DNA of 64,000 bases from Candidatus Aminicenantota bacterium (lineage in GTDB: Bacteria; Acidobacteriota; Aminicenantia; Aminicenantales; Saccharicenantaceae), in contig JACIYJ010000006.1 in the NCBI GenBank assembly GCA_014360015.1, positions 62,001 to 126,000 on the forward strand, read 5' to 3'. The notes beneath the pieces were generated by a model. The model saw only the letters and a list, made by a program, of their open reading frames with translations. It searched no databases and was not told the DNA's origin. A program made the position numbers and the translations under genes. Positions 1 through 64,000 of this stretch are shown piece after piece (within the stretch, counting starts at the first letter, position 1; each line of letters starts with the position of its first letter).

Positions 1-1972
1 CCTGGCGATAATATTCATGAAGGCCGGCGGCAATACCCAGGGCATCTTTCAGAAAATACTGTGTGCCCAGCTCGCCATAGATATACGGCCCATACCAGTA
101 ATTCCATTCATCCAGAGCAATTCTGATATTTTTACCTTTTAATTCAGGGATAGTTTTTCGATACCGTCGGTGAGCCTCGGCTATTCTTCTTATGGCTCTT
201 GGAACCTGGTAAACATGGCTAAGAAGACCTGGTCTTTCCTGAACGTAGAAATGCTCGCTTATCAAATCCATATGTTCAGAACAATTCCTGAGCATTCCCT
301 CGCTCCACTCACCAACCGCCCCAACTCCTATCAGGATGATGCTCGGGTCTTTGGCTTTCATCACTTGAGCAAACCGGTTGTGGCGTTTGACATAATCTTT
401 AAGCGGCATATGCCCGAGTTGCCAGTCGCCATACATTTCATTGCCAATAGACCAGAAGCGACAACTAAATGGTTCAGGATGACCATTCTGAGCTCTCCAT
501 TTGCCCATTGGCGTTTCGGCTGAGCCATTCACATATTCCACTTCTTCAGCCGCCAAGGTTTCATTCCCCTGACCGCTATTTACGGTGATATATGGTTCAG
601 CTCCAACCAAACGGCAAAAAGTCATAAACTCATGGATTCCAACATCGTTGAGTTCTATTCCTTCCCAGGCTGGATTCTTGCGTGGCGGCCGGCGGTCAGG
701 GTCACCGATTCCATCTTTCCAGTTATAACCGGAAACGAAATTTCCGCCCGGCCAGCGATAGACTGGCGAATTTAATTCACGAAGAAGCTTAATCACTTCA
801 GGCCTGAAACCTTCCAGATTATCAGCTGGCATCAACGAAACTGCTGCCACCCGGAAAGCTTCGCTACCGCTACTCACAATTTCCAGGCGGCCATTGTCGG
901 TAGTTTTACCGGCAGTAAAAGAAAAATAATACTTTTCATAGTCAGGTTTAATCTTCTCTATGGTAAAAACCTGACGGTCATTTTCGCCATCCCCCCAGAC
1001 CAGCCTCACTTCCACTGGCACTACACCGGGATCTCCCGCTAAAACAATTCTCCCGTTGTATTTTCGGCCAGTCTGAAGAGCCAGTCCTTCCTGATAAAGC
1101 CCAGCCGGCTGACCATCGCCTCTCAGTCTTATCTCTGGCACTGGTACGCCAGCATAAATTAGAAGCGGGTTCATGTGTACTGAATGAGGCTGGCCTGAGA
1201 TCTTCCAGGGCGATTCAGCCGTACCCACGGGATAATAAAATTTCCTGTCCTCCAGCATCTCAGCCCAGATTCCCTGATAGATACAGCGGCCTAAATGCTC
1301 AATAAACTGGCCGTAGATGTATTTGGAAACAGGAGTCAATTTTTGGTCAGCATAGATGGTAGCTTGCGGTTTTAATGTCCGGCCGGACAAAAATTCTAAG
1401 GTAATATCATCAAACCAGGCTTCACCGGTAACTTTTCCCCAGCCGCCGAAAAGGCAGTTGACCTGAAGAGCATCGTTGAGTTCGGTGTCAAACACGAGTT
1501 CCACCCTGGTCCAGTCATTGGTTCCGGTAAGTGCCTGAGTCTGCAATCTTTCAATCCCGTGGATGTTGAACAACACACCCTTTCCACCGATTGATTTTAT
1601 TTCTCTGGTTTTTATCCAGCCTGAAAGTCTGTATTTTGAAAAAGGCTTCACCCTGACTACCACTGACCAGGAAGCATCAGCTCCTTTTTCCGAGCTGATC
1701 TTAACGCTCCTCTTTCCTGTTCTGGCCACCTCATCAACCTCAAACTTTGCCTCTCCCTGATAGGTAACAGGACGCCAGCCTGCAGGCCTTTCGTTTCTTA
1801 CTTCTTCAAAAGAATAATTCTGAATGAGCTGCTCTTTCGGCCTCGTCTGAGCCCTCAATGGAGCACCGGCTTCAACCAGCCAGCTGCCAATAATTAAAAA
1901 CGCAATCAAGGCTATCTTCAATTTTTTTCCGTCTTCAGAATTTTTTCCCAATCCATGAGGAAAAAAACTCAT
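1..1972 (-). CDS. GH51 alpha-L-arabinofuranosidase, C-terminus cut by window edge
   Basis: Open reading frame running off the left edge; about 657 codons are visible. The ATG at 1972 follows a GGAGG ribosome-binding site. An N-terminal hydrophobic segment (residues about 18-33) looks like a signal peptide, so the enzyme is probably exported. A carbohydrate-binding-like beta domain follows (motif NYSFEE near residue 50), then the catalytic TIM barrel. The acid/base Glu lies in WSIGNEMYGDW (residue about 512) and the nucleophile Glu in IALDEWNYWYG (about 622), both as in GH51/clan GH-A. In this family the enzyme removes alpha-L-arabinofuranosyl groups from arabinan, arabinoxylan or arabinogalactan side chains. 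Its neighbours, a GH127 and arabinose catabolic genes, support that role. The exact polymer is unknown. Confidence 0.88.
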   Translation of the reverse strand, partial: MSFFPHGLGKNSEDGKKLKIALIAFLIIGSWLVEAGAPLRAQTRPKEQLIQNYSFEEVRNERPAGWRPVTYQGEAKFEVDEVARTGKRSVKISSEKGADASWSVVVRVKPFSKYRLSGWIKTREIKSIGGKGVLFNIHGIERLQTQALTGTNDWTRVELVFDTELNDALQVNCLFGGWGKVTGEAWFDDITLEFLSGRTLKPQATIYADQKLTPVSKYIYGQFIEHLGRCIYQGIWAEMLEDRKFYYPVGTAESPWKISGQPHSVHMNPLLIYAGVPVPEIRLRGDGQPAGLYQEGLALQTGRKYNGRIVLAGDPGVVPVEVRLVWGDGENDRQVFTIEKIKPDYEKYYFSFTAGKTTDNGRLEIVSSGSEAFRVAAVSLMPADNLEGFRPEVIKLLRELNSPVYRWPGGNFVSGYNWKDGIGDPDRRPPRKNPAWEGIELNDVGIHEFMTFCRLVGAEPYITVNSGQGNETLAAEEVEYVNGSAETPMGKWRAQNGHPEPFSCRFWSIGNEMYGDWQLGHMPLKDYVKRHNRFAQVMKAKDPSIILIGVGAVGEWSEGMLRNCSEHMDLISEHFYVQERPGLLSHVYQVPRAIRRIAEAHRRYRKTIPELKGKNIRIALDEWNYWYGPYIYGELGTQYFLKDALGIAAGLHEYYRQ

Positions 1973-2150
1973 AGCAACCTCCGTTTTTTTTATTTTTTTT
2001 AACGATCTAATTTATTTCATCCGCGACTGTGTCCAGCACCATTTCCGGCCCGTATCCGTTCCTCACCCATTAAGGAAATTAACGCTTAGCTTCAGTTTTC
2101 TCTTTTCTACTTTTATAAAATCCGGCAATAATTTAAAGCCAGCTTTTCGT

Positions 2151-4580
2151 TCACTTGACCTTCCATTCCTGAATTCCGGCTGAAAAATCTTTCTGCAATT
2201 TCAATTCCACTTTCAGCCCTTTGGTGAGCACAGGTGAAAACCTGACCACGTTATACTTATCTTTTTCCACCCCGTACTTATCCGCGGTTTTTACTTCTAT
2301 CCACTGTCCATCTTTCAGATAATAGAGTTTCCAGGACTCAGGCACCCGGCATTCCCCTTCGCCGGTGTCGTCAAACCAGTAAACAGCCACTTCGGATACT
2401 TTAACCGGAACCGGAAATTCATAGCTCACCCATTCGGTGGTGCCTTTTTTAGGCCACCAGTGGAGGTAGCCAACAGAATGGTCGTTAGAGTTTTCTGGTT
2501 CATACTGATCATTGATGAATTTAGCCCCTTTAGCTCCCTCAGAAGCTTCAACCTTAGCCTTTGAGGCTAAGGACGGTTCAGGTGCCGGTCTGACCTTAGC
2601 TTCGTCCTTAGCCAGCCAGACAGCCATTTCTCCACGGCCACGATGAGCCCAGGCATAATACGGAATAAGAGTAATCTCCTTGTCTTGGCTGATAACCTTA
2701 CCTTTTTCTATTTTATATGCTTTGCCAGAAGCCTTAACCAGCATCACCCCGCCAAGAAGCTCAGGCCGGTATTCTGTGGTAAAAGTAGCTCCCTCCGGAA
2801 GCAGCAGATTACTTACCCGACCATTATTATCAGGCCATTCAGCACAGTAAACTATTGGCCCTCTCTGGACAGCCACTAAACCCTGGTCATTCTTCACCTT
2901 TTCATTAGCCAGCACCCGGCGAGGTTCCATCGGCAGACTGATTTCGATGGTGTCCCCGGCTTTCCACTTCCGGGTGATGGGCAAAAAACCATTTTCCAGG
3001 TTAAGCGGAACTTCCTGACCGTTAACTTTAACCACAGGCTTAGTCTCAACCTTATCCGCAAAATAGTAAAGATCACCAGGTATCGGCTGCCCAAGTGCCC
3101 AGCCCGGAATTCTCAGGTAAATGGAAAAATCGTCCTCTTTTTCCGGGCTGACTTTTATTTTTATCTCGCCTTTCCAGGGATATTCGGTTTCCTGCTCGAG
3201 CTGTACCTTTAAATCAGCCACCTCCACCTGACCTTTGCTCTGGGCATAGAGGTTGACATAAAGCCGGTCGCCGGAGGTGGCATAGACATACTGTCCGATC
3301 TGTGGAATGAAGCGAGCGATGTTTGGAGGACAGCAGGCACAACCAAACCAGGGACTTCTTTCATGCTGACCGAAAGAGGCCAGGGGATTGGCGTAGAAAA
3401 ATCTGTCTCCTGAAAGCGAAACTCCAGAAAGCACACCGTTATAGATGATGCGTTCAAAGACATCTAAGTATTTAGCTTCGCCATGAAGCAGAAACATCCG
3501 ATAATTCCAGAAAGCATTGGCGATTGAAGCACAGGTTTCAGCATAAGCTGAAGCATTCGGCAGATGATAAGCCGGGCCAAATCCTTCCCAGGCACCAGTA
3601 GAGCCAATTCCGCCGGTAATATAAATTTTCCTGAAAACCACATCTTCCCAGAGTTGGTCGAGGGCCTGGACATAGGCCTGATCTCCAGTGAGGGCGGCCA
3701 CATCAGCCATAGCCGAGTACATATAAGCCGCCCGCACAGCATGCCCAACAGCTTCAGTCTGTTCTTTTACTGGCTTATGATCCTGGGAATAAGAGCCATA
3801 AAGCTTATGTCCCTGGGCATTGCCACGCTGTTCAAGATAAAATTTTGCCAGGTCCAGATACCTCTTGTTACCAGTAACACGGTAGAGCTTAACCAGACCG
3901 ATTTCTACTTCCTGGTGGCCAGGAGGTAACATCAATTTCCCTGGACCGAATTCTCTGACCAACATATCGGCCGCCTTCAGAGCCACATTAAGAAGGTTTT
4001 TCTTGCCTGTAGCCTGATAATGAGCTGCTGCTGCTTCAAAAAGATGTCCCAGGTTGTAAAGCTCATGGGAATAGGCTGTATTAGCCCATCTTTTATCTCT
4101 TACCCAGTCGTCATAAGGAACCTTCCCTCCTCGGTTTTTGATTGCTCTGGCTGTGTAAAGGTAACCATCTTTTTCCTGAGCAGCAGCGATCCTGGCAATC
4201 ACTGTATCCAGATATTTATCCAGTTCAGGGTCAAATTGAAGCATAAGCTGATAGGAAGCACCTTCAATTGTCTTATAAACATCTGAATCGTCAAACGGAT
4301 AGCGTGAACAAAAATCTCCTTTAGCCTGGCCGGCAGCGATTTCAAAATTCTTCAACCTGCCTGTGTCTTCAATCTGTTTGAAATTGTGGGGAATAGTAAC
4401 TTTTCTTCCAGTTTCAATCCTTGAACTCCAGAAATTATCATTAAATCGAACATCAGTAAGTTTTGCACTTTTAATTGTGTAATCCAGCTTTTCTCCACTG
4501 CTGCACCCGCCCGTCAAAAGAAAAAGAAATAAAATTGCCACCGGTCCAGCAACTTTCCTTTTAATTTTTAAAGACAGCAT
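2151..4580 (-). CDS. GH127 beta-L-arabinofuranosidase (DUF1680), lipoprotein
   Basis: 809 residues; ATG at 4580 with SD GGAGG. The N-terminus ends in a lipobox, LLTGGC, so the protein is probably membrane-anchored and outside the cytoplasm. The (alpha/alpha)6 barrel carries the family's zinc/thiolate signature: Glu-x-Cys in ETC (residue about 347) and Cys-x-Cys-Cys in CACCPPN (about 413-416). In characterised GH127 enzymes such as HypBA1 these residues bind zinc and provide the nucleophilic Cys. A C-terminal beta domain (after about residue 680) is longer than in minimal members. GH127 releases beta-L-arabinofuranose, for instance from hydroxyproline-linked arabino-oligosaccharides, and would complement the neighbouring GH51. 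The substrate is inferred from the family and not seen directly. Confidence 0.9.
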   Translation of the reverse strand: MLSLKIKRKVAGPVAILFLFLLTGGCSSGEKLDYTIKSAKLTDVRFNDNFWSSRIETGRKVTIPHNFKQIEDTGRLKNFEIAAGQAKGDFCSRYPFDDSDVYKTIEGASYQLMLQFDPELDKYLDTVIARIAAAQEKDGYLYTARAIKNRGGKVPYDDWVRDKRWANTAYSHELYNLGHLFEAAAAHYQATGKKNLLNVALKAADMLVREFGPGKLMLPPGHQEVEIGLVKLYRVTGNKRYLDLAKFYLEQRGNAQGHKLYGSYSQDHKPVKEQTEAVGHAVRAAYMYSAMADVAALTGDQAYVQALDQLWEDVVFRKIYITGGIGSTGAWEGFGPAYHLPNASAYAETCASIANAFWNYRMFLLHGEAKYLDVFERIIYNGVLSGVSLSGDRFFYANPLASFGQHERSPWFGCACCPPNIARFIPQIGQYVYATSGDRLYVNLYAQSKGQVEVADLKVQLEQETEYPWKGEIKIKVSPEKEDDFSIYLRIPGWALGQPIPGDLYYFADKVETKPVVKVNGQEVPLNLENGFLPITRKWKAGDTIEISLPMEPRRVLANEKVKNDQGLVAVQRGPIVYCAEWPDNNGRVSNLLLPEGATFTTEYRPELLGGVMLVKASGKAYKIEKGKVISQDKEITLIPYYAWAHRGRGEMAVWLAKDEAKVRPAPEPSLASKAKVEASEGAKGAKFINDQYEPENSNDHSVGYLHWWPKKGTTEWVSYEFPVPVKVSEVAVYWFDDTGEGECRVPESWKLYYLKDGQWIEVKTADKYGVEKDKYNVVRFSPVLTKGLKVELKLQKDFSAGIQEWKVK

Positions 4581-4603
4581 TTTTTAGCCTCCTTCATTAA
4601 ATA

Positions 4604-4620
4604 TTGACAATATTTGTCAA
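4604..4620. promoter_or_regulatory. Perfect 17-bp palindrome upstream of the GH127 gene
   Basis: TTGACAATATTTGTCAA is a perfect inverted repeat (7-bp arms, 3-nt centre) 24-40 bp upstream of the GH127 start codon. Its position between a likely promoter and the ribosome-binding site fits a repressor operator. It differs from the LacI-type sites near araB. No regulator gene is in the window. The rest of 4581-4942 is AT-rich and holds no convincing gene. Confidence 0.4.
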
Positions 4621-4872
4621 AATATTTACTGCTCATTTTGGTTATTCTAAATCCTCCGAGAAACTCTTAAATCGAATAAATCGAAGATTATAGAAATTGC
4701 CATAAAAATTTTTCTTAAAATATCTAATATATTTCATTTGACATTTCAATAAAAATATGATATTTTTTATCCGATTTTGAGGCAAGAATTAATGGATTCG
4801 AGAATACATGATAGGATCCTAACCCTCCCTCAATCATAAACCTCTTTCCCCTCACAACCCCCCTGAACAGAA

Positions 4873-4897
4873 AGGGCACCCGAAAGAGGGTGCCCCC
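4873..4897 (-). terminator. Terminator-like hairpin after the Asp-box protein gene
   Basis: GGGCACC and GGGTGCCC form a strong stem with a short loop, 46-70 bp past the stop codon of the minus-strand gene ending at 4943. The T-run on the minus side is weak (TTTCTG), so termination efficiency is uncertain. The 72-codon ORF that crosses this hairpin is not believed. Confidence 0.55.
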
Positions 4898-4942
4898 TTT
4901 AGTTTTTATTCTTTCTGGTAGGTAAAGCCTTTCTGATTTCAA

Positions 4943-7696
4943 TTATTTTGCTCCACAATTTAGGCTTTTCAAAACCACCGGATGCGGACCTATTGACCAG
5001 CTTATCCTTTTGCTAATAACTGCTTTCTGCTCCAGGCTTTTTCCTCCTGCTTCCAGAGCAACCCTGTAAACTCCGAGTTCAACCTGAGGACTCCGTCTTC
5101 CCTCCCCATTTGCTTTTCTCATGTCCCAGGCTACACGGTGAAGACCAGCTTCTTTTCCGCCTTCAAGTTCTCTGAGCAGAACCCCTTGCTGGTCGAATAT
5201 TTTGATCTTCACCTTTTCAGCCAGCTCATTCTTCAGGTAATAGAATATGGCTACTTCATCCGGCTCATTAGGTGTGATCAGATGATTGTCACCAAGCAAT
5301 TCATAGTTACCAAAAACCGGATACTGTTTCTGCACCGCCGGTCTTATGGAAAATAGATAAACTTGCTGGTCGAAAACCTCGGACCTTAATTCCTGAAGCG
5401 GCCAGATGTTGGTTACCCAGATTCCCCGTCCATAAGTGGCCACCACCAGGTCATTTTCCCTCGGATGAATAACCAGGTCGGTCACTTTAACTTTCGGCAT
5501 GTTGTTCTGAAACGGCAGCCAGTTTTTTCCGCCGTCGAAGGAAATGAAAAGCCCGTGATCTGTCCCGACAAAAAGCAAATCAGGATTTTTTCTATCCTGA
5601 ATCACCACATTGATAGGATAATCCGGAAGATTTGAAGAGATAGAAACCCAGGTTCGGCCATAATCCGTAGTTTTAAAAAGATAGGGCTTGAAATCATCCT
5701 GCCTAAAACCGCTCTTAGCCACAAAAGCCGTTCCAGCCTCATGAGGCGAAGCAAAAACCCGGCTCACCCAGATGTCTGCTGGCCCACCGGCTTTAGCTAT
5801 AGCTTGAGTACAATCTGTCCAGGTGGCACCGCCGTTGGTTGTTAACTGAACTTTTCCGTCATCTGTACCAACCCAGATCACCCCCGGTTTAACTGGCGAT
5901 TCAGAAATTGTGGTGATGGTACAGAAAGTTATATTACCAGCACCACCCTGTTTGCTCTTATCGTTAGTGGTCAGGTCAGGACTGATCTCTTCCCAGTGGT
6001 CACCACGGTCCAAAGACCTGAGTAAACACTGAGCCCCGATATAGACAATCGAGCTGTTGTGCGGGGAAAGATGTATCGGTGGTGTCCAGTTAAAGCGATA
6101 AGGTTCTTTGCCCGTTTCTCTCCTGGGCTGAATACTCTGCCGAATTCCGGTCTTCTGGTCAAGCCGGCCAAATCCACCAAACTCCCGACAATTATAAACC
6201 CAGCGGCTGTCAGTCGGGTCGACCACGTTATACATACCATCGCCACCGCCAACTGTCACCCAGTCACTCAAATTGACTGCTCCAGACCAAGAATTTGACG
6301 GTCCTTTCCAGGAATCGTGATCTTGAAGCCCTACATAAATGTTATAAGGTTCTTCCATATCCACACCCACAGCATAAATTTCCCCGAGCGGTAGGTTATA
6401 AAGATGCTGGCAGGTCTGGCCACCATCATAAGTGATATAAACTCCGCCGTCGCTTCCAAAAAGCATTCGCTTAGAATTTTTCGGGTCAATCCAGAAAGTC
6501 CTGACATCGCCAAAGGCTGAGCGGAAAAGTGTTCTTGGCGGCCAGTCTACATCGCGCCAGGTTTTGCCGCCATCAACTGAGCTGGCTAAGGTCACGCCAG
6601 TGATGTAAAGCACCTGGTCGTTGTTGGGGTCAATGAATAGTTGGTTGAAGGAATAAGGGGCTTTGGTAGCCAGAGGCTCTTTGCCAGTATTGACTTTCAC
6701 CCAGGTTTCTCCGCCATCGTCTGTGCGATAGACTTCGCCGCCGATAGGAACAGGTTTAGCCACTTGTCCCTGCTTCCGAGCAGCTTCTATTTCTTCCGCG
6801 GTGGGCTGGCGCAGATTCAGATTTTCCACCACAGCATAAAGAATTTTTGGATTTCGGCGATAGACATCCAGGCCGATTCGGCCTATCTTCCCCGAGGGTA
6901 AGCCACCAGCCAATCTTTTCCAGGTCCGGCCGCCGTCGGTAGTCTTATAAATCCCGCTTCCTGGACCACCGGCTTCATAGTGCCAGGGTAACCTCACTTT
7001 GTCGTAAGTTGCAGCATACAGCACCTCAGGATTTGAAGGGTCCATAACCAGATCAATCACCCCAATTTTATCGTTAATGTACAGAACCTTTTCCCAGGAC
7101 TTACCGCCGTCAGTGGTTTTAAACACACCCCGCTCGGTATTGGGAGTAAAAAGATGACCCATCGAAGCCACATAGACTATATCCGGATTGGTCGGATGAA
7201 CTATTATCCGCGGGATATGATGTGAATCCCGAAGTCCCATATTCTGCCAGGTTTTTCCGCCATCAGTCGACTTATAAACACCATCGCCACTGTGGGAACT
7301 CCGGGTACAATAAGCTTCACCGGTTCCCACCCAGACTATCTCTGGATTAGATGAAGAAATAGCTATGGCCCCAATGGAAAGATGACTCTGGGCATCAAAC
7401 ACCGGCTCAAAGGTTGTGCCATTATTGGTCGTTTTCCAGACACCGCCATTTCTGGTGCCCACATAAAAGGTATAAAGATGAGCTTCAGGCGGTGAATCGG
7501 GAACAGCAAAGCAAGTCACCCAGGAGCCAGCTCGGAAAGGACCGAGATTTCTGAAAACGAAAGGTTTTAAAAGGTCCTGATTTCCTGCCACCTGAACCTT
7601 AGACTTCTGCCCAGACAAACCATCTAAGGCCAGACCCAGAAGCCAGAAACAAATAAAGGAGGTGAAAAATATTTTCGTGAGTTTTGCTCTTTTCAT
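4943..7696 (-). CDS. Secreted sortilin/Asp-box (BNR) repeat beta-propeller protein
   Basis: About 917 residues from the ATG at 7696, chosen because SD AAGGAGAG precedes it; the ORF extends eight codons further upstream. A hydrophobic N-terminus (residues about 5-27) is a signal peptide. The body holds at least nine Asp-box repeats (S/T-x-D-x-G-x-T-W type, such as STDGGKTW, TTDGGKSW, TTDGGRTW, SVDGGKTW and SFDGGKNW), typical of VPS10/sortilin and glycosidase beta-propellers. The last 150 residues form a separate beta domain. Members of this family are annotated as glycosyl hydrolases, but no catalytic residue can be assigned here, so the function is open. Location next to arabinosidases suggests a part in glycan or glycoprotein use. 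Confidence 0.75.
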   Translation of the reverse strand: MKRAKLTKIFFTSFICFWLLGLALDGLSGQKSKVQVAGNQDLLKPFVFRNLGPFRAGSWVTCFAVPDSPPEAHLYTFYVGTRNGGVWKTTNNGTTFEPVFDAQSHLSIGAIAISSSNPEIVWVGTGEAYCTRSSHSGDGVYKSTDGGKTWQNMGLRDSHHIPRIIVHPTNPDIVYVASMGHLFTPNTERGVFKTTDGGKSWEKVLYINDKIGVIDLVMDPSNPEVLYAATYDKVRLPWHYEAGGPGSGIYKTTDGGRTWKRLAGGLPSGKIGRIGLDVYRRNPKILYAVVENLNLRQPTAEEIEAARKQGQVAKPVPIGGEVYRTDDGGETWVKVNTGKEPLATKAPYSFNQLFIDPNNDQVLYITGVTLASSVDGGKTWRDVDWPPRTLFRSAFGDVRTFWIDPKNSKRMLFGSDGGVYITYDGGQTCQHLYNLPLGEIYAVGVDMEEPYNIYVGLQDHDSWKGPSNSWSGAVNLSDWVTVGGGDGMYNVVDPTDSRWVYNCREFGGFGRLDQKTGIRQSIQPRRETGKEPYRFNWTPPIHLSPHNSSIVYIGAQCLLRSLDRGDHWEEISPDLTTNDKSKQGGAGNITFCTITTISESPVKPGVIWVGTDDGKVQLTTNGGATWTDCTQAIAKAGGPADIWVSRVFASPHEAGTAFVAKSGFRQDDFKPYLFKTTDYGRTWVSISSNLPDYPINVVIQDRKNPDLLFVGTDHGLFISFDGGKNWLPFQNNMPKVKVTDLVIHPRENDLVVATYGRGIWVTNIWPLQELRSEVFDQQVYLFSIRPAVQKQYPVFGNYELLGDNHLITPNEPDEVAIFYYLKNELAEKVKIKIFDQQGVLLRELEGGKEAGLHRVAWDMRKANGEGRRSPQVELGVYRVALEAGGKSLEQKAVISKRISWSIGPHPVVLKSLNCGAK

Positions 7697-8023
7697 TCTT
7701 TCTCTCTCCTTTTCAGGCATTCATTTTTTATATACTATGCTTTTCCTGTTTCAGCAAACTGAATACTTCCAGGTTTGAAAGTAATCCGGTCATCGTAACC
7801 AACCTATGCCAGTTTTTTATTTCTTTTATAATCGCATCTTCTTTTAAGATGTCTCAATTTTTCACCTATCCTAATAAAGTTTGCACTAACCATTATCTAT
7901 TTCGGCGAAATTTTCAAGGGAAATTTTTCCGTACCCTTCTTTAAAAATTTTAAATTTATCAGTGATTTTTTAATCCTCAATCAATCGTTTCTTAAGTTCC
8001 TTCCTGGTCCTTATTAAAATAAT
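7697..8023. other. Intergenic region, no gene seen
   Basis: About 330 bp of AT-rich sequence between the Asp-box protein gene and the TonB receptor gene. The 86-codon plus-strand frame crossing it (from 7684) is hydrophobic by chance composition and has no ribosome-binding site. It presumably contains the promoter of the Asp-box protein gene; I cannot point to one with confidence. Confidence 0.5.
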
Positions 8024-8053
8024 AAAGGGGAAGAGCTTAAGCTCTTCCCCTTT
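8024..8053 (-). terminator. Strong palindromic terminator after the TonB receptor gene
   Basis: A perfect 13-bp stem (AAAGGGGAAGAGC / GCTCTTCCCCTTT) with a TTAA loop, about 30 bp downstream of the receptor stop codon. T-rich sequence follows on the minus strand (TTTATTATTTT) and on the plus strand, so it could act in both directions. Confidence 0.85.
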
Positions 8054-8082
8054 TTCCGCAAAAACAACTCAGTTGCCGAGAA

Positions 8083-11000
8083 TCAGAATTTGTATCTGAC
8101 CGAGAACTTGAACACTCTGGTCGCAGAAATTCCAGTCACCCGACCATAATTGTAGTCAATGGTATAAGTACCAACGTTAGTTCCTTCATCTGCTGGATAC
8201 CAGGTACTAATCGGGTTTTCACCATAGTAAACATATCTGTTGCCAAACAAGTTGTAGATATCAGCAAAAAGACCGATGGTGCCATAGGGAAGTTTGAATT
8301 CTTTCTCTATATGGAAATCAACATTGGCGGAATCTTCGGATCTTCTGCTTCCATTAGGTTCCAGACGAACCCAGACCGGCCAGGCCACGATGTTATGCTC
8401 TTCTGCCCAATCAGCAGGTGGAACGATGGTTACACTGCGAGCCCAGGGCGTACCCAGCTGATATCTCATAAAGAAGGAAGTTACAAAACCATAGGGCAGG
8501 TTAAAAGTTCCGAAAAGCTTGAACTGGAACGGAACATCATAGCCATCTCGACCTGGTGCGTTCACGAAATCATTCGGACTGCCACCACATTCGAAAGAAG
8601 TAGTTTTTGAAATGACCACAGAACCACCTAAAGACCAACCATGAGAAAACCTCTTGTCGAACTGGAGTTCCAGGCCGTCATACTTTCTGAACTGTTCAGG
8701 TATGTTCATCTTCAGGTAAAAATTTTTCCAGTATGGTGAATCCTTAGTCATAAAATAAACTGTGACTTCTTGTTCTGGAAATACGCCATAAGCTGGAACT
8801 TTGGTGGTAAAGGGCACGTACCATTCAGGAGCCTGGTTGAGAGTATACCAGAATCTTTTTGTATCAGGATCATACTTTGCCCAACCATAGATTTTAGATT
8901 CTTTTTTATGGATGTAGTTCAACTTGACAGCGAAATCATTGAATAGCTGGTGCTCGATTCCAGCGACAATTTCATTATGGACTGGAGACCTTAAATTTTT
9001 ATCAACTCTTGAGCGCAGATAATCCGGGTCGGGTCTGACGAACATGCCCAGACCCCAGCGAGGATCGTACCGGTCAATTCCTGGGCTATCTGGCTGGCCG
9101 TTTCCATTAAGGTCCCACCAGTTGAACTCATATTGAGCCATAACAGCCGGAGAAACTTCAGAGAACCACATAACCGGAACCTGCTCGGAGTAACGAGCAT
9201 AGGAGAGTTTCAGAGCAGTTCGGCCATTACCAAAAAGGTCATAGCTGAAACCGATACGAGGAGAAACATCAGTAAACACCAGAACATCTTTTATAGGATC
9301 CATCTCAAAAGGTCCAAAGGGATTGAAGCCAAGTTCAGGCTCGAGCGTTTGGCCGATTTCATAAGGCAAGCCGGTAATCCCGGTGGATTTAGCCTTGCCG
9401 CCCCAGCCGTTGTAATGGTCAATCCTCAAGCCAAGGTTGACGGTTAATCTGTTCTTGATCGACCAGTTATCCTGAAAATAGCCACCGATTCTATATTCCA
9501 TTAGGTCCTTATAACTGTCGCTTCTTCCAGTCCCGCAGTTGGTAAAGGATAATAAACCGTCACCAAACTCTGGATGTGGTTCAGAAAGTCCGTAATATCC
9601 CCGATAATAATATGGGTTGCCGTTCCAGTAGTACCAGTTCATCGGGTTGGTCCGGGCATAAGCATACCTGTCCCAGCCAAATTGAAATTCGGCACCAGCA
9701 CCGATCTCATGATCACCGCCCAGTAAATTATCCTGGAAATGAGTTAAGCGAACTGAAGCCTGGCTGGTGTGTCTGGTAATGTAGCTTTTCCAGGATTGAA
9801 TACCATTCCAGATATAGCCAGTATAAAGGTCATAATAGCAAGTGTTTGCATCTGACTCTGGATGAGTAACAATCGGATAATCAAGATGGTTGAGGTTAAT
9901 TCTAAAATCAATAAAAGAATTCTGGCTGACAATCCAGGTCAGATTAGCAGTTCCGACATATTGTTTGGGCTTGGCCATGAAGGTTGTTTCTTCTGTTTTT
10001 CTGGCCCAGGCTTCGAACATATTTTCTGATTGGGAATAGGAGAAATAAGTAAAGAATCTCAAATTCTTAGAAAACTCAGTGGTCAGCTTCAGATTGCCTC
10101 TGAAATTCTCGCTCGGAACTTTGTACTGGTCATAATAAGTTCCAAAAATGGTTGTGGGAATAAATGGACTCCAGCGGCTGGCTTTGTAATAAGCAAAATC
10201 GGTAAAAAACCAGAGTTTGTCCTTGATTATCGGGCCACCGAGAATTCCAGAAGTGTCAAGGTTGTAAAGGTCAAAGCTGGGTTTGCCGATTTTCATGGCT
10301 TTCAGTTTTGAATCAGGGAACAGGACCTGGGCTAAATCTTTATTGGTATAATAGGCTTGAACTTGACCGGAAAAGGTATTCCCACCTGACTTAGTAACCA
10401 CGTTAACAAAAACCCCTCCGGTGGTTCCGACTTGGGCTGGTAAGGCTCCAGTCACCACTTCAATTTCTTCAATCGCATCAAACTGAGGAGTACCAAAAGG
10501 ACCACCCGTTGTCGGACAGTTGGCATTGATTCCATCTACTTCGTAAGTCACCCCACGCCAAAGGGTACCATGAACGCTGCCAGAATAAGTTGACATTGTG
10601 CCAACAGTAGCCGGGACCAGGGCCAGAACATTTGTCAGGCTCCGGTTGAGAGGCAATTTGGCAATCTGTTCAGAGGTAACGGCAGTGGTAACCTTGGTTT
10701 TCTGAACATCAATTTCTGGAGCCTTAGCCACAACAGTAACCTGTTCCTCGAGCGCAGCTGGTTCCATTTTGAGGTCCAGAGTCACAGTCAAACCCACTCT
10801 AACCACTACGTCAGTCAGGGTCAAAGTCTTGAATCCCTGAAGTTCAGCGGTCAGAGTGTAAGTGCCCGGCGGTATGGCCGGCAGACGAAAAGAACCATCC
10901 TCCCGGCTGACATCAGTCGCCTTACCCATCATGCTGGGACCGGAGAGAGTAATGTTAACTCCCGGCAGCGGGTTGCCATCAGTGTCTTTGATGACTCCGC

Positions 11001-11097
11001 GAACCGTACCGGTCTGACGGGTAATCTGAGCCTGGAGGACAGTAAAGGAAAGCAGAAGAACAAAGCCGAGAAAGAGAAGACTCTTTCCTTTACGCAT
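8083..11097 (-). CDS. TonB-dependent outer-membrane receptor, Oar-like
   Basis: 1004 residues; ATG with SD AAAGGAGG. A signal peptide (residues 1-23) is followed by a carboxypeptidase-regulatory-like beta-sandwich (about 28-115, with GTVRGVIKDTDGNPLPGVNI), a TonB plug domain (about 125-260) and a long 22-strand-type barrel ending in an aromatic/basic terminus (RVFKFSVRYKF), as usual for outer-membrane barrels. This architecture matches the Oar/CarboxypepD_reg TonB receptors common in Acidobacteriota-like bacteria. Next to araB, with two LacI-type operators in the shared intergenic region, it probably imports arabino-oligosaccharides. The substrate is inferred from context only. No SusD partner gene is present. 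Confidence 0.85.
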   Translation of the reverse strand: MRKGKSLLFLGFVLLLSFTVLQAQITRQTGTVRGVIKDTDGNPLPGVNITLSGPSMMGKATDVSREDGSFRLPAIPPGTYTLTAELQGFKTLTLTDVVVRVGLTVTLDLKMEPAALEEQVTVVAKAPEIDVQKTKVTTAVTSEQIAKLPLNRSLTNVLALVPATVGTMSTYSGSVHGTLWRGVTYEVDGINANCPTTGGPFGTPQFDAIEEIEVVTGALPAQVGTTGGVFVNVVTKSGGNTFSGQVQAYYTNKDLAQVLFPDSKLKAMKIGKPSFDLYNLDTSGILGGPIIKDKLWFFTDFAYYKASRWSPFIPTTIFGTYYDQYKVPSENFRGNLKLTTEFSKNLRFFTYFSYSQSENMFEAWARKTEETTFMAKPKQYVGTANLTWIVSQNSFIDFRINLNHLDYPIVTHPESDANTCYYDLYTGYIWNGIQSWKSYITRHTSQASVRLTHFQDNLLGGDHEIGAGAEFQFGWDRYAYARTNPMNWYYWNGNPYYYRGYYGLSEPHPEFGDGLLSFTNCGTGRSDSYKDLMEYRIGGYFQDNWSIKNRLTVNLGLRIDHYNGWGGKAKSTGITGLPYEIGQTLEPELGFNPFGPFEMDPIKDVLVFTDVSPRIGFSYDLFGNGRTALKLSYARYSEQVPVMWFSEVSPAVMAQYEFNWWDLNGNGQPDSPGIDRYDPRWGLGMFVRPDPDYLRSRVDKNLRSPVHNEIVAGIEHQLFNDFAVKLNYIHKKESKIYGWAKYDPDTKRFWYTLNQAPEWYVPFTTKVPAYGVFPEQEVTVYFMTKDSPYWKNFYLKMNIPEQFRKYDGLELQFDKRFSHGWSLGGSVVISKTTSFECGGSPNDFVNAPGRDGYDVPFQFKLFGTFNLPYGFVTSFFMRYQLGTPWARSVTIVPPADWAEEHNIVAWPVWVRLEPNGSRRSEDSANVDFHIEKEFKLPYGTIGLFADIYNLFGNRYVYYGENPISTWYPADEGTNVGTYTIDYNYGRVTGISATRVFKFSVRYKF

Positions 11098-11276
11098 AAG
11101 AATCCTCCTTTATGGAATTTTAATGATTTCTTTTTTTAAGAAGGCAGGCAGGAAATAAATTGAATGTTTGGCGACTCTATCCGTCGTTATGTTAAAAACC
11201 CCGGGGTCGAAAGTTTCCGCCCCCTCAATCTTTCTAAAACCTCTTTTTTTCCGCTTGGGCTTCATAAGCTTTCCTT

Positions 11277-11335
11277 ATGTGTTAACGATAACGCTCACGA
11301 CTGAAAATCAACTTAAAAATATGTTAACGTTAACA
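11277..11335. promoter_or_regulatory. Two LacI-type operator palindromes between receptor and araB
   Basis: Site 2 (11322-11335) is the perfect palindrome TGTTAACGTTAACA. Site 1 (11277-11292) reads ATGTGTTAACGATAAC and is a one-mismatch version. Their centres are about 43 bp apart, close to four helical turns, in the 513-bp region between the divergent TonB receptor and ribulokinase genes. A central CG with TTAAC arms is typical of LacI-family operators. Such a pair could repress both genes by looping until a sugar ligand is present. No LacI gene lies in the window. Confidence 0.65.
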
Positions 11336-11610
11336 CATAAATTTTATATAATAGAATCGAAAACAATGTCAAGAATTTTTTTATGGTCCAGTCAGGCAAA
11401 AAAATTAAGCCCCACAAATGCATTGAATTTTTTACCTTTTAGATTTTTATTTTTATTATCGGTGTCTGTTGTTGTATCATTTTTCATAAGGCAAATGGAA
11501 ATTAAATCCGCCTGCGCTTCACCGCCCAAAAGGGGAAGCCAAAACTTCCATCTGGCCAGAACCGACTTTCTTTTTTCCCAAAAAAAATCCTTATTTAACA
11601 AGGAGGTAAA

Positions 11611-13350
11611 ATGAGTCCCAAGAAAAGAGCCTACAGTTTAGGTCTGGATTTCGGGACAAATTCAGTCCGGGCTTTAATTGTGGACACCGCTACTGGCAAA
11701 GAGATCAGCACCGCTGTGGTCAATTATCCTTCTGGCGAGGCTGGTATCTTGCTTGACCCTAAAGACCCCAATTTAGCCCGGCAGAATCCGGCTGATTATG
11801 TTGAATCTATGACCAAAGCCATCCGGCAGGCTGTAAACAAAGCCCGAAAAGCCCAGAAAGGCTTTACTGCTGACCAGATTATTGGCATCGGTGTCGATAC
11901 CACAGGTTCAACTCCTCTACCTGTTGATAAAAACGGTCTACCTCTGGCCTTCCATGATGAATTTAAGAAAAATCTTAACGCCCAGGCTTGGCTATGGAAA
12001 GACCACACCGCTTTTGCCGAAGCTCAAGAAATAACCGAATTGGCGGCTAAAGAACATCCCGAATATCTGGTCAAATGCGGCGGGGTATATTCTTCAGAAT
12101 GGTTTTTCAGCAAAATTCTCCATTGCTTGAGAGTCGATCCGAAAGTTTTCGAGGCTGCTTATACCTGGGTCGAATGTGTGGATTTTATCCCGGCTCTCAT
12201 CACCGGCACCTTGGCTCCCGACAAAATCAAGCGCAGCCGCTGTGCCGCCGGCCATAAGGCCATGTTTAACGAGGAGTGGGGTGGGCTGCCGGCCAAAGAA
12301 TTCCTTAGCCAGCTGGACCCAAAACTTGGAGAGCTCAGGGACAGGCTTTACGATAAGACTTACACTTCCGACCAGGTGGCTGGCTACCTCACCAAATCCT
12401 GGGCTAAAGCGTTTGGTCTCAAGCCAAGAATTCCGGTGGCGGTTGGTGCTTTTGATGCTCATCTTGGAGCGGTGGGCGCCGGTGTGGCTCCTGGAAAATT
12501 TGTCAAAATTATTGGCACCAGCACCTGCGATATCTGCGTCTGGCCGAACGACAAACCCTTAGCGGACATTCCCGGTCTCTGCGGAATCGTTGATGGCTCG
12601 GTCCTGCCCGGTTACTTCGGGCTCGAGGCCGGTCAGTCGGCTGTTGGTGACATCTTTAACTGGTTTGTAAATCACATCCAGCCAGGCGGTCCAAGAAAGG
12701 GAAGTCATGAAGAACTGACCAAAAAAGCGGCAACACTGCTTCCGGGCGAGTCCGGCCTCTTGGCTCTGGACTGGAACAACGGTAATAGGACTATTCTGGT
12801 TGACCAGAGACTTGCCGGTCTTCTGCTTGGACAGACGCTTCATACCCGGCCCGAAGAAATCTACTTGGCTTTGATTGAAAGCACAGCCTTCGGCGCTCTG
12901 ACCATTATCAAGCGGTTTCAGGAATACGGGGTTGAAATAAATGAAGTCATTAATTGCGGTGGAATCGCTGAAAAAAATCCACTAGTCATGCAGATTTATG
13001 CTGACGTTTTCGGTTTAGAAATGAAAATTGCCAGGTCTTCTCAAACTTGCGCTCTCGGTGCAGCCATGGCTGGGGCCGTAGTCGCGGGAAAAGCTGCTGG
13101 CGGCTACGACCGGTTTGAAGAAGCTCAGGCAGCTATGTGCGGGGTGAAGCCAAACACCTTCAAGCCCAGACCAGAATATCATCAGGTCTATCAGGAACTC
13201 TATCGCCTTTACCGGGAACTGCACGACGCCTTTGGAACAAAACAGTGGTCAGGAAATCTTTATCACGTGATGAAAGACCTGCTCAACATACGCGACCGAC
13301 AGCTGGAAAAAGCCCGCCAGCTGAGCCAATCTAAAAGAAAAAAGAAATGA
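11611..13350 (+). CDS. araB: L-ribulokinase
   Basis: 579 residues; ATG preceded by AAGGAGGT. A FGGY-family kinase: the N-terminal phosphate-binding motif is GLDFGTNSVRALIVD, and the ribulokinase-specific stretch DPKDPNLARQNPADY follows near residue 50. The C-terminal FGGY domain carries the ATP-binding motifs NCGGIAEKNPLVMQ and GAAMAGAVVAG. It phosphorylates L-ribulose to L-ribulose 5-phosphate with ATP in the cytoplasm. It is first in an operon with the epimerase and isomerase genes, so a complete L-arabinose to D-xylulose 5-phosphate route is encoded. Expression is probably controlled by the LacI-type sites upstream. Confidence 0.93.
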   Translation: MSPKKRAYSLGLDFGTNSVRALIVDTATGKEISTAVVNYPSGEAGILLDPKDPNLARQNPADYVESMTKAIRQAVNKARKAQKGFTADQIIGIGVDTTGSTPLPVDKNGLPLAFHDEFKKNLNAQAWLWKDHTAFAEAQEITELAAKEHPEYLVKCGGVYSSEWFFSKILHCLRVDPKVFEAAYTWVECVDFIPALITGTLAPDKIKRSRCAAGHKAMFNEEWGGLPAKEFLSQLDPKLGELRDRLYDKTYTSDQVAGYLTKSWAKAFGLKPRIPVAVGAFDAHLGAVGAGVAPGKFVKIIGTSTCDICVWPNDKPLADIPGLCGIVDGSVLPGYFGLEAGQSAVGDIFNWFVNHIQPGGPRKGSHEELTKKAATLLPGESGLLALDWNNGNRTILVDQRLAGLLLGQTLHTRPEEIYLALIESTAFGALTIIKRFQEYGVEINEVINCGGIAEKNPLVMQIYADVFGLEMKIARSSQTCALGAAMAGAVVAGKAAGGYDRFEEAQAAMCGVKPNTFKPRPEYHQVYQELYRLYRELHDAFGTKQWSGNLYHVMKDLLNIRDRQLEKARQLSQSKRKKK

Positions 13351-13369
13351 CAGGATAGAGAAAATGATT

Positions 13370-13393
13370 ATATATGAAAATAATTTCATATAT
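13370..13393 (+). promoter_or_regulatory. AT-rich hairpin between araB and araD
   Basis: A perfect 10-bp inverted repeat (ATATATGAAA / TTTCATATAT) with a 4-nt loop in the 124-bp gap between araB and araD. It has no T-run and low GC, so it is not a normal terminator. It may be an mRNA processing or stability element, or an operator. Confidence 0.35.
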
Positions 13394-13474
13394 TACTAAA
13401 ACCAATCAGAAATGGTTGCAATGACTAAACTTTGTTATCAATTAAAAATCGAAAAGGAGAAAAAAGAATAAACA

Positions 13475-14173
13475 ATGTATGAAGAATTAAAGAAAAGAGT
13501 TTATGAAGCCAACCTCAAGCTGGTGGAATATGGGCTGGTTATCTTGACTTTTGGTAATGCAAGCGAAATTGACCGGGAAAAAGGAGTGATGGCGATCAAA
13601 CCGAGCGGCGTGGAATATGAAAAAATGACACCCGAAGACATCGTTGTTCTCGACCTAAATGGGCGGCCGGTTGAGGGAAATTTAAAACCGTCTTCCGACA
13701 CCCCAACTCATCTTTACCTCTATAATTCATTTCCCGCCATCAGCGGAATTGCCCATGCTCACAGCGATTATGCTACGGCTTTTGCTCAAGCCGGGATAGG
13801 AATTCCCTGCTTAGGTACCACTCACGCTGATCATTTTCCCGGTCCAGTTCCTATAACCAGAGTGCTGAAGGAAGAAGAGGTAGCCGGTGATTACGAGCTA
13901 AATACAGGCAAAGTCATTGTGGAAAGATTCAGCCAGCTTGACCCGCTCCATTATCCTGCCTGCCTGGTTTCAGGCCATGGGCCTTTTGCCTGGGGAAAAT
14001 CAGCCCGGGAAGCGGTGGATAATCTCTTAGCTTTAGAAAAAATTGCTAAGATGGCAGCGCTAACGCTTTTTATCAATCCTGAGGCTAAAAATTTAAAAGA
14101 TTATTTGATAAAAAAACATTTTGAACGAAAACACGGGCCAAAAGCCTATTACGGACAAAGAAAGGAGAAATAA
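13475..14173 (+). CDS. araD: L-ribulose-5-phosphate 4-epimerase (class II aldolase fold)
   Basis: 232 residues, matching the family's usual 230. ATG after AAAAGGAGAAAAAAG. Metal-binding histidines of the class II aldolase/adducin fold are visible in AHAHSDYATAFAQ (residues about 95-97) and in the later segment LVSGHGPFAW. Other signatures are NASEID, KPSGV and SSDTPTHLYLY. It converts L-ribulose 5-phosphate to D-xylulose 5-phosphate, feeding the pentose phosphate pathway. Its position between a ribulokinase and a sugar isomerase makes the ribulose-5-phosphate assignment much more likely than fuculose-phosphate aldolase. Confidence 0.92.
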   Translation: MYEELKKRVYEANLKLVEYGLVILTFGNASEIDREKGVMAIKPSGVEYEKMTPEDIVVLDLNGRPVEGNLKPSSDTPTHLYLYNSFPAISGIAHAHSDYATAFAQAGIGIPCLGTTHADHFPGPVPITRVLKEEEVAGDYELNTGKVIVERFSQLDPLHYPACLVSGHGPFAWGKSAREAVDNLLALEKIAKMAALTLFINPEAKNLKDYLIKKHFERKHGPKAYYGQRKEK

Positions 14174-14174
14174 C

Positions 14175-15662
14175 ATGTTAAACATTAAAAACATTCCCGA
14201 AGTTAAAATTGGTTTGCTGGCAGTCAGCCGCGACTGCTTTCCCATCGAGCTTTCCAGGAAAAGACGCCAGGCGGTGGTCGCTGAATGCCAGAAGCTTAAC
14301 CTTCCCGTGATTGAACTTCAAAGCATCATCGAGAATGAGAATGATAGTCTTAAAGCTCTCGAAGAAATCAAAGAAAAAGGTGTCAATGCCCTGGCTATTT
14401 TCCTGGGCAATTTCGGACCTGAAGGGCCAACTACCATCCTGGCTCAAAAGTTTTCAGGACCAGTAATGTTCGCCGCAGCGGCTGAAGAAACCAGCACTGA
14501 TCTATATAACGGCCGCGGAGATGCTTACTGTGGTTTGCTCAATACTTCTTATAACATCGGGCTGCGTCAACTAAAAGTCCATATTCCAGAATATCCGGTA
14601 GGAACCGCGGCCGAAGTAGCCAGAATGATTGAGGAATTTCTGCCGGTAGCCCGGGTCTGGCTGGGTTTAAAGAACCTTAAAATCTTTGCTTTTGGACCGC
14701 GGCCTCAAGATTTCTACGCCTGTAATGCTCCGATTAAACCGCTTTTTGACCTGGGTGTGGAAGTGATGGAGAATTCTGAGCTGGATCTTTACGACATTTT
14801 CTTAAAAGCCGCTGGCTCACCAGAGATTAAAGCTGTGGCCGCTGATATGGCTAAGGAGCTCGGTTCTGGAAATACCTATCCAGAGCTTTTAGAGAAACTG
14901 GCTCAGTATGAAGTGGCTTTGATTAATTTCATGGAAAAAAATCTGGGGGCTTCCAAATATGGAGTTTTTGCCAACAAATGCTGGCCGGCTTTTGAAGCCT
15001 ACTTCGGTTTTGTTCCCTGTTATGTCAACTCCAGATTGGCCAGCCGGGGAATTCCCGTGGCCTGCGAGGTGGATATCTACGGTGCTCTGAGCGAATACCT
15101 GCTAACGTGCGCAACCGAACTACCTGCCACTTTGCTCGACATCAACAACACCGTACCCGCTGATATGTATGAGAAAAATAAGGATAAAATTGGCCACTAT
15201 AAGCCAACAGATTTATTCATGGGTTTCCACTGCGGCAACACCGCCTCCTGCTGTCTGCTTAACCCGGCAATCAAATACCAGCTCATCATGCACAGGCTGA
15301 TGGAACCGGGAAAAGAACCGGTAATTACCCGGGGTACCCTTGAGGGACGCATAAGACCAGGTGAAGTAACCATTTTCAGGCTGCAGGGAACGGCTGAAAC
15401 TGAGCTTCGTTCTTACATGGCTCAGGGTGAAGTGCTGGACATAGAGCCGCAGTCATTCGGCAGCATCGGCGTTTTCGGCATCAAAGAAATGGGCCGTTTC
15501 TACCGCCATGTGTTGATTGATAAGAGATTTCCGCATCATACGGCTGTGGGCTTTAAGCACGCCGGGAAAACGTTGTTTGCAGCGATGAGGATGCTGGGTC
15601 TAAAGGAAATTTATTACAACCAGCCTGAAAGTTTACCTTACTCGACTGAAAATCCATTCTGA
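14175..15662 (+). CDS. FucI/AraA-superfamily sugar isomerase, probable L-arabinose isomerase
   Basis: 495 residues from the ATG at 14175, two bases after the araD stop and preceded by AAAGGAGAAA; the ORF reaches 54 bases further upstream inside araD. The sequence looks like the L-fucose/L-arabinose isomerase C-terminal-domain family: a Rossmann-like N-terminal half (GLLAVSRDCFP, ALAIFLGNFGPEGP) and a C-terminal half with CEVDIYGALSEYLL and MGFHCGNTASCCL. It is not a classic AraA of the Escherichia coli type. Since the operon has araB and araD but no other isomerase, I infer that it converts L-arabinose to L-ribulose. L-fucose or D-arabinose isomerase activity is the alternative. Confidence 0.72.
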   Translation: MLNIKNIPEVKIGLLAVSRDCFPIELSRKRRQAVVAECQKLNLPVIELQSIIENENDSLKALEEIKEKGVNALAIFLGNFGPEGPTTILAQKFSGPVMFAAAAEETSTDLYNGRGDAYCGLLNTSYNIGLRQLKVHIPEYPVGTAAEVARMIEEFLPVARVWLGLKNLKIFAFGPRPQDFYACNAPIKPLFDLGVEVMENSELDLYDIFLKAAGSPEIKAVAADMAKELGSGNTYPELLEKLAQYEVALINFMEKNLGASKYGVFANKCWPAFEAYFGFVPCYVNSRLASRGIPVACEVDIYGALSEYLLTCATELPATLLDINNTVPADMYEKNKDKIGHYKPTDLFMGFHCGNTASCCLLNPAIKYQLIMHRLMEPGKEPVITRGTLEGRIRPGEVTIFRLQGTAETELRSYMAQGEVLDIEPQSFGSIGVFGIKEMGRFYRHVLIDKRFPHHTAVGFKHAGKTLFAAMRMLGLKEIYYNQPESLPYSTENPF

Positions 15663-15693
15663 AAAGGGGGACAACTATGTCCCCCTTTTTTTT
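15663..15693 (+). terminator. Rho-independent terminator of the arabinose operon
   Basis: An 11-bp stem (AAAGGGGGACA / TGTCCCCCTTT) with an ACTA loop, directly after the isomerase stop and followed by a T8 run. It also lies at the end of the convergent DUF5916 gene and may serve both. Confidence 0.9.
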
Positions 15694-17917
15694 ATGGCCT
15701 TATTGACAGCGTGATCTTAAACACTCCTCGGTCGCCAACTGCATAGAAGCGGCTGGTTGGATCCCAGCGTCGTTCCCAGTTAGAGTTATAAATTAGATAG
15801 ATGAAATTACCTGGCCTAACTTCCCAGCGGAAGCGAGCACTCCAGCCGAGGAGCCTGGAAACACTGTCATACTGGATATAATTCATAAAGCCCAGGTCAG
15901 GAGAAAAATAAAAATCGAGCTTCAACTGAAAAACATTCTCGTCGATTTTGCCCTGCGGCAGTGTTCCCCGCACTATTTCTGTGTTGAATGACAGGTCAAG
16001 GTTGCCCCGGAAATGATAGGTCAAGCCGGCTGAGAGGTCGCCGTAGTGTCCTGAATAAAACTGACCAACAGTATAGCCGAGATTAAAGGATAAGGGACGA
16101 TAAGGTGCGCTATTAAAATTCAGGCGGGCATTGGTAAAACGGTAAGGTCCGGCCGGCAGAACTGTTCCTGGAGCCACTTCAAAGTTATAAGGTAGCACAT
16201 CGTAGTTGACGACCACATTGGCGGTGAATCTATCTCCTGTTTCGGTTCTAAAACTCAGCGGGGTAAAAGTTAGGCGGCGGGTTTCAAGGGTGCCATCCAG
16301 CTTCCAGTAAAAATCTCCGCTGGCCTGGAAGAAAAATTGCCTTATGAGTTTATCCAGCCAGCCCCTGGTCGGCCGGGGATTATAACCTAACTGAAGGTAG
16401 AAGGTCTGAATAGCTGGCCTCATCATGTAACCCAGGCCAGGATCAAGAGCATCTCCGTAGTAGGCATAGGTTGATTCTATGCTTATCAGGTCATTAGGAT
16501 AATTGGCTCTAAAACCGAATCCCTGGTGCTGACCGGGCTTATCATTCCAATTGTAGGCAAACCAGGCCGCTAACCAGATGTTTTTATTTCCAGCAAAGCG
16601 CGAGCTGGCGTAATTAATATCAAAGCCTATAAGGCTATTTCTGGCGCCGGTGGGACTGCCGTTGGTGAGAATCAGGCCAATTTTGCTTTCAGAAAGAAAA
16701 TCATAAGTTACCCGGCCGGCAAAAAGATTGGTCCGCGGCAGCGGACCAAAGGGAGCCATTTCCATATCCATCATCGATAAGTTGAACTTGCCAACTTTCC
16801 CGTAGAGCTTGGCTCCAAAATCTATGGGCACCTGCTGCCCCTGGTAGAGTCCGATGCGGCGGCTAAAAAAGGGATAAAAGCTAATGCTGGAACTGAAATT
16901 GAAGGTCTCTGAGCCTTCCAGGAAAAACATTCTTTTTTCCGGATAAAAGAGCGGGAAGCGGGTCAGGTTTAGACGCCGGTCATCAACTTCGGTTTCAGCA
17001 AAGTCAGTTTTGTAGGTAAAGGCAGCAACCAGGTTGGGAGTAATATTCTTGTAAATATCAACTCCGCCCTGGGTTTTCCAATGGTAAGTGCTGCCGGCCA
17101 GATGGTCGTTTTGGGCAGCAATCAATCCATAAGGACGAATCGTTATGCCCAGCCCTTGTTCGATGTCTGAAATACCCACCAGCTCGGCAGCCATCATCGG
17201 GCTATTAAAATTAGCATCACGTGAGATTCCAGAAAGACGGATGATTTCTTGCTTGCGGGCAATATAGCGTTCGACGTTCAATCCCCAGGCTGGCAGATCT
17301 TTTTTGAAGGAAATGGTTTTAAAGGGGATTTTAATTTCAGCTGACCAGCCGTCATGAAGAATCTTAGCCCGACCTTCCCAGATGCCATCCCAGTTGAGGC
17401 TGGCGTCACCGCCGGAGACCAGGCCTTCACTGCGGGCACCTTTGGGGTTGATATAGAAAATGTAAGCAGTTCTTTTATTAAGAAATGGGTCAATAAGAAT
17501 CCTGACTATGTCGTTAGCTGTACTGGCTGATTGCCTGATTCCATACATGCCTTGGCTTTGGCCGGTCTGGTCGTGGGCTAAGGAATTAGCAGCAATTTTC
17601 TTGGGCTCGCGGTCGTAGCAGTAAATTCCAAGATAGAGGTTCGATTCGTCGTAAAGGACACGCAGTTCGGTTTTCTCTGTGGGCTGAGCTCCGGGTGTGG
17701 GTTCAACCATCCTGAAATCAGTAAAAGGGACCGCTTCTTTCCAGACCGGGTCTGAAAGCAGACCGTCAATCTGAGGTCCTTTGTCTACCCGGACCGCTCT
17801 GATTTTAACCGAAGCATTTTCCTGAGCAGCTGAAGACGGCCAGGCCCAGATGATAAGTGCTTGTGAGGTAAATGTTAACGTTCCAATGATTAAAATAAAA
17901 TAGCCTTTTATCTTCAT
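15692..17917 (-). CDS. DUF5916 outer-membrane protein with CBM9-like N-terminal domain
   Basis: About 741 residues from the ATG at 17917. I prefer this start because the signal peptide (MKIKGYFILIIGTLTF) begins there; the ORF extends 23 codons upstream and the ribosome-binding site is weak either way. Residues about 40-220 form a CBM9-like beta-sandwich (KGPQIDGLLSDPVWKEA, then LRVLYDESNLYLGIYCYD). The rest is rich in alternating aromatic strands typical of the DUF5916 beta-barrel. Proteins of this kind occur in Bacteroidota, Acidobacteriota and Aminicenantes and have no firm function. Proximity to arabinose genes hints at a carbohydrate-related surface role, but it is separated from them by a terminator. 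Confidence 0.78.
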   Translation of the reverse strand: MKIKGYFILIIGTLTFTSQALIIWAWPSSAAQENASVKIRAVRVDKGPQIDGLLSDPVWKEAVPFTDFRMVEPTPGAQPTEKTELRVLYDESNLYLGIYCYDREPKKIAANSLAHDQTGQSQGMYGIRQSASTANDIVRILIDPFLNKRTAYIFYINPKGARSEGLVSGGDASLNWDGIWEGRAKILHDGWSAEIKIPFKTISFKKDLPAWGLNVERYIARKQEIIRLSGISRDANFNSPMMAAELVGISDIEQGLGITIRPYGLIAAQNDHLAGSTYHWKTQGGVDIYKNITPNLVAAFTYKTDFAETEVDDRRLNLTRFPLFYPEKRMFFLEGSETFNFSSSISFYPFFSRRIGLYQGQQVPIDFGAKLYGKVGKFNLSMMDMEMAPFGPLPRTNLFAGRVTYDFLSESKIGLILTNGSPTGARNSLIGFDINYASSRFAGNKNIWLAAWFAYNWNDKPGQHQGFGFRANYPNDLISIESTYAYYGDALDPGLGYMMRPAIQTFYLQLGYNPRPTRGWLDKLIRQFFFQASGDFYWKLDGTLETRRLTFTPLSFRTETGDRFTANVVVNYDVLPYNFEVAPGTVLPAGPYRFTNARLNFNSAPYRPLSFNLGYTVGQFYSGHYGDLSAGLTYHFRGNLDLSFNTEIVRGTLPQGKIDENVFQLKLDFYFSPDLGFMNYIQYDSVSRLLGWSARFRWEVRPGNFIYLIYNSNWERRWDPTSRFYAVGDRGVFKITLSIRP

Positions 17918-18176
17918 AGCAAACTCGCTCGGCTGAAATCTTGGTTCTTTTACCATGGACCCGGTAGGATTAAAATTCCGGGTCAAGTGGAAGAAGCTTG
18001 CTCTTTTGGAGCTTTTTATCTTCCAAAAAAATTTTGCTTTGAGTCAGGGTTTGATTTTAGCTTTTTTTGCGGGGGCTGGCAACATCTTTGCGAGCGTTGG
18101 TAACATCTCGAATTGCCTCTTTTAAATCATAGGTGAAAATGACTCGTTACCACACGTTGCAATTAGACTAAGTTTC

Positions 18177-18213
18177 GCTGCAATCCCTTCTTAATAAGAG
18201 GTCCTATTCCTAC
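18177..18213 (-). repeat. Orphan CRISPR repeat of array-1 type
   Basis: A 37-nt copy of the array-1 repeat with two mismatches, both at its left edge (GCTG in place of GTCG). It lies 745 bp from the last regular repeat of array 1, at the trailer side. It carries the array-1 form of the central palindrome (TTAATAAG) and not the array-2 form, so it belongs to this array. The rest of 17918-18412 has no other recognisable feature. Confidence 0.88.
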
Positions 18214-18412
18214 TCCTAACCATTCTTGAATATGCCTGATATCTTCTATGTCTACAAGCTGGATTTTTAACGTAAAGGCAATCTCGCATTTTTTTGATGA
18301 TTGGTTCTTCAAATTTAACCAACTTAAGGAATTTGTGGTTTGTTCTACTAAAAAGGTTAGTTGTTAATGGAAAAATTGGAATTAAATCTGATTCAATCGA
18401 TTTTACATATGT

Positions 18413-18586
18413 TCAATATCCGTTAATTATTAGTTTATGGTACTTATATTGATTCAAGACTGGTTGCAACCAGCCGTCGACTAATATTAAACGTGACCAT
18501 CTTTTTTTGTTCCAAAAATAGTAATTTTCTTCTTGTTTTAAAAATGTTGCTCCGATGATAGTATAATTTTTTCCTTCGAAAAACAT
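18413..18586 (-). CDS. 57-aa small protein between array 1 and its orphan repeat
   Basis: A short ORF with a near-perfect ribosome-binding site (AAAAGGAGGTAAAC then ATG), starting 13 bp after the stop of the zincin gene, so the two are probably co-translated. The product (starting MFFEGKNYTIIGATFLKQ, ending KLIINGY) is aromatic-rich, with NYYFWNKKRW and a core of alternating hydrophobic residues. It has no clear transmembrane segment and no family that I recognise. The pairing of a small protein with a metalloprotease-like protein could be a toxin-antitoxin or regulator pair, which is speculation. The SD is the main evidence that it is translated. Confidence 0.6.
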   Translation of the reverse strand: MFFEGKNYTIIGATFLKQEENYYFWNKKRWSRLILVDGWLQPVLNQYKYHKLIINGY

Positions 18587-18598
18587 GTTTACCTCCTT

Positions 18599-18916
18599 TT
18601 AAGATTTTTTATCAGATTTATTATCCCGATTACCGTTATGATAATCGAGATTGCAAGGTTCAGACATTTTCCTAAAAAGCTCATTCCATGCACGTTTAAA
18701 TTGTTCATTGTGATTAACTCCTTCCTTGATATGGGCAAGTTCGTGTGATACTATATGGGCAAATGTTTTGATTGAATTTATCTTATTCCAGTTAACAACG
18801 ATAAGCCTTTCTTCAGGGAAGCAAATGCCTTTAATTTCATTCTTTAAAGGAGTTATCAATATACTCCTCGCCCCAATAGCTCTTGCAAGTTTTAAAATAG
18901 TTTTTAGTCTTATCAT
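18599..18916 (-). CDS. Small SprT/YgjP-like zincin (HELAH), next to array 1
   Basis: 105 residues; ATG with SD GGAGGT. The motif HELAH (residues about 68-72) followed by GVNHNEQFKRAW matches the HExxH...H...F pattern of SprT, WLM and YgjP-type minigluzincins, in which two His and a further His bind zinc. The N-terminal third has the helix-strand pattern of these small metallopeptidases. No signal peptide. The start codon is only 42 bp beyond the last repeat of array 1 on the strand on which the array is transcribed, too little for an independent promoter outside the repeat, so the mRNA may be read through from the array leader. The substrate is unknown. Confidence 0.72.
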   Translation of the reverse strand: MIRLKTILKLARAIGARSILITPLKNEIKGICFPEERLIVVNWNKINSIKTFAHIVSHELAHIKEGVNHNEQFKRAWNELFRKMSEPCNLDYHNGNRDNKSDKKS

Positions 18917-18958
18917 AGTTTGACCTCCATAAAAGATTTGAGAATCGGATCCCGTTGA

Positions 18959-19792
18959 GTCGCAACCCCTTCTTAATAAGAGGTCCTATTCCTACCGAAG
19001 AAACAGCAAAGTTCAGATTCGAGGATGAGGAGTCGCAATCCCTTCTTAATAAGAGGTCCTATTCCTACCTTGTAAGAAAGGCTGGATTTTTCGATATTTA
19101 CTTCGAGTCGCAATCCCTTCTTAATAAGAGGTCCTATTCCTACAGGAGTTAAAAGAACAAATTGCCAGTTTAAAGGGTCGCAATCCCTTCTTAATAAGAG
19201 GTCCTATTCCTACAGGGAAGAGGAGCTGGATTTACAACTTGGATCTATGTCGCAATCCCTTCTTAATAAGAGGTCCTATTCCTACCTTCAGCTTTAGGAA
19301 AGTCCGGTCCTCAGAAGGGTCATGTCGCAATCCCTTCTTAAAAAGAGGTCCTATTCCTACTCAGGATGCTGCTGTATAATTACGGCGGCTGGTTGACCTG
19401 TCGCAATCCCTTCTTAATAAGAGGTCCTATTCCTACAGGGAAGAGGAGCTGGATTTACAACTTGGATCTATGTCGCAATCCCTTCTTAATAAGAGGTCTT
19501 CTTCCTACGAAAAGAGATATTGGCTTATTTCCTCGTCCCCTGGCGTCGCAATCCCTTCTTAATAAGAGGTCTTATTCCTACTCGATGATGTTGAGGAAGA
19601 AGAGTGGAAGGAAATGTCGCAATCCCTTCTTAATAAGAGGTCCTATTCCTACAAAAGGAGGTAGAAAAATGGAAAAAGTAAGGATGTCGCAATCCCTTCT
19701 TAATAAGAGGTCCTATTCCTACTTAAAGGCGCGTATTATAGAATTTTGTTTTTTAGTCGCAATCCCTTCTTAATAAGAGGTCCTATTCCTAC
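18959..19792 (-). CRISPR. CRISPR array 1: 12 repeats of 37 nt, 11 spacers
   Basis: Repeats begin at 18959, 19032, 19107, 19177, 19249, 19324, 19400, 19472, 19545, 19616, 19686 and 19756; spacers are 33-38 nt. On the minus strand the repeat runs from GTAGGAATAGGACC to a 3' end of AAGGGATTGCGAC, so crRNAs would carry an 8-nt ATTGCGAC 5' tag like the usual ATTGAAAC. Direction is also supported by the leader on the right and degenerate repeats on the left. The spacers at 19214-19248 and 19437-19471 are identical. The repeats at 18959, 19324, 19472 and 19545 carry point changes. Confidence 0.98.
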
Positions 19793-19900
19793 TGCGAGCC
19801 TTTATAACTTCTTTATTATCAGCGCAATACAAGCCCCCTTGTCCAAAATTTTTGTTCCTCACAATGTTAACAAAGAAACATTTCAGAAACGTTTCTTTTT
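19793..19900 (-). promoter_or_regulatory. Leader of CRISPR array 1
   Basis: 106 nt (19793-19898) that match the array-2 leader (24333-24438) at 100 positions. Read on the minus strand it has the shared 27-nt palindromic element (19872-19898), then TTGGAC and GATAAT about 19 nt apart as possible -35 and -10 boxes, then AT-rich sequence up to the first repeat. The rest of the gap to cas2' (19901-20014) holds no gene that I can support. Confidence 0.88.
19872..19898. promoter_or_regulatory. CRISPR-regulon palindrome, copy A (leader 1)
   Basis: 27 nt composed of AAAGAAACATTTC followed by AGAAACGTTTCT and TT. The second part is a perfect 12-bp palindrome and the first an imperfect one in tandem, so two protein dimers could bind side by side. 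An identical 27-mer lies upstream of the adaptation operon. Confidence 0.75.
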
Positions 19901-20014
19901 TGCTATTCATCCCGATCCTCCAAAATTCGCCTCATAGGCTCCAATTAAAATAAAAATAACTAATCAATGCCTTCTCCCCATTCTATCACCACTTTTCCAA
20001 TATTAATTTCATTC

Positions 20015-20299
20015 TTAATCATCGTCAAGGTAAATCCAAACTCCGGCTGGCACTTTTTCTCCCTGTCCCATGGCTATAGACTCAAAATCCGCCAGTAAAG
20101 GATAAATCCTGACGTCATCCTCTTTCTCTTCAATCATCTCACCTAACTGCCTGTAGAGCCTTTTCAACTCTTCAGGTGAGAGTGCAAAATAAAACACTGA
20201 CTTCTGAAGGTGTATCCCTTTGCCTTTTAAAAACCGGTGTACACGGTTTAGTCTTCGCTCATCCTTTATGTCATAAGATACTAAATATACGGATTTCAT
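20015..20299 (-). CDS. cas2: Second Cas2 (Cas2')
   Basis: 94 residues, normal for Cas2. The first strand ends in VSYDI with the conserved Asp (residue about 10), followed by DERRLNRVHRFLKGKGIHLQKSVFYFALSPEEL, the standard ferredoxin-fold pattern. Cas2 is the dimeric scaffold of the Cas1-Cas2 spacer integrase. The start codon overlaps the stop of cas1' by four bases (ATGA), so the two are translationally coupled. It is clearly diverged from the other Cas2 (22059-22343). It is last in the order cas2-cas1-cas1'-cas2', a mirror-image duplication. Confidence 0.93.
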   Translation of the reverse strand: MKSVYLVSYDIKDERRLNRVHRFLKGKGIHLQKSVFYFALSPEELKRLYRQLGEMIEEKEDDVRIYPLLADFESIAMGQGEKVPAGVWIYLDDD

Positions 20300-21108
20300 A
20301 CCTTAAGCTCCTTGATGAGGTAAAAGAAATCATCTATTACTTTATTTATTTGATTATCGAGTTCAGACCTTTTATTTTCAAAGCGATGGATTATATTTCT
20401 ATAGCCGTCACTGGTCAAATAGACTCTTTCCCCGCATTTTTGCACAAATCGGCTATAATTAGTTTGTTTAAAGAAAAGAATAACCTGCTCATCAATCTTC
20501 GCTTCAAGAAGATAAACCAGATCCAATACAAAACCAAAATTTACTCGCCTGAAATATGCTCCAGTATGAACATCAAGCCCGGCCTTAATCAGATTTATGG
20601 TTATTAGACCTTTCAATAGAAAGCTAACTACATCCTTTACTACCCGAGTTAAATATTTATCTCTGGGTATAAGTTTAGCCAGCAAAACTTCATAATCTCC
20701 CTCACCAAGCACATTGCTATTTCTCAAATAGGGAAAATATTTTTTAAGCAGCCGAAGCTGCAAACACATCCGATAGGCTTTTAGCCATTTTATGTATTTA
20801 AAGAGATTAATAGCATTTTCCAGAATAATTCGTTGTTCCTTGAAATGATTTGCCAATTTGTGATTGAAAGGCAACAAAATGGCTATATCTTCTCCGGAAT
20901 GACGGCTGACAATTAACGGAATATTCTGCTCAGCTAAAGCCAGCATTGCCTCGCTTGAAATCTTTATGTTCCCTATCACATAAACTCTATTTATCAGCCG
21001 GAGCGGAACTCTTTGCCCAGCCTTCATCGGTTTCTGAATCCAGAGAGAAGGACCATCAGCGGTAACCTCAATATTTTCATTATCAACAAGATAAAGGCTC
21101 CTATCCAT
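20296..21108 (-). CDS. Degenerate second Cas1 (Cas1'), lacking the catalytic His
   Basis: 270 residues against about 314 for the neighbour Cas1. The N-terminal beta-domain is recognisable (SLYLVDNENIEV, RVYVIGNIKISSEAMLALAEQNIPLIV). In the helical domain the usual GLDPxIGFxH becomes GLDVHTGAYF, so Phe replaces the metal-binding His; the Asp motif survives as LDLVYLLEA; a Glu may survive in LGEGDYE. The DPVNALLSxxY segment is missing. It therefore probably lacks nuclease/integrase activity, yet the frame is intact and it overlaps cas1 and cas2' as part of one operon. A structural, non-catalytic partner in a heteromeric integrase is my inference. Confidence 0.82.
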   Translation of the reverse strand: MDRSLYLVDNENIEVTADGPSLWIQKPMKAGQRVPLRLINRVYVIGNIKISSEAMLALAEQNIPLIVSRHSGEDIAILLPFNHKLANHFKEQRIILENAINLFKYIKWLKAYRMCLQLRLLKKYFPYLRNSNVLGEGDYEVLLAKLIPRDKYLTRVVKDVVSFLLKGLITINLIKAGLDVHTGAYFRRVNFGFVLDLVYLLEAKIDEQVILFFKQTNYSRFVQKCGERVYLTSDGYRNIIHRFENKRSELDNQINKVIDDFFYLIKELKV

Positions 21109-22045
21109 TCAACAACCTCCTGGCTAAGTTTTGAACATATGACCTCCAGAGCGGTCTTTTTTCCCTGGCCCATTCTTCATAATGTCTAAAATATTTTTCA
21201 CGACTCTTCTTTTTCAAAAAGCAACCATCCTGACCACCTGACTCTGAGCGAGTAAAATCATCCTCCTTAAACTCTCTTTCTCTAAATAAATTAAACACAA
21301 ACCTGTCGGCATCTGCTCGAAAGGCCTCCACTAAGTCACACGCCAGTGATTCCCGTCCATATTCAAATGAATGGTAAAAGCCAATGACGGGATCGAGACC
21401 TATCAGTTCAATTTCTCTTACCAGCTCAAAATGAAGAAGGGTGTAAGTAAGGGACAAAAGAGCATTAACCGGATCAACCGGAGGTCTCCTTCTTCTGCCG
21501 GCGAAATTCAATGATGGCGGGAAAACAAGAGTCAGAGCCTTAAAATAGCAGTTGGCAGCGCTTCCTTCCAACCCTCGAATAGAGTCAGGACTGTCTGCCT
21601 CTTTGAGTTGATTGCAAATAAATTCCATAGATTGAATGGAGCTGGAGATTTCAGATTTAAATTCTGGCCTCAAATCTTTCAGTTCAGCCAGAAACTCAAT
21701 CTGTTTTTTCAGCTTTGCTTCCATTAGTTCTCTGGAAAAAATTAAGGTAAAAAAACTGAGGCTTTTCTCGTATTGTTTAACCCTAAGTAAACCATTATTA
21801 TGAAGACGTCCATGGAGTATTCCTCTAAAAGCCAGTCGTCGACCGGATAAAAATATTACCGCTATGTTGTTTAAAGCCAGTCTGTGCAGGACGAGAGTTT
21901 CAATCCTGACGTTTCCTATTATTACAACTCTTTCTAAAGGCTGGAGGGGTGCAGAGCCTTCACGATTGCCTTGGCAATAGAAAACCAATGAATTACCTTC
22001 TACTTTGATTTCTATATCCTTGCGGTCAATGTAAAGGCTTCCCAT
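21101..22045 (-). CDS. cas1: Cas1 integrase, catalytic
   Basis: 314 residues from the ATG at 22045, chosen because SD GGGAG precedes it and MGSLYIDRKDIEI is a normal Cas1 N-terminus; the ORF extends 21 codons further into cas2. All metal-binding residues are present: Glu in GLEGSAANCYF, His in GLDPVIGFYH and Asp in ACDLVEAFR. The segment RRRRPPVDPVNALLSLTY is also intact. It inserts prespacers at the leader-repeat junction together with Cas2. It overlaps the following cas1' by eight bases. No reverse transcriptase domain is fused. Confidence 0.96.
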   Translation of the reverse strand: MGSLYIDRKDIEIKVEGNSLVFYCQGNREGSAPLQPLERVVIIGNVRIETLVLHRLALNNIAVIFLSGRRLAFRGILHGRLHNNGLLRVKQYEKSLSFFTLIFSRELMEAKLKKQIEFLAELKDLRPEFKSEISSSIQSMEFICNQLKEADSPDSIRGLEGSAANCYFKALTLVFPPSLNFAGRRRRPPVDPVNALLSLTYTLLHFELVREIELIGLDPVIGFYHSFEYGRESLACDLVEAFRADADRFVFNLFREREFKEDDFTRSESGGQDGCFLKKKSREKYFRHYEEWAREKRPLWRSYVQNLARRLLNG

Positions 22046-22058
22046 TTTTATAAACTCC

Positions 22059-22343
22059 CTAACTGATATAAAAATAGGATGGGTCGCGAGGCAAAAGAGC
22101 GATCCCAAGGATCAAGGTCCTGGCTCGTCTATCAACTTGAAATATGTGCACCCTATCACTGTCCTCATCTATCATCTCCTTTAACTCCTCAATGACATGT
22201 GATAATTCAGCCTCAGTTAGAAAACATTCGTAAACTGATTTTTGCCCACCTGTGCTGTAGCCTTTTAAAAAATTCCGGACTTTGTTTAACCTTTTATCTT
22301 CGGTTATATCATAGGCAATCACATAAAAAAGCCGAGAACCCAT
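22059..22343 (-). CDS. cas2: Cas2, first gene of the adaptation operon
   Basis: 94 residues; ATG with SD GGGAG. Starts MGSRLFYVIAYDI with the conserved Asp, then DKRLNKVRNFLKGYSTGGQKSVYECFL, the Cas2 ferredoxin fold. It leads the operon cas2-cas1-cas1'-cas2'. The promoter region upstream carries copy B of the CRISPR-regulon palindrome. Cas2 proteins bridge two Cas1 dimers during spacer integration. With two different Cas2 proteins in the operon, homo- and heterodimers are possible. Confidence 0.95.
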   Translation of the reverse strand: MGSRLFYVIAYDITEDKRLNKVRNFLKGYSTGGQKSVYECFLTEAELSHVIEELKEMIDEDSDRVHIFQVDRRARTLILGIALLPRDPSYFYIS

Positions 22344-22416
22344 CTTTTCACTCCCGGCGTAGACTATTTACAATCTCCTGATTTAATAATCACACTGGCT
22401 GACTAAATAGGCAACA

Positions 22417-22443
22417 AAAGAAACATTTCAGAAACGTTTCTTT
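22417..22443. promoter_or_regulatory. CRISPR-regulon palindrome, copy B (adaptation operon)
   Basis: Identical to copy A over 27 nt (AAAGAAACATTTC plus the perfect palindrome AGAAACGTTTCT). It lies 74 bp upstream of cas2, just upstream of a possible promoter (TTGCCT and ATTATT, 18 nt apart on the minus strand). The sequence 22444-22617 has no gene that I can support. Confidence 0.75.
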
Positions 22444-22617
22444 TCGAAAAAGAGAGGACATTGGAATGATTAAAACAAAACTCGAGTGTAACTTATATTT
22501 TATTTTGTTTTTAAGTGGGTGAGCGCCTTGGTGCGGTCTTATGGGTGTGGCCGGAGATTAAATTTCCAATATTTTTAGCAGATAAAAAGATAGAAGGCTT
22601 TTACCCGGTCTTCTATT

Positions 22618-22654
22618 GTCATATTGCTTTCTTATTCTGAGGTCCTATTCCTGC
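22618..22654 (-). repeat. Orphan CRISPR repeat of array-2 type
   Basis: A 37-nt degenerate repeat, 31 of 37 positions identical to the array-2 repeat, keeping TTCTTATTCTGAGGTCCTA intact. The six changes are clustered at the left side plus one near the right end. It lies 306 bp beyond the last regular repeat of array 2 at its trailer end. The stop codon of the 62-codon ORF abuts it directly. Confidence 0.88.
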
Positions 22655-22843
22655 TCAATGGAGAGTTATCATGGGCAATCCGTCAACGTCTTTGTAATAT
22701 GAGTAATTGCCTTTAGTGAAGACCAAGACCCTTCTGGGTGTTGGTCTTATAAATAATATTGTTCCTTTTTCTTCCACGTAAATAGAGCCTTGTATTGATC
22801 TAAATGGTCCACTAAAAAAATAAAAAGCCATAACACCAATCAT
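22655..22843 (-). CDS. Possible 62-aa protein between array 2 and its orphan repeat
   Basis: A 62-codon frame starting MIGVMAFYFFSGPF and ending in DGLPMITLH. There is no Shine-Dalgarno sequence directly upstream. An overlapping 16-codon frame (starting MAYLSIND at about 22858) does have AGAGGT in front, so coupling is possible. The product has one weakly hydrophobic start and a beta-like remainder, with no family that I recognise. Support is mainly positional: it fills the space between the membrane peptide gene and the orphan repeat. Confidence 0.3.
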   Translation of the reverse strand: MIGVMAFYFFSGPFRSIQGSIYVEEKGTILFIRPTPRRVLVFTKGNYSYYKDVDGLPMITLH

Positions 22844-22865
22844 TTATGCTTAGGTATGCCATTTT

Positions 22866-22937
22866 TTACCTCTTTTTTCTAAGTTTTGCGATAAAACAAA
22901 GTAATAAAAAGATCCAAATTAAAATTTCAATCATCAT
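22866..22937 (-). CDS. 23-aa hydrophobic membrane peptide next to array 2
   Basis: ATG preceded by TTAAAGGAGAATGT, a strong ribosome-binding site. The product starts MMIEILIWIFLLLCF and ends AKLRKKR: one transmembrane stretch with a basic cytoplasmic tail, the usual shape of type I toxins and other small membrane peptides. The start codon is only 23 bp past the last regular repeat of array 2 on the array's transcribed strand, so no separate promoter fits between them. I cannot assign a family. Translation is inferred from the SD. Confidence 0.5.
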   Translation of the reverse strand: MMIEILIWIFLLLCFIAKLRKKR

Positions 22938-22960
22938 ACATTCTCCTTTAAGGTTTTGAA

Positions 22961-24332
22961 GTCGCAATCCCTTCTTATTCTGAGGTCCTATTCCTACGAA
23001 GGCGCCCCAGGATTTGGGGTGCCATTTTTCAGTCGCAATCCCTTCTTATTCTGAGGTCCTATTCCTACCATTTTTCAGAGGGTCTTTTAGGTGTAGTAAG
23101 AATGATTTGTCGCAATCCCTTCTTATTCTGAGGTCCTATTCCTACTGAAAGGTTGGCAGGTTATTTTGTTGATTTGAGTCGCAATCCCTTCTTATTCTGA
23201 GGTCCTATTCCTACTGCGAACGGGGAAGAGAACCGGCACTTTGCCGGTTGCATGTCGCAATCCCTTCTTATTCTGAGGTCCTATTCCTACGAAATTTTCT
23301 TTTTGAAATAGCAAGTAGGGATAACAGTCGCAATCCCTTCTTATTCTGAGGTCCTATTCCTACTTTGGTTTAGGGTGGAAGGCGCTCCAGGATTTGGGGT
23401 CGCAATCCCTTCTTATTCTGAGGTCCTATTCCTACTAGGAAATTAGAAGATTATTTTTATTCCATGAAAAGTCGCAATCCCTTCTTATTCTGAGGTCCTA
23501 TTCCTACTGGGGTGCCCTTTTTCCGTGGTAGTTTCAGGTGTACGAAGGTCGCAATCCCTTCTTATTCTGAGGTCCTATTCCTACTCATTTTCGTTGAAAA
23601 AAGGTGGGTGGGCCAAGGGAGTCGCAATCCCTTCTTATTCTGAGGTCCTATTCCTACTAAAAATGACAAAATAATTCGGGATTATTGTGATCGTGGTCGC
23701 AATCCCTTCTTATTCTGAGGTCCTATTCCTACGTAGAAGTTGTAGCTTCTGGATTTGCTATCTGGCACTTGAGGTCGCAATCCCTTCTTATTCTGAGGTC
23801 CTATTCCTACGGACCCTGTACTCGAGAAAATTGCTCGGGCTGCTGGGATTGTCGCAATCCCTTCTTATTCTGAGGTCCTATTCCTACAAATGGCAGCCAC
23901 GGGAGATGCGACTCGTCTCAGAGTAGTCGCAATCCCTTCTTATTCTGAGGTCCTATTCCTACGAAAAAATGAAGGTTAAAGTGATAAGGATTGATGAAAG
24001 GTCGCAATCCCTTCTTATTCTGAGGTCCTATTCCTACAGGGAACCGTATCCTCATATTGCCGTCGGCGATGAGGGTCGCAATCCCTTCTTATTCTGAGGT
24101 CCTATTCCTACGAAGGTGAACTAATATAAGAAGGAAAAAGGCAGTGGAAGTCGCAATCCCTTCTTATTCTGAGGTCCTATTCCTACTCGCCCAAGATTGC
24201 GACAATAGTGCTAAAGCTGGTTAGTCGCAATCCCTTCTTATTCTGAGGTCCTATTCCTACTCGTTAAAACGTGGTGGGTGGTGTCGTGGATGCCTGTCGC
24301 AATCCCTTCTTATTCTGAGGTCCTATTCCTAC
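22961..24332 (-). CRISPR. CRISPR array 2: 19 repeats of 37 nt, 18 spacers
   Basis: Repeats begin at 22961, 23032, 23109, 23178, 23254, 23327, 23399, 23471, 23548, 23621, 23696, 23774, 23851, 23926, 24001, 24075, 24150, 24224 and 24296 and look invariant; spacers are 34-41 nt. The repeat equals the array-1 repeat except for three bases in the centre (TTATTCTG in place of TTAATAAG). The leader is on the right, so transcription is on the minus strand with an ATTGCGAC crRNA tag. Spacers at 22998, 23069, 23364 and 23508 are overlapping variants of one source sequence. Confidence 0.98.
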
Positions 24333-24440
24333 CGCGAGCCTTTATAACTTCTTTATTATCAACGCAATACAAACCCCCTTGTCCAAAATTTCTGTTCCTG
24401 ACAATGTTAACGAAGAAACATTTCAGAAACGTTTCTTTTT
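24333..24440 (-). promoter_or_regulatory. Leader of CRISPR array 2
   Basis: Near-identical to leader 1 (100 of 106 positions). It contains copy C of the 27-nt palindrome farthest from the array, then TTGGAC and GATAAT promoter-like boxes, then the repeat-proximal segment ending CTCGCG. Conservation of the whole segment suggests that both arrays are transcribed and extended by the same machinery. Confidence 0.88.
24412..24438. promoter_or_regulatory. CRISPR-regulon palindrome, copy C (leader 2)
   Basis: Same element as copies A and B with one base changed at its left end (GAAG in place of AAAG). It keeps the perfect core AGAAACGTTTCT. Confidence 0.75.
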
Positions 24441-24460
24441 CAACCATACTGATGTCTCTC

Positions 24461-25444
24461 TCATTCATTTTTTGAATCTACAATCTGATATTTACCCAGT
24501 CCAAAAGATGTTCCTTTACCTAAATGAAAAATCTCTCCCGCTTTCAACATAGGCATAAAGCCAGAGATTTGTCCCCTGTAAACAACCCTGCCAACAAGCC
24601 CTCCGAGTTTCATCCTCACTTTTTGTCTGTGAGAATATCTCTCCCAATCTGACCACTTAGCCTCATTCTTTTCGAGTCTCACCGTTCTGGCTCTTTCTAT
24701 CAATTTTTTGTGATTCCATTCAGGTTCTTTATTTTCTCCGTGATAAAAATTAAGTAGAGCCAACCTTCTCATCAAATTAGTTATTAAAATATGAAACTCA
24801 AGCTTAGTAGCAAACTCTCTTTGGTACTTTATTCGGACAGGGGTTTTTAGTTCCAGCTGTAGCTCTTCTTCATCTCCACATCCACTCTCCTCTCCGCCCA
24901 GCTCATAGGGCTGATCTGAAAAATCTCTCTCTGGAACTTCAATCATTCTATGAGCAGGTGGCTTTAATATTCGGGTTTTTCCATCATAGACAGGTTCCCC
25001 CGTAATTTCTACTTTTACTAATTCATACCTGCCACGTCCCTTTCCGATACCTAACTCGCCAAGATATTCAAAGGCCATAATAAAATAAGGCAAATAATCT
25101 ATTGCTTTCCCGATTAAAATCAGAACGAAAGAAATCTCAGATCCTGGTTCGTATAGCGGACGGGTTTCTTCTGGTGGCTCAATGACAAACGGATGCGGAA
25201 TTGTTTCATACTTATCCATATTAAAAACTGCCGGGCCTTGAGGGGCCGGGGTTTCAAAAATATAAGCATAAGGACATTCCCGGACAATGGGACAATCCCG
25301 GCAATCTTTATTTCTAAAAACACAGATCACTTTTTTGAAGGCATTTCCAAAGCCGCCTCTGAAGGTAGATCCTTTGTACGGAGGAAGGTAGATAGGTTCC
25401 AGCGCCCGAAGGAAGAAGTCCAGTTTCTGATACTTAATAATCAT
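24461..25444 (-). CDS. cas6: Cas6 pre-crRNA endoribonuclease
   Basis: About 327 residues from the ATG at 25444; a TTG three codons earlier is the alternative, and a GGGTGA SD fits either. Two RAMP/ferredoxin-like halves with the C-terminal glycine-rich loop GEIFHLGKGTSFGLGKYQI, typical of the Cas6 family with a C-terminal RAMP domain. A Cys cluster (CRDCPIVRECPY, residues about 50) is also usual in that family. It would cut both arrays' repeats to leave the ATTGCGAC tag. It is the only Cas6 in the island and is the last gene before array 2. The catalytic His cannot be assigned with confidence. Confidence 0.9.
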   Translation of the reverse strand: MIIKYQKLDFFLRALEPIYLPPYKGSTFRGGFGNAFKKVICVFRNKDCRDCPIVRECPYAYIFETPAPQGPAVFNMDKYETIPHPFVIEPPEETRPLYEPGSEISFVLILIGKAIDYLPYFIMAFEYLGELGIGKGRGRYELVKVEITGEPVYDGKTRILKPPAHRMIEVPERDFSDQPYELGGEESGCGDEEELQLELKTPVRIKYQREFATKLEFHILITNLMRRLALLNFYHGENKEPEWNHKKLIERARTVRLEKNEAKWSDWERYSHRQKVRMKLGGLVGRVVYRGQISGFMPMLKAGEIFHLGKGTSFGLGKYQIVDSKNE

Positions 25445-25473
25445 TTGAAACAAATCACCCTAAATAATAAAGC

Positions 25474-25716
25474 TCAAAACGGATTGTGGTCAAAGATAAT
25501 GAGATCTCCGGTCACAGGTGAGCGATAGATAAGTTTGCAGGCTTTGCCATGAAGAAAATGGGCTATTTTTAAATAAAGCCAGATAGGTCCCGGCCCATGA
25601 AGGACCACTTCATTTCCTTCACCTGCCAGTTCATCTACCTTCCTTAGATAATTTCCAAGCTCTGTCAATTTAGCCTTCTCGTTATAAAGAGTAGAAACAT
25701 CTATCTCCACAACCAT
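25474..25716 (-). CDS. csx3: Csx3-like ring nuclease (Crn3), cyclic oligoadenylate degradation
   Basis: 80 residues; ATG overlaps the csx1 stop (TGATG) with SD GGGAGG. The block EVVLHGPGPIWLYLKIAHFLHG, followed by YRSPVTGDLIIFDH, matches the Csx3 pattern of a Gly-rich PxWLY loop and a C-terminal strand ending in a His. Csx3 (AF1864-type, Crn3) hydrolyses cyclic tetra-adenylate and thus switches off CARF effectors. Sitting next to a CARF-HEPN nuclease it would act as the off-switch of this type III signalling circuit. The family call rests on motif recognition and is short-protein limited. Confidence 0.75.
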   Translation of the reverse strand: MVVEIDVSTLYNEKAKLTELGNYLRKVDELAGEGNEVVLHGPGPIWLYLKIAHFLHGKACKLIYRSPVTGDLIIFDHNPF

Positions 25717-26864
25717 CAGTTCGCCTCCCTTTTAATTATTGAGCTTGCTTCTTCGAGTAAAGAGAATACTTTCTTTATTGCTCTGTTTGGATCAATATCC
25801 TCACGTTTTCTCATCAAAGCATGAGCCACTTTATTACGAGCCTGACTGACTTGATTCCACAGAACACAAAGAGGTTCCTTAGATTTGTTTTTAACAGCCT
25901 GGCCAAGAACTTTTTCTGTAGTTTCTCTTTGCTTGGAGTCATACAGGTCTAAATTCATTTCCAAACATTTATAGCTTATTATAGCTTCCCGCAACACCAG
26001 CAAAGCCTGGGTCGGGTTTTTGTTCTCCAGGTACCAGCGAGCCACTTCCAGTTGCGCCTCCCACTCAGTTGGTTTTTTAAATCTCTGAATCATAGTTTTC
26101 AATTCTGACAACAATATTCCGAGTGGCTTTAGATAATTTTCGATCTCAGAACCTAAGGTTTCATCTTCCATTAACTGAGTTAAGGCTTCTGATATTTCCC
26201 CCAGTTGAGGGATATAGGTCATTTTGGTAACAGCCGTCAATTCCATCAAATCTTTTTTCAGCAGGCGCAGCTTAGAATCTTTTTCCCCAGCTTGGCGGAT
26301 TTCCCTCTCGGCCCGTTCTACCAGCCGACATAAATCATCAAGATCGCCATATTTTCGGAAAGAAGCCAGAGCTTCCATCCAGTCCAGAAGATCCATTAAA
26401 GGACGCAGATCAATGATATGGCTCTCGTTTGTTTTCTGATCCAGAATCCCGTAAAAAATATGCCTGACTTCAGTCGATTTTTCTAAAAATTTTATAAACT
26501 GAATAAAGACGACCACAAAAAAAGGAATGGAACGGAAGCAATGGGTTATGTCAAAAGCAATTTCTGATTCTTTCACTGTTATATTTTTGGAAAGCAGATC
26601 AAACATCTGCCAGAATTCATCGGCTGACTTTCCTGCAGGTATCTCAATGCGCTCATGTTTTAAGCTTTCAACCATCTCCCAGCGGGAGTCTTTTGTCCCT
26701 ATTATGTAAATCTTATCTGGCTTAAAATAATTATTTATAGGAATTATTGAAAGCTGGCTTTCATAACTCTGTCCGTTAAGCTGATACTGAACTTTCTGAT
26801 AGTTTCCAGTGCCAAGAAAGCTGATCAGAACTCTGGTTTTTAAAGATTTTGAGACTTCACTCAT
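25716..26864 (-). CDS. csx1: CARF-HEPN ribonuclease, Csx1 (TIGR02221-like) family
   Basis: About 382 residues from the ATG at 26864 (SD AAAGGAG). The N-terminal CARF domain has VLISFLGTGNYQKVQYQLNG and the later motif FDITHCFRSIPFF, as in the TIGR02221/Csx1 group that binds cyclic oligoadenylate. The C-terminal helical HEPN domain carries the catalytic R-x4-H motif in RNKVAHAL (residues about 350-355). On cOA binding such proteins become nonspecific RNases, giving collateral RNA damage during infection. It follows csm5 and precedes csx3 in one operon. Confidence 0.92.
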   Translation of the reverse strand: MSEVSKSLKTRVLISFLGTGNYQKVQYQLNGQSYESQLSIIPINNYFKPDKIYIIGTKDSRWEMVESLKHERIEIPAGKSADEFWQMFDLLSKNITVKESEIAFDITHCFRSIPFFVVVFIQFIKFLEKSTEVRHIFYGILDQKTNESHIIDLRPLMDLLDWMEALASFRKYGDLDDLCRLVERAEREIRQAGEKDSKLRLLKKDLMELTAVTKMTYIPQLGEISEALTQLMEDETLGSEIENYLKPLGILLSELKTMIQRFKKPTEWEAQLEVARWYLENKNPTQALLVLREAIISYKCLEMNLDLYDSKQRETTEKVLGQAVKNKSKEPLCVLWNQVSQARNKVAHALMRKREDIDPNRAIKKVFSLLEEASSIIKREAN

Positions 26865-26922
26865 CAAAACTCCTTTCAGATTGAATTAACTGAGCAAAAA
26901 TTGACCTTCCTGAACGTGGCTT

Positions 26923-27930
26923 TCAACCCAGAGAAACTTCTACAAAACCAAGCCCCTTTTTCAATTCTCCATCAATCAGCCTCTTTCTGGTGCGTGGCCG
27001 TTTTACCTTATAGCTTTTAATTCCAACCTCATCAGCCAGTATCAACATTGAAGTGCTAAAAGCAGTTGCTCCCTGACCGACTCTTAGAAGGTAATAGCCA
27101 GGCTTTTCAGGCAAGTTCAGATTCAGACCATCATTTTTTATGACTTTTCGATAAAAATTATCACAGATTTTTAAGATCTGCCCTTCTTCCAGCTGACATT
27201 TTTTCTTTTTGATCTCAAATTCGGCTTCAACGTTTTCTTTTATCGTCTCATAAAGAACAGGGATATTCCCGCCGCGCCTTGCTCCTTGAACAAGGCATTT
27301 TTCAACCCTGAGCGTCTCCCGAGGCGAAAGATAAGTGCTATCGCTCACATCCAGCAAATTTAAAAACTTATCCTCAAACTTTTCTTTTGATTTATCAGAT
27401 TCCTGATCGCTAAAATGTTCAAATTTTTTCAAAACATTTTTTCCAGAAAGATATCCATAAGCCAGATCTAAAAGTCTGTCGTTGGCCTTTCTATCATTAA
27501 TATTTGCCATCAATGCCTCGATTTCCTTTTTCTTCCCCTTGGTGGCCAATTCCTTAAGGGCAAAATAGATGAGTGCAGTAATTACAGATCCTTTTATAGA
27601 ACTCCCAGGGAAATAGGGACGACCTGCACTTTTTACAAACGCCTTTACTTCAATTTTATGTCCTCGTGCCTCGGTGGTAATATCTGTAGAATAAAGAACG
27701 TGTCTTTTAAGCAAATTATGGTCCTGTATTATATCTCCAATGTATCGAGAACTTGCAGCCTGTTTTATGAAGTCATCACGATATTTAGCAAAATCTTTAT
27801 CCCTGAACAGGCTATCCATATTAAGAACATTAAATTTTCCCCTCTCCTTATCTATAAAATAGCCTGAGGGAGAAATAACCTGGCCAGATCCTATATGCAC
27901 TGGAGTAAGCACTTTTATTCTGGCTTTCAT
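26923..27930 (-). CDS. csm5: Csm5, type III-A RAMP subunit
   Basis: 335 residues. RAMP fold with an N-terminal IKVLTPVHIGSGQ, the Gly-rich PYFPGSSIKGSVITALIYFAL motif and a C-terminal GLGFVEV loop, consistent with the Csm5 family that caps the effector at the crRNA 3' end. Its ATG overlaps the csm4 stop by four bases. It is the last Csm subunit gene in the operon. Confidence 0.93.
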   Translation of the reverse strand: MKARIKVLTPVHIGSGQVISPSGYFIDKERGKFNVLNMDSLFRDKDFAKYRDDFIKQAASSRYIGDIIQDHNLLKRHVLYSTDITTEARGHKIEVKAFVKSAGRPYFPGSSIKGSVITALIYFALKELATKGKKKEIEALMANINDRKANDRLLDLAYGYLSGKNVLKKFEHFSDQESDKSKEKFEDKFLNLLDVSDSTYLSPRETLRVEKCLVQGARRGGNIPVLYETIKENVEAEFEIKKKKCQLEEGQILKICDNFYRKVIKNDGLNLNLPEKPGYYLLRVGQGATAFSTSMLILADEVGIKSYKVKRPRTRKRLIDGELKKGLGFVEVSLG

Positions 27931-28925
27931 TGTTCCTCCATCTTACAAGGAAATGAAAACAAAAATCCATACCGATAAACACGGTGGGCAGTAAAGACTT
28001 CTGGCGTAATGTCCACAAGGGCACCTTTTCTGTTTGCCGCGGGAAAGATAGAACCTTCAGAAAAAAGGCGAAGAGAGCGCCGGCGGTAGGATCGGTTGTG
28101 GAGAGAAAAGATATAGCCCTTTCTCACTTCCAGCTCATAAAACCCTTTCTCCAGCCCGACTAGTTCCTCATCTCGAGGAAAATAAGTGGAGACCGCATAA
28201 GAGGCATTTGCTTCAGAAACTTCAGGGATGAAAAGACGGTCAAATTCAGGTGGATAAAACAGGCCTTTTCCGGCAGTTCGGTCGCCACCAATTCCTTCGT
28301 CAGCCAGAAGGTTAAACAGTGCCCTGACCTTATTCTCCCAGCTCTCATCCTTTAAATTCACCAGGATAAATAAACCAGAGTTCTCGGCGAAATGAACCTG
28401 TCCGAAATGAAAAAAGTTTTCTCCAGGGTGATTATTAAACCGGCTCAAAGCAATGCGGGGCACATCTTCCACTTCCCAGGGAACCAGCTTTTTCCCAGCT
28501 CTTTCTTTTTTATCAATTCTTGGTAGACAATCAAGCTCCTGACTCTTATCAATTTCATCCTCCAGGTCTTCAAGGTGTTCATTGTTAAGAAGTCTAAGCA
28601 ATAACTTCAGGTTGACAAATTTAACTTTTTTTAGTTCTTTTCCATTCTCCGAGCTTTTTACGTTTCCGAACATCTGATTTTTGGGCAGGGGAAAATATAA
28701 TTCATCCTCCCAATAGGGAAAGGCTGAGCTCAAAAGAAAAGGTGGCTCTTCTTTGAAGGCCTGAATAAATGAATCTACTTCACCATAGAGAAGAAGATGA
28801 CAGTGGCAGAGGGCAGAAAAGATAGTATCAGAAGGTATGTGTATCTTACTGCCCTCCAGCCAGCCTTCCCTTTCACCCAAATGAAGGAAACTTTTTGGCT
28901 TTAGTTTTATTCTTAAGTATTCCAT
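27927..28925 (-). CDS. csm4: Csm4, crRNA 5'-tag binding RAMP subunit
   Basis: 332 residues. Starts MEYLRIKLKPKSFLHLGEREGWLEG with the DTIFSALCH segment, and has the Csm4 signature GIGGDRTAGKGLF near residue 220. Csm4 pairs with Cas10 and holds the 8-nt crRNA tag. The ATG is two bases after the csm3 stop with no clear SD, so translation is probably coupled to csm3. Confidence 0.93.
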   Translation of the reverse strand: MEYLRIKLKPKSFLHLGEREGWLEGSKIHIPSDTIFSALCHCHLLLYGEVDSFIQAFKEEPPFLLSSAFPYWEDELYFPLPKNQMFGNVKSSENGKELKKVKFVNLKLLLRLLNNEHLEDLEDEIDKSQELDCLPRIDKKERAGKKLVPWEVEDVPRIALSRFNNHPGENFFHFGQVHFAENSGLFILVNLKDESWENKVRALFNLLADEGIGGDRTAGKGLFYPPEFDRLFIPEVSEANASYAVSTYFPRDEELVGLEKGFYELEVRKGYIFSLHNRSYRRRSLRLFSEGSIFPAANRKGALVDITPEVFTAHRVYRYGFLFSFPCKMEEQ

Positions 28926-28927
28926 GG

Positions 28928-29755
28928 TTAATCAGCAAGCTTGTTTTTGATGAGATCAAATTTTTGAACAATTTCAGCCGGAGTGGTTCCGACATCTTTA
29001 TTAATGGCTCTTTCAGAGGTAAGAGCTATCTGACCTGTTTCGTAATTTTCTCGTTTGTTCCAGAAAATTTCAATATTGTTAAAAGCTACCCGGCCATATC
29101 CACGCGATCCCATCCCACCAAGGTAATCGTGCTCTAAAAGTTCAAGAGCCACAAAAATATGCTTGAGAAATTCTTTGTCCTTTTCGTCAAAGACATTGTA
29201 GATTAACTCTGCATCCTTAAAACGAGCACCAGCTGGAACTCGCTCGATTTGCCTCAGGCTTCCATGTAAGGCGGTTCCAGTAAGGCGGTTTATGGCCGTC
29301 TCAAATTTTACTTCCGTGTATTCTAATTCTAAATTGTCTTTCATTTCCTGGGTAATGCTGTTTTCATCAAGATAAGTATCTCTTACCAGCAGCCTGGTAG
29401 GAGTCGGAGATTTAATCTCAACATCTTTATCTGATACTGCTATTCCCCATATTCTGCACACAGGACAGTTCAGATATTCCTGATCGGTTCGGCATTTGTG
29501 ACCTGAAATTTGATCTTTGTTGTCCTTTACATTCCAGAAATCTGGCTTCTTTGCGGCTTCTTTTTTCTCAATTAGAGACCGAAGCTTTCCTTTCAAGGAA
29601 GAACCAGGAATGTAGGGCTTGCCCTCTGGATCAGTAATGACATTTAGATCGAGTCCACCAATTTTCAGCCCAGTGGTTGCTCCTCCAATTCTCATTCCTG
29701 TCTTTACTTCAATCTGACCCCTGATGATTACTTTTCCTATAAGATAATGATTCAT
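28928..29755 (-). CDS. csm3: Csm3, backbone RAMP and target-RNA nuclease
   Basis: 275 residues; SD AAAGGAGG. RAMP fold with RIGGATTGLKIGGLDLNVITD, whose Asp in GLD matches the catalytic Asp that cuts target RNA at 6-nt intervals, and PYIPGSSLKGKLRSLIE. A His/Cys zinc site is visible (GHKC then CPVCRIWG, residues about 96-112). The C-terminal half holds GGMGSRGYGRVAF. Several copies of Csm3 form the filament along the crRNA. Confidence 0.95.
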   Translation of the reverse strand: MNHYLIGKVIIRGQIEVKTGMRIGGATTGLKIGGLDLNVITDPEGKPYIPGSSLKGKLRSLIEKKEAAKKPDFWNVKDNKDQISGHKCRTDQEYLNCPVCRIWGIAVSDKDVEIKSPTPTRLLVRDTYLDENSITQEMKDNLELEYTEVKFETAINRLTGTALHGSLRQIERVPAGARFKDAELIYNVFDEKDKEFLKHIFVALELLEHDYLGGMGSRGYGRVAFNNIEIFWNKRENYETGQIALTSERAINKDVGTTPAEIVQKFDLIKNKLAD

Positions 29756-29786
29756 TTTATCCTCCTTTTTCCTTTACTTAGGTGAA

Positions 29787-30194
29787 TTATTTGCCACCAT
29801 GAAATTTATGGTAAGCAACAATGGCTTCGATGAAATTTTTAAAGTATTGAAAGTTCTGTTTATTAGTATTTTGTATCAATTTTTCCATTAACTCGCGAAA
29901 ATCTTTTATTCGTCCTTTATGTCTGCCGGCAGCATAAGCCAATTTAGGCCTTAACATCTGAATCCGGTATTCATCATATTCTTTCATCCTCTGAATCTCG
30001 TCGAGCACATTGCGAATCTGAGAAGTGGTTAATTTTTCTGTCTCCTTGGCATCAAGAAACCATTTGGCTAAATCATCCGCATACATATTCAGTTCCTTAG
30101 CATCGCCTTTCAATATCTTTTCGATCTTGTTTAGATCGATTTTTGACCCCTGATTGTTGGGATTAGAATTTTTTGGATTTCCCTGATAACTCAT
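29787..30194 (-). CDS. csm2: Csm2, small helical subunit
   Basis: 135 residues; SD AGGAGGA. A disordered Asn/Gly/Ser-rich start is followed by an all-helical domain (QIRNVLDEIQRM, RPKLAYAAGRHKG, FIEAIVAYHKFHGGK), as in Csm2, which lines the inner filament against the target RNA. Position between cas10 and csm3 is standard for type III-A. Confidence 0.93.
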   Translation of the reverse strand: MSYQGNPKNSNPNNQGSKIDLNKIEKILKGDAKELNMYADDLAKWFLDAKETEKLTTSQIRNVLDEIQRMKEYDEYRIQMLRPKLAYAAGRHKGRIKDFRELMEKLIQNTNKQNFQYFKNFIEAIVAYHKFHGGK

Positions 30195-30203
30195 AATCTC
30201 CTC

Positions 30204-32732
30204 CTATTCTTTTCTTGTTAAATAATCGGCCACTCTCGTGGCGATATTTAAATATGGATAAATCTCATAATTAATGACAATCAAGTTAATTAATTGCTCC
30301 AGGTCTTTTTTTTGCTGGTCATCAAGCTTTCTCACAAGCTTTTTTAGGGCATAATGTAAGCGCCATACCCTTTCCATATAAATCTCGCCTTTCCTCTTCT
30401 TCTCTTTCTTGTTTTCCTTTTCCAGATAGATGTTATAAAGAACGCTGAGCAGAGAACGGGGCACTTCCCGACCGTTTTTCCCCTTAAGAAGACTTAGAAT
30501 CAAGTCAATTATCCTGTTTATTTTCTCCAGACAATTCCACTCTAAAGCTTCTCCAAAAAGGCTAAGCCGGTTTTTTCCATTATTTTTAGCGATTTCTTCA
30601 GCTTCTCCGGCTTTCTTAGCTGCCTGGTATATGGGGAACTTATCTCGCGGAGCATAGAATATCCCGGCAGATAGAGTCAGTCTGTAGCAGGAAAACCGGC
30701 GAAAATCGTCATAGATTACTTCAGCAATTTTATGAAGGTCAGACCACGGCCCGATCAGAAACAGGTCATCCCCACCAGAATAAGCCACATAAACATCATC
30801 AGCCAGCCCGTGGCCATTGTTCTTAGGCATCCAGTTATCAAGCTGAGCAATTCGGGCATTGAAATAAAGCGAGAGCATCGAGCTCAGCATACTGACCCTG
30901 GAAATTGTTTTATTCTTTTCGAGTCCTTCACGGAAAAGAAAACCCAGGTTATCAACATCGGCTCTCAGCACTCCCCATTTTTCTATGCCTGAAGCTCGCC
31001 TGGCCATATTCTCCAGAGTCAAAACATTACGATCAGCTCCACGAACCTTTCTGGCAATAAAAGTAAAGCCCTGAAACTTGCCTGCAAAATCTGTGGAATT
31101 TATAACCAGAGAGTTGCGATAAATTTTAGCATCCTCGTCAGCAGATAAAAATTGGTAGCGAAAACCAAGAGCCTGAGGCACATGGTACCAGCGAATATCT
31201 TTTTGAGGAAGTGGCTTCTTGTCTTCTGATTTTATTAAAATAGCCACAGCCTTAACCAGGTCGTTAGAAAAAGAAATCAAGCTATCACAAAAGCTACAGG
31301 TTTCCTGCGCTGGCTCAATCTCTTCGCCACAGATAGAACAGCCTTTCCTTTCTCCCCCCTGGTCAAAAGGTCCCAGAACAAATTCTCTGAACTGCTCTGG
31401 ATTTTCAGAAGCAAGAAGAGAAGCAAATTTGCGGCGTTTGCTCAGGGATAAGCTGCAGCCGAGATCCTGCCAGAGAGAGGCAAAATCCAGGAAAAAGTTC
31501 TCGTAGCTAACCGGAATCCAGCTCAAGATAGCAGCTACCTTTCCTTTATGGGCTCTTAATAAAATTTGATCCATTTCCATCTGAACTCGGCTTAATCTGT
31601 CTTCACTGTCCCTGAGCTTTGGAACTAACAGGTAAAAATTTCCTCCTCCGCAGTAGATCAGGTTAGCTTCCGGAAGGTCAAATTCAAGGAGAATTTTTCT
31701 GGCTAAAATCTCAGAAATCATCTGGAGGTAAGCTGACCTCCCACGCAATCCCTTGAGGGCATTTTCTGAGGTAATCTGATAGATAAAATCTTGAATCCCG
31801 GATATATCCCCACCTACCAGGAGGAAATCTTTGTCCGCAAGGTGAGAAGACTTCTTTAATGCCTGGGAAACTTCATCTGTTTTTAAATTGTTAATGTCTC
31901 GAAGGATATTGTCTATCTTGCTCTCAAACTCTCTCAGCCCTCGTTCTTCGCTTAACAAGTAAAGGCAAGCGGCAATAGCTGCTGTACTTTTTAAATGATG
32001 AAAAAGAGAAATATCAGGTTTTTCTCTGTAGACAGCTGAAGGAATAGCCAGGGTGTACTTCAGTAAAAGATAATAGATGGATGAAAGTATTTCATCTTTA
32101 TTTAGTAAGTTCAGTTCTTTGATAAATTCATTCCATAACTTCTTATAAGCTTCCTGGCCAGAGAGGTTATGAAAAGCTTCTTTCCGACTGTCTACAGGAA
32201 AAAACCCGTTAAGAGTCCTGTCAAGCGGAGATAATCGAGTGTAAAATTCCTTGATCTCGCTGGCTCTGTTTTCTTTGAAATCTTTTTTGCCTTTACCTTC
32301 TTTACCTTCAAGTTTTATCTGAGAAAATATCGAGGTCAAAGGCTCTTCAGCTGGTTTTCCTGACTCTTCATCCTCTTCACGCTCCACTCGTTCACCTGAA
32401 GACATTCTGTCGGCCAATGTCAGCAGTTTAGCCAGGAATTTCTGTCTCTCATTTATGGCATTTTCCGGAACATGATGGCAAGCTGCTATTACACCAGCTT
32501 CATCATATTGACTGAGATATTCCCGAAAGAACTTAGCAGTATAAGCCCCATGCACGTGGCTGTACTTGGTGGACTGTCCGTCTCTGATTTTTCTGGTGAA
32601 ATTTTCGTAATCGTAATTGTCACCTTCTTTTCTCCAATCAAACTTAGCACCTGTCCTTTGATAAAATTTTCCGATATCGTGGAGAAGACTGGCCAGAATT
32701 AATAGCTGGTAATCAGAAAGTTTTTTCTTCAT
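30204..32732 (-). CDS. cas10: Cas10/Csm1 with intact HD nuclease and GGDD cyclase
   Basis: 842 residues; ATG with AGAGGT upstream. The N-terminal HD domain has LASLLHDIGKFYQR (residues about 14-20) and a second His pair in ACHHVPEN, so DNase activity is expected. The zinc finger CSICGEE...CSFCD lies near residue 460. The second palm domain has YSGGDDLFLIGPW (GGDD near residue 652), the active site for making cyclic oligoadenylates from ATP. It is the large subunit of the Csm complex. Both outputs, DNA cutting and second-messenger signalling, appear intact, which fits the CARF genes nearby. Confidence 0.96.
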   Translation of the reverse strand: MKKKLSDYQLLILASLLHDIGKFYQRTGAKFDWRKEGDNYDYENFTRKIRDGQSTKYSHVHGAYTAKFFREYLSQYDEAGVIAACHHVPENAINERQKFLAKLLTLADRMSSGERVEREEDEESGKPAEEPLTSIFSQIKLEGKEGKGKKDFKENRASEIKEFYTRLSPLDRTLNGFFPVDSRKEAFHNLSGQEAYKKLWNEFIKELNLLNKDEILSSIYYLLLKYTLAIPSAVYREKPDISLFHHLKSTAAIAACLYLLSEERGLREFESKIDNILRDINNLKTDEVSQALKKSSHLADKDFLLVGGDISGIQDFIYQITSENALKGLRGRSAYLQMISEILARKILLEFDLPEANLIYCGGGNFYLLVPKLRDSEDRLSRVQMEMDQILLRAHKGKVAAILSWIPVSYENFFLDFASLWQDLGCSLSLSKRRKFASLLASENPEQFREFVLGPFDQGGERKGCSICGEEIEPAQETCSFCDSLISFSNDLVKAVAILIKSEDKKPLPQKDIRWYHVPQALGFRYQFLSADEDAKIYRNSLVINSTDFAGKFQGFTFIARKVRGADRNVLTLENMARRASGIEKWGVLRADVDNLGFLFREGLEKNKTISRVSMLSSMLSLYFNARIAQLDNWMPKNNGHGLADDVYVAYSGGDDLFLIGPWSDLHKIAEVIYDDFRRFSCYRLTLSAGIFYAPRDKFPIYQAAKKAGEAEEIAKNNGKNRLSLFGEALEWNCLEKINRIIDLILSLLKGKNGREVPRSLLSVLYNIYLEKENKKEKKRKGEIYMERVWRLHYALKKLVRKLDDQQKKDLEQLINLIVINYEIYPYLNIATRVADYLTRKE

Positions 32733-32783
32733 TTTTTGTTACCTCTAATTTTATTTTTATCTTGTCTTAATCCCATTTCAACA

Positions 32784-32810
32784 AAAGAAACGTTTCAGAA
32801 ACGTTTCAAT
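32784..32810. promoter_or_regulatory. CRISPR-regulon palindrome, copy D (cas10 operon)
   Basis: AAAGAAACGTTTC followed by AGAAACGTTTC and AAT. Here both tandem palindromes are perfect GAAACGTTTC cores. It lies 52-78 bp upstream of the cas10 start and overlaps the stop codon of the preceding CARF gene. Confidence 0.72.
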
Positions 32811-33954
32811 TTATGGCGATTTTGCTTTTTTCCAATCGTACACCATAGCGACTGCTGGCATAAATCTTGATACAGCTAATTGCTGCCAGTGAAAACAATG
32901 TTTTCTCCTGCAGCTCTTCCCTGAGGATTTTATTAATTTTACTTATATACTGCCTGCAGACCTCAACGGGGATTCCGTTTTTCCATTTCTTCAAGAGAGC
33001 TTCCTGTTTCCAGCTTTTCTGACCAGATATCTTAGAATAATCGTCAGCGTATTTTTTTAGATCTTCTGCGCGGAAAAGCTCTCCTAATTCTCTGAAACAG
33101 TCCTGACAGTCAAGACAATTAGCTCTTTCGGGATGAGGGCAGTATTCAGTTTTTTGCTTCAAAAATATCACATAAATGAATAATAACATCGGTGAAAAAT
33201 TGATTGCTCGGCCATTGATCTCAACTTTTCTATCAATGAGACTTACTGAAATTTCGGGATGAAGTGTTGACAGGTCAATTTCCCTCTGACCTTCCTCAAC
33301 CAGTTCCCGGAAACTTTTACCTTTCAGGTTTATTTTTCGCCCCAGTCTGATAAACGGCAAATCAGCCAGAATAATCTTTGCCTGGCTTGTATTAAGAATC
33401 ATTTGCTTTCCTTCTCTGGTTTTAATCAAAATATCTCTATCCTGTCTGGGTTTATAAAAAAAATCTGGATTGCTCTCAAATTCAGGGGTAACTATGACAT
33501 GATAAAGTTTATCCCAGGGACGACCGAATAATTGCAGAGCCGACCCTAAATAAAAGCTCATAGTCTTTCGTCCACCAGCAATGGAGCAATGAAGACGCGT
33601 GTTTTCATCTCGCGTTTTCTCTCTAACTAAGGAAGTTATCAAATCGCCCAGAGCTTCATTATCCTCGTAGGAACATATGTCTTCTATCAGGCTGCCGTCT
33701 TTGTTTCTGGGAATAAATATCTTATCTTCTTCCAACTTAAGAGAAGGTATGTTGAATTCATTTATAAGGTTATCGAGGATGCTCCTTTTTACCAAATTTT
33801 CTATAATCGATTGTTTACCCAAAGCAGTTGTAACAATATAAATTTCATCAGGATAAATAGGAGGTTTAGCTGTAGCTAAGGAATAAATAGTTTCTGTTAT
33901 AACCTGAGGCGATGTCCCCACCACAAATATGAAAATTTCCTTAAATTTGCCCAT
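32806..33954 (-). CDS. CARF protein of the NE0113 (TIGR02584) family with C-terminal winged-helix-like region
   Basis: About 382 residues from the ATG at 33954; a TTG one codon earlier is possible. The N-terminus IFIFVVGTSPQVITETIYSLAT...PDEIYIVTTALGK is characteristic of the NE0113 CRISPR-associated CARF family, with CSIAGGRKTMSFYLG as the second nucleotide-binding motif. After residue 235 the pattern VEINGRAINFSPMLLFIYVIFL ... YISKINKILREEL ... IKIYASSRYGVRL resembles an OmpR-type winged helix, with an inserted Cys cluster (CPHPERANCLDCQDCF). I infer a possible cOA-responsive DNA-binding regulator; a cOA-degrading role as suggested for relatives is the alternative. Confidence 0.75.
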   Translation of the reverse strand: MGKFKEIFIFVVGTSPQVITETIYSLATAKPPIYPDEIYIVTTALGKQSIIENLVKRSILDNLINEFNIPSLKLEEDKIFIPRNKDGSLIEDICSYEDNEALGDLITSLVREKTRDENTRLHCSIAGGRKTMSFYLGSALQLFGRPWDKLYHVIVTPEFESNPDFFYKPRQDRDILIKTREGKQMILNTSQAKIILADLPFIRLGRKINLKGKSFRELVEEGQREIDLSTLHPEISVSLIDRKVEINGRAINFSPMLLFIYVIFLKQKTEYCPHPERANCLDCQDCFRELGELFRAEDLKKYADDYSKISGQKSWKQEALLKKWKNGIPVEVCRQYISKINKILREELQEKTLFSLAAISCIKIYASSRYGVRLEKSKIAIN

Positions 33955-33983
33955 CAATCCGCCGATTTTTTATTAGGAAATCT

Positions 33984-34013
33984 ATTAGAAATCAAAATAA
34001 ATTTAAAAGTCAA
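33984..34013 (-). promoter_or_regulatory. Possible promoter of the CARF gene
   Basis: On the minus strand TTGACT and TCTAAT are 18 nt apart, about 30 bp upstream of the start codon. AT-rich surroundings make this only a moderate match. No regulon palindrome is present here. Confidence 0.4.
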
Positions 34014-34174
34014 GCAAATTTTGGCTTTAGAATAACATCTTCTGTCAACATAAAATTTTTCTTTCAGAAAAAATTTCTAATTAATCACTAAGTCGATTAT
34101 CTAATTCCAAACCTAACCTGAATAGCATAACTAAGCCACTAATATCTGCAATTTTACGCTTTTATATAATTTTT

Positions 34175-34585
34175 TCAGTCTTTAATAAACATCTTCACAT
34201 ATTCAAGGTTGCTCTGGAGTTTTTGCTTGCAATCTTCGGGAGCTTCAGCAATGGCCAGGCCTTCTTCCAGCAGTTTTTTGGCCGGGGCCAGGTCAGTGCT
34301 TGGGTCCTGCTTGTGCTGTTTGATAATCATATAAGCAGCGTTATTTTTACCCCAGGCCACCAGATCCGGACGACCCAGCCCTTCAGCCTGACGGATGTAC
34401 TCTAAATAATACTGCAAAGCTCTGGGGTAATCGCCCTCACGGTCATATTTTTCGGCACTCTCTTTTGCTGCCCTCCAGTTCTCCCAGGATATGGGCTGAT
34501 TAGCCTGTTCCTGAGCCTTCAAAAGAAGTGAGCCAGCCAGCAAATAAATAGTCAGCCAGGCCAGGATAAAATATCTTTTTTCCAT
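34175..34585 (-). CDS. Small secreted TPR-like protein, unknown function
   Basis: 136 residues from the second ATG (34585). The first ATG, four codons upstream, is itself part of the ribosome-binding site GGAGGGG of the second, so the later start is preferred. A signal peptide (MEKRYFILAWLTIYLLAGSLLLKAQ) is followed by helical pairs such as AKESAEKYDREGDYPRALQYYLEYIRQAEG and LAPAKKLLEEGLAIAEAPEDCK that look like one or two tetratricopeptide repeats. No enzyme motif is seen. It stands alone between the CRISPR island and an S46 peptidase. Confidence 0.65.
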   Translation of the reverse strand: MEKRYFILAWLTIYLLAGSLLLKAQEQANQPISWENWRAAKESAEKYDREGDYPRALQYYLEYIRQAEGLGRPDLVAWGKNNAAYMIIKQHKQDPSTDLAPAKKLLEEGLAIAEAPEDCKQKLQSNLEYVKMFIKD

Positions 34586-34702
34586 TTTCCCCTCCATTAT
34601 TTACTATATTTTCCTAATCTATTTCTATTCTACCAGCCTGACCGGTGAGCTTCAATTAAATTTGTAGGTAAGAAAAGATGATGGCTTCCTTTGCCAGTGA
34701 TT

Positions 34703-36868
34703 TTACTCTACCCCCATTTCTCTGAGCAAGTGGTTAGCACCGGCAAATTCTTTCAACACCCACAGCACATAGCGGATATCTACACCAATTGACCGGCTGA
34801 ACTTATGGCTCCAGGCGTAATCATTAATAGTTGCCTCCCAGACCCGGTCAAAATTTATGCCTACCAGCCTACCCTCGGCATCAATTATGGGGCTGCCGGA
34901 GTTCCCGCCAGTTGTATCCGTACTATAAAGCAAGCAGACTGAAATAGTATTCAGGGCCGGGTTTATGAACTTTCCAAACCGTCTTTCTTTGATCAGCTGG
35001 AGCAATTTTTCCGGAGTATCATAAGGAGGCTGACCGGTTGTTTTTTCTGCTATTCCATGAACAGTGGTAAAAGGCTTGTAATAAACAGCATCTCTCGGTT
35101 TGTAGCCTTCGACCCGGCCATAGGTCAGACGCAAGGTGCCATTGGCATCGGGGATAAACTGCTTGCCCAGAAACTCCTGACGCACATCCACCAGCCTGGC
35201 TTGAAGTTCATCCAGCTGGCCTTTGCGGGCTTTGTTGATTTCTTCAAGCTTCTGGTATTCAGGGTACAAAGCCAGAGCCAATCTTATCAGACTATCATCA
35301 ACGCGCTTTATTTCTTCAGGCTTCTTGTCCCAGAGGCTATTGATGAATTCCGGGTCAGCCATCCGGGTTGACTTAAATACGCTATCCACGGCTTCATCCA
35401 GGTTGCTGCCACCAGCAGAGAGTTTGCTAAGGGCCTCAATTTTCTTATCGTCAGGCAAGGCCAGAGCTCTTTTCAGAAGTTCCTTGAAGATGGCTACATC
35501 GGTCGGCAGGTAGAAACTTGACTTTAGAGTTAGAGCCAGCCGTTGCCGGGTTTGTTTGAAATTTCTGTCCATGTAAGCAGCATTTCTTTCCAGGTCCGGT
35601 TTTTGACGCTCATGGGCTGCTTCTACCACCGTTATAGCATTCTGGAAAAGAATGACTGAGCGCCGCAGATTATCCAGAACAAAAGCTCTCGGAAACTCAG
35701 CTGACATCTCGGCATAAATTTTTTCCAGCTCCGGGAGCAACTGGCCATAGACTTTTTGGCGTTTTGGGTCTCGTTGAATAAATTCTTGGAGTGCTTTTTC
35801 CTCCTGACGTTTTTGAGTTAAGAAATCAAGCCGCTTCAAACCGACTAACTTGCCACGGTAATTTTTCATAGTGTTGGCCAGGCTTTTTATCCGGGCATCA
35901 TGCTTGAGGGCAATTTCGCGGCTCGTTTTGCCCATCTCTTCCATCAGCCTTATCTGCCATTCATACCAGTCAGCCACAGCCGGCATTCTGATGTTCTGCT
36001 CAAAAGCCAGGTAGCTTGCTGGAAGATGACGGTAGGTGCGAGCCGGATAACCAAGCAGAAAGACGAAATCGCCTTCCTTAACGCCGGCTGGGTTGACCCT
36101 TAAGTAAGTTCTGGGCTTGAAAGGAACATTCTTTTCGCTATATTCAGCCGGTTTACCATCAGGTGCCACATAAGCTCGCATCAGAGTGAAATCACCAGTG
36201 TGTCGGGGCCACATCCAGTTGTCATCCTCGCCGCCGAAATTTCCGATGGACAGCGGTGGAACATAGACTAAGCGCAGGTCTTTGAGGTCGGTATAAATGA
36301 ACAGCCAATATGATTTGCCTGGAAACATCTCGGCCACTTCTGCCCGTTTGCCGGGGTTGGCTTTTTCGGCCTCAGCCACGATTTTTTTAATCTGCTGCTC
36401 GATGGCTCTGGCTCTTTCGGCACCGGTCATATTGGGCTTGACCACGCTCAAAACTTCAGCTGAAACATCGCGGAATGATTCGGTGATGCGGGCAGTGCGG
36501 CCGGGAACCGGGATTTCTTCGGCTCTGTTTCTGGCCAGAAACCCGTTTTTCAGGTAGTCTTTTTCCGGAGAACTCACTGATTGGACAGCCCCAAAGGCCA
36601 CATGATGGTTGGTGATAATCAGGCCATCCTCAGAGATGAAAGAGCCTGTAGCTCCAATCTGGACCACCGCATAAAGCAGGCTGTTTTTGGCCGGGTCGTA
36701 TATCAAAGCTGGGTCTATCCTGAGACCTTTCTCTTTTAGGTTGAGCCGAGGAACCTCGCTCAGAGGATACATTCCCTCGTCAGCCACCAGCATTGTGGCC
36801 AGGATGAAGACCGCCAGTATGATGAACAGGCTCGAGCTTAGCTTCCTGAGACACCGATGATTAGCCAT
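34703..36868 (-). CDS. S46 family dipeptidyl-peptidase (DPP7/DPP11-like)
   Basis: About 721 residues from the ATG at 36868, preceded by GGGAGGT; the ORF runs 19 codons further without an SD. A signal peptide (residues about 8-29) directs export. The chymotrypsin-like halves carry the catalytic His in GLIITNHHVAFGAV (about 87) and Ser in TTGGNSGSPIIDAEG (about 657). A central helical domain lies between. S46 enzymes release dipeptides from peptide N-termini in the periplasm. DPP7 and DPP11 differ in one specificity residue (Gly or Arg) near the Ser, which I cannot place reliably here. It fits a peptide-using life style. Confidence 0.9.
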   Translation of the reverse strand: MANHRCLRKLSSSLFIILAVFILATMLVADEGMYPLSEVPRLNLKEKGLRIDPALIYDPAKNSLLYAVVQIGATGSFISEDGLIITNHHVAFGAVQSVSSPEKDYLKNGFLARNRAEEIPVPGRTARITESFRDVSAEVLSVVKPNMTGAERARAIEQQIKKIVAEAEKANPGKRAEVAEMFPGKSYWLFIYTDLKDLRLVYVPPLSIGNFGGEDDNWMWPRHTGDFTLMRAYVAPDGKPAEYSEKNVPFKPRTYLRVNPAGVKEGDFVFLLGYPARTYRHLPASYLAFEQNIRMPAVADWYEWQIRLMEEMGKTSREIALKHDARIKSLANTMKNYRGKLVGLKRLDFLTQKRQEEKALQEFIQRDPKRQKVYGQLLPELEKIYAEMSAEFPRAFVLDNLRRSVILFQNAITVVEAAHERQKPDLERNAAYMDRNFKQTRQRLALTLKSSFYLPTDVAIFKELLKRALALPDDKKIEALSKLSAGGSNLDEAVDSVFKSTRMADPEFINSLWDKKPEEIKRVDDSLIRLALALYPEYQKLEEINKARKGQLDELQARLVDVRQEFLGKQFIPDANGTLRLTYGRVEGYKPRDAVYYKPFTTVHGIAEKTTGQPPYDTPEKLLQLIKERRFGKFINPALNTISVCLLYSTDTTGGNSGSPIIDAEGRLVGINFDRVWEATINDYAWSHKFSRSIGVDIRYVLWVLKEFAGANHLLREMGVE

Positions 36869-37108
36869 TATGACCTCCCGATTTGTTTGTGACAGAGATA
36901 AATGATAAAGAAACCTCGCCGGCAAATCAAAGTCAACCAGTGTTCTTGATAATCAGCACTATACCTTAAAAAGTCACATAATCTGCTACAGAAGTTAAGT
37001 TTATAAGATAAACCAAATCGGGGTCAACGCTAAGATTTTCAGGAAAATTCAGGACAATCAACAAAGACAAATAGATTAGTAGAACAGCTTAGGTTCTTTT
37101 TTTATGTT

Positions 37109-37513
37109 TTATTTTTTAACAAGGATAGTAGTGTTGGGAATTTGGGCCCGGTTAAAAATCGTCCCTACCGGGCAGATTTCTTTAGTCTTTTCAAGAATCT
37201 TTCTGAGGGTAGCTTCGTCTGCCGGCGATGAAACCTCAACTGTGGTGGTGATACTTGTGAACTGCATTCCATCATCGGTGGTTTGACCATCACAATCAAC
37301 TTTCAGAGCTTCAATTTCTACCCGGGATTTGCTGGCCACTAAGGCAAAAATGGTAGAAAAGCAACCGGCCAGGGACATAAGAGAAAGCTCAAAGGCTGTT
37401 GGCCCGGAGTCATCCCCATTTTTGGCTTTAGGTAAATCCACAATAACCTGATGCCCGCGGTTGTTGGTTAACACAGACTGAAAATTTTTCTGCCAGATAG
37501 CAGTAGCTTTCAT
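37109..37513 (-). CDS. OsmC/Ohr-family peroxiredoxin-like protein
   Basis: 134 residues; SD AAGGAGC. The two family cysteines are visible in SLAGCFSTIFAL (residue about 51) and EICPVGTIF (about 113), with the OsmC beta-strand start KATAIWQKNFQSVL. Members reduce organic hydroperoxides with the two Cys, though many YhfA/SACOL-type relatives have no proven substrate. Single gene, with flanking non-coding DNA on both sides. Confidence 0.85.
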   Translation of the reverse strand: MKATAIWQKNFQSVLTNNRGHQVIVDLPKAKNGDDSGPTAFELSLMSLAGCFSTIFALVASKSRVEIEALKVDCDGQTTDDGMQFTSITTTVEVSSPADEATLRKILEKTKEICPVGTIFNRAQIPNTTILVKK

Positions 37514-37867
37514 ATTATTGCTCCTTGTTAAGTTTAATAAATATGATTAAATGTTAATGAGGTTAATTTTTATTTTATCTAAAAAAATGGCTAATTGTAA
37601 TGGTCTTTCCTTAAAAATTTATTTCTTTCCTTGCCTCGGGTGATTAGATGCGACAATAAAAAAATATCGAAGTTTATGATATGGGGCAACAAGCAAAAAT
37701 CATATTAATGGCAACATTAAAGAAAATAACCAAAGATGGAAAGAAGGAGGGAATAATTTTTAGCGCTGTTATTTTAAAATAGATAAAAAATTAGGAAATA
37801 TGTAGGGCGTCACTGGTTTTTATTTTCTCTGCCGAGAAAATTAGGAAACGCGTAGGGCGTCACCGGT
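37514..37867. other. Intergenic region with a 34-bp near-direct repeat
   Basis: 354 bp without a credible gene. It contains two copies of a 34-bp sequence (37787-37820 and 37837-37870), offset 50 bp, sharing AAAATTAGGAAA and GTAGGGCGTCAC, with three to five mismatches. The second copy overlaps the stop codon of the MscS gene, so this looks like a local tandem duplication of the gene's end. Confidence 0.6.
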
Positions 37868-38755
37868 TTATTTGTCTTCGAGGTGGATGCGTAGCGGCGC
37901 GGCCTGACCGGCTTTATCCTGCCCGACAAACAAAGTGATATGCGGGAAGGGCATTCTTATCTGCCGGCTCTCAAAGGCTTTTTTCAGCCGGCGGTTGAAC
38001 TCTCTGGCCACCCGCCACTGCTGCAGTGGTCTGGTTTTGGTTCGGGCCCTGATAACCACCGAGGAATCCTCAAACCTGTCCAGGCCAAATATCTCCAAAG
38101 GTGCCAGGATATCTGCCGAGAAGGCCGGGTCCTGGCGCATTTCTTCGTCCACGGCTTGCATCGTCTTCATCACTTCATCCACATCCTCAAAATAGCTGAC
38201 GTTGACATCGTAAACAAAGCCTGAATATTCCTTGCTCATATTGGTCACTACTTCGATTTTGCTGTTGGGAATGTAATGGACGTTTCCAGCCAGGTCCCGG
38301 AGCACCGTCATTTTAAAATTTATGCTCTCCACCACACCCGATTTCCCGGCTATTTCCACCACATCGCCCACCCGTATTTGATCCCAGAGTATCAGGAAAA
38401 AACCGTTTATAAAATCCTTGATTAAACTCTGGGCCGCAAAGCTCAGAGCCACTCCAGCCACTCCGGCTGTCGCCAGCAACGGGCCAATTTGAATGCCCAG
38501 GGCTCCAAGAATAGTGATGGCAGAAATTACGATTATTATCGTGTATAAAACCTGCCTCACCAGAGTGGATAAAGTTTTTGCTCGCTTGATCGATTCTTCA
38601 TCTTTTCTTTCTTTTAGAAAAAAGGTCCGCAGGCGTCGGGCTAAGGTCCGGCTTAAAAACATCAAAATTAGGGCCACAACAACTATCAAAAGAATCTTAA
38701 GACCGGTAGTAAAAGACCATTTTCGGGCTTCAACCAGAATATCCTGAAGGTTCAT
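37868..38755 (-). CDS. Small-conductance mechanosensitive channel, MscS family
   Basis: 295 residues; SD GGAGGAA. Three membrane segments: about 20-38, 65-87 and 90-115. The pore helix GVAGVALSFAAQSLIKDFINGFFLI has the Gly/Ala packing pattern of MscS TM3. The beta domain WDQIRVGDVVEIAGKSGVVESINFKMTVLRD follows, then the alpha/beta cytoplasmic vestibule. It releases solutes on hypo-osmotic shock. Length matches E. coli MscS (286). Single gene. Confidence 0.93.
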   Translation of the reverse strand: MNLQDILVEARKWSFTTGLKILLIVVVALILMFLSRTLARRLRTFFLKERKDEESIKRAKTLSTLVRQVLYTIIIVISAITILGALGIQIGPLLATAGVAGVALSFAAQSLIKDFINGFFLILWDQIRVGDVVEIAGKSGVVESINFKMTVLRDLAGNVHYIPNSKIEVVTNMSKEYSGFVYDVNVSYFEDVDEVMKTMQAVDEEMRQDPAFSADILAPLEIFGLDRFEDSSVVIRARTKTRPLQQWRVAREFNRRLKKAFESRQIRMPFPHITLFVGQDKAGQAAPLRIHLEDK

Positions 38756-38879
38756 CCATTCCTCCGAGATAATAAGCTTCGGGCTGATTTTAGCATAATA
38801 AAAATTTGATTTAAATCTTGGGAGGTTGGGAGATCTTCAAGCAATACTTTTTGTTTCTATCACTTAATTTGGCTTTTCG

Positions 38880-38984
38880 TCAAGGAAATTACAAAAGGCA
38901 ATGGATGTGGCTCGCATGATAGGAAATAATGCCGTCCATCCGGGACAAATTGATGTTAGTATTGATGGACTTCAAAAGCCCTGA
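38880..38984 (+). pseudogene. Fragment of a DUF4145-type protein
   Basis: A plus-strand frame between stops (38865 and 38982) encodes about 34 residues including KAMDVARMIGNNAVHPGQIDVS. The GNNAVHPG(Q/E)ID block is the hallmark of the DUF4145 C-terminal region, seen in phage, restriction and defence-related proteins. There is no start codon context and the rest of the gene is gone, so this is a remnant. Its end overlaps the end of the glycyl radical enzyme gene on the other strand. Confidence 0.45.
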
Positions 38985-41335
38985 TGCTCGGTGCGGCGGA
39001 TGATTTCATCCTGAAGTTCCTTGGCACAATCCACAAAATAGTCGCTGTAGCCAGCCACCCTGACAATCAAGTCGCGGTACTTTTCCGGATGTTTCTGAGC
39101 ATCACGCAGGGTCTCAGCCGTAACCACATTGAATTGGATATGATGTCCCATCAGCTTGAAGTAGCTTCTGATCAAATCTTTCAGTTTAACCAGCCCCTCT
39201 TCTTCCGCCAGAAGCTGTGGAGTAAACTTCTGGTTGAGCAGTGTCCCGCCAGTTTTGATGTGGTCAAGTTTGCCGACAGATTTTATGACTGCAGTCGGTC
39301 CTTTTCTGTCCATGCCCTGAACCGGTGAAATTCCTTCTGACAACGGTTCGCCAGCCTTCCGACCATCAGCTGTAGCTCCGGTCACCTTGCCAAAATAAAC
39401 ATGAACTGTGGTCGGCAGCAGATTTATGCGGTAGGTACCACCGCAGACTGTTGGTCGGCCATCGATCATTCTGAAATACATATCAAAGACCAGTCTGGCC
39501 AGGTCATCAGCATAGTCATCATCGTTTCCATACTTAGGAGTCTTATTGATGAACCGATCTCTGAGCCGCTCATAGCCTTCAAAATTTTTCCTCAGGGCTT
39601 GGAGCAGCTCATCCATGGTAATGATTTTCTGGTCATAGACATTGAATTTAATCGAAGCCAGAATATCAGTTATCGAGCCCAGACCGACCCCCTGAATGTA
39701 TCTGGTGTTATAGCGGGCACCGCCATTGTGATAATCCTTCCCCTTAGCGATACAATCATCGATGAAAAGAGACAGGAAAGGCGCGGGCAGATAGGTGGCA
39801 TAAAGCTTTTCAATCACATTATTTCCGCGAATCTTAACATCAATAAAATACCGCATCTGTTTTTCGAAAGCCTGCATCAGCTCATCAAAGGTCTTAAAGT
39901 TTCTGGGATCACCAGTTTCCAGGCCTATTTTCTTTCCGCTACGAGGATCAACACCATTATTCAGGGTTATTTCAAAAACCTTTGGAAGGTTGAAGTAGCC
40001 GGTCAGGATGTAGGCTTCATTACCAAAAGCTCCAGCCTCCACACAACCACTGGCTCCACCTTTTCTGGCGTCTTCCACGGTCTTACCTTGCCTGACCAGC
40101 TCCTGAACGATAGCATCAGTGTTGAAAATTGACGGCTGGCCGAAACCTGTCCTGACAATTTTTAAGGCCCGGAGCAAGAGAGAATCAGGATTCTTGGCAC
40201 TTATCTGAACCATGGAACTTGGCTGTAACAACCTCATCTCTTCAATCACATCCAGAATGAGATATGACAGCTCGTTGGCACCGTCGCGGCCATCTGGCTT
40301 GAGCCCCCCGACATTAATCAGGGCAAAATCGGTGTAAGTTCCGCTCTCTTCAGCCGTCACCCCGACTTTGGGCGGCGCTGGCTGGTTGTTGAATTTCACC
40401 CAGAAAGCTTCCAGTAATTCCTTAGCTTGTTCCTGAGTCAGAGTTCCCTCTTCAAGACCTTTTTTATAAAAAGGATAAAGATGCTGGTCCAGACGTCCGG
40501 GATTGAAGGAATCCCAGGTGTTGTATTCAGTTGTCACACCAACATGGACAAACCAGTAATACTGAAGCGCCTCCCAGAAATCGCGGGGGGCATGGGCTGG
40601 CACCCATTCGCAGGTGGCGGCGATTTTCTCCAGTTCTTTTTTTCTCTGCGGGTCTTTTTCCCTGGCAGCCAATTCTCTGGCCAGTTCGGCATGGCGGCGG
40701 GCATAGGTGATGAGGGCCTCAGCGCAGATAGCCATAGCTTCCAGCTCTTCTTTTTTGTCCCAGGCTTCCGGGTCATTATAGAAATCAAGTTTGGATAGAG
40801 ATTCTTCAATGTCTTTTTTGATATCAAGCAGACCCTTCTTATAAATCTTATCTCCCAGCACGGTGTGTCCGGGAGCTCTCTGTTCCATAAATTCAGTGAA
40901 GATGCCGGCTTCATAGGCGGCTTTCCATTCTGGAGTCATTTCGGCAAAAATTCGGTCGCGCATCGAGCGGCCGCGCCAGAAAGGAATTATTTCCTCACGA
41001 TAAAGCTGGAACGTCTCTTCATCGACGGCATAGGAAGTCTTTGGCCGGGAATTGAGGGTCTCAAGGTCTTCTAAGCTATGGCAGCAGACTTCAGGATAGG
41101 TAGGAGTGGCTTTGTGAGCTGGACCACGCTCCCCGACAATAAGCTCACCCTCATCTATGAAAATCGCTTTTTTCTCCATCAAAGCTTTAAACACTAAGGC
41201 TCGCTGCATCGGATAAGAAGCTCTCTGGACTTCCGGACTGCGGTAGGCTTCGGTCACAATTCTGGCTCTTTCTGGAGAAATAGTAGGCTTAGCATTAAGA
41301 GATTGTTCCCTGAGTTTTTTTATGCGCTCGTTCAT
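38972..41335 (-). CDS. hypD: Glycyl radical enzyme, probable trans-4-hydroxy-L-proline dehydratase
   Basis: About 787 residues from the ATG at 41335 (SD GGGAGG). The thiyl-radical site is GGASGCVEAGAFG (Cys about 430). A single Cys followed by Val-Glu marks the dehydratase/lyase branch and not pyruvate formate-lyase, which has Cys-Cys. The glycyl-radical loop is VRVAGYSDYFVDCAKELQDEII (Gly about 761). Long blocks such as FMEQRAPGHTV, KFNNQPAPPKVG, KYGNDDDYADD and GGTLLNQKF match what I recall of HypD from Clostridioides difficile. HypD converts hydroxyproline to pyrroline-5-carboxylate. The neighbouring activase supports the call; another GRE substrate remains possible. It implies strict anaerobiosis during use. 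Confidence 0.78.
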   Translation of the reverse strand: MNERIKKLREQSLNAKPTISPERARIVTEAYRSPEVQRASYPMQRALVFKALMEKKAIFIDEGELIVGERGPAHKATPTYPEVCCHSLEDLETLNSRPKTSYAVDEETFQLYREEIIPFWRGRSMRDRIFAEMTPEWKAAYEAGIFTEFMEQRAPGHTVLGDKIYKKGLLDIKKDIEESLSKLDFYNDPEAWDKKEELEAMAICAEALITYARRHAELARELAAREKDPQRKKELEKIAATCEWVPAHAPRDFWEALQYYWFVHVGVTTEYNTWDSFNPGRLDQHLYPFYKKGLEEGTLTQEQAKELLEAFWVKFNNQPAPPKVGVTAEESGTYTDFALINVGGLKPDGRDGANELSYLILDVIEEMRLLQPSSMVQISAKNPDSLLLRALKIVRTGFGQPSIFNTDAIVQELVRQGKTVEDARKGGASGCVEAGAFGNEAYILTGYFNLPKVFEITLNNGVDPRSGKKIGLETGDPRNFKTFDELMQAFEKQMRYFIDVKIRGNNVIEKLYATYLPAPFLSLFIDDCIAKGKDYHNGGARYNTRYIQGVGLGSITDILASIKFNVYDQKIITMDELLQALRKNFEGYERLRDRFINKTPKYGNDDDYADDLARLVFDMYFRMIDGRPTVCGGTYRINLLPTTVHVYFGKVTGATADGRKAGEPLSEGISPVQGMDRKGPTAVIKSVGKLDHIKTGGTLLNQKFTPQLLAEEEGLVKLKDLIRSYFKLMGHHIQFNVVTAETLRDAQKHPEKYRDLIVRVAGYSDYFVDCAKELQDEIIRRTEHQGF

Positions 41336-41337
41336 TT

Positions 41338-42246
41338 TCAACCTCCCTGTTTCACCTTAAAGCCCTTGGCTCGGAAAAAGTTCATCACTGAATCAACTCT
41401 TTCCTGAGATGGCGGTTCATACACTTTGAATTCACCATCTCTTCCCAGGCGGTGGAATTTTTCGACACCACCTTTATGATAAGGTAAAACATTTATCATT
41501 TTTACCGATTTTAATTCAACCAGAAATTCAGCCATCTGCTCCAGGTTTTTCTGATCATCATTAACTCCCGGAATCAGCGGAAAACGAACCCAGATTGGTG
41601 GGCCGCTGCTGTCATCAATGGCCTTAAGATTTTTAAGAATTAGCTCGTTTGTAACCCCAGTATGTTCCCGGTGTTTGGTATTATCCATAACTTTCAGGTC
41701 AAAGAGCACCAGGTCGGATTTCCTGGCTAACCGCAGGAAGATCTCCTCAGAGGCATAACCTGAAGTATCAAGAGCCACCTGAATGCCTCTGCGGTGGAGC
41801 GAATCAATTAGGGCTTCGGCCAGTTCTGGCTGGAAGAGAGGTTCACCACCGGTCAGGGTTACCCCACCACCCGACTGGTCGAAGAAAATTCGGTCTTTTT
41901 CGACCTCATTCAGGATTTCCTCTACTGAAACTTCCCGACCAACAATTTCTATGGCTTCCCGCTGACAAACTTTAACACAATCACCACATAGAGTGCATTT
42001 TGACCGGTCAGCCACCACTTCGCCGTCGCTTTTCTGCGATAAAGCCCCATAATTACAGGTTCGGACACAATCGCCACAGCGAGCGCATCGGTTGGGCATG
42101 AGCATTAATTCTGCCTTTTTTGATATTCCTTCTGGATTATGACACCAGAGACAGTGCAGAGGACAGCCTTTAAAGAAGACGTTAACCCTAATGCCCGGGC
42201 CGTCATGCACAGCATAGTGTTTCAGGTCGAAAATCATGCCTTTCAT
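41338..42246 (-). CDS. hypE: Glycyl radical enzyme activating protein (radical SAM)
   Basis: About 302 residues from the ATG at 42246 (AAGGA upstream); the ORF reaches 16 codons further. The radical-SAM motif is FKGCPLHCLWCHNPE (CxxxCxxC, about residue 30). Two ferredoxin-type clusters follow (CARCGDCVRTCNYG and CTLCGDCVKVCQREA), the usual insertion in activases of dehydratase-type glycyl radical enzymes. GGVTLTGGEP is the SAM-binding motif. It abstracts the Gly hydrogen of the enzyme encoded directly downstream, whose start codon is two bases after this stop. Confidence 0.88.
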   Translation of the reverse strand: MKGMIFDLKHYAVHDGPGIRVNVFFKGCPLHCLWCHNPEGISKKAELMLMPNRCARCGDCVRTCNYGALSQKSDGEVVADRSKCTLCGDCVKVCQREAIEIVGREVSVEEILNEVEKDRIFFDQSGGGVTLTGGEPLFQPELAEALIDSLHRRGIQVALDTSGYASEEIFLRLARKSDLVLFDLKVMDNTKHREHTGVTNELILKNLKAIDDSSGPPIWVRFPLIPGVNDDQKNLEQMAEFLVELKSVKMINVLPYHKGGVEKFHRLGRDGEFKVYEPPSQERVDSVMNFFRAKGFKVKQGG

Positions 42247-42263
42247 ATTTTTCCTTGGCAAAT

Positions 42264-42282
42264 CTGATATATCACATATCAG
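42264..42282. promoter_or_regulatory. Inverted repeat upstream of the hypE-hypD operon
   Basis: CTGATATATCACATATCAG has 7-bp arms around a 5-nt centre, 18-36 bp upstream of the activase start. The inner palindrome TGATATATCA recurs at 42415-42424. This is a plausible operator; the regulator is unknown. The remaining sequence 42283-42638 has no gene that I trust. Confidence 0.35.
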
Positions 42283-42638
42283 TAGAGTTGTCAAGCCAGG
42301 TTTGATGCTTAGTTCAACTCAATGTCTATCAGCCGAGATAATCCAGGTCATAAATAATCAAAAGATAGTTGAAACGCTAACATAAATTTAAATATCTTTT
42401 AGCAATGTGATGTATGATATATCAATTAAGACAAGTCTACCATTTTATAAAGGTTTATTCGAGGTGGTAAACTTCTCATATGGTACCAGGCCATTACCTT
42501 CAACCAAACCTGAAATGGAAAAAGAAGTAAAGCCCGAAATTCCCAAAAAAGATAGCAGACAGATGGCCATTATCAATAGTCGAAAAAAAATTTATGGGTT
42601 CAATTTAACCAGAATTTCGAAATGACTCAGGCTAGAAC

Positions 42639-43673
42639 CTATTTGGTCAGAAATTTGAAGATGGTCAAACTTCTGTACATTTCTCCCGGCCTTAGGATAG
42701 TTGATGGAAAATCGGGTTTATTGGGTGAATCCGGAAAATGCTGAGGTTCGAGACAGAAACCAAAATGCTTTCCATAAACTTTCCCACCCTTTCCCCTGAT
42801 AGTTCCATCAAGGAAATTTCCCGAATAAAACTGCAGCCCTGGTTCAGTGGTATAAAGCTCCATCAGCCGGCCGGAAAAGGGTTCAAAAACTCGAGCTGCC
42901 AGTCCCAGGCCGCCGCGGTTATCAAGGACAAAATTATGGTCGTAGCCTCCTGGCAGCTGATTGAGGCGTTCGCCGATGACCCTTGGCTGACGAAAATCAA
43001 GGGGTGTCCCCTCAACTTCTTTTATCTCGCCGGTTGGAATGAGATTTTCATCGACCGGCGTATACCGAGAAGCAAATATTTGAAGCTCGTGTCCAAGGAT
43101 ATCACCTTGTCCCTGACCGGCCAGATTGAAATAGCTGTGGTGTGATAAGTTAAGATGAGTAATCTTATCGGTCGTGGCCAGATAAGAAATATGAAGTTCA
43201 TCGCTTTCAGTCAGAAGATAGCTGACCTGACAGCTGAGATTTCCAGGATATCCTTCTTCACCGTCAGGACTGAGATAGCTAAAATTTACCCCGAGCAAAT
43301 GAGAATTTCCGATCGGCTCTGCTTCCCAGACGACTTTATCAAACCCTTTTATTCCACCATGCAGATGGTTTTCTCCATCATTTTTAGCCAGCCGATATTC
43401 TCGACCGTCAAGAACAAATTTTGCCCGGCCGATTCTGTTCGCATATCTTCCGACAGTTGATCCAAAATAAGGGTTCTTTCCCAGGTATTCTTCAAAGGAA
43501 TCAAACCCCAGAGTTATGTCAGCCAGATTTCCCTGTCTGTCAGGAACAAAAAGAGAAATCAAAGTAGCTCCGTAATTCATCAGCAATACTTTAAGACCGT
43601 GACTATTCTCCAGCTGGAAAAATTTGATTTCTTTACCATCATGCTCAGCCACAATCTTTTCTTGCATCTTCAT
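42639..43673 (-). CDS. galM: Aldose 1-epimerase (mutarotase)
   Basis: 344 residues; SD AAGGAGA. Signature blocks: NRIGRAKFVLDGREYRLAKNDGENHLHGG, the catalytic His region LNLSHHSYFNLAG (residue about 175) and the catalytic Glu in FCLEPQHFPDSPN (about 308). It interconverts alpha and beta anomers of galactose, arabinose or related aldoses. No signal peptide, so cytoplasmic. It is not adjacent to the arabinose operon. Confidence 0.92.
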   Translation of the reverse strand: MKMQEKIVAEHDGKEIKFFQLENSHGLKVLLMNYGATLISLFVPDRQGNLADITLGFDSFEEYLGKNPYFGSTVGRYANRIGRAKFVLDGREYRLAKNDGENHLHGGIKGFDKVVWEAEPIGNSHLLGVNFSYLSPDGEEGYPGNLSCQVSYLLTESDELHISYLATTDKITHLNLSHHSYFNLAGQGQGDILGHELQIFASRYTPVDENLIPTGEIKEVEGTPLDFRQPRVIGERLNQLPGGYDHNFVLDNRGGLGLAARVFEPFSGRLMELYTTEPGLQFYSGNFLDGTIRGKGGKVYGKHFGFCLEPQHFPDSPNKPDFPSTILRPGEMYRSLTIFKFLTK

Positions 43674-43798
43674 GAGTTTTCTCCTTACCCCTTGATTTCC
43701 TTTTTTAAAGTGTTAAAAATAGCAAATTTTTTGATTTCAAACAACTCTTTTGGGAGGTTTAATCATGGGTAAAAGGAATTTCCGTTGTCGATCCGCAT

Positions 43799-44238
43799 AT
43801 GACCTATTTCTGGCCGATAAAAAATGGTCAGGAATTTATCGACGCCATTCCAGAATTTTACAAGGTTGCTGTCTCATCTTCAAGGTGCCACGACAATCGC
43901 AGCGACAAAGTCTGGCGGAATGAACTGTGGATGGGTTACCCGGTTGGCCCGCACTATCAGCAGCAGGCCAACCCGACTCTGGCGGCCAACTTAAAAGGCA
44001 AGCTGCTCCTGGTCCACGGAGACCTCGATGACAATGTTCATTGAGCGGCTACCCTGCAACTGGTTGATGCTTTAATCAAGGCGAATAAGGATTTCGACTT
44101 GCTGATTATTCCCAATAAAAGAACCTCGGTAATGGCTATTTTATCAGGAAGCGCTGGGATTATTTTGTTAGGCACCTGCTGGGTGTTGAGCCGCCGAAAG
44201 AATATCCTCTCTTTGCCCCGGCTGACCGCCAGCCATAA
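43799..44238 (+). pseudogene. C-terminal remnant of an S9 prolyl oligopeptidase (DPP IV-like)
   Basis: The plus strand encodes [28 protein letters not shown] and [16 protein letters not shown], the end of an S9 peptidase catalytic domain including its Asp motif. A TGA then interrupts the frame (44041-44043); ATLQLVDALIKANKDFDLLIIPN continues in frame. A one-base frameshift near 44110-44130 follows, and the new frame reads GNGYFIRKRWDYFVRHLLGVEPPKEYPLF to a TAA at 44236. The Ser motif and everything upstream are absent, and the His residue region is damaged. It is clearly dead. Confidence 0.8.
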
Positions 44239-44259
44239 TCTCAATCTGGTTTAAGGGCT

Positions 44260-46422
44260 TTAACGTTTTTTAACTGAATTTATTTTCTGCTTAAGCTCTG
44301 GCTGCTCTGGATTGATTTCTAAGGATTTCTGCCAGACAGCCAGAGCTTCTTCTTTTTTACCGAGCCCCAGGTAGCAATCTCCGATCAGGTTTAATAGGTT
44401 GATGTTTGTCCCATAATGATTGACCGCCCGGTCCAAGACATTTATTGCCTGTTCAAACTGGCCGATATGGAAGAGAGCCTCGCCAACAGTATAATAAGTT
44501 TCATAACGAGCTGGTTTTTCCTGGTTGACGAAATTTCCAAGAAGAGTGGCGGCCTTTTCATATTCACTGAGACCCACATAAACCTGAGCCAGAGCCATGG
44601 CCAGTTCTTCGCTCTGCGGTGACTTGGCCCAGGCATTTTCCAGCACTGTCCTGGCTTCGCTCAGGCGTCCGAGATTATAAAGCTGCGTGCCTAAGATGTG
44701 ACCGTAGTAAGGGTTATCGACTGAAGGCAGTACTCTGGACAGCACCCACGGCCGGGGCAGGGATTCCAGATAGGTCAGGTCAAACTCTTCCTTAGTAGTG
44801 ATTTCTTCCCGGCCATCAACCATCAGGGAAACATTCAGGAAATAATGAGCCGGTTGAAAATCCGAGAGCGAGAAAACCTGAACTACATCGGGTAAAGTCG
44901 CTATTTCTGAAAGTGGAATGATCTGTTCTTTGAACACCTGAGATTCCTTCAGGAACTGAAATTTCAAGCTGGCTTTCGACTTCAAAACCGGAGTCAATCC
45001 ATGAATTTGTAAGACAACAGCCAGCTCGTCTTTGGCTGTAAATACTCTTCCGGCCTGAAGGTAGAGCTGGTAGCCACCAATTAGAAAAGCCTTGACTTTT
45101 CCTCCAGTGGATTCTACTGGCGAAACTTTATAAGCCAGGACCGGACTGGACATTTCCACGCCGGGTTTTCCGGGAATCCGAATGGTCTGTTCTAAGCTGG
45201 TAAATTCCTTGGAAGCTTCATTCTTAACCAGAATGGACAGCTTGTAATCGCCCGGGACACAGGGAAAAACGTCATAGATGGCTACCGGGAGGTTCTGCCG
45301 TTCTTTCATCTGAGCTTCGTTCATTTGTATTGGGTAAGTCTTTTCGAACTGATAGACTATTTTCCCATCAAGAGTGCTGAGTGTCCCATTGACTTTAAGG
45401 TTAGTGGCATAGCGATTGTCATACTGATTAACCGAAAGCTTCTTTGGTTCAAGGTCATAGTGAATCATATAAAAGCCTGATGGGTCCTTAAAAACTTTAA
45501 CCAGATAATCGCTGTCAATGTAATTGGCTGTGTAATCAACCTCAACAATATCTTTGTATTCAAAAAACTTGCGGGCGTATTTATCTTCAACCAGCCTCTG
45601 CGGAGTTTGGTCTATCTGACGCAGGAGTAAATCAGACGAGAGCGTTGGTCGACCAAGGCTGGGATTTTCCTCTCCAGGAATAAGCGACAGAGAAACGTTG
45701 GCCAGGATAGGCTCAATTTCTCGGAGCTGGTTGTAAGCTGACATATAATCGGCACTATCGCCCCAGTAGCCGGTTAGCAAAGCCTGAGGTCCATCGTTGG
45801 TCGGGCTGTAAAGTCGCATCTCACCCGTGCCTTTTTCCTGGAAAAAAAGAAGGTTAAAGCCCGGGGGCAAGCCCAGGTCAGTCTTGCCTTGATAGAACCA
45901 GATTTCACAGTTGTAGATTTCTGATTTTCCCTCTATCCGTTGAATATCATTGGGTGGACCTAAGATGATATAGATCCGACCGCGATCCGTTTTCCAGCCA
46001 GGCTTGGTCGCTTCCCGACCAAAATATTTATTAGCGTATTCAATCCTTCTGTAATGCTCGATCTTGAATTCGTTTTCTTCTGTCTCGGGAATCGGGTCGC
46101 GGTGTTTCCAAAAGGCTTCGATGAATAATTCTCTTTCCCGGTCGTTCTTTAATTTAAGAAAAATCTCCTTTTCTACCGGGGTAATGATATAAACCACTTC
46201 TTCTTCCAGCCATTTGCGATATTTCTCAGGAAGAGGGGGCTGCTTTTCTTTAGTTTTTTCATGCTTCTTTTCCTGCGCCGTTACCTGCTTTTTCTGAAGG
46301 GAAGAACTGACATCCGGCAAATTAGCCAGACCGAAATTAGATAGCCATAAACTAATCAGCAAAATTGAAGTCAATATATTCAGAGCTCTCATCCATTTTA
46401 ATTTTTTAAAACAAAAAAACAT
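44260..46422 (-). CDS. GWxTD domain protein with C-terminal TPR repeats
   Basis: 720 residues; ATG with SD GAGGAGAGG. A signal peptide or membrane anchor lies at residues 14-34. The GWxTD domain is recognised by KPGWKTDRGRIYIILGPPNDIQ (about 135-155), preceded by the helical KYRKWLEEEVVYIITPVEKEIFLKL. The middle is beta-rich. The last 150 residues carry at least three TPR-like units (ARTVLENAWAKSPQSEELAMALAQVYVGL, and EEALAVWQKSLEINPEQPEL at the end). GWxTD proteins are abundant in Aminicenantes, Acidobacteriota and related phyla; their function is unknown. Confidence 0.85.
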   Translation of the reverse strand: MFFCFKKLKWMRALNILTSILLISLWLSNFGLANLPDVSSSLQKKQVTAQEKKHEKTKEKQPPLPEKYRKWLEEEVVYIITPVEKEIFLKLKNDRERELFIEAFWKHRDPIPETEENEFKIEHYRRIEYANKYFGREATKPGWKTDRGRIYIILGPPNDIQRIEGKSEIYNCEIWFYQGKTDLGLPPGFNLLFFQEKGTGEMRLYSPTNDGPQALLTGYWGDSADYMSAYNQLREIEPILANVSLSLIPGEENPSLGRPTLSSDLLLRQIDQTPQRLVEDKYARKFFEYKDIVEVDYTANYIDSDYLVKVFKDPSGFYMIHYDLEPKKLSVNQYDNRYATNLKVNGTLSTLDGKIVYQFEKTYPIQMNEAQMKERQNLPVAIYDVFPCVPGDYKLSILVKNEASKEFTSLEQTIRIPGKPGVEMSSPVLAYKVSPVESTGGKVKAFLIGGYQLYLQAGRVFTAKDELAVVLQIHGLTPVLKSKASLKFQFLKESQVFKEQIIPLSEIATLPDVVQVFSLSDFQPAHYFLNVSLMVDGREEITTKEEFDLTYLESLPRPWVLSRVLPSVDNPYYGHILGTQLYNLGRLSEARTVLENAWAKSPQSEELAMALAQVYVGLSEYEKAATLLGNFVNQEKPARYETYYTVGEALFHIGQFEQAINVLDRAVNHYGTNINLLNLIGDCYLGLGKKEEALAVWQKSLEINPEQPELKQKINSVKKR

Positions 46423-46716
46423 AGAACCTCTCCTCTAATTTTCTTCAAAAATATAGCCAGAAAATCCTTCCAATGGGCTTGTCGGTTTTTTATTATACCA
46501 TTTTATTATTATATAGAAGCCAGTTTTTCCTCTCCTTAATTTAGAATTTGCTTTCATTTTTTTAACCAAGAAAAACTCAGATATATGCCCTGCTCTCTTT
46601 AATTCTATTCTTCTTCTCTTTTCCTTTCTTTTTAAACTTAGAAGCTTAAAAAAATGTTGCATTTATTTAACTTTCAGATATAAATTATACTAAATATCTA
46701 AAGGAGAGTGGATAAA
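46423..46716. other. Divergent promoter region, no gene seen
   Basis: 294 bp, very AT-rich, between the GWxTD gene and the amidohydrolase gene. A 75-codon minus-strand frame here is Lys-rich with no ribosome-binding site and is not believed. The amidohydrolase start is preceded by AAGGAGAG. Confidence 0.5.
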
Positions 46717-48012
46717 ATGAAAAAGGAACTTACTCGAAAAAGAGCCTGCCAATACAAATATTTATTGATAATAATTCTTTCGGTGTATTTCCTGGCTTCG
46801 ACCTTCTATGGAACGCTTCTGGCGCAACAGAAAAGATATCTGGCAGTAGTAAATGCCAATTTGATTGACGGAACTGGCCGCCCCCCAATTAATAACGCTG
46901 TCATTCTTATTGAAAATGATAGATTCGCGGCCGTTGGAGTCAAGGGCTCTGTAGCTATTCCGAAAGAGGCAACCATAATTGATGTTCGGGGAAAAACGGT
47001 TATCCCTGGCCTGATTGATGCCCACATCCATGTCACCTATCCACCTAAACAGGATGAATTTTTGTTTATCAACGAGGCAATTTCTGCTTTTCGGGCTGCC
47101 CGAATGCTCCATCTGATGCTGGGTATAGGGGTTACCACAATCCGCGATGTTTCTTCTTATCATCAGGTTGGTATTGAAGCCAAAAAAGCCTTTAAGGAAG
47201 GCTTGTTTGTCGGCGCCAGGCCCATTGTCACTGGCATGGGTATAACCAGCAGCGGAGGTCACGGAACTGAAGGCTTGACCATGGGAATTGTTGAAGAAGT
47301 TGATGGAGCTGATGGCTTCCGCCGAGCAGTCAGGCAACGGCTTAAAGAAGGAGCTGACCTGATAAAGATCCTTCCACCTTATTCCCGCGAAGAAGTAAGG
47401 GCAGCTATTGAAGAAACTCACTATCATGAAAAATTTGTTACCGTCCATTCAGGAGTTTTCAAACAGCAATATGATTTTGTTCGCTGGGCGGTAGAGGAGG
47501 GAACTGATTGTCTCGAACACGCTTATGCTATCCCTGACGACCTGATTCCGCAGATTGCTGCTAAAAAAATTTATGTTGTCCCAACCATATCCATTCTCCT
47601 CAGGCTGGGAGAGCAGTACAAGCAGCGAGGTCCGGAATGGGAATGGAAGGTGAAAAAATACTTAGAGTGCGTAGATATTTTCAAAAAACTGAAAGCGGCT
47701 GGAGTTAAGATGGCTATCGGTACCGACGCCGTTGGAGAAAACATGGTAGCTTATCCTGAAATCTACTTTGAAGAAATTGAGAATTTTGTAAAGTATGGCT
47801 ACACTCCTCTTGAAGTGATTACAGCGGCCACCAAAATCGGGGCGGAAGTTTGTGCTCTTGGTGAGGAGCTGGGGACGATTGAGAAAGGGAAAATTGCTGA
47901 TCTGGTGGTCTTAGCGGCAGATCCCCTTAAAGACATAAAAGCTATCAGAACAGCTCAAATAATTATTCAGAATGGAGTGGTGCTCAAGTCGCCTGAGCGA
48001 CCAGGTTTTTGA
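46717..48012 (+). CDS. Exported metal-dependent amidohydrolase
   Basis: 431 residues from the ATG at 46717 (SD AAGGAGAG); a GTG three codons earlier is less likely. A signal segment (residues about 13-33) implies export. The amidohydrolase fold is shown by VIPGLIDAHIHVTYP (metal His pair, about 95), the later His residues in TVHSG and CLEHAYAIPD, and the catalytic Asp in AIGTDAVGEN. The C-terminal composite beta domain has GTIEKGKIADLVVLAADPL. The group resembles imidazolonepropionase/prolidase-like enzymes such as Xaa-Pro or Xaa-Arg dipeptidases. The substrate cannot be told. It overlaps the convergent patatin gene by 29 bp. Confidence 0.85.
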   Translation: MKKELTRKRACQYKYLLIIILSVYFLASTFYGTLLAQQKRYLAVVNANLIDGTGRPPINNAVILIENDRFAAVGVKGSVAIPKEATIIDVRGKTVIPGLIDAHIHVTYPPKQDEFLFINEAISAFRAARMLHLMLGIGVTTIRDVSSYHQVGIEAKKAFKEGLFVGARPIVTGMGITSSGGHGTEGLTMGIVEEVDGADGFRRAVRQRLKEGADLIKILPPYSREEVRAAIEETHYHEKFVTVHSGVFKQQYDFVRWAVEEGTDCLEHAYAIPDDLIPQIAAKKIYVVPTISILLRLGEQYKQRGPEWEWKVKKYLECVDIFKKLKAAGVKMAIGTDAVGENMVAYPEIYFEEIENFVKYGYTPLEVITAATKIGAEVCALGEELGTIEKGKIADLVVLAADPLKDIKAIRTAQIIIQNGVVLKSPERPGF

Positions 48013-48925
48013 GGGCTTCAATATTTTCCTGAGTAACCTTTTTTCCTAAGCGAACCACCCGGCTTACCTTGGTGAAGTCAAACGTATCTACCTTAGGGTT
48101 AATATTGATTATTAAATCAGCTTCGTTAATCTTGCCGTCAGTGGAGTCAGCCAGAACTACCTGAATCAACCGGTGAACCATGATAAAAGTTGAATCGAAG
48201 CTTCGGGCTGGCATTTTTTTCAGCGGGCGATGGACATCTGGAACAAAAACCTTAGAAGCCCCAAGTTCACGGGCTAATCTTATGGGAACGTTGTTGAGTA
48301 ATCCGCCATCAACCAGGAGCATTCCGGAAAAGCAAGCCGGCTCAATAACAAAGGGGAAAGCCATACTGGCCCGAAGTGCTCGATATAGTTTTCCTGAAGT
48401 AAAACTTACTTCCCGGCCACTGACTAGGTCCACGGCATTGCAACCGAAACGAACGGGCAGGTCTTCTATCAGCACCTCACCCACCAGTTCCCGCAGAGAT
48501 TTTTCCAGGGCATCGCCCTTTTCCAGGCCCATTCTTCGAAGCAATCTTTTCTGATAGGACTCGAGCAGAAGATAATCGACCAGCTTGTCCGGAATCGGGA
48601 GTTTGACCTGCCTGAGTTTGGCCAGACGGCTGTAGCTCAGTTCCTTGCTTATTTCCTCAATCTCCCGCGGCAGATATCCGGCAGCAAAAAGCCCCCCGAC
48701 TATGGCCCCCATAGAAGTTCCCGTGATGATCGGGGGAATCAGGTCATTCTCGAGCAGAGCTTCAAGGACGCCGATGTGAGCCAACCCTCTGGCCCCGCCA
48801 CCCATCAGCACTAAGGCCCATTTATTATCAGCCCCATTGCTCCGGCTATCATTTTTCTCTGTTTTTTTCAGGAGTTTGTTCGGTTTAGTCGATTCAGCCT
48901 GTTTCATCTTGATTTTTCCCCTCAT
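47984..48925 (-). CDS. Patatin-like phospholipase (RssA/NTE type)
   Basis: 313 residues; an alternative ATG at 48907 has the better SD (GAGGGG). The oxyanion loop GGGARGLAHIG (residues about 42-52), the nucleophile elbow ITGTSMGAIVGG (Ser about 71) and the catalytic Asp in VDGGLLNNVP (about 213) are all present. No signal peptide or membrane segment. Patatin-type serine lipases hydrolyse phospholipids or lysophospholipids. It overlaps the acyl-ACP thioesterase gene upstream by about 30 bp, so the two are probably one transcription unit linked to lipid turnover. Confidence 0.88.
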   Translation of the reverse strand: MRGKIKMKQAESTKPNKLLKKTEKNDSRSNGADNKWALVLMGGGARGLAHIGVLEALLENDLIPPIITGTSMGAIVGGLFAAGYLPREIEEISKELSYSRLAKLRQVKLPIPDKLVDYLLLESYQKRLLRRMGLEKGDALEKSLRELVGEVLIEDLPVRFGCNAVDLVSGREVSFTSGKLYRALRASMAFPFVIEPACFSGMLLVDGGLLNNVPIRLARELGASKVFVPDVHRPLKKMPARSFDSTFIMVHRLIQVVLADSTDGKINEADLIININPKVDTFDFTKVSRVVRLGKKVTQENIEALKNLVAQAT

Positions 48926-49685
48926 TTCCTAGATGCTCATACCGCATCCAGCGGGACCGCAATCTGGCCACTTCTTTACCCGTCTTCAAGTTATAAATCT
49001 GTTGGACCCAGAAGCCATCGGGAATAACTGGCTTTTGAGTGATGACTTCAATTTCATCACCGTAAAAGGCTTCTGACCGATAGTTGATTTCTAAGGTCAT
49101 CGGACGACCAGAAAAAAGCATTTCCTGAGGCATACCTTCCACTGCCCAGCGGGAATAGACCACGTTGTTGACGTGACGGTTAAAATCCAGGTCTTCAAAA
49201 AGAACTCGAAAGTCAGCTTTATAGTCAAGAGTTTCAACAATCGGCAGTGGAGGGAAATCGTCTTCAAGGGCTCGTTGGTGGAGCACCAGCTCGTCTGGAA
49301 ACAGGTTTTCCACCTTAACCGGCCGCCGGGTGTTCAAATCAATGATCATCCAAGAACTGGTAGCAGATAAGATTTTATTCTGTTTTTCATCATAGGCTTC
49401 AAAATCGCGCAGGGCATAATAACCGTTTTTTCCCGAAGCCCAGGTTTTAACCAGAATATTTTCTCCGAGAACAGGATAACGGTTGATCTTGAGATGATAG
49501 CGAGAAACCACCCAGGTCACCCCCTTCTCAAAAAGCTCAAAGACCGAAAATTTCTCTCGGATGGAATGCCCCCGGGCTGCATCCTGAAGATAATTCATCA
49601 GGGCTGAAAGATGGGCCCTTCCCTTATAGTCAACATCAAAACTCAGAATCTGGAAGTTCGCTGTGAAATAAAGTTCCGTGGTCAT
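48894..49685 (-). CDS. Acyl-ACP thioesterase (FatA-like, double hotdog)
   Basis: 263 residues; SD GAGGTGCGGAG. Two hotdog domains: the first (residues about 1-140) has the FatA-like YLQDAARGHS near residue 35, and the second begins around 160 with the active-site segment DLDFNRHVNNVVYSRWAVE (Asp, Asn and His). It would release free fatty acids from acyl-ACP and so end chain elongation. The gene follows aroQ by 122 bp without a clear terminator, so some read-through from the aromatic operon is possible. Confidence 0.87.
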   Translation of the reverse strand: MTTELYFTANFQILSFDVDYKGRAHLSALMNYLQDAARGHSIREKFSVFELFEKGVTWVVSRYHLKINRYPVLGENILVKTWASGKNGYYALRDFEAYDEKQNKILSATSSWMIIDLNTRRPVKVENLFPDELVLHQRALEDDFPPLPIVETLDYKADFRVLFEDLDFNRHVNNVVYSRWAVEGMPQEMLFSGRPMTLEINYRSEAFYGDEIEVITQKPVIPDGFWVQQIYNLKTGKEVARLRSRWMRYEHLGNEGKNQDETG

Positions 49686-49807
49686 CTCCGCACCTCAAAT
49701 GATATTGTCACTCTGATTTTAGAATTTTATAATGAATTTTATAATAAAATCTTTAGATTAGCTATTCTTTAGCCTTTTCGACTTCTCGGCCTATAGGTCA
49801 ATTTTTT

Positions 49808-50242
49808 CTATCTGCTGCCTGCTAATTTAACCATTATCTCCAGAGCAAACAGATAAACCTTCCAACCAAACCCTGATAGAACCCCCTGACAGACAGGTGC
49901 TGTAACTGAGTGGCTTCTAAAATCTTCTCTGGAAAAAATATTCGATAGATGAACTTCTATTACCGGTATTTTCAAAGGTTCTATGGCATCTCTTAAAGAA
50001 TAAGAATAATGAGCCAGGGCTCCTGGATTGATAATAACGCCATCAAACTCATCTACCTTCTGAAGCCTGTCGATGATTTCACCTTCATGATTGCTCTGAA
50101 AAAACTCAACTTCTACCCCCATCTCTTCAGCTCGTTCCCTCAGTTCGCTATTGATTTCTTCCAGAGTCTTTTGCCCGTAAATACTGACATTTCTTTTTCC
50201 AAGAAAATTTAAATTTGGTCCATTAATTACCAATATTTTCAA
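49808..50242 (-). CDS. aroQ: Type II 3-dehydroquinate dehydratase, TTG start
   Basis: 144 residues. The start codon is TTG at 50242, because the conserved N-terminus KILVINGPNLNFLGKR begins there, GGAGGAGGT lies in front, and no ATG fits. Catalytic blocks: Tyr in SIYGQKTL (about 23), NPGALAHYS (about 72), VHLSNIFSREDFRSHSV (about 98). It dehydrates 3-dehydroquinate to 3-dehydroshikimate, third step of the shikimate pathway. It is the last gene of the aromatic supraoperon and overlaps the aroKB end by 20 bp. Confidence 0.94.
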   Translation of the reverse strand: MKILVINGPNLNFLGKRNVSIYGQKTLEEINSELRERAEEMGVEVEFFQSNHEGEIIDRLQKVDEFDGVIINPGALAHYSYSLRDAIEPLKIPVIEVHLSNIFSREDFRSHSVTAPVCQGVLSGFGWKVYLFALEIMVKLAGSR

Positions 50243-51797
50243 TTATGACCTCCTCCATGGCCTCTACCATGAGTTCCTCAGGAATATTTCTTTTAAAAAT
50301 CACCCCCTCAGCTTCACTCAGTATAACAAAATCAAGGCCTTTTTCTGTAGCTTTTTTATCCATTCTCATATAATTAATCAGATTTTTCTTATCACCTTCA
50401 ATCTGCGTTCTCAATCCCAGGTTCTCTAATAAAGCTCTCACCCGCACTCCCAATTCCGGAGAACATAAGCCCAGCCTCTCGGAAATTTTCAGTGAATAGA
50501 TTAAACCGATTCCGACGGCTTCCCCATGAGAAATTTTGTAGCGATGAAATGATTCCAGAGCATGGGCCAAAGTGTGCCCGAGATTTAACTTTTTCCTCAA
50601 GCCTATCTCGTATGGATCTTCTTCAACTATTTTCTTTTTTACCTGAATAGCTCTGTAAATTACTTCTTCGATTGTTTCGAGATCAAGTCTTCTGATCAGC
50701 TCTGTTCTCTCTTCAATTAAATCTAAAAGTTGCCAATCACCTATAAGTCCTGCTTTAATCGCTTCAACCAGACCGGAAGCCAGCTCCTTTTTATCCAGCG
50801 AATGGAGTAAAAATGGATCTATAAAAACTTTATCAGCCGGGTAGAAGGTCCCGATAACATTCTTTACCGAGCGAAAATTAAGCCCATTTTTTCCGCCCAG
50901 GCTTGAATCGACCATGGCTAAGAGTGTAGAAGGAATATGATAATGCTTTATACCTCTTAAGATAGTTGAAGAAATAAATCCACACAGGTCACCTATCACC
51001 CCACCGCCAACTGAAACCAGAATAGAATCTCTTTTTACCTTATGGTCAATCAACCATCCCCAGATCTTTTCTGCCTGGCCCAGACTTTTACTTCTATCTT
51101 TTCCAGAGACAAGATAATAGAGCGGAAATATCTTCTCAAGATATTTTTTGTTTACTTGAAAAACCTTTTTATCACAGACTAAGAAAATCTTTCGCTCTGA
51201 ATCCAGACAAATGATCTTTTCAGGGGAAGATAACAGGAATCTTTTAAAGATTACCAAAGATTTTCTTTCGCCGACTTTGACTTCAAATTGTCTTGTTTCC
51301 GCTTTTAAGATCTCAATTACTTTTTGAGTGACTTCAACCTCGTTCAAGTTATCAATTTTAATTTTATTCGGCAATTGTTCATAAAGAGGTTCTCTTTTTC
51401 TATAAAGTTCGATAAACTTCTCTTTGTCCGAATGATTAACTAACGGTCTAAAAAAATTATTTTTAACTCGTTCCCAGAGAAGTTCAGGATCTCCCTTCAG
51501 GGTAATTATTATCCCTTTTTTTGATAATAAATCTAAATTTTTTTTAATAAGTAAGGTTTTCCCTCCGGTAGAAATAACACAGTTTTCAGCACATTCTTCG
51601 AGCTTTTTAATAACCTCTGTTTCTAATTGTCTGAAATAATGTTCGCCATATTTATCAAATATCTCTGAAACGGACAACCCCTGGCTTTTTTCAATCAACT
51701 CGTCAGTATCAAGGTGAATCATTGAAAGTTTCTCTGCCAGCAATTGGCCGATGGTAGTTTTTCCTGTTCCCATAAATCCGGTTAGAATGATGTTCAT
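50223..51797 (-). CDS. aroKB: Shikimate kinase - 3-dehydroquinate synthase fusion (AroK-AroB)
   Basis: 524 residues. Residues about 1-165 are shikimate kinase (Walker A GFMGTGKTTIGQ, then DTDELIE and ISTGGKTLL). Residues about 175-524 are dehydroquinate synthase (SVGGGVIGDLCGFISSTILRG, PSTLLAMVDSSLGGKNGLN, then NLGHTLAHALESFH and HGEAVGIG with metal ligands). The order kinase-synthase in one chain joins steps 5 and 2 of the pathway. The start overlaps the aroC stop by four bases. In the shikimate kinase part the usual Gly-Gly-Gly loop reads STGGKTL; whether this alters activity cannot be judged. Confidence 0.95.
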   Translation of the reverse strand: MNIILTGFMGTGKTTIGQLLAEKLSMIHLDTDELIEKSQGLSVSEIFDKYGEHYFRQLETEVIKKLEECAENCVISTGGKTLLIKKNLDLLSKKGIIITLKGDPELLWERVKNNFFRPLVNHSDKEKFIELYRKREPLYEQLPNKIKIDNLNEVEVTQKVIEILKAETRQFEVKVGERKSLVIFKRFLLSSPEKIICLDSERKIFLVCDKKVFQVNKKYLEKIFPLYYLVSGKDRSKSLGQAEKIWGWLIDHKVKRDSILVSVGGGVIGDLCGFISSTILRGIKHYHIPSTLLAMVDSSLGGKNGLNFRSVKNVIGTFYPADKVFIDPFLLHSLDKKELASGLVEAIKAGLIGDWQLLDLIEERTELIRRLDLETIEEVIYRAIQVKKKIVEEDPYEIGLRKKLNLGHTLAHALESFHRYKISHGEAVGIGLIYSLKISERLGLCSPELGVRVRALLENLGLRTQIEGDKKNLINYMRMDKKATEKGLDFVILSEAEGVIFKRNIPEELMVEAMEEVIIENIGN

Positions 51798-52909
51798 TCT
51801 TTTATACTCCAGCTTACTGAAGCTGTTTTTTCAAGATAAGCCCTCCAGCTTCTTTTTACTTCTTCCAGAGAGTCTCCGCCAAATTTTTCTAAAAAAAGAT
51901 TAGCTATCTCCAGGGCCAACACATTTTCAGCCACAATTCCGGCAGCCGGCACAATACAGGTGTCCCCTCTTAAAATCGGCGCTGAGGAAGGCTCATTATT
52001 TCTGAGGTCAACAGATTCAATTTTCTGGCGTAATGATGGGGCGGGTTTAATTGTAAGTCTGATGACAATGTCCTGCCCATTAGAAATTCCTCCTTCTAAG
52101 CCTCCAGCGTAGTTGCTCCCTCTTATGATTTTGCCATTCCTGACAATTATTGGATCATTATTGAGAGAGCCCAGGTATTGGGGGTTGCCGATCTCGAGAC
52201 CTTTAACTCCCGGAATGGAGAGCAAAGCACCACCTATTCTAAATTCCATCCTACGGTCATAATGAACATGGGAACCGAGACCTGCCGGCAGGCCCTTAAC
52301 CACAACTTCAGTTTCTCCGCCTATAGTATCACCCGCCGTCATGGCCTCTCTTATTTTTTCTATCATCAATTTTTCTGTTTCACTTTCTACACAATAAATC
52401 GAGGAAAAGAATCTATTCTCTTTTATGTATTCGAATGAATATTGCTTCTTATTTCTTATCTCACCAATTCTAACGGTATGAGACACAATATCTACCCTGA
52501 AATTAGAAAGAAAGAATTTGGCTATTACTCCAAGAGCTACTCTGATACTGGTTTCTCTGGCGCTGGCCCTTTCGGCAATCAGGTGAATGTTCTGAAAGCC
52601 ATACTTCAGACATCCGGCCAAATCTGCATGCCCAGGCCTTGGCGAATAATCTTCCAGCTCTTTTACATCTTTATTCTTAATTCTTATAGCTATTGGCGCT
52701 CCTGTGGTCAGTTGGTTTCTCAAGCCGCTCAGTATTTCAAAGTCTTCATCCTCTATCTGCATTCTTTCGCTTCTTCCAAAGTGATCTCTCCGATGTCTTA
52801 ATTCCTCGGCGATTTTCTTTTTGTCTATCCTGACACCAGCAACCATTCCTTCCAGTATCCCAACTAAGGAATCCCCATGTGATTCCCCGGCCGTAAGATA
52901 TCTAAGCAT
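51794..52909 (-). CDS. aroC: Chorismate synthase
   Basis: 371 residues; SD AAGGAGAG. Family signatures: MLRYLTAGESHGDSLVGILEG at the start, RHRRDHFGRSERMQIEDEDFEILSG, RPGHADLAG, and GGLEGGISNGQDIVIRLTIKPAPS. It makes chorismate from EPSP using reduced FMN. An 82-bp gap separates it from aroE, the second-longest gap inside the operon region, but no terminator is visible there. Confidence 0.96.
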   Translation of the reverse strand: MLRYLTAGESHGDSLVGILEGMVAGVRIDKKKIAEELRHRRDHFGRSERMQIEDEDFEILSGLRNQLTTGAPIAIRIKNKDVKELEDYSPRPGHADLAGCLKYGFQNIHLIAERASARETSIRVALGVIAKFFLSNFRVDIVSHTVRIGEIRNKKQYSFEYIKENRFFSSIYCVESETEKLMIEKIREAMTAGDTIGGETEVVVKGLPAGLGSHVHYDRRMEFRIGGALLSIPGVKGLEIGNPQYLGSLNNDPIIVRNGKIIRGSNYAGGLEGGISNGQDIVIRLTIKPAPSLRQKIESVDLRNNEPSSAPILRGDTCIVPAAGIVAENVLALEIANLFLEKFGGDSLEEVKRSWRAYLEKTASVSWSIKE

Positions 52910-52991
52910 CGAATCTCTCCTTATAATTTTGATGTTTAATCCCGTTAATCGATAGATGGTTATTTTCTACACGTTTTTTTCTCCCAGTTCC

Positions 52992-53828
52992 CTAAGATTT
53001 GTCCGTCAATTTATAAATAGAATTGTAGATTTTTTGCCAATCTTTAAATTCTGTCTTCAAACCAGTCCAGATCTCCAGAGATTTTATTGCCTGAAAGATA
53101 AGCATCTGAGAGCCATTTTTAATCTCAGCTCCGAGAGTCTGACCGATTTTCAGAAAAGGCGTCAACTCTGGCTTATAGATGAGATCCACAAAAACCTTAT
53201 TTTTAAGAGAATAAGTCGGTCTCAAAGGGAAAAAATTAGAAACACCTTCCATCCCGAGGGGAGTAGTATTAACAACAAAATCTACTCCTCTCAGTATCTC
53301 CAAAATATAATCTTCTTTCCATTCTTTTATTTCTAAGTTCTGGATGTATCCAAAATCTTTCTGTAATTTTTCTCTTTTCTTAGCTGATCTTTCCACCAGA
53401 AATACCTTCTGGTAATTCAACTGCGAAATTGAATACAGAACAGCGCGAGCTGCTCCTCCTCCGCCAAAGATCAACACGTTTTTTATTCTATCCTTAAACT
53501 CCTTTATCGATTCAGAAAATCCATAATAATCCGTGTTATAACCACATAACTTACCGTTGGCTTTATATATGGTGTTTACTGCCTTGATCCTGCTGGCTGG
53601 TAGCTCAAGCCAATCCAGAAAATCACAAACCCTTTCTTTGAAAGGAATGGTTACGTTGATTCCGGCTATATCTGATTGTCTCAGCGAATTAATAAATACT
53701 TCTAAATCTTCCGCTGGCAATTCAAATGGATCATAGACAAAGTTCAGGTTCATCATCTTGAATATTTCATTAAATAACCTGGGCGAAATTGAATGTTTCA
53801 GAGGATTACCAATTATTCCGAATCTCAT
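52992..53828 (-). CDS. aroE: Shikimate dehydrogenase
   Basis: 278 residues; SD AAAAGGAA. Substrate-binding start GIIGNPLKHSISPRLFN, catalytic Lys in NVTIPFKERVCDFLD (about 67), Asp in GYNTDYYGF (about 102), and the nucleotide-binding loop IFGGGGAARAVLY (about 125). It reduces 3-dehydroshikimate to shikimate. It lies 22 bp after aroA in the operon. Confidence 0.95.
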   Translation of the reverse strand: MRFGIIGNPLKHSISPRLFNEIFKMMNLNFVYDPFELPAEDLEVFINSLRQSDIAGINVTIPFKERVCDFLDWLELPASRIKAVNTIYKANGKLCGYNTDYYGFSESIKEFKDRIKNVLIFGGGGAARAVLYSISQLNYQKVFLVERSAKKREKLQKDFGYIQNLEIKEWKEDYILEILRGVDFVVNTTPLGMEGVSNFFPLRPTYSLKNKVFVDLIYKPELTPFLKIGQTLGAEIKNGSQMLIFQAIKSLEIWTGLKTEFKDWQKIYNSIYKLTDKS

Positions 53829-53850
53829 CTCAATTCCTTTTCGCTCATTA

Positions 53851-55128
53851 TTAATCGTGGCAGAGAGTTGAAAGATCTCTTATGAATTCCGGGTAAGAAA
53901 TCTGGACACTGTCAAACCCTTCTATCCAGGTTTCACCTCGGGTAATAAGCGAGGCTACCGCGAAAGTCATAGCTATCCTGTGGTCCCCAAAACTGCTTAC
54001 CTGATTACCTCTCAGAAGTGTCGGCCCCTCAATGATTATTCCATCTCGGAGCTCCTCTATCTTAGCTCCCATCTTTTTTAAGTTTTCACACATGGCCTTG
54101 ATTCGATCGCTTTCTTTGTGCCTCAATTCACTGGCTCCGGTTATTCTGGTAACTCCTTCGGCCTGAGTTGCCAACAAAGCTATGAGAGGAATTTCATCAA
54201 TCAGAGACGGAATCTCTTCCTTAGTCACCTCTGTGGCTTTTAAAGAACTCGATTTTATCTCCAGATCGGCCACTTCTTCCTTGGCCTGCTCTTTCATCTT
54301 TAACACAGAAATCTTAGCTCCCATTCTTTGGAGAACTCTTATAAATCCGGTTCTGGTCGGATTGTAACCAACTTCCCGCACCACTATGTGCGATCCAGGC
54401 ACCAAAACTGCGGCCCCTATCAAAAAAGCAGCTGAGGAAATATCTCCTGGAACCGTAATTTCACCACCTTCAATTTGAGAACTTCCATCCACCGTGATTA
54501 TATTACCCTGAACTTCCAGATTTACCCCAAACCACTCAAGCATTCTTTCTAAATGATCCCTGGACTTTATTTTTTCCTTGATGGTAGTTTTCCCTTCGGC
54601 CAACAGGGCGGCCAGGATGACAGCCGATTTCACCTGGGCGCTGGGAACGGTGAGCTCAAATTCATGGCCATGGAGTTCGTTCCCTTTTATGGAAATTGGC
54701 AAAAGAGAATCATTTTCCCGGCCAAAAATGATTGCTCCCATCCTTCTCAAGGGCTCCACAACTCTTTTCATTGGCCTTCGCTTCAGTGAATCATCCCCGT
54801 CAATTACCGAAAAGAATTTTTGCCCGCTCAGAATTCCAGAAAGCAACCTGGCTGTAGTCCCTGAATTTCCACAATAGAGAATATCTCTGGGTTCTTTTAG
54901 CTGACCGGGTTTTATAATTATCTCCTTAGGATTCATTGTTAGGCTTTTTCCAAGCTTTCGGAGACAATCTACAGTTGAGAGAGTATCACCCGAGATAAGG
55001 GGATTTTTTATCCTTACTCCCTTCCTCGATATCGCTCCAACCATCAAGGCTCGGTGGGTAATTGACTTATCAGGAGGTGGAATTATTTCCCCGGTCAGCT
55101 TCTGACCTTTAGAAAACGGCATTTTCAT
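53851..55128 (-). CDS. aroA: 3-phosphoshikimate 1-carboxyvinyltransferase (EPSP synthase)
   Basis: 425 residues; SD GGAGAAAG. Signatures: PPDKSITHRALM near residue 19, LYCGNSGTTARLLSGIL (about 85), ELRHKESDRI and SFGDHRIAM (about 385). The fold is two domains of repeated beta-alpha units. It joins shikimate 3-phosphate and PEP. The start lies 20 bp inside the tyrA end. The motif GNSGTTARL has Thr where class I enzymes usually have Thr-Ala-Met, so inhibitor sensitivity class is not assigned. Confidence 0.95.
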   Translation of the reverse strand: MKMPFSKGQKLTGEIIPPPDKSITHRALMVGAISRKGVRIKNPLISGDTLSTVDCLRKLGKSLTMNPKEIIIKPGQLKEPRDILYCGNSGTTARLLSGILSGQKFFSVIDGDDSLKRRPMKRVVEPLRRMGAIIFGRENDSLLPISIKGNELHGHEFELTVPSAQVKSAVILAALLAEGKTTIKEKIKSRDHLERMLEWFGVNLEVQGNIITVDGSSQIEGGEITVPGDISSAAFLIGAAVLVPGSHIVVREVGYNPTRTGFIRVLQRMGAKISVLKMKEQAKEEVADLEIKSSSLKATEVTKEEIPSLIDEIPLIALLATQAEGVTRITGASELRHKESDRIKAMCENLKKMGAKIEELRDGIIIEGPTLLRGNQVSSFGDHRIAMTFAVASLITRGETWIEGFDSVQISYPEFIRDLSTLCHD

Positions 55129-55960
55129 ACATCTTTCTCCTTTTCTCCGCTTCCCGATTTATTACCTCGATAATTTTAGAAATTTCGTCTTTCTCGATTG
55201 TCGTCTTAAATTTGTTTAGTTCATAAATAACCCTTTTTATATTTTTGATAATGTTTTTTTTGTTCGTAAGAACTAAGTCCGACCCAATTTTTGCTGGTGT
55301 CAGGGTCAGCCGGGTGGCTCCCAGAAATCCAGTGGCGATAAAATTATCTATCTTTCTATTTTTTCGACGCTGTTTCAGATAAATTGAAAATAAAGCAAGA
55401 GAAATAACATAGGGCAAATGACTGGTAGTGGCAGCCCAGAAATCGTGGTCGGCTGGATCTATTTCCACTGGAATAGCTCCGATATTTTTAATTACCTTTT
55501 CGATTACCGGTTTCCCTTGTTTTGAATAGTGATGAGGAAAGCAGAGAAAAAAAGGTTTGCCCGAAAAAAGATCAGCTCTCCAGGCTTTTTCGCCTGCCCT
55601 AACTGTGCCGGCCATGGGATGGCCACCAATCAGCATCTTTTTCGAATATTTCTTCATTTCTCTGACTATCTGGTTTTTAGTGCTCCCGGTATCCAGTAAA
55701 ATCTTTCTTTCTTCCAGAATTGGCCCAATCTCTTTGATTAGCTTCTGAATCTCCTTAACTGGTGTAGCCAGGATGATAATATCGGATCTCTTAACTCCAG
55801 CTTCAATATCATCCAGATATTCATTTAGGATTTGAGAATAGACTTTCTTAAATTGCTTGTCCTTCCCATAAATTCTGGCGGCCACCTGGCTTTTCCTTAA
55901 GGCTAAAGCCAGAGAACAGCCAATTTGGCCAAGGCCGATAATGAAAAAATTATATTTCAT
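55109..55960 (-). CDS. tyrA: Prephenate dehydrogenase
   Basis: 283 residues. The NAD(P)-binding start is [20 protein letters not shown]; then [30 protein letters not shown], and the catalytic His region [13 protein letters not shown] (about 117) with [14 protein letters not shown] (about 180). It converts prephenate to 4-hydroxyphenylpyruvate for tyrosine. No ACT domain is fused, so Tyr feedback is not visible in this protein. The start overlaps the aroF stop by four bases. No prephenate dehydratase gene is near. Confidence 0.93.
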
Positions 55961-56967
55961 ATCTCTCTCCCACAGGCTGAACAGAGAGCTCTCAGCTCCT
56001 CAAGAAATTTCGAGAACATTTTAAAATCAAGAGTCTGAAGTCCATCACTCAGAGCCGACTGCGGATCTTTATGTACCTCCACTATCAGCCCGTCAGCTCC
56101 AGCCGCAACCGCAGCCTTTCCCACCGCCGCGACCAGGTCTCTAACTCCCGTTCCATGGCTGGGATCAGCAATGACCGGCAAATGAGAAAGCTTTTTAATC
56201 AAAGGAATAGCCGAGACATCGAAAGTGTTTCGGGTATATTTTTCAAATGTTCTTATTCCTCTTTCACATAACATCACTCTCGTATTTCCATTAGATAAAA
56301 TATATTCTGCCGACATTAGTAATTCCTCAATCGTGGCCATTAGGCCACGCTTGAGTAAAACCGGCTTATCCGTTTTACCAACAGCCTGAAGAAGTGGATA
56401 ATTCTGCATGTTTCTGGCGCCAATCTGAAGGATATCAGCAACCTGACTGACCTTTTCCACATCTTCGGGAGACATAACTTCTGTAACAATGGCCAACCCG
56501 GTCTCTCTTTTTACCTCATCGAGATATTCGAGACCTTTTTCTTTCAACCCCTGAAAAGAATAAGGTGAAGTTCTGGGTTTATAAGCACCTCCTCTCAAAA
56601 TCTTAACGCCCATTTCTTTTAAAACCCCAGCTATTTCTTTTATCTGCTCTTTGCTCTCCACGGCACAGGGACCAGCCATCAAAGTTATCTTTCTCCCCCC
56701 AACTTCTGTTCCATTAATTCTTATTACGGTATCTTCGTTTTTAAACTCTCTGCTGGCTAACTTAAAGGGACTCATAATACGGACAACTTTTTCTACTTCT
56801 GGCAATACTTCAAAATAATCTGGCTCAACTTCAACCCAGCCAATTACTCCAATTACTGTTCTTTCTTTGCCCTTTATTAAATTTGGTTTTAATCCTAATT
56901 CCTTAACTCTTTTCAAGACTTGAGAAACACCTTTAACTGAGGCACCTGGTTTCATCACTATGATCAT
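55957..56967 (-). CDS. aroF: 3-deoxy-7-phosphoheptulonate synthase (DAHP synthase, type I-beta)
   Basis: 336 residues; SD CAGGAG. An N-terminal ferredoxin-like domain (residues about 1-70, [25 protein letters not shown]) precedes the barrel, as in the Thermotoga-type enzyme, where it mediates feedback by Tyr or Phe. Catalytic signatures: [48 protein letters not shown] and DPSHGTGVR. First step of the shikimate pathway from PEP and erythrose 4-phosphate. Adjacent to a monofunctional chorismate mutase. Confidence 0.95.
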
Positions 56968-57347
56968 TTTTGTTCTCCTGAAAGGTCCGGTCTTAAGATC
57001 TTTGTCTGACCAAGATATTGATGCCTGATTTCCTCAGGTTTTAAATCAGTGTAAGCCAGGACTAATACCCTGATGACTCTTTCCATAGCTCCAGGAACGT
57101 CAATTTCCTTAGCACAAAGAGCCGGAACATAATTCAGACCCATTTGTCTCAAAGCGTACGCTGGAAACTCTTTGTTTATCTCTCCCGTCACCGTAAAAAA
57201 CACAGCGACTACATCCTGTTTTTCCAGATTGTTGGCAAAAATTATTTCCTGCAGGAGTTCAGTAGTCTTATTTAGGATTTCATTTTTGTTATTTTCCTCA
57301 ACCTGAACGGCCCCTCTTATTCCTCTTAATCTGACTTCTTTTCTCAT
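56964..57347 (-). CDS. aroH: Monofunctional chorismate mutase, AroH type
   Basis: 127 residues, typical for the trimeric Bacillus-type enzyme. Motifs: [17 protein letters not shown] with the active-site Arg, [25 protein letters not shown], and the Cys-containing [23 protein letters not shown]. It turns chorismate into prephenate at the branch point toward Tyr and Phe. Start and stop overlap both neighbours by four bases, so translation is coupled. Confidence 0.94.
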
Positions 57348-58132
57348 AAAGCACCTCTCATGGTCTTCAAAAATTCTTCAACTTCTCCAACCCTGAAATC
57401 TTTTTCTCGACCCATCATGATTTTAATGATGGCACTCCCGACTATTACTCCATCTACGTCCTTGGCTATTTGAGCTGCCTGAGTCGGAGTGGAAATGCCA
57501 AAGCCAGCATAAAGAGGCTTATCAGTAAAGGATTTAACTCTGGCAATTGTTTCTCTCAGTTCAGCTGCAATCTGATTTCTGACACCGGTAACTCCGAATA
57601 CCGAAACTAAGTAAATAAATCCTTCAGAATTTTTGGCGATAAGTTTAATTCTGCCGGGCTCTGTTGATGGAGCAATCATATTTATCACCGAAATGTTTCT
57701 TTTTTTAAAACAATCCTGGAGGAAGCCAATTTCCTCTACTGGCAGGTCAGGAAATAGAATTCCGGATATATTCTCCTGGCTCATAAAATTGGCAAATCGA
57801 TCAAAGCCAAATTGATAAATCGGATTTAAATAGCTCATTATCACCACCGGAATGGTCAAATCTTTCCTGAATTCCTTAAAGAAAGAGATAAAACTGGCGA
57901 GCTTGAACCCTTTTTCTAAAACCCATTCAGAAGAATGCTGAATATACTTGCCGTCAGCAATTGGATCGGAAAAAGGAATTCCAATTTCCACCAGGTCAGC
58001 ACCTGATGATTGGGCAGCGATTAGAAGTTCGGCAAAATCTCTTTCTGTGGGATAAAAAGCAGTAAAAAATGGAACAAAAGCTTTCCGGCCTTTCTGCCTG
58101 ATCTCCTCAGTTATTATTTCGAGTCTTTGCAT
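57344..58132 (-). CDS. trpA: Tryptophan synthase alpha subunit
   Basis: 262 residues; SD AGAGGTT. Catalytic Glu in [20 protein letters not shown] (about 49) with the Asp in PFSDP (about 60), and the phosphate loop [12 protein letters not shown] (about 210) before [12 protein letters not shown]. It cleaves indole-3-glycerol phosphate to indole, which passes to TrpB. The gene overlaps the trpB end by 26 bp. Confidence 0.95.
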
Positions 58133-59294
58133 TTTTAACCTCTTTAATGGAGATGTCTTTGTCTCCCCTTCCAGATAAATTAACTATTACAATTTCTCCT
58201 TTTTTAAACTTTTTAAATTTCTTAACCCAGGCCACAGCATGTGAAGATTCCATGGCCGGTATAATTCCTTCCAATCTGGCCACCTCATTAAAAGCTTCAA
58301 GAGCCAATTCGTCATCTACACTATCAACCAGGATTTTTCCCGTCTCCACCAGGAAAGCCAGCTCTGGTCCGACACCCGGATAATCAAGCCCAGCTGAGAT
58401 TGAATAAGAATTTAATATCTGACCGTCTTCATCCTGAAGAACATAGGTATAAGCACCATGGAAAATACCTAACTTCCCTTTGAGCAAAGACAAAGCATGA
58501 AAAGAAGTCTCCTGACCTCGACCTGCCGCCTCCACTCCTATCTTCTTAACTCCCTTTTCCTTCAAAAATGGATGAAACAGACCTATTGAATTTGAGCCCC
58601 CACCGATACAGGCAACCAGATAATCAGGTAGCCGCCCTTCTATCTTCCTTATTTGTTTTTTAACTTCTCTTCCTATAACTGACTGAAATTCTCTGACCAT
58701 TAAGGGATAGGGATGAGGGCCAACGGCCGAACCAAGAAGATAATGACTCGTCCGAACATTTGTCACCCAATCTCTCATGGCTTCATTGGTAGCATCTTTA
58801 AGTGTTCTTGAACCCGAAGTCACTTTAATAATCTCAGCTCCCAGAAGACGCATCTTAGAAAGGTTTAGAGCCTGCCTTTTCATATCAATTTCACCCATAT
58901 AAATGGTGCATTCCAGGCCAAAGAGAGCAGCCACCGTGGCTACAGCTATTCCATGTTGTCCAGCGCCGGTTTCAGCAATCAATCTTTTTTTTCCTAATCT
59001 TTTGGCGAGGAGAGCCTGGCCAAGGCAATTGGTGATTTTATGGGCACCAGTATGGTTGAGGTCTTCTCTCTTTAAATAGATTTTTACTCCATAGACCCGA
59101 CTAAGATTTTCAGCAAAAAACAATGGCGTTGGCCTCCCACAATAATTCTTCAGATAAAATTCAAACTCCTTTTTAAAGACCGGATCCTGGCGCGCAGCAT
59201 AAAACTCTCTCTCGAGTTCCAGCAGAGGTCCCATCAAAGTTTCGGGGACATAACGGCCACCGAATCTACCGAACTTGCCAGATGATAATCCCAT
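58107..59294 (-). CDS. trpB: Tryptophan synthase beta subunit
   Basis: 395 residues from the ATG at 59294 (SD GGAGG); the ORF extends 25 codons upstream, but [19 protein letters not shown] is the normal TrpB N-terminus. PLP-Lys in [18 protein letters not shown] (about 90), [18 protein letters not shown] and [12 protein letters not shown] for phosphate binding. It is a TrpB1-type enzyme. It condenses indole and serine. It overlaps the 3' end of trpF by 61 bp, an unusually long overlap. Confidence 0.95.
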
Positions 59295-59878
59295 TTTTTG
59301 ATCCTCCAGATAAATTCTCGAAGCTTTTCCGGATCTTTTTTGCCAGGGAAAAGTTCTATTCCTGAGCAAACATCTAAGCCAAAAGGAGAAACTTTTTCTA
59401 AAACTGACTCCACGTTATCAGGATTTAATCCCCCACCGAGGAAAAATTTTCCGTATCTTTTGGCCCTGATAGCTATCTCCCAATCAAATGGCTGCCCCTT
59501 AATTTTTGAATCAAGGATAAAGAAATCAAATCCTGAACGGGCTATGATTTCAAGGTCTCGAAATTCTCCTACTCTAAAAGCTTTTATCCCCTTGCCTCTA
59601 AAGCTTCTCACATAGTCTACCGACTCATCTCCATGAAATTGCAACAGATCCAGCCCCAGCCTCTTGTTTATTTTTTTGACTGAGTCCATTGGCTCGTTAA
59701 CGAACACTCCGACTTTAATTATGAATGGCGGGAGATTATTTATTATGTACCTGGCTTTCTCCACACTTATTTTTCTCGGACTTTCAGAAAAAATAAATCC
59801 CAATGCTTCAGCCCCGAGTTCCACGGCCAATAGAGCGTCTTCAAGATTGGTAATCCCGCAAATTTTTATTCTGGTCAT
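59234..59878 (-). CDS. trpF: Phosphoribosylanthranilate isomerase
   Basis: 214 residues. Catalytic Cys in [27 protein letters not shown] (about 7) and Asp in FILDSK; phosphate loop GGGLNPDNV and [12 protein letters not shown]. It converts phosphoribosylanthranilate to CdRP. The C-terminal tail after [11 protein letters not shown] is about 18 residues longer than needed and is encoded in the overlap with trpB, so it may be a by-product of the overlap. Confidence 0.93.
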
Positions 59879-60633
59879 CCCCTCAGCCCCTCCATTAATT
59901 TTAGGATTCTGTCTTCAATTTCCGAAGCCTCCATAAAATAACTTCCGATCAGAAAACCATCGGCCCCGGCCCTTTTGAACCTCTTTAAATCCTCTGGAGT
60001 CTTTAAGCCGCTCTCAATAATCCTTATTTCTCCGATGTTTTTTTCCCTTAGAAGATCCAGCATTCTCTCTCCATGAGATAGGTCAACCTTTAACGATGTA
60101 AGATCTCTGTTGTTAACGCCGACGATCCTTACCGGTAAGTCCGAAATCTTTTCTACATCCTGTTCAGAATGAACTTCTACTAAGGGTTCCATTTGCAGTT
60201 CCTGGCATTTTTCCAGCAGGCGGATTAATTTTCTTTTCTCCACCAGAGAGGCTATCAATAGCACACTGTCCGCCCCATTATTTCTGGCCTGAATTATCTG
60301 AGACTCGTGAATAATAAATCCCTTCTGAATTACAGGTATGGAAACAGCGCTCTTAACCCTCTTCAAATCATCAGCCGTGGTTAAAAAATAGTTCTCCTCA
60401 ACTACTACCGAAACCGCTGAAAAGCCGTTGGTTTCGTACCGCCGAGCCAGTTCTTCAGGCTGCCAGTCTGTGTCAAACTTTCTGGTTGGGGTAGCTCTTT
60501 TGAACTCACCGATGATGCCATTACCCTTTCTCAGATAACTGGAAAGAGAAAGGGGTTTTTCCTTTCTCCGCAGAATTTCTTCTTTTATTTCCTGCGCTTC
60601 AATTTGCTTTTTAATCTTCTCGAGGAAATTCAT
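59875..60633 (-). CDS. trpC: Indole-3-glycerol phosphate synthase
   Basis: 252 residues. Catalytic residues in IIGEFKRATPTRKFD (Glu and Lys, about 45), IPVIQKGFIIHESQI (Lys about 100), GVNNRDLTSLKVDL and ESGLKTPEDL near the C-terminus, then ADGFLIGSYFM. It closes the indole ring. The start codon overlaps the trpD end region (TGAATG). Confidence 0.95.
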   Translation of the reverse strand: MNFLEKIKKQIEAQEIKEEILRRKEKPLSLSSYLRKGNGIIGEFKRATPTRKFDTDWQPEELARRYETNGFSAVSVVVEENYFLTTADDLKRVKSAVSIPVIQKGFIIHESQIIQARNNGADSVLLIASLVEKRKLIRLLEKCQELQMEPLVEVHSEQDVEKISDLPVRIVGVNNRDLTSLKVDLSHGERMLDLLREKNIGEIRIIESGLKTPEDLKRFKRAGADGFLIGSYFMEASEIEDRILKLMEGLRG

Positions 60634-61644
60634 TCAGTCCTCCTGATGAAACTTTATGAAGTCCTTTAGCTTTTGCCGAGCCTTCCCGGAATCGATTGAA
60701 TCCTTAGCCATTTCTATCCCTTCCTTTAAATCTGGAGCCTTACCGGAAACAAAAATAGCTGCTCCGGCATTAATAAGAACAAAATCCCTATAAACCGAAT
60801 CTTCGCCCCTCAAGACACTGAATAGAATGTTCAGGTTTTCCTGCAGGGATAGCGCCTTGATGCTGGCTTCCCTCATCCTGATTCCATAATCTTCAGGAAC
60901 TATTTCTATTTCTTTGAGTTCATTCCTTTCAACCAGATAGCCAGCGGTTGGGGCAGCCACGGATATTTCATCAAGACCATCCATAGAATGAACCAGAAGA
61001 TACCTTTCCCCACCAAGTTTCCTGATGACCTCAGCAACTTTTTTTATTACTTTCTCATTGAAGAAACCGATTAACTGTCTTTTAACCCCAGCTGGGTTGA
61101 TCAACGGTCCCAGAAGATTAAAAATCGTTCTGACTCCTATTTCTTTCCTTATTGGCTGGACATTTTTCATCGAAGGGTGAAAATAAGGAGCAAAGATAAA
61201 TCCAATACCTAATTCCTCAACTGATTGTCTAACCTTGGAAGGAGAATCAGGAAGCTTGACTCCCAATCCTTCTATCAGATCAGCACTGCCGCACTGGCTG
61301 GAAATGGCCCGGTTTCCATGTTTGGCCACTTTGACCCCGGCTCCGGCAACTACAAAGGCCGAAATGGTGGAAATATTGAAAGTGGATTTTCCATCTCCTC
61401 CAGTTCCACATAAATCCACAACCTCTTCCTGGCTGAGCTCGATTTTGAGAGCTTTTTCTCTCAGAGTTTTTACAAAGGAAAAGATTTCCTCTGGAGTTTC
61501 TCCTTTCATCCTTAGGCCGATAAGAAAAGCAGAAACTTGAGCCGGGGTGGCTTTGCCCTCCATTATTTCCATCACTGAAGCCTCAGCCACAGAAAGGTCA
61601 AGGTCATATCCCTCACATAAAGTTCTTATGGCCTGTTCAATCAT
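60634..61644 (-). CDS. trpD: Anthranilate phosphoribosyltransferase
   Basis: 336 residues. Family signatures: LCGTGGDGKSTFNISTISAFV (about 79), KHGNRAISSQCGSADLIEGLG (about 107), and RTIFNLLGPLINPAG. It adds PRPP to anthranilate. The ATG overlaps the trpG stop by four bases. It is a stand-alone enzyme, not fused to TrpG as in enterobacteria. Confidence 0.95.
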   Translation of the reverse strand: MIEQAIRTLCEGYDLDLSVAEASVMEIMEGKATPAQVSAFLIGLRMKGETPEEIFSFVKTLREKALKIELSQEEVVDLCGTGGDGKSTFNISTISAFVVAGAGVKVAKHGNRAISSQCGSADLIEGLGVKLPDSPSKVRQSVEELGIGFIFAPYFHPSMKNVQPIRKEIGVRTIFNLLGPLINPAGVKRQLIGFFNEKVIKKVAEVIRKLGGERYLLVHSMDGLDEISVAAPTAGYLVERNELKEIEIVPEDYGIRMREASIKALSLQENLNILFSVLRGEDSVYRDFVLINAGAAIFVSGKAPDLKEGIEMAKDSIDSGKARQKLKDFIKFHQED

Positions 61645-62216
61645 TTCCCGCTCCCCAATTCAAAAAAGTTTTTTATCAGCTTTTTGCCTTCTCTGGTCAA
61701 AAAAGACTCAGGATGAAATTGAACTCCCTCGGTTGCCGTTCCTTTTATCCTGATACCCATTATTTCTCCATCGGCAGTATAAGCAGACACCTCTATTTCC
61801 TCTGGAAGGTTTTCTTCTGAAACAAGGAGGGAATGATATCTGGTGGCCTCAAAAGGATTAGAAATATCATAAAAGATAGTGTGACCGTCGTGATAAATCT
61901 CAGAGGTAAGACCATGCATTACTCTTCCGGCTGGAACAACTTTTCCTCCAAAGGCCTGGGCAATACACTGATGTCCAAGACAAACGCCAAGAATTGGAAT
62001 TTTGCCCGTGAAGTGCCTGATTATTTCTTTACACTCTACTGCTTCTTCTGGCTTGCCCGGTCCAGGAGAGATTACAATATAATCAGGTGATAAGGATATG
62101 ACTTCCTGAAGGGTCAGGCTGTTTCTTCGTCGGACGATAACCTCTTCAGAAATTGTCTTGAACATTTGATAGAGGTTGTAGACGAAGGAATCGAAATTAT
62201 CTATGATTAAAATCAT
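61641..62216 (-). CDS. trpG: Anthranilate synthase glutamine amidotransferase subunit
   Basis: 191 residues. Starts ILIIDNFDSFVYNLYQMF. Nucleophilic Cys in ILGVCLGHQCIAQAFGG (about 79), with His and Glu in GVQFHPESFLT (about 170). Class I GATase that supplies ammonia to TrpE. It could also serve as PabA with a PabB elsewhere. The ATG overlaps the trpE stop by one base. Confidence 0.95.
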   Translation of the reverse strand: MILIIDNFDSFVYNLYQMFKTISEEVIVRRRNSLTLQEVISLSPDYIVISPGPGKPEEAVECKEIIRHFTGKIPILGVCLGHQCIAQAFGGKVVPAGRVMHGLTSEIYHDGHTIFYDISNPFEATRYHSLLVSEENLPEEIEVSAYTADGEIMGIRIKGTATEGVQFHPESFLTREGKKLIKNFFELGSGK

Positions 62217-63640
62217 TTAAATCCTCCCTTTTCGGCTATCTTTACCGCTTCATACATTCCTTTTATTTTGTTCTGAACTTCGCGATATTCATTTTCGGGG
62301 TTAGAACCGAACACAATTCCAGCACCTCCTTGAAGGAAAAAGACTCCTCTTTTATAGATAATCATCCTTATGCCAATACATAGATCGACATTCCCGTTGA
62401 AGCCAAAATACCCGACAACTCCTCCATAAGGGCCCCTTTCTACCGGTTCAAGCTGGTCGATTATCTCCATGGCTCTGAGCTTGGGTGCTCCGGTAACTGT
62501 GCCAGCCGGAAAGGTCGCTTGAAGAATGTCAAAAAAAGTTTTGTTCGGACTGAGTTTTCCTTCGACCTGGGAAACGATGTGCATTACATGCGAATATCTT
62601 TCTATAGACATTTTTTCTGTAATCTGGACACTCCCTGGAAGGCAGAGCTTCCCCAGGTCATTTCTGGCCAGATCAATCAACATAATATGCTCAGCTCTCT
62701 CTTTCTGATCATTAATTAATTGCTGTTCTAATTCGAGATCTTCTTCTCTCGTTTTGCCTCTTCTTCTTGTCCCGGCTATGGGCCGGATGGAAACAGTATC
62801 TTTCTCAACTTTAACGTGGGATTCCGGAGAAGAACCTATGATTTGAAACCTACCGAAATCAAAATAGAACATATAAGGAGAGGGATTAATAATTCTCAGA
62901 GCTCGATAAATGTCAAAAGGCGAAGCTGAAGTTCTTCCTTTGAATTTAATAGAAAGGACTGCCTGAAAGATATCACCTGCTTTTATAAAATTCTTAGCTT
63001 CAATCACTCTTTTTATGTATTCTTCTTCAGAAAGGCTGGAACTCAGCGAGGAATTAAACTGGACTTCAGAATCCCTTTTTTCACTCCTGTAGGCGCGTCG
63101 AGAAGTCAGAGCACTCTTGATTGAGGCTATACTTTCTTCAATATCTTTTTCACTTAATCTGATCCCTCCCACCAATATTTTCCCAATATGTTTCACATGA
63201 TCAAATACCAGCAGTTTATTGACTTTAAACAGGTAAAGTTGTGGAAACAAACTTTCTGGCTTTTTAAGATCGAGGTCATCAAAAAACCGGACAAATTCAT
63301 AACCAATATAGCCAGCCCAGCCACCGGTGAAGGCTATCTCTTCCGGGGTTTGATAACATCTCTCTTTCAGGATTGAATCCAGAACCGCTTTAACATTATC
63401 TCTTTTTATGACTACTTCCCGCCCGCCTGCCCTTAAAGTATCACCCTCAACCACAATTGTTTCTTCTGGATCTATCCCAATAAATGAATACCTTCCAAGT
63501 TTCTCTCCCTTTTCTACACTCTCCAGGAGAAAAACAGCACCCCGTTTTCTTAAATTGAGAAAAGCAGAAACCGGAGTATAGAGATCAAGCGGAACGTCCT
63601 CCCAGCCAACCAATCTGTCCTCAAATTTTCTTAGCTCCAT
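62213..63640 (-). CDS. trpE: Anthranilate synthase component I
   Basis: 475 residues; SD TGGAGGA. The N-terminal half (YTPVSAFLNLRKRGAVFLLESVEKGEKLGRYSFIG) includes the LLES element that forms the Trp feedback pocket, so inhibition by tryptophan is expected. C-terminal chorismate-binding blocks: RPIAGTRRRGKTREED, LIDLARNDLGKL, FPAGTVTGAPKLRAME, GGVVGYFGFNG and QGGAGIVFGSNPE. It is the first structural gene of the supraoperon and follows the attenuator by about 16 bp. Confidence 0.95.
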   Translation of the reverse strand: MELRKFEDRLVGWEDVPLDLYTPVSAFLNLRKRGAVFLLESVEKGEKLGRYSFIGIDPEETIVVEGDTLRAGGREVVIKRDNVKAVLDSILKERCYQTPEEIAFTGGWAGYIGYEFVRFFDDLDLKKPESLFPQLYLFKVNKLLVFDHVKHIGKILVGGIRLSEKDIEESIASIKSALTSRRAYRSEKRDSEVQFNSSLSSSLSEEEYIKRVIEAKNFIKAGDIFQAVLSIKFKGRTSASPFDIYRALRIINPSPYMFYFDFGRFQIIGSSPESHVKVEKDTVSIRPIAGTRRRGKTREEDLELEQQLINDQKERAEHIMLIDLARNDLGKLCLPGSVQITEKMSIERYSHVMHIVSQVEGKLSPNKTFFDILQATFPAGTVTGAPKLRAMEIIDQLEPVERGPYGGVVGYFGFNGNVDLCIGIRMIIYKRGVFFLQGGAGIVFGSNPENEYREVQNKIKGMYEAVKIAEKGGFK

Positions 63641-63656
63641 TTTTCCTCCAAAAAAA

Positions 63657-63690
63657 AAGACCCACCTGTTTTTAACTACAGGTGGGTCTT
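63657..63690 (-). terminator. Attenuator terminator of the aromatic operon
   Basis: A perfect 13-bp stem AAGACCCACCTGT / ACAGGTGGGTCTT with an 8-nt loop, followed on the minus strand by seven more T. It ends only 16 bp before the trpE start codon, so it must be bypassed for the operon to be expressed. Its 5' arm (GACCCACC) can instead pair with GGTGGGTC at 63736-63743 in the leader, which would form an antiterminator. Confidence 0.95.
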
Positions 63691-63731
63691 GGGATTTCCT
63701 ATCTCAGAGGGTCTTGCGGCTTAAGGAAACC

Positions 63732-63788
63732 TTACCGACCCACCCTCTGGGCGTACCAGTACCAGTAGTACCAGTACAGGTGGGTCAT
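63732..63788 (-). CDS. trpL: Trp/Tyr-rich leader peptide of the aromatic operon
   Basis: 18 codons plus TAA: MTHLYWYYWYWYAQRVGR, with AAGGAT eight bases upstream of the ATG. Three Trp and five Tyr codons are packed into eight consecutive positions (residues 5-12); there is no Phe codon. The GACCCACC at its start can pair with GGTGGGTC near its end (1:2 hairpin), which can pair with the terminator's 5' arm (2:3 antiterminator). This is the logic of the classic trp attenuator: ribosome stalling at Trp or Tyr codons should free segment 2 and allow read-through. Confidence 0.93.
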   Translation of the reverse strand: MTHLYWYYWYWYAQRVGR

Positions 63789-63824
63789 CTCAATATCCTT
63801 AAGCCACTTACACATTTCGTAATG

Positions 63825-63852
63825 ATTATAGATAAAGAAAAGAGCTTGTCAA
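63825..63852 (-). promoter_or_regulatory. Consensus sigma-70 promoter of the aromatic operon
   Basis: TTGACA (63847-63852) and TATAAT (63825-63830), both perfect, 16 bp apart on the minus strand. The predicted start site (about 63815-63819) leaves a leader of about 30 nt before the leader peptide. The match is the best promoter in the window. Confidence 0.88.
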
Positions 63853-63886
63853 GAACAGTTTCAGAATTTCTTAGAGCCTAAGGATT

Positions 63887-64000
63887 TTATGGTGGACACT
63901 TAGCACAGAACGAGCGAAATAGTTTGGTAGACAGATAGCGGTCTCCTCTATCCGGAAATATGGTAACAACTGTTCCTTCTTTTATTCTGGCAGCAATTTT
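63887..64000 (-). CDS. Cysteine synthase-like PLP enzyme, C-terminal end only
   Basis: 38 codons up to the right edge, stop at 63887. The fragment KIAARIKEGTVVTIFPDRGDRYLSTKLF is the highly conserved end of the CysK/CysM/cystathionine beta-synthase family (FPDxGxRYLST). The last residues FCAKCPP are an unusual tail with a CxxC pair. The enzyme would make cysteine from O-acetylserine or O-phosphoserine and sulfide. The stop lies about 35 bp upstream of the aromatic operon's -35 box on the same strand. Confidence 0.85.
   Translation of the reverse strand, partial: KIAARIKEGTVVTIFPDRGDRYLSTKLFRSFCAKCPP

What the first reader, a model, noticed from the sequence alone, without database searches (positions are those of the whole stretch)
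63657..63852. Complete trp-type attenuator with a mixed Trp/Tyr leader peptide
Seen: consensus promoter, leader ORF MTHLYWYYWYWYAQRVGR with SD, segment 1 (GACCCACC at the leader start), segment 2 (GGTGGGTC near its stop), segment 3 (GACCCACC in the terminator 5' arm), segment 4 (GGTGGGTC) and a T-run just before trpE. Known: the trp attenuation mechanism of enteric bacteria. Inference: the leader senses Trp and Tyr together. A joint Trp/Tyr attenuator on one aromatic supraoperon is unusual, as classic leaders are dominated by one amino acid.
Basis: partly seen in the sequence, partly recalled or inferred. Interest (0 to 1): 0.88.

Follow-up and report, generated by a model that had tools for sequence, protein, structure and literature searches.

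The report
Two-amino-acid trp operon attenuator
A bacterium from an uncultured lineage appears to switch one large gene cluster for making tryptophan and tyrosine with a tiny test peptide rich in exactly those two amino acids, and in its relatives the test peptide's amino acids change with what the cluster makes.

Summary
Upstream of a 15-gene trp–aro–tyr operon (window minus strand) lie a consensus promoter, a Trp/Tyr-rich leader ORF, competing 1:2, 2:3 and 3:4 stems, and an intrinsic terminator just before trpE. One correction: the leader probably starts 27 nt further upstream (27 aa, MCKWLKDIEMTHLYWYYWYWYAQRVGR), about 3 nt from the predicted transcript start. The attenuator is conserved, with divergent but still pairing stems, in five other Aminicenantia genomes. 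In folding simulations of four genomes, a ribosome stalled on any clustered aromatic codon leaves the antiterminator free; one to two codons further on it does not. Leader residues track what the operon serves: W is present in 14 of 14 leaders whose operons serve Trp synthesis and in 0 of 14 that do not. The window genome has no detectable pheA, and its leader has no Phe. One relative (G061) carries two attenuators of this type plus a third, different leader: W-rich for trp, F/Y/W for the common pathway, F/Y for DAHPS–tyrA. Mixed leaders are not unprecedented (E. coli ilv/thr; C. glutamicum AroR, Phe-Tyr-Phe), so this is a new variant of a known kind. Sensing of Tyr is inferred, not shown.

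The parts
63825..63852 (-). Promoter TTGACA-16-TATAAT; predicted transcript start about 63818
   Evidence: 12/12 consensus match; same boxes and spacing in G003, G012 and G095, TAAAAT variant in G013 and G061
63732..63815 (-). Leader ORF, 27 aa MCKWLKDIEMTHLYWYYWYWYAQRVGR (ATG 63815, stop TAA 63734-63732); leaderless-like
Evidence: start conserved 8-10 nt after the -10 box in G000, G003, G012, G013 and G095.
63753..63776 (-). Control codons TAC TGG TAC TAC TGG TAC TGG TAC (5 Tyr, 3 Trp)
   Evidence: a ribosome stalled at any of them leaves the antiterminator free (P 0.76-1.0), at the next codon P 0.18
63796..63807 (-). Outer 1:2 stem, 5' arm GTGGCTTAAGGA
   Evidence: MFE fold; the equivalent stem persists with different sequence in relatives
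63779..63786 (-). Segment 1, GACCCACC
63737..63744 (-). Segment 2, GGTGGGTC (codons V-G-R at the leader end)
   Evidence: GGGTC invariant in alignment A3
63716..63727 (-). Outer 1:2 stem, 3' arm TCCTTAAGCCGC
63724..63731 (-). Antiterminator upper helix, 5' arm GGTTTCCT (pairs 63700-63693)
63693..63700 (-). Antiterminator upper helix, 3' arm AGGAAATC
63678..63688 (-). Segment 3, GACCCACCTGT (antiterminator 3' arm / terminator 5' arm)
63659..63669 (-). Segment 4, ACAGGTGGGTC (terminator 3' arm)
   Evidence: Terminator -21.4 kcal/mol; terminator scan
63650..63658 (-). T9 tract
62213..63640 (-). trpE, first structural gene
   Evidence: TIGR00564 above cut-off
57344..62216 (-). trpG, trpD, trpC, trpF, trpB, trpA
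   Evidence: NCBIfam best hits
56964..57347 (-). aroH-type chorismate mutase
   Evidence: TIGR01796 above cut-off
55957..56967 (-). DAHP synthase (aroF)
   Evidence: TIGR01361 above cut-off
55109..55960 (-). tyrA, prephenate dehydrogenase
   Evidence: PF02153 above cut-off
49808..55128 (-). aroA, aroE, aroC, aroK-aroB fusion, aroQ, contiguous on the same strand
   Evidence: ORFs named from their translations and from co-linear order in G003, G095 and G053; no family search was run on these five

Best explanation
It is a ribosome-mediated transcription attenuator that reads charged tRNA-Trp and charged tRNA-Tyr together and controls a 15-gene operon making chorismate, tryptophan and tyrosine. 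Transcription starts about 3 nt before the leader AUG. When both tRNAs are charged, the ribosome reads through YWYYWYWY to the stop codon, covers and then releases segment 2 into the very stable 1:2 structure, and the 3:4 terminator forms before trpE. When Trp or Tyr is short, the ribosome stalls on one of eight control codons, masks segment 1, leaves segment 2 free to pair with segment 3, and RNA polymerase reads on into trpE-aroQ. Shown here: the anatomy, its conservation, the stability order (1:2 stronger than 2:3, 2:3 slightly stronger than 3:4), the match between control codons and stall geometry, and the match between leader residues and operon content. Inferred: actual termination, actual stalling, and that Tyr starvation alone derepresses.
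For: Consensus promoter and terminator. Fold z-scores -7.5, -7.9, -6.7, -6.9 and -4.6 in five genomes, all with the same 1:2 layout although outer-stem sequences differ, e.g. GGCUUAAGG:CCUUAAGCC versus UACGAAAGG:CCUUUCGUA. Energies 1:2 -43.8, 2:3 -24.9, 3:4 -21.4. Ribosome-position folding in four genomes: antiterminator probability 0.6-1.0 at every codon of the aromatic cluster, falling to 0-0.18 one codon past the last one (two codons in G061). Covariance-model hits beyond the training set: G012 (1e-28), G095 (2e-11) and a second G061 attenuator (6e-9). Leader residues follow function: W in 14/14 leaders of operons serving Trp synthesis, 0/14 otherwise; no PDT (pheA) in the G000 and G095 genomes and no F in their control codons, F present in G003 and G013, which have pheA. 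The G061 trp operon, without tyrA, has W but no Y in its leader; its paralogous attenuator before aroA-aroE-aroC encodes FYYRLFWRF.
Against: No expression data exist for this uncultured organism. In C. glutamicum AroR (Phe-Tyr-Phe) Tyr limitation does not act although a Tyr codon is present (PMC11802643, citing Neshat 2014). TAC is used for all five leader Tyr codons against 23 of 124 in the operon's genes (p = 2e-4), so part of the Tyr choice may serve RNA pairing (the UAC/UGG run is self-complementary). The folding simulation assumes a footprint of 13 nt downstream from the A-site codon start and equilibrium folding of a truncated RNA; with full-length RNA the terminator wins at every position, so antitermination must be kinetic, as in E. 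coli trp. Phylogenetic dependence was not removed from the association test, and the operon classes were assigned after the leaders had been seen.
Confidence: 0.78

Rival explanations
1. The attenuator is real but responds in practice to Trp only. The Tyr codons are passive: kept for RNA pairing or as a spacer.
For: C. glutamicum AroR precedent, where Tyr has no effect (PMC11802643). Strong TAC bias and self-complementarity of the UAC/UGG run. Trp is far rarer than Tyr or Phe in the operon's proteins (0.56%).
Against: Y disappears from the G061 trp leader, whose operon lacks tyrA, while Y dominates leaders of tyr operons without trp (G053 YYPLYYYYYYF, G044, G037). G095 keeps the Y run with mostly TAT codons. 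Stall at any Tyr codon gives the same predicted outcome as at Trp.
Confidence: 0.17
2. The element is regulated by another RNA mechanism (T-box or TRAP-type) and the short ORF is incidental.
For: The same kind of operon is TRAP-controlled in Bacillus, and aromatic genes are T-box-controlled in many Firmicutes (general knowledge).
Against: No Rfam hit at E<=1 in 62000-64000, T-box included, and none at gathering over the window. No run of (G/U)AG repeats at 2-3 nt spacing. The leader ORF is conserved in six genomes with covarying stems.
Confidence: 0.02
3. The terminated leader RNA or its peptide acts mainly in trans, as rnTrpL/peTrpL do in Sinorhizobium.
For: Leaderless-like start as in S. meliloti rnTrpL (PMC7298713). 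In G012 an intact attenuator survives although the operon is gone.
Against: The peptide sequence outside the aromatic run and the segment-2-coded RVGR/RTGL end is not conserved. G012 may simply be a recent loss.
Confidence: 0.03

Closest known systems
E. coli trp operon attenuator (trpL)
   Same: Leader peptide, segments 1-4, 2:3 antiterminator against 3:4 terminator, immediately before trpE
   Different: trpL is Trp-only, SD-led, and its operon holds only trp genes; here Trp+Tyr codons, leaderless-like start, segment 2 inside the leader ORF, a 15-gene trp-aro-tyr operon, and an extra outer 1:2 stem
Corynebacterium glutamicum AroR leader before aroF (Neshat et al. 2014, cited in PMC11802643)
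   Same: Mixed aromatic leader (Phe-Tyr-Phe) before a DAHP-synthase operon, ribosome-mediated attenuation
   Different: Phe/Tyr rather than Trp/Tyr, and only Phe limitation acts there
E. coli ilvGMEDA, ilvBN and thr attenuators
   Same: Multivalent leaders carrying codons for several products of the operon (from general knowledge; the operons are listed in PMC1183508)
   Different: Branched-chain/threonine pathway, not aromatic
Actinobacterial trp attenuators (PMC1262725)
   Same: Classical trp attenuators outside Proteobacteria
   Different: Leaders carry double or triple UGG repeats as their regulatory codons, no Tyr run

Membership tests
Ribosome-mediated (trp/his-type) transcription attenuator | Short translatable leader ORF between promoter and first gene | tested here: met
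   conserved in six genomes
Ribosome-mediated (trp/his-type) transcription attenuator | Control codons cognate to the operon's product(s) | tested here: met
   W and Y; operon has trpEGDCFBA and tyrA; tracks content across 28 operons
Ribosome-mediated (trp/his-type) transcription attenuator | Mutually exclusive 1:2, 2:3 and 3:4 pairings with suitable stability order | tested here: met
   same in relatives
Ribosome-mediated (trp/his-type) transcription attenuator | Intrinsic terminator before the first structural gene | tested here: met
   13-pair stem and T-run, ending 10 nt before the trpE ATG
Ribosome-mediated (trp/his-type) transcription attenuator | Stall at control codons exposes segment 2; passage hides it | tested here: met
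   Modelled only, four genomes
Ribosome-mediated (trp/his-type) transcription attenuator | Derepression on starvation for the cognate amino acid | not testable with these tools
   Needs reporter or RNA-seq data
T-box riboswitch | T-box/specifier architecture (Rfam) | tested here: not met
   No hit at E<=1 or at gathering over the window
TRAP-regulated trp leader | About 11 (G/U)AG repeats spaced 2-3 nt | tested here: not met
   Longest such run is 1

The most novel reading that the evidence does not exclude
Aminicenantia, and at least one genus of another Acidobacteriota family, control aromatic synthesis with a set of multivalent leader peptides whose F/Y/W composition is recoded as operons gain or lose branches: W+Y (window), W with one F (trp without tyr), F+Y+W (common pathway), F+Y (pheA/tyrA), F alone (aro-pheA). 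If so, the leader is a readable record of what an operon is for, including one orphan attenuator that outlived its operon.
Probability: 0.6. Interest if true: 0.7.

Novelty: new variant of a known kind. Interest (0 to 1): 0.6.

Why it matters
Aromatic attenuators in textbooks sense one amino acid. Here one leader appears to integrate two end products over a whole supraoperon, and relatives supply natural swaps (F, Y, W added or removed together with genes), including three differently coded leaders in one genome. That makes the question of how attenuators acquire new specificity directly testable by codon exchange, and gives a sequence-only way to predict which aromatic amino acids an uncultured bacterium makes.

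Tried and rejected
Rfam search for T-box or known leaders: nothing. TRAP repeats: absent. Full-length equilibrium folding with a ribosome block was uninformative, the terminator always wins; replaced by folding up to segment 3. MAFFT alignments A1 and A2 misplace the 5' part of G095, so formal pair counts were replaced by per-genome folds and explicit pair lists. TrpE relatives in Chloroflexi show no convincing aromatic leader; Woeseiaceae (Gammaproteobacteria) show classical WWW leaders, a useful control. Weak covariance-model hits elsewhere (G022, G009, G048-C143) show no leader by eye and look like plain hairpins. PF02153 misses a divergent TyrA, so absence of tyrA was rechecked with a second query. 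DAHPS operons of other Acidobacteriota classes mostly lack aromatic leaders.

Full report
WHAT IS THERE. On the minus strand of 63852-63640 stands a perfect sigma-70 promoter (12/12), a leader ORF, four pairing segments and an intrinsic terminator whose T-run ends 10 nt before the trpE ATG. trpE heads a contiguous same-strand operon: trpEGDCFBA, aroH, DAHP synthase, tyrA, aroA, aroE, aroC, aroK-aroB fusion and aroQ (the last five named from their translations and co-linear order in relatives). The genome is a metagenome-assembled Aminicenantia; its closest named record is 'Candidatus Aminicenantes ARK-02' (L016). No prephenate dehydratase (PF00800) was found in the genome, 94% complete, while the same query rang in all 14 control genomes. 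The organism therefore probably makes Trp and Tyr but not Phe, which fits a leader with W and Y and no F.

LEADER START. G003, G012, G013, G095 and the window share an ATG 8-10 nt after the -10 hexamer, so the likely peptide is MCKWLKDIEMTHLYWYYWYWYAQRVGR, starting about 3 nt from the predicted transcript start. Many of the other aromatic leaders in the class also begin 4-14 nt after the -10 box; the two G061 attenuators are exceptions at 33 and 26 nt. A leaderless leader is known for Sinorhizobium trpL (PMC7298713).

STRUCTURE AND MECHANISM. Folding gives 1:2 (outer plus inner stem) -43.8, 2:3 -24.9 and 3:4 -21.4 kcal/mol, the order expected for attenuation; the whole leader scores z -7.5. 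Four relatives fold the same way with z -4.6 to -7.9, although outer-stem sequences differ among them. With a ribosome placed at each codon and the RNA folded up to segment 3, stall at any codon of the aromatic cluster leaves the antiterminator free (P 0.6-1.0). One codon after the last aromatic it is lost (0.18 in the window, 0.15 in G003, 0 in G095; in G061 it falls to 0.60 and then to 0 two codons on). The aromatic run thus ends where it can still act. The footprint is assumed and folding is at equilibrium; folding of the full-length RNA always gives the terminator, so the switch must be kinetic, as in E. coli.

NATURAL VARIATION. Homologous attenuators found: G003 HLHRYYWYWFMKRVGR, G013 HQYWYYWYWFMLRVGR, G095 HPRYYYWWYMRVGL, G012 RQYWYFWYWYTMRVGW (orphan) and G061 MKQTVSCMCRFWWHKRTGL. 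Operon content differs instructively: G003 and G095 carry trp, aro and tyrA like the window; G061 carries only trpEGDCFBA-aroF and its leader has no Tyr. G000 and G095 lack pheA and have no Phe control codon; G003 and G013 have pheA and one Phe codon in the run. A covariance model found a second attenuator in G061 before aroA-aroE-aroC with leader MKIKQASFYYRLFWRFRRTGL, and G061's DAHPS-chorismate mutase-tyrA operon has a third, different leader ending PYFYFGL.

WIDER PATTERN. DAHPS-headed operons in the class carry leaders ending in mixed aromatics: with trp genes served, SSFCFYFWAVPAAL, CFVYGFYYWAVSPAL, SFFSFYYFYFWAVPAAQ, AFYFRYWAVPSAR, FSFFYFWAVPAA and FSSYFYFWA; without trp, YYPLYYYYYYF, NYSYFYYGRF and SSYLFAYYYGRL; with pheA but no detectable tyrA, TFHLFSFNFGR. 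pheA leaders are Phe+Tyr. Across 28 leader-operon pairs W is present in 14/14 serving Trp and 0/14 not serving it (Fisher 5e-8). Y fits 27 of 27 that could be scored. F is present in all 22 predicted cases and also in 3 of 6 where it was not predicted. Caveats: sequences share ancestry; classes were assigned by me after seeing the leaders; G060 was scored as having Phe and Tyr branches although neither was detected there; the G012 pheA leader was scored as serving Tyr although tyrA is no longer found; G056's DAHPS leader and the second G060 leader were left out because their contigs end, and the G012 orphan because its operon is gone. In another Acidobacteriota family, G371 (MSSSANSFRFSYWWYFST) and G293 (MRRSFASSFRFWFRSYTG) carry F/Y/W leaders before DAHPS followed by ACCCACTC-GAAA-GAGTGGGT terminators, so the kind is not confined to the class.

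KNOWN OR NEW. Multivalent attenuators are classical for ilv and thr operons (general knowledge; operons listed in PMC1183508). The nearest aromatic case found is C. glutamicum AroR (Phe-Tyr-Phe before DAHPS), where only Phe limitation acts (PMC11802643). Actinobacterial trp leaders carry UGG repeats (PMC1262725). Searches of the held library for Trp/Tyr leaders, and for Acidobacteriota attenuators, returned nothing relevant; the library is open-access only, so this is weak evidence of absence. I file it as a new variant of the ribosome-mediated attenuator.

LIMITS. No expression data; MAG assemblies; G013 and G053 lack the terminator 3' arm, which may be an assembly collapse of hairpins. Tyr sensing remains an inference. 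All five leader Tyr codons are TAC against 23/124 in the operon (p 2e-4), which hints that RNA pairing also shapes codon choice.

Noticed in passing
L184 1480-1860 (G012:C358): Orphan attenuator: intact promoter, leader MAKMLKEYTPTRQYWYFWYWYTMRVGW and terminator, but the trp-aro-tyr operon is gone; flanks (divergent pheA, tRNA-Ala CGC and the next gene) are syntenic with G003.
   Followed up: partly
L162, L163, L164, L165, L166, L167 upstream of DAHPS: F/Y/W leaders of DAHPS operons end in a recurrent hairpin at the stop codon, followed by a C-rich, G-poor stretch and usually no intrinsic terminator; Rho-dependent termination or SD sequestration seem possible.
   Followed up: no
L104 1023-1190, L121 1150-1310, L101 1035-1122, L106 986-1140: pheA operons of Aminicenantia have Phe+Tyr leaders; some with an intrinsic terminator (G003, G012), others with a GGTTTCC/GGAAACC pairing next to the pheA SD (G019, G056).
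   Followed up: partly
L222 1360-1490 (G371), L228 (G293): F/Y/W attenuators before a DAHP synthase gene in another Acidobacteriota family.
   Followed up: partly
L002 1380-1400 (G013) and L169 1840-1880 (G053): Terminator 3' arm missing, and in G013 also the trpE start; looks like a hairpin collapsed in assembly rather than biology.
   Followed up: no
Aminicenantia class, about 142 genomes: Aromatic synthesis is patchy: trpE in 19, pheA in 20 and DAHPS in 31 of about 142 genomes, so most members look like aromatic auxotrophs.
   Followed up: partly
L226 (G146:C44:24000-32775): Same gene order trpA-aroH-aroF-tyrA-aroA-aroE-aroC-aroKB-aroQ in another family of the phylum; contig ends before the operon head, so its leader could not be seen.
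   Followed up: partly
window 38972-42294: Glycyl-radical enzyme with adjacent activating enzyme, read from the ORF translations only.
   Followed up: no
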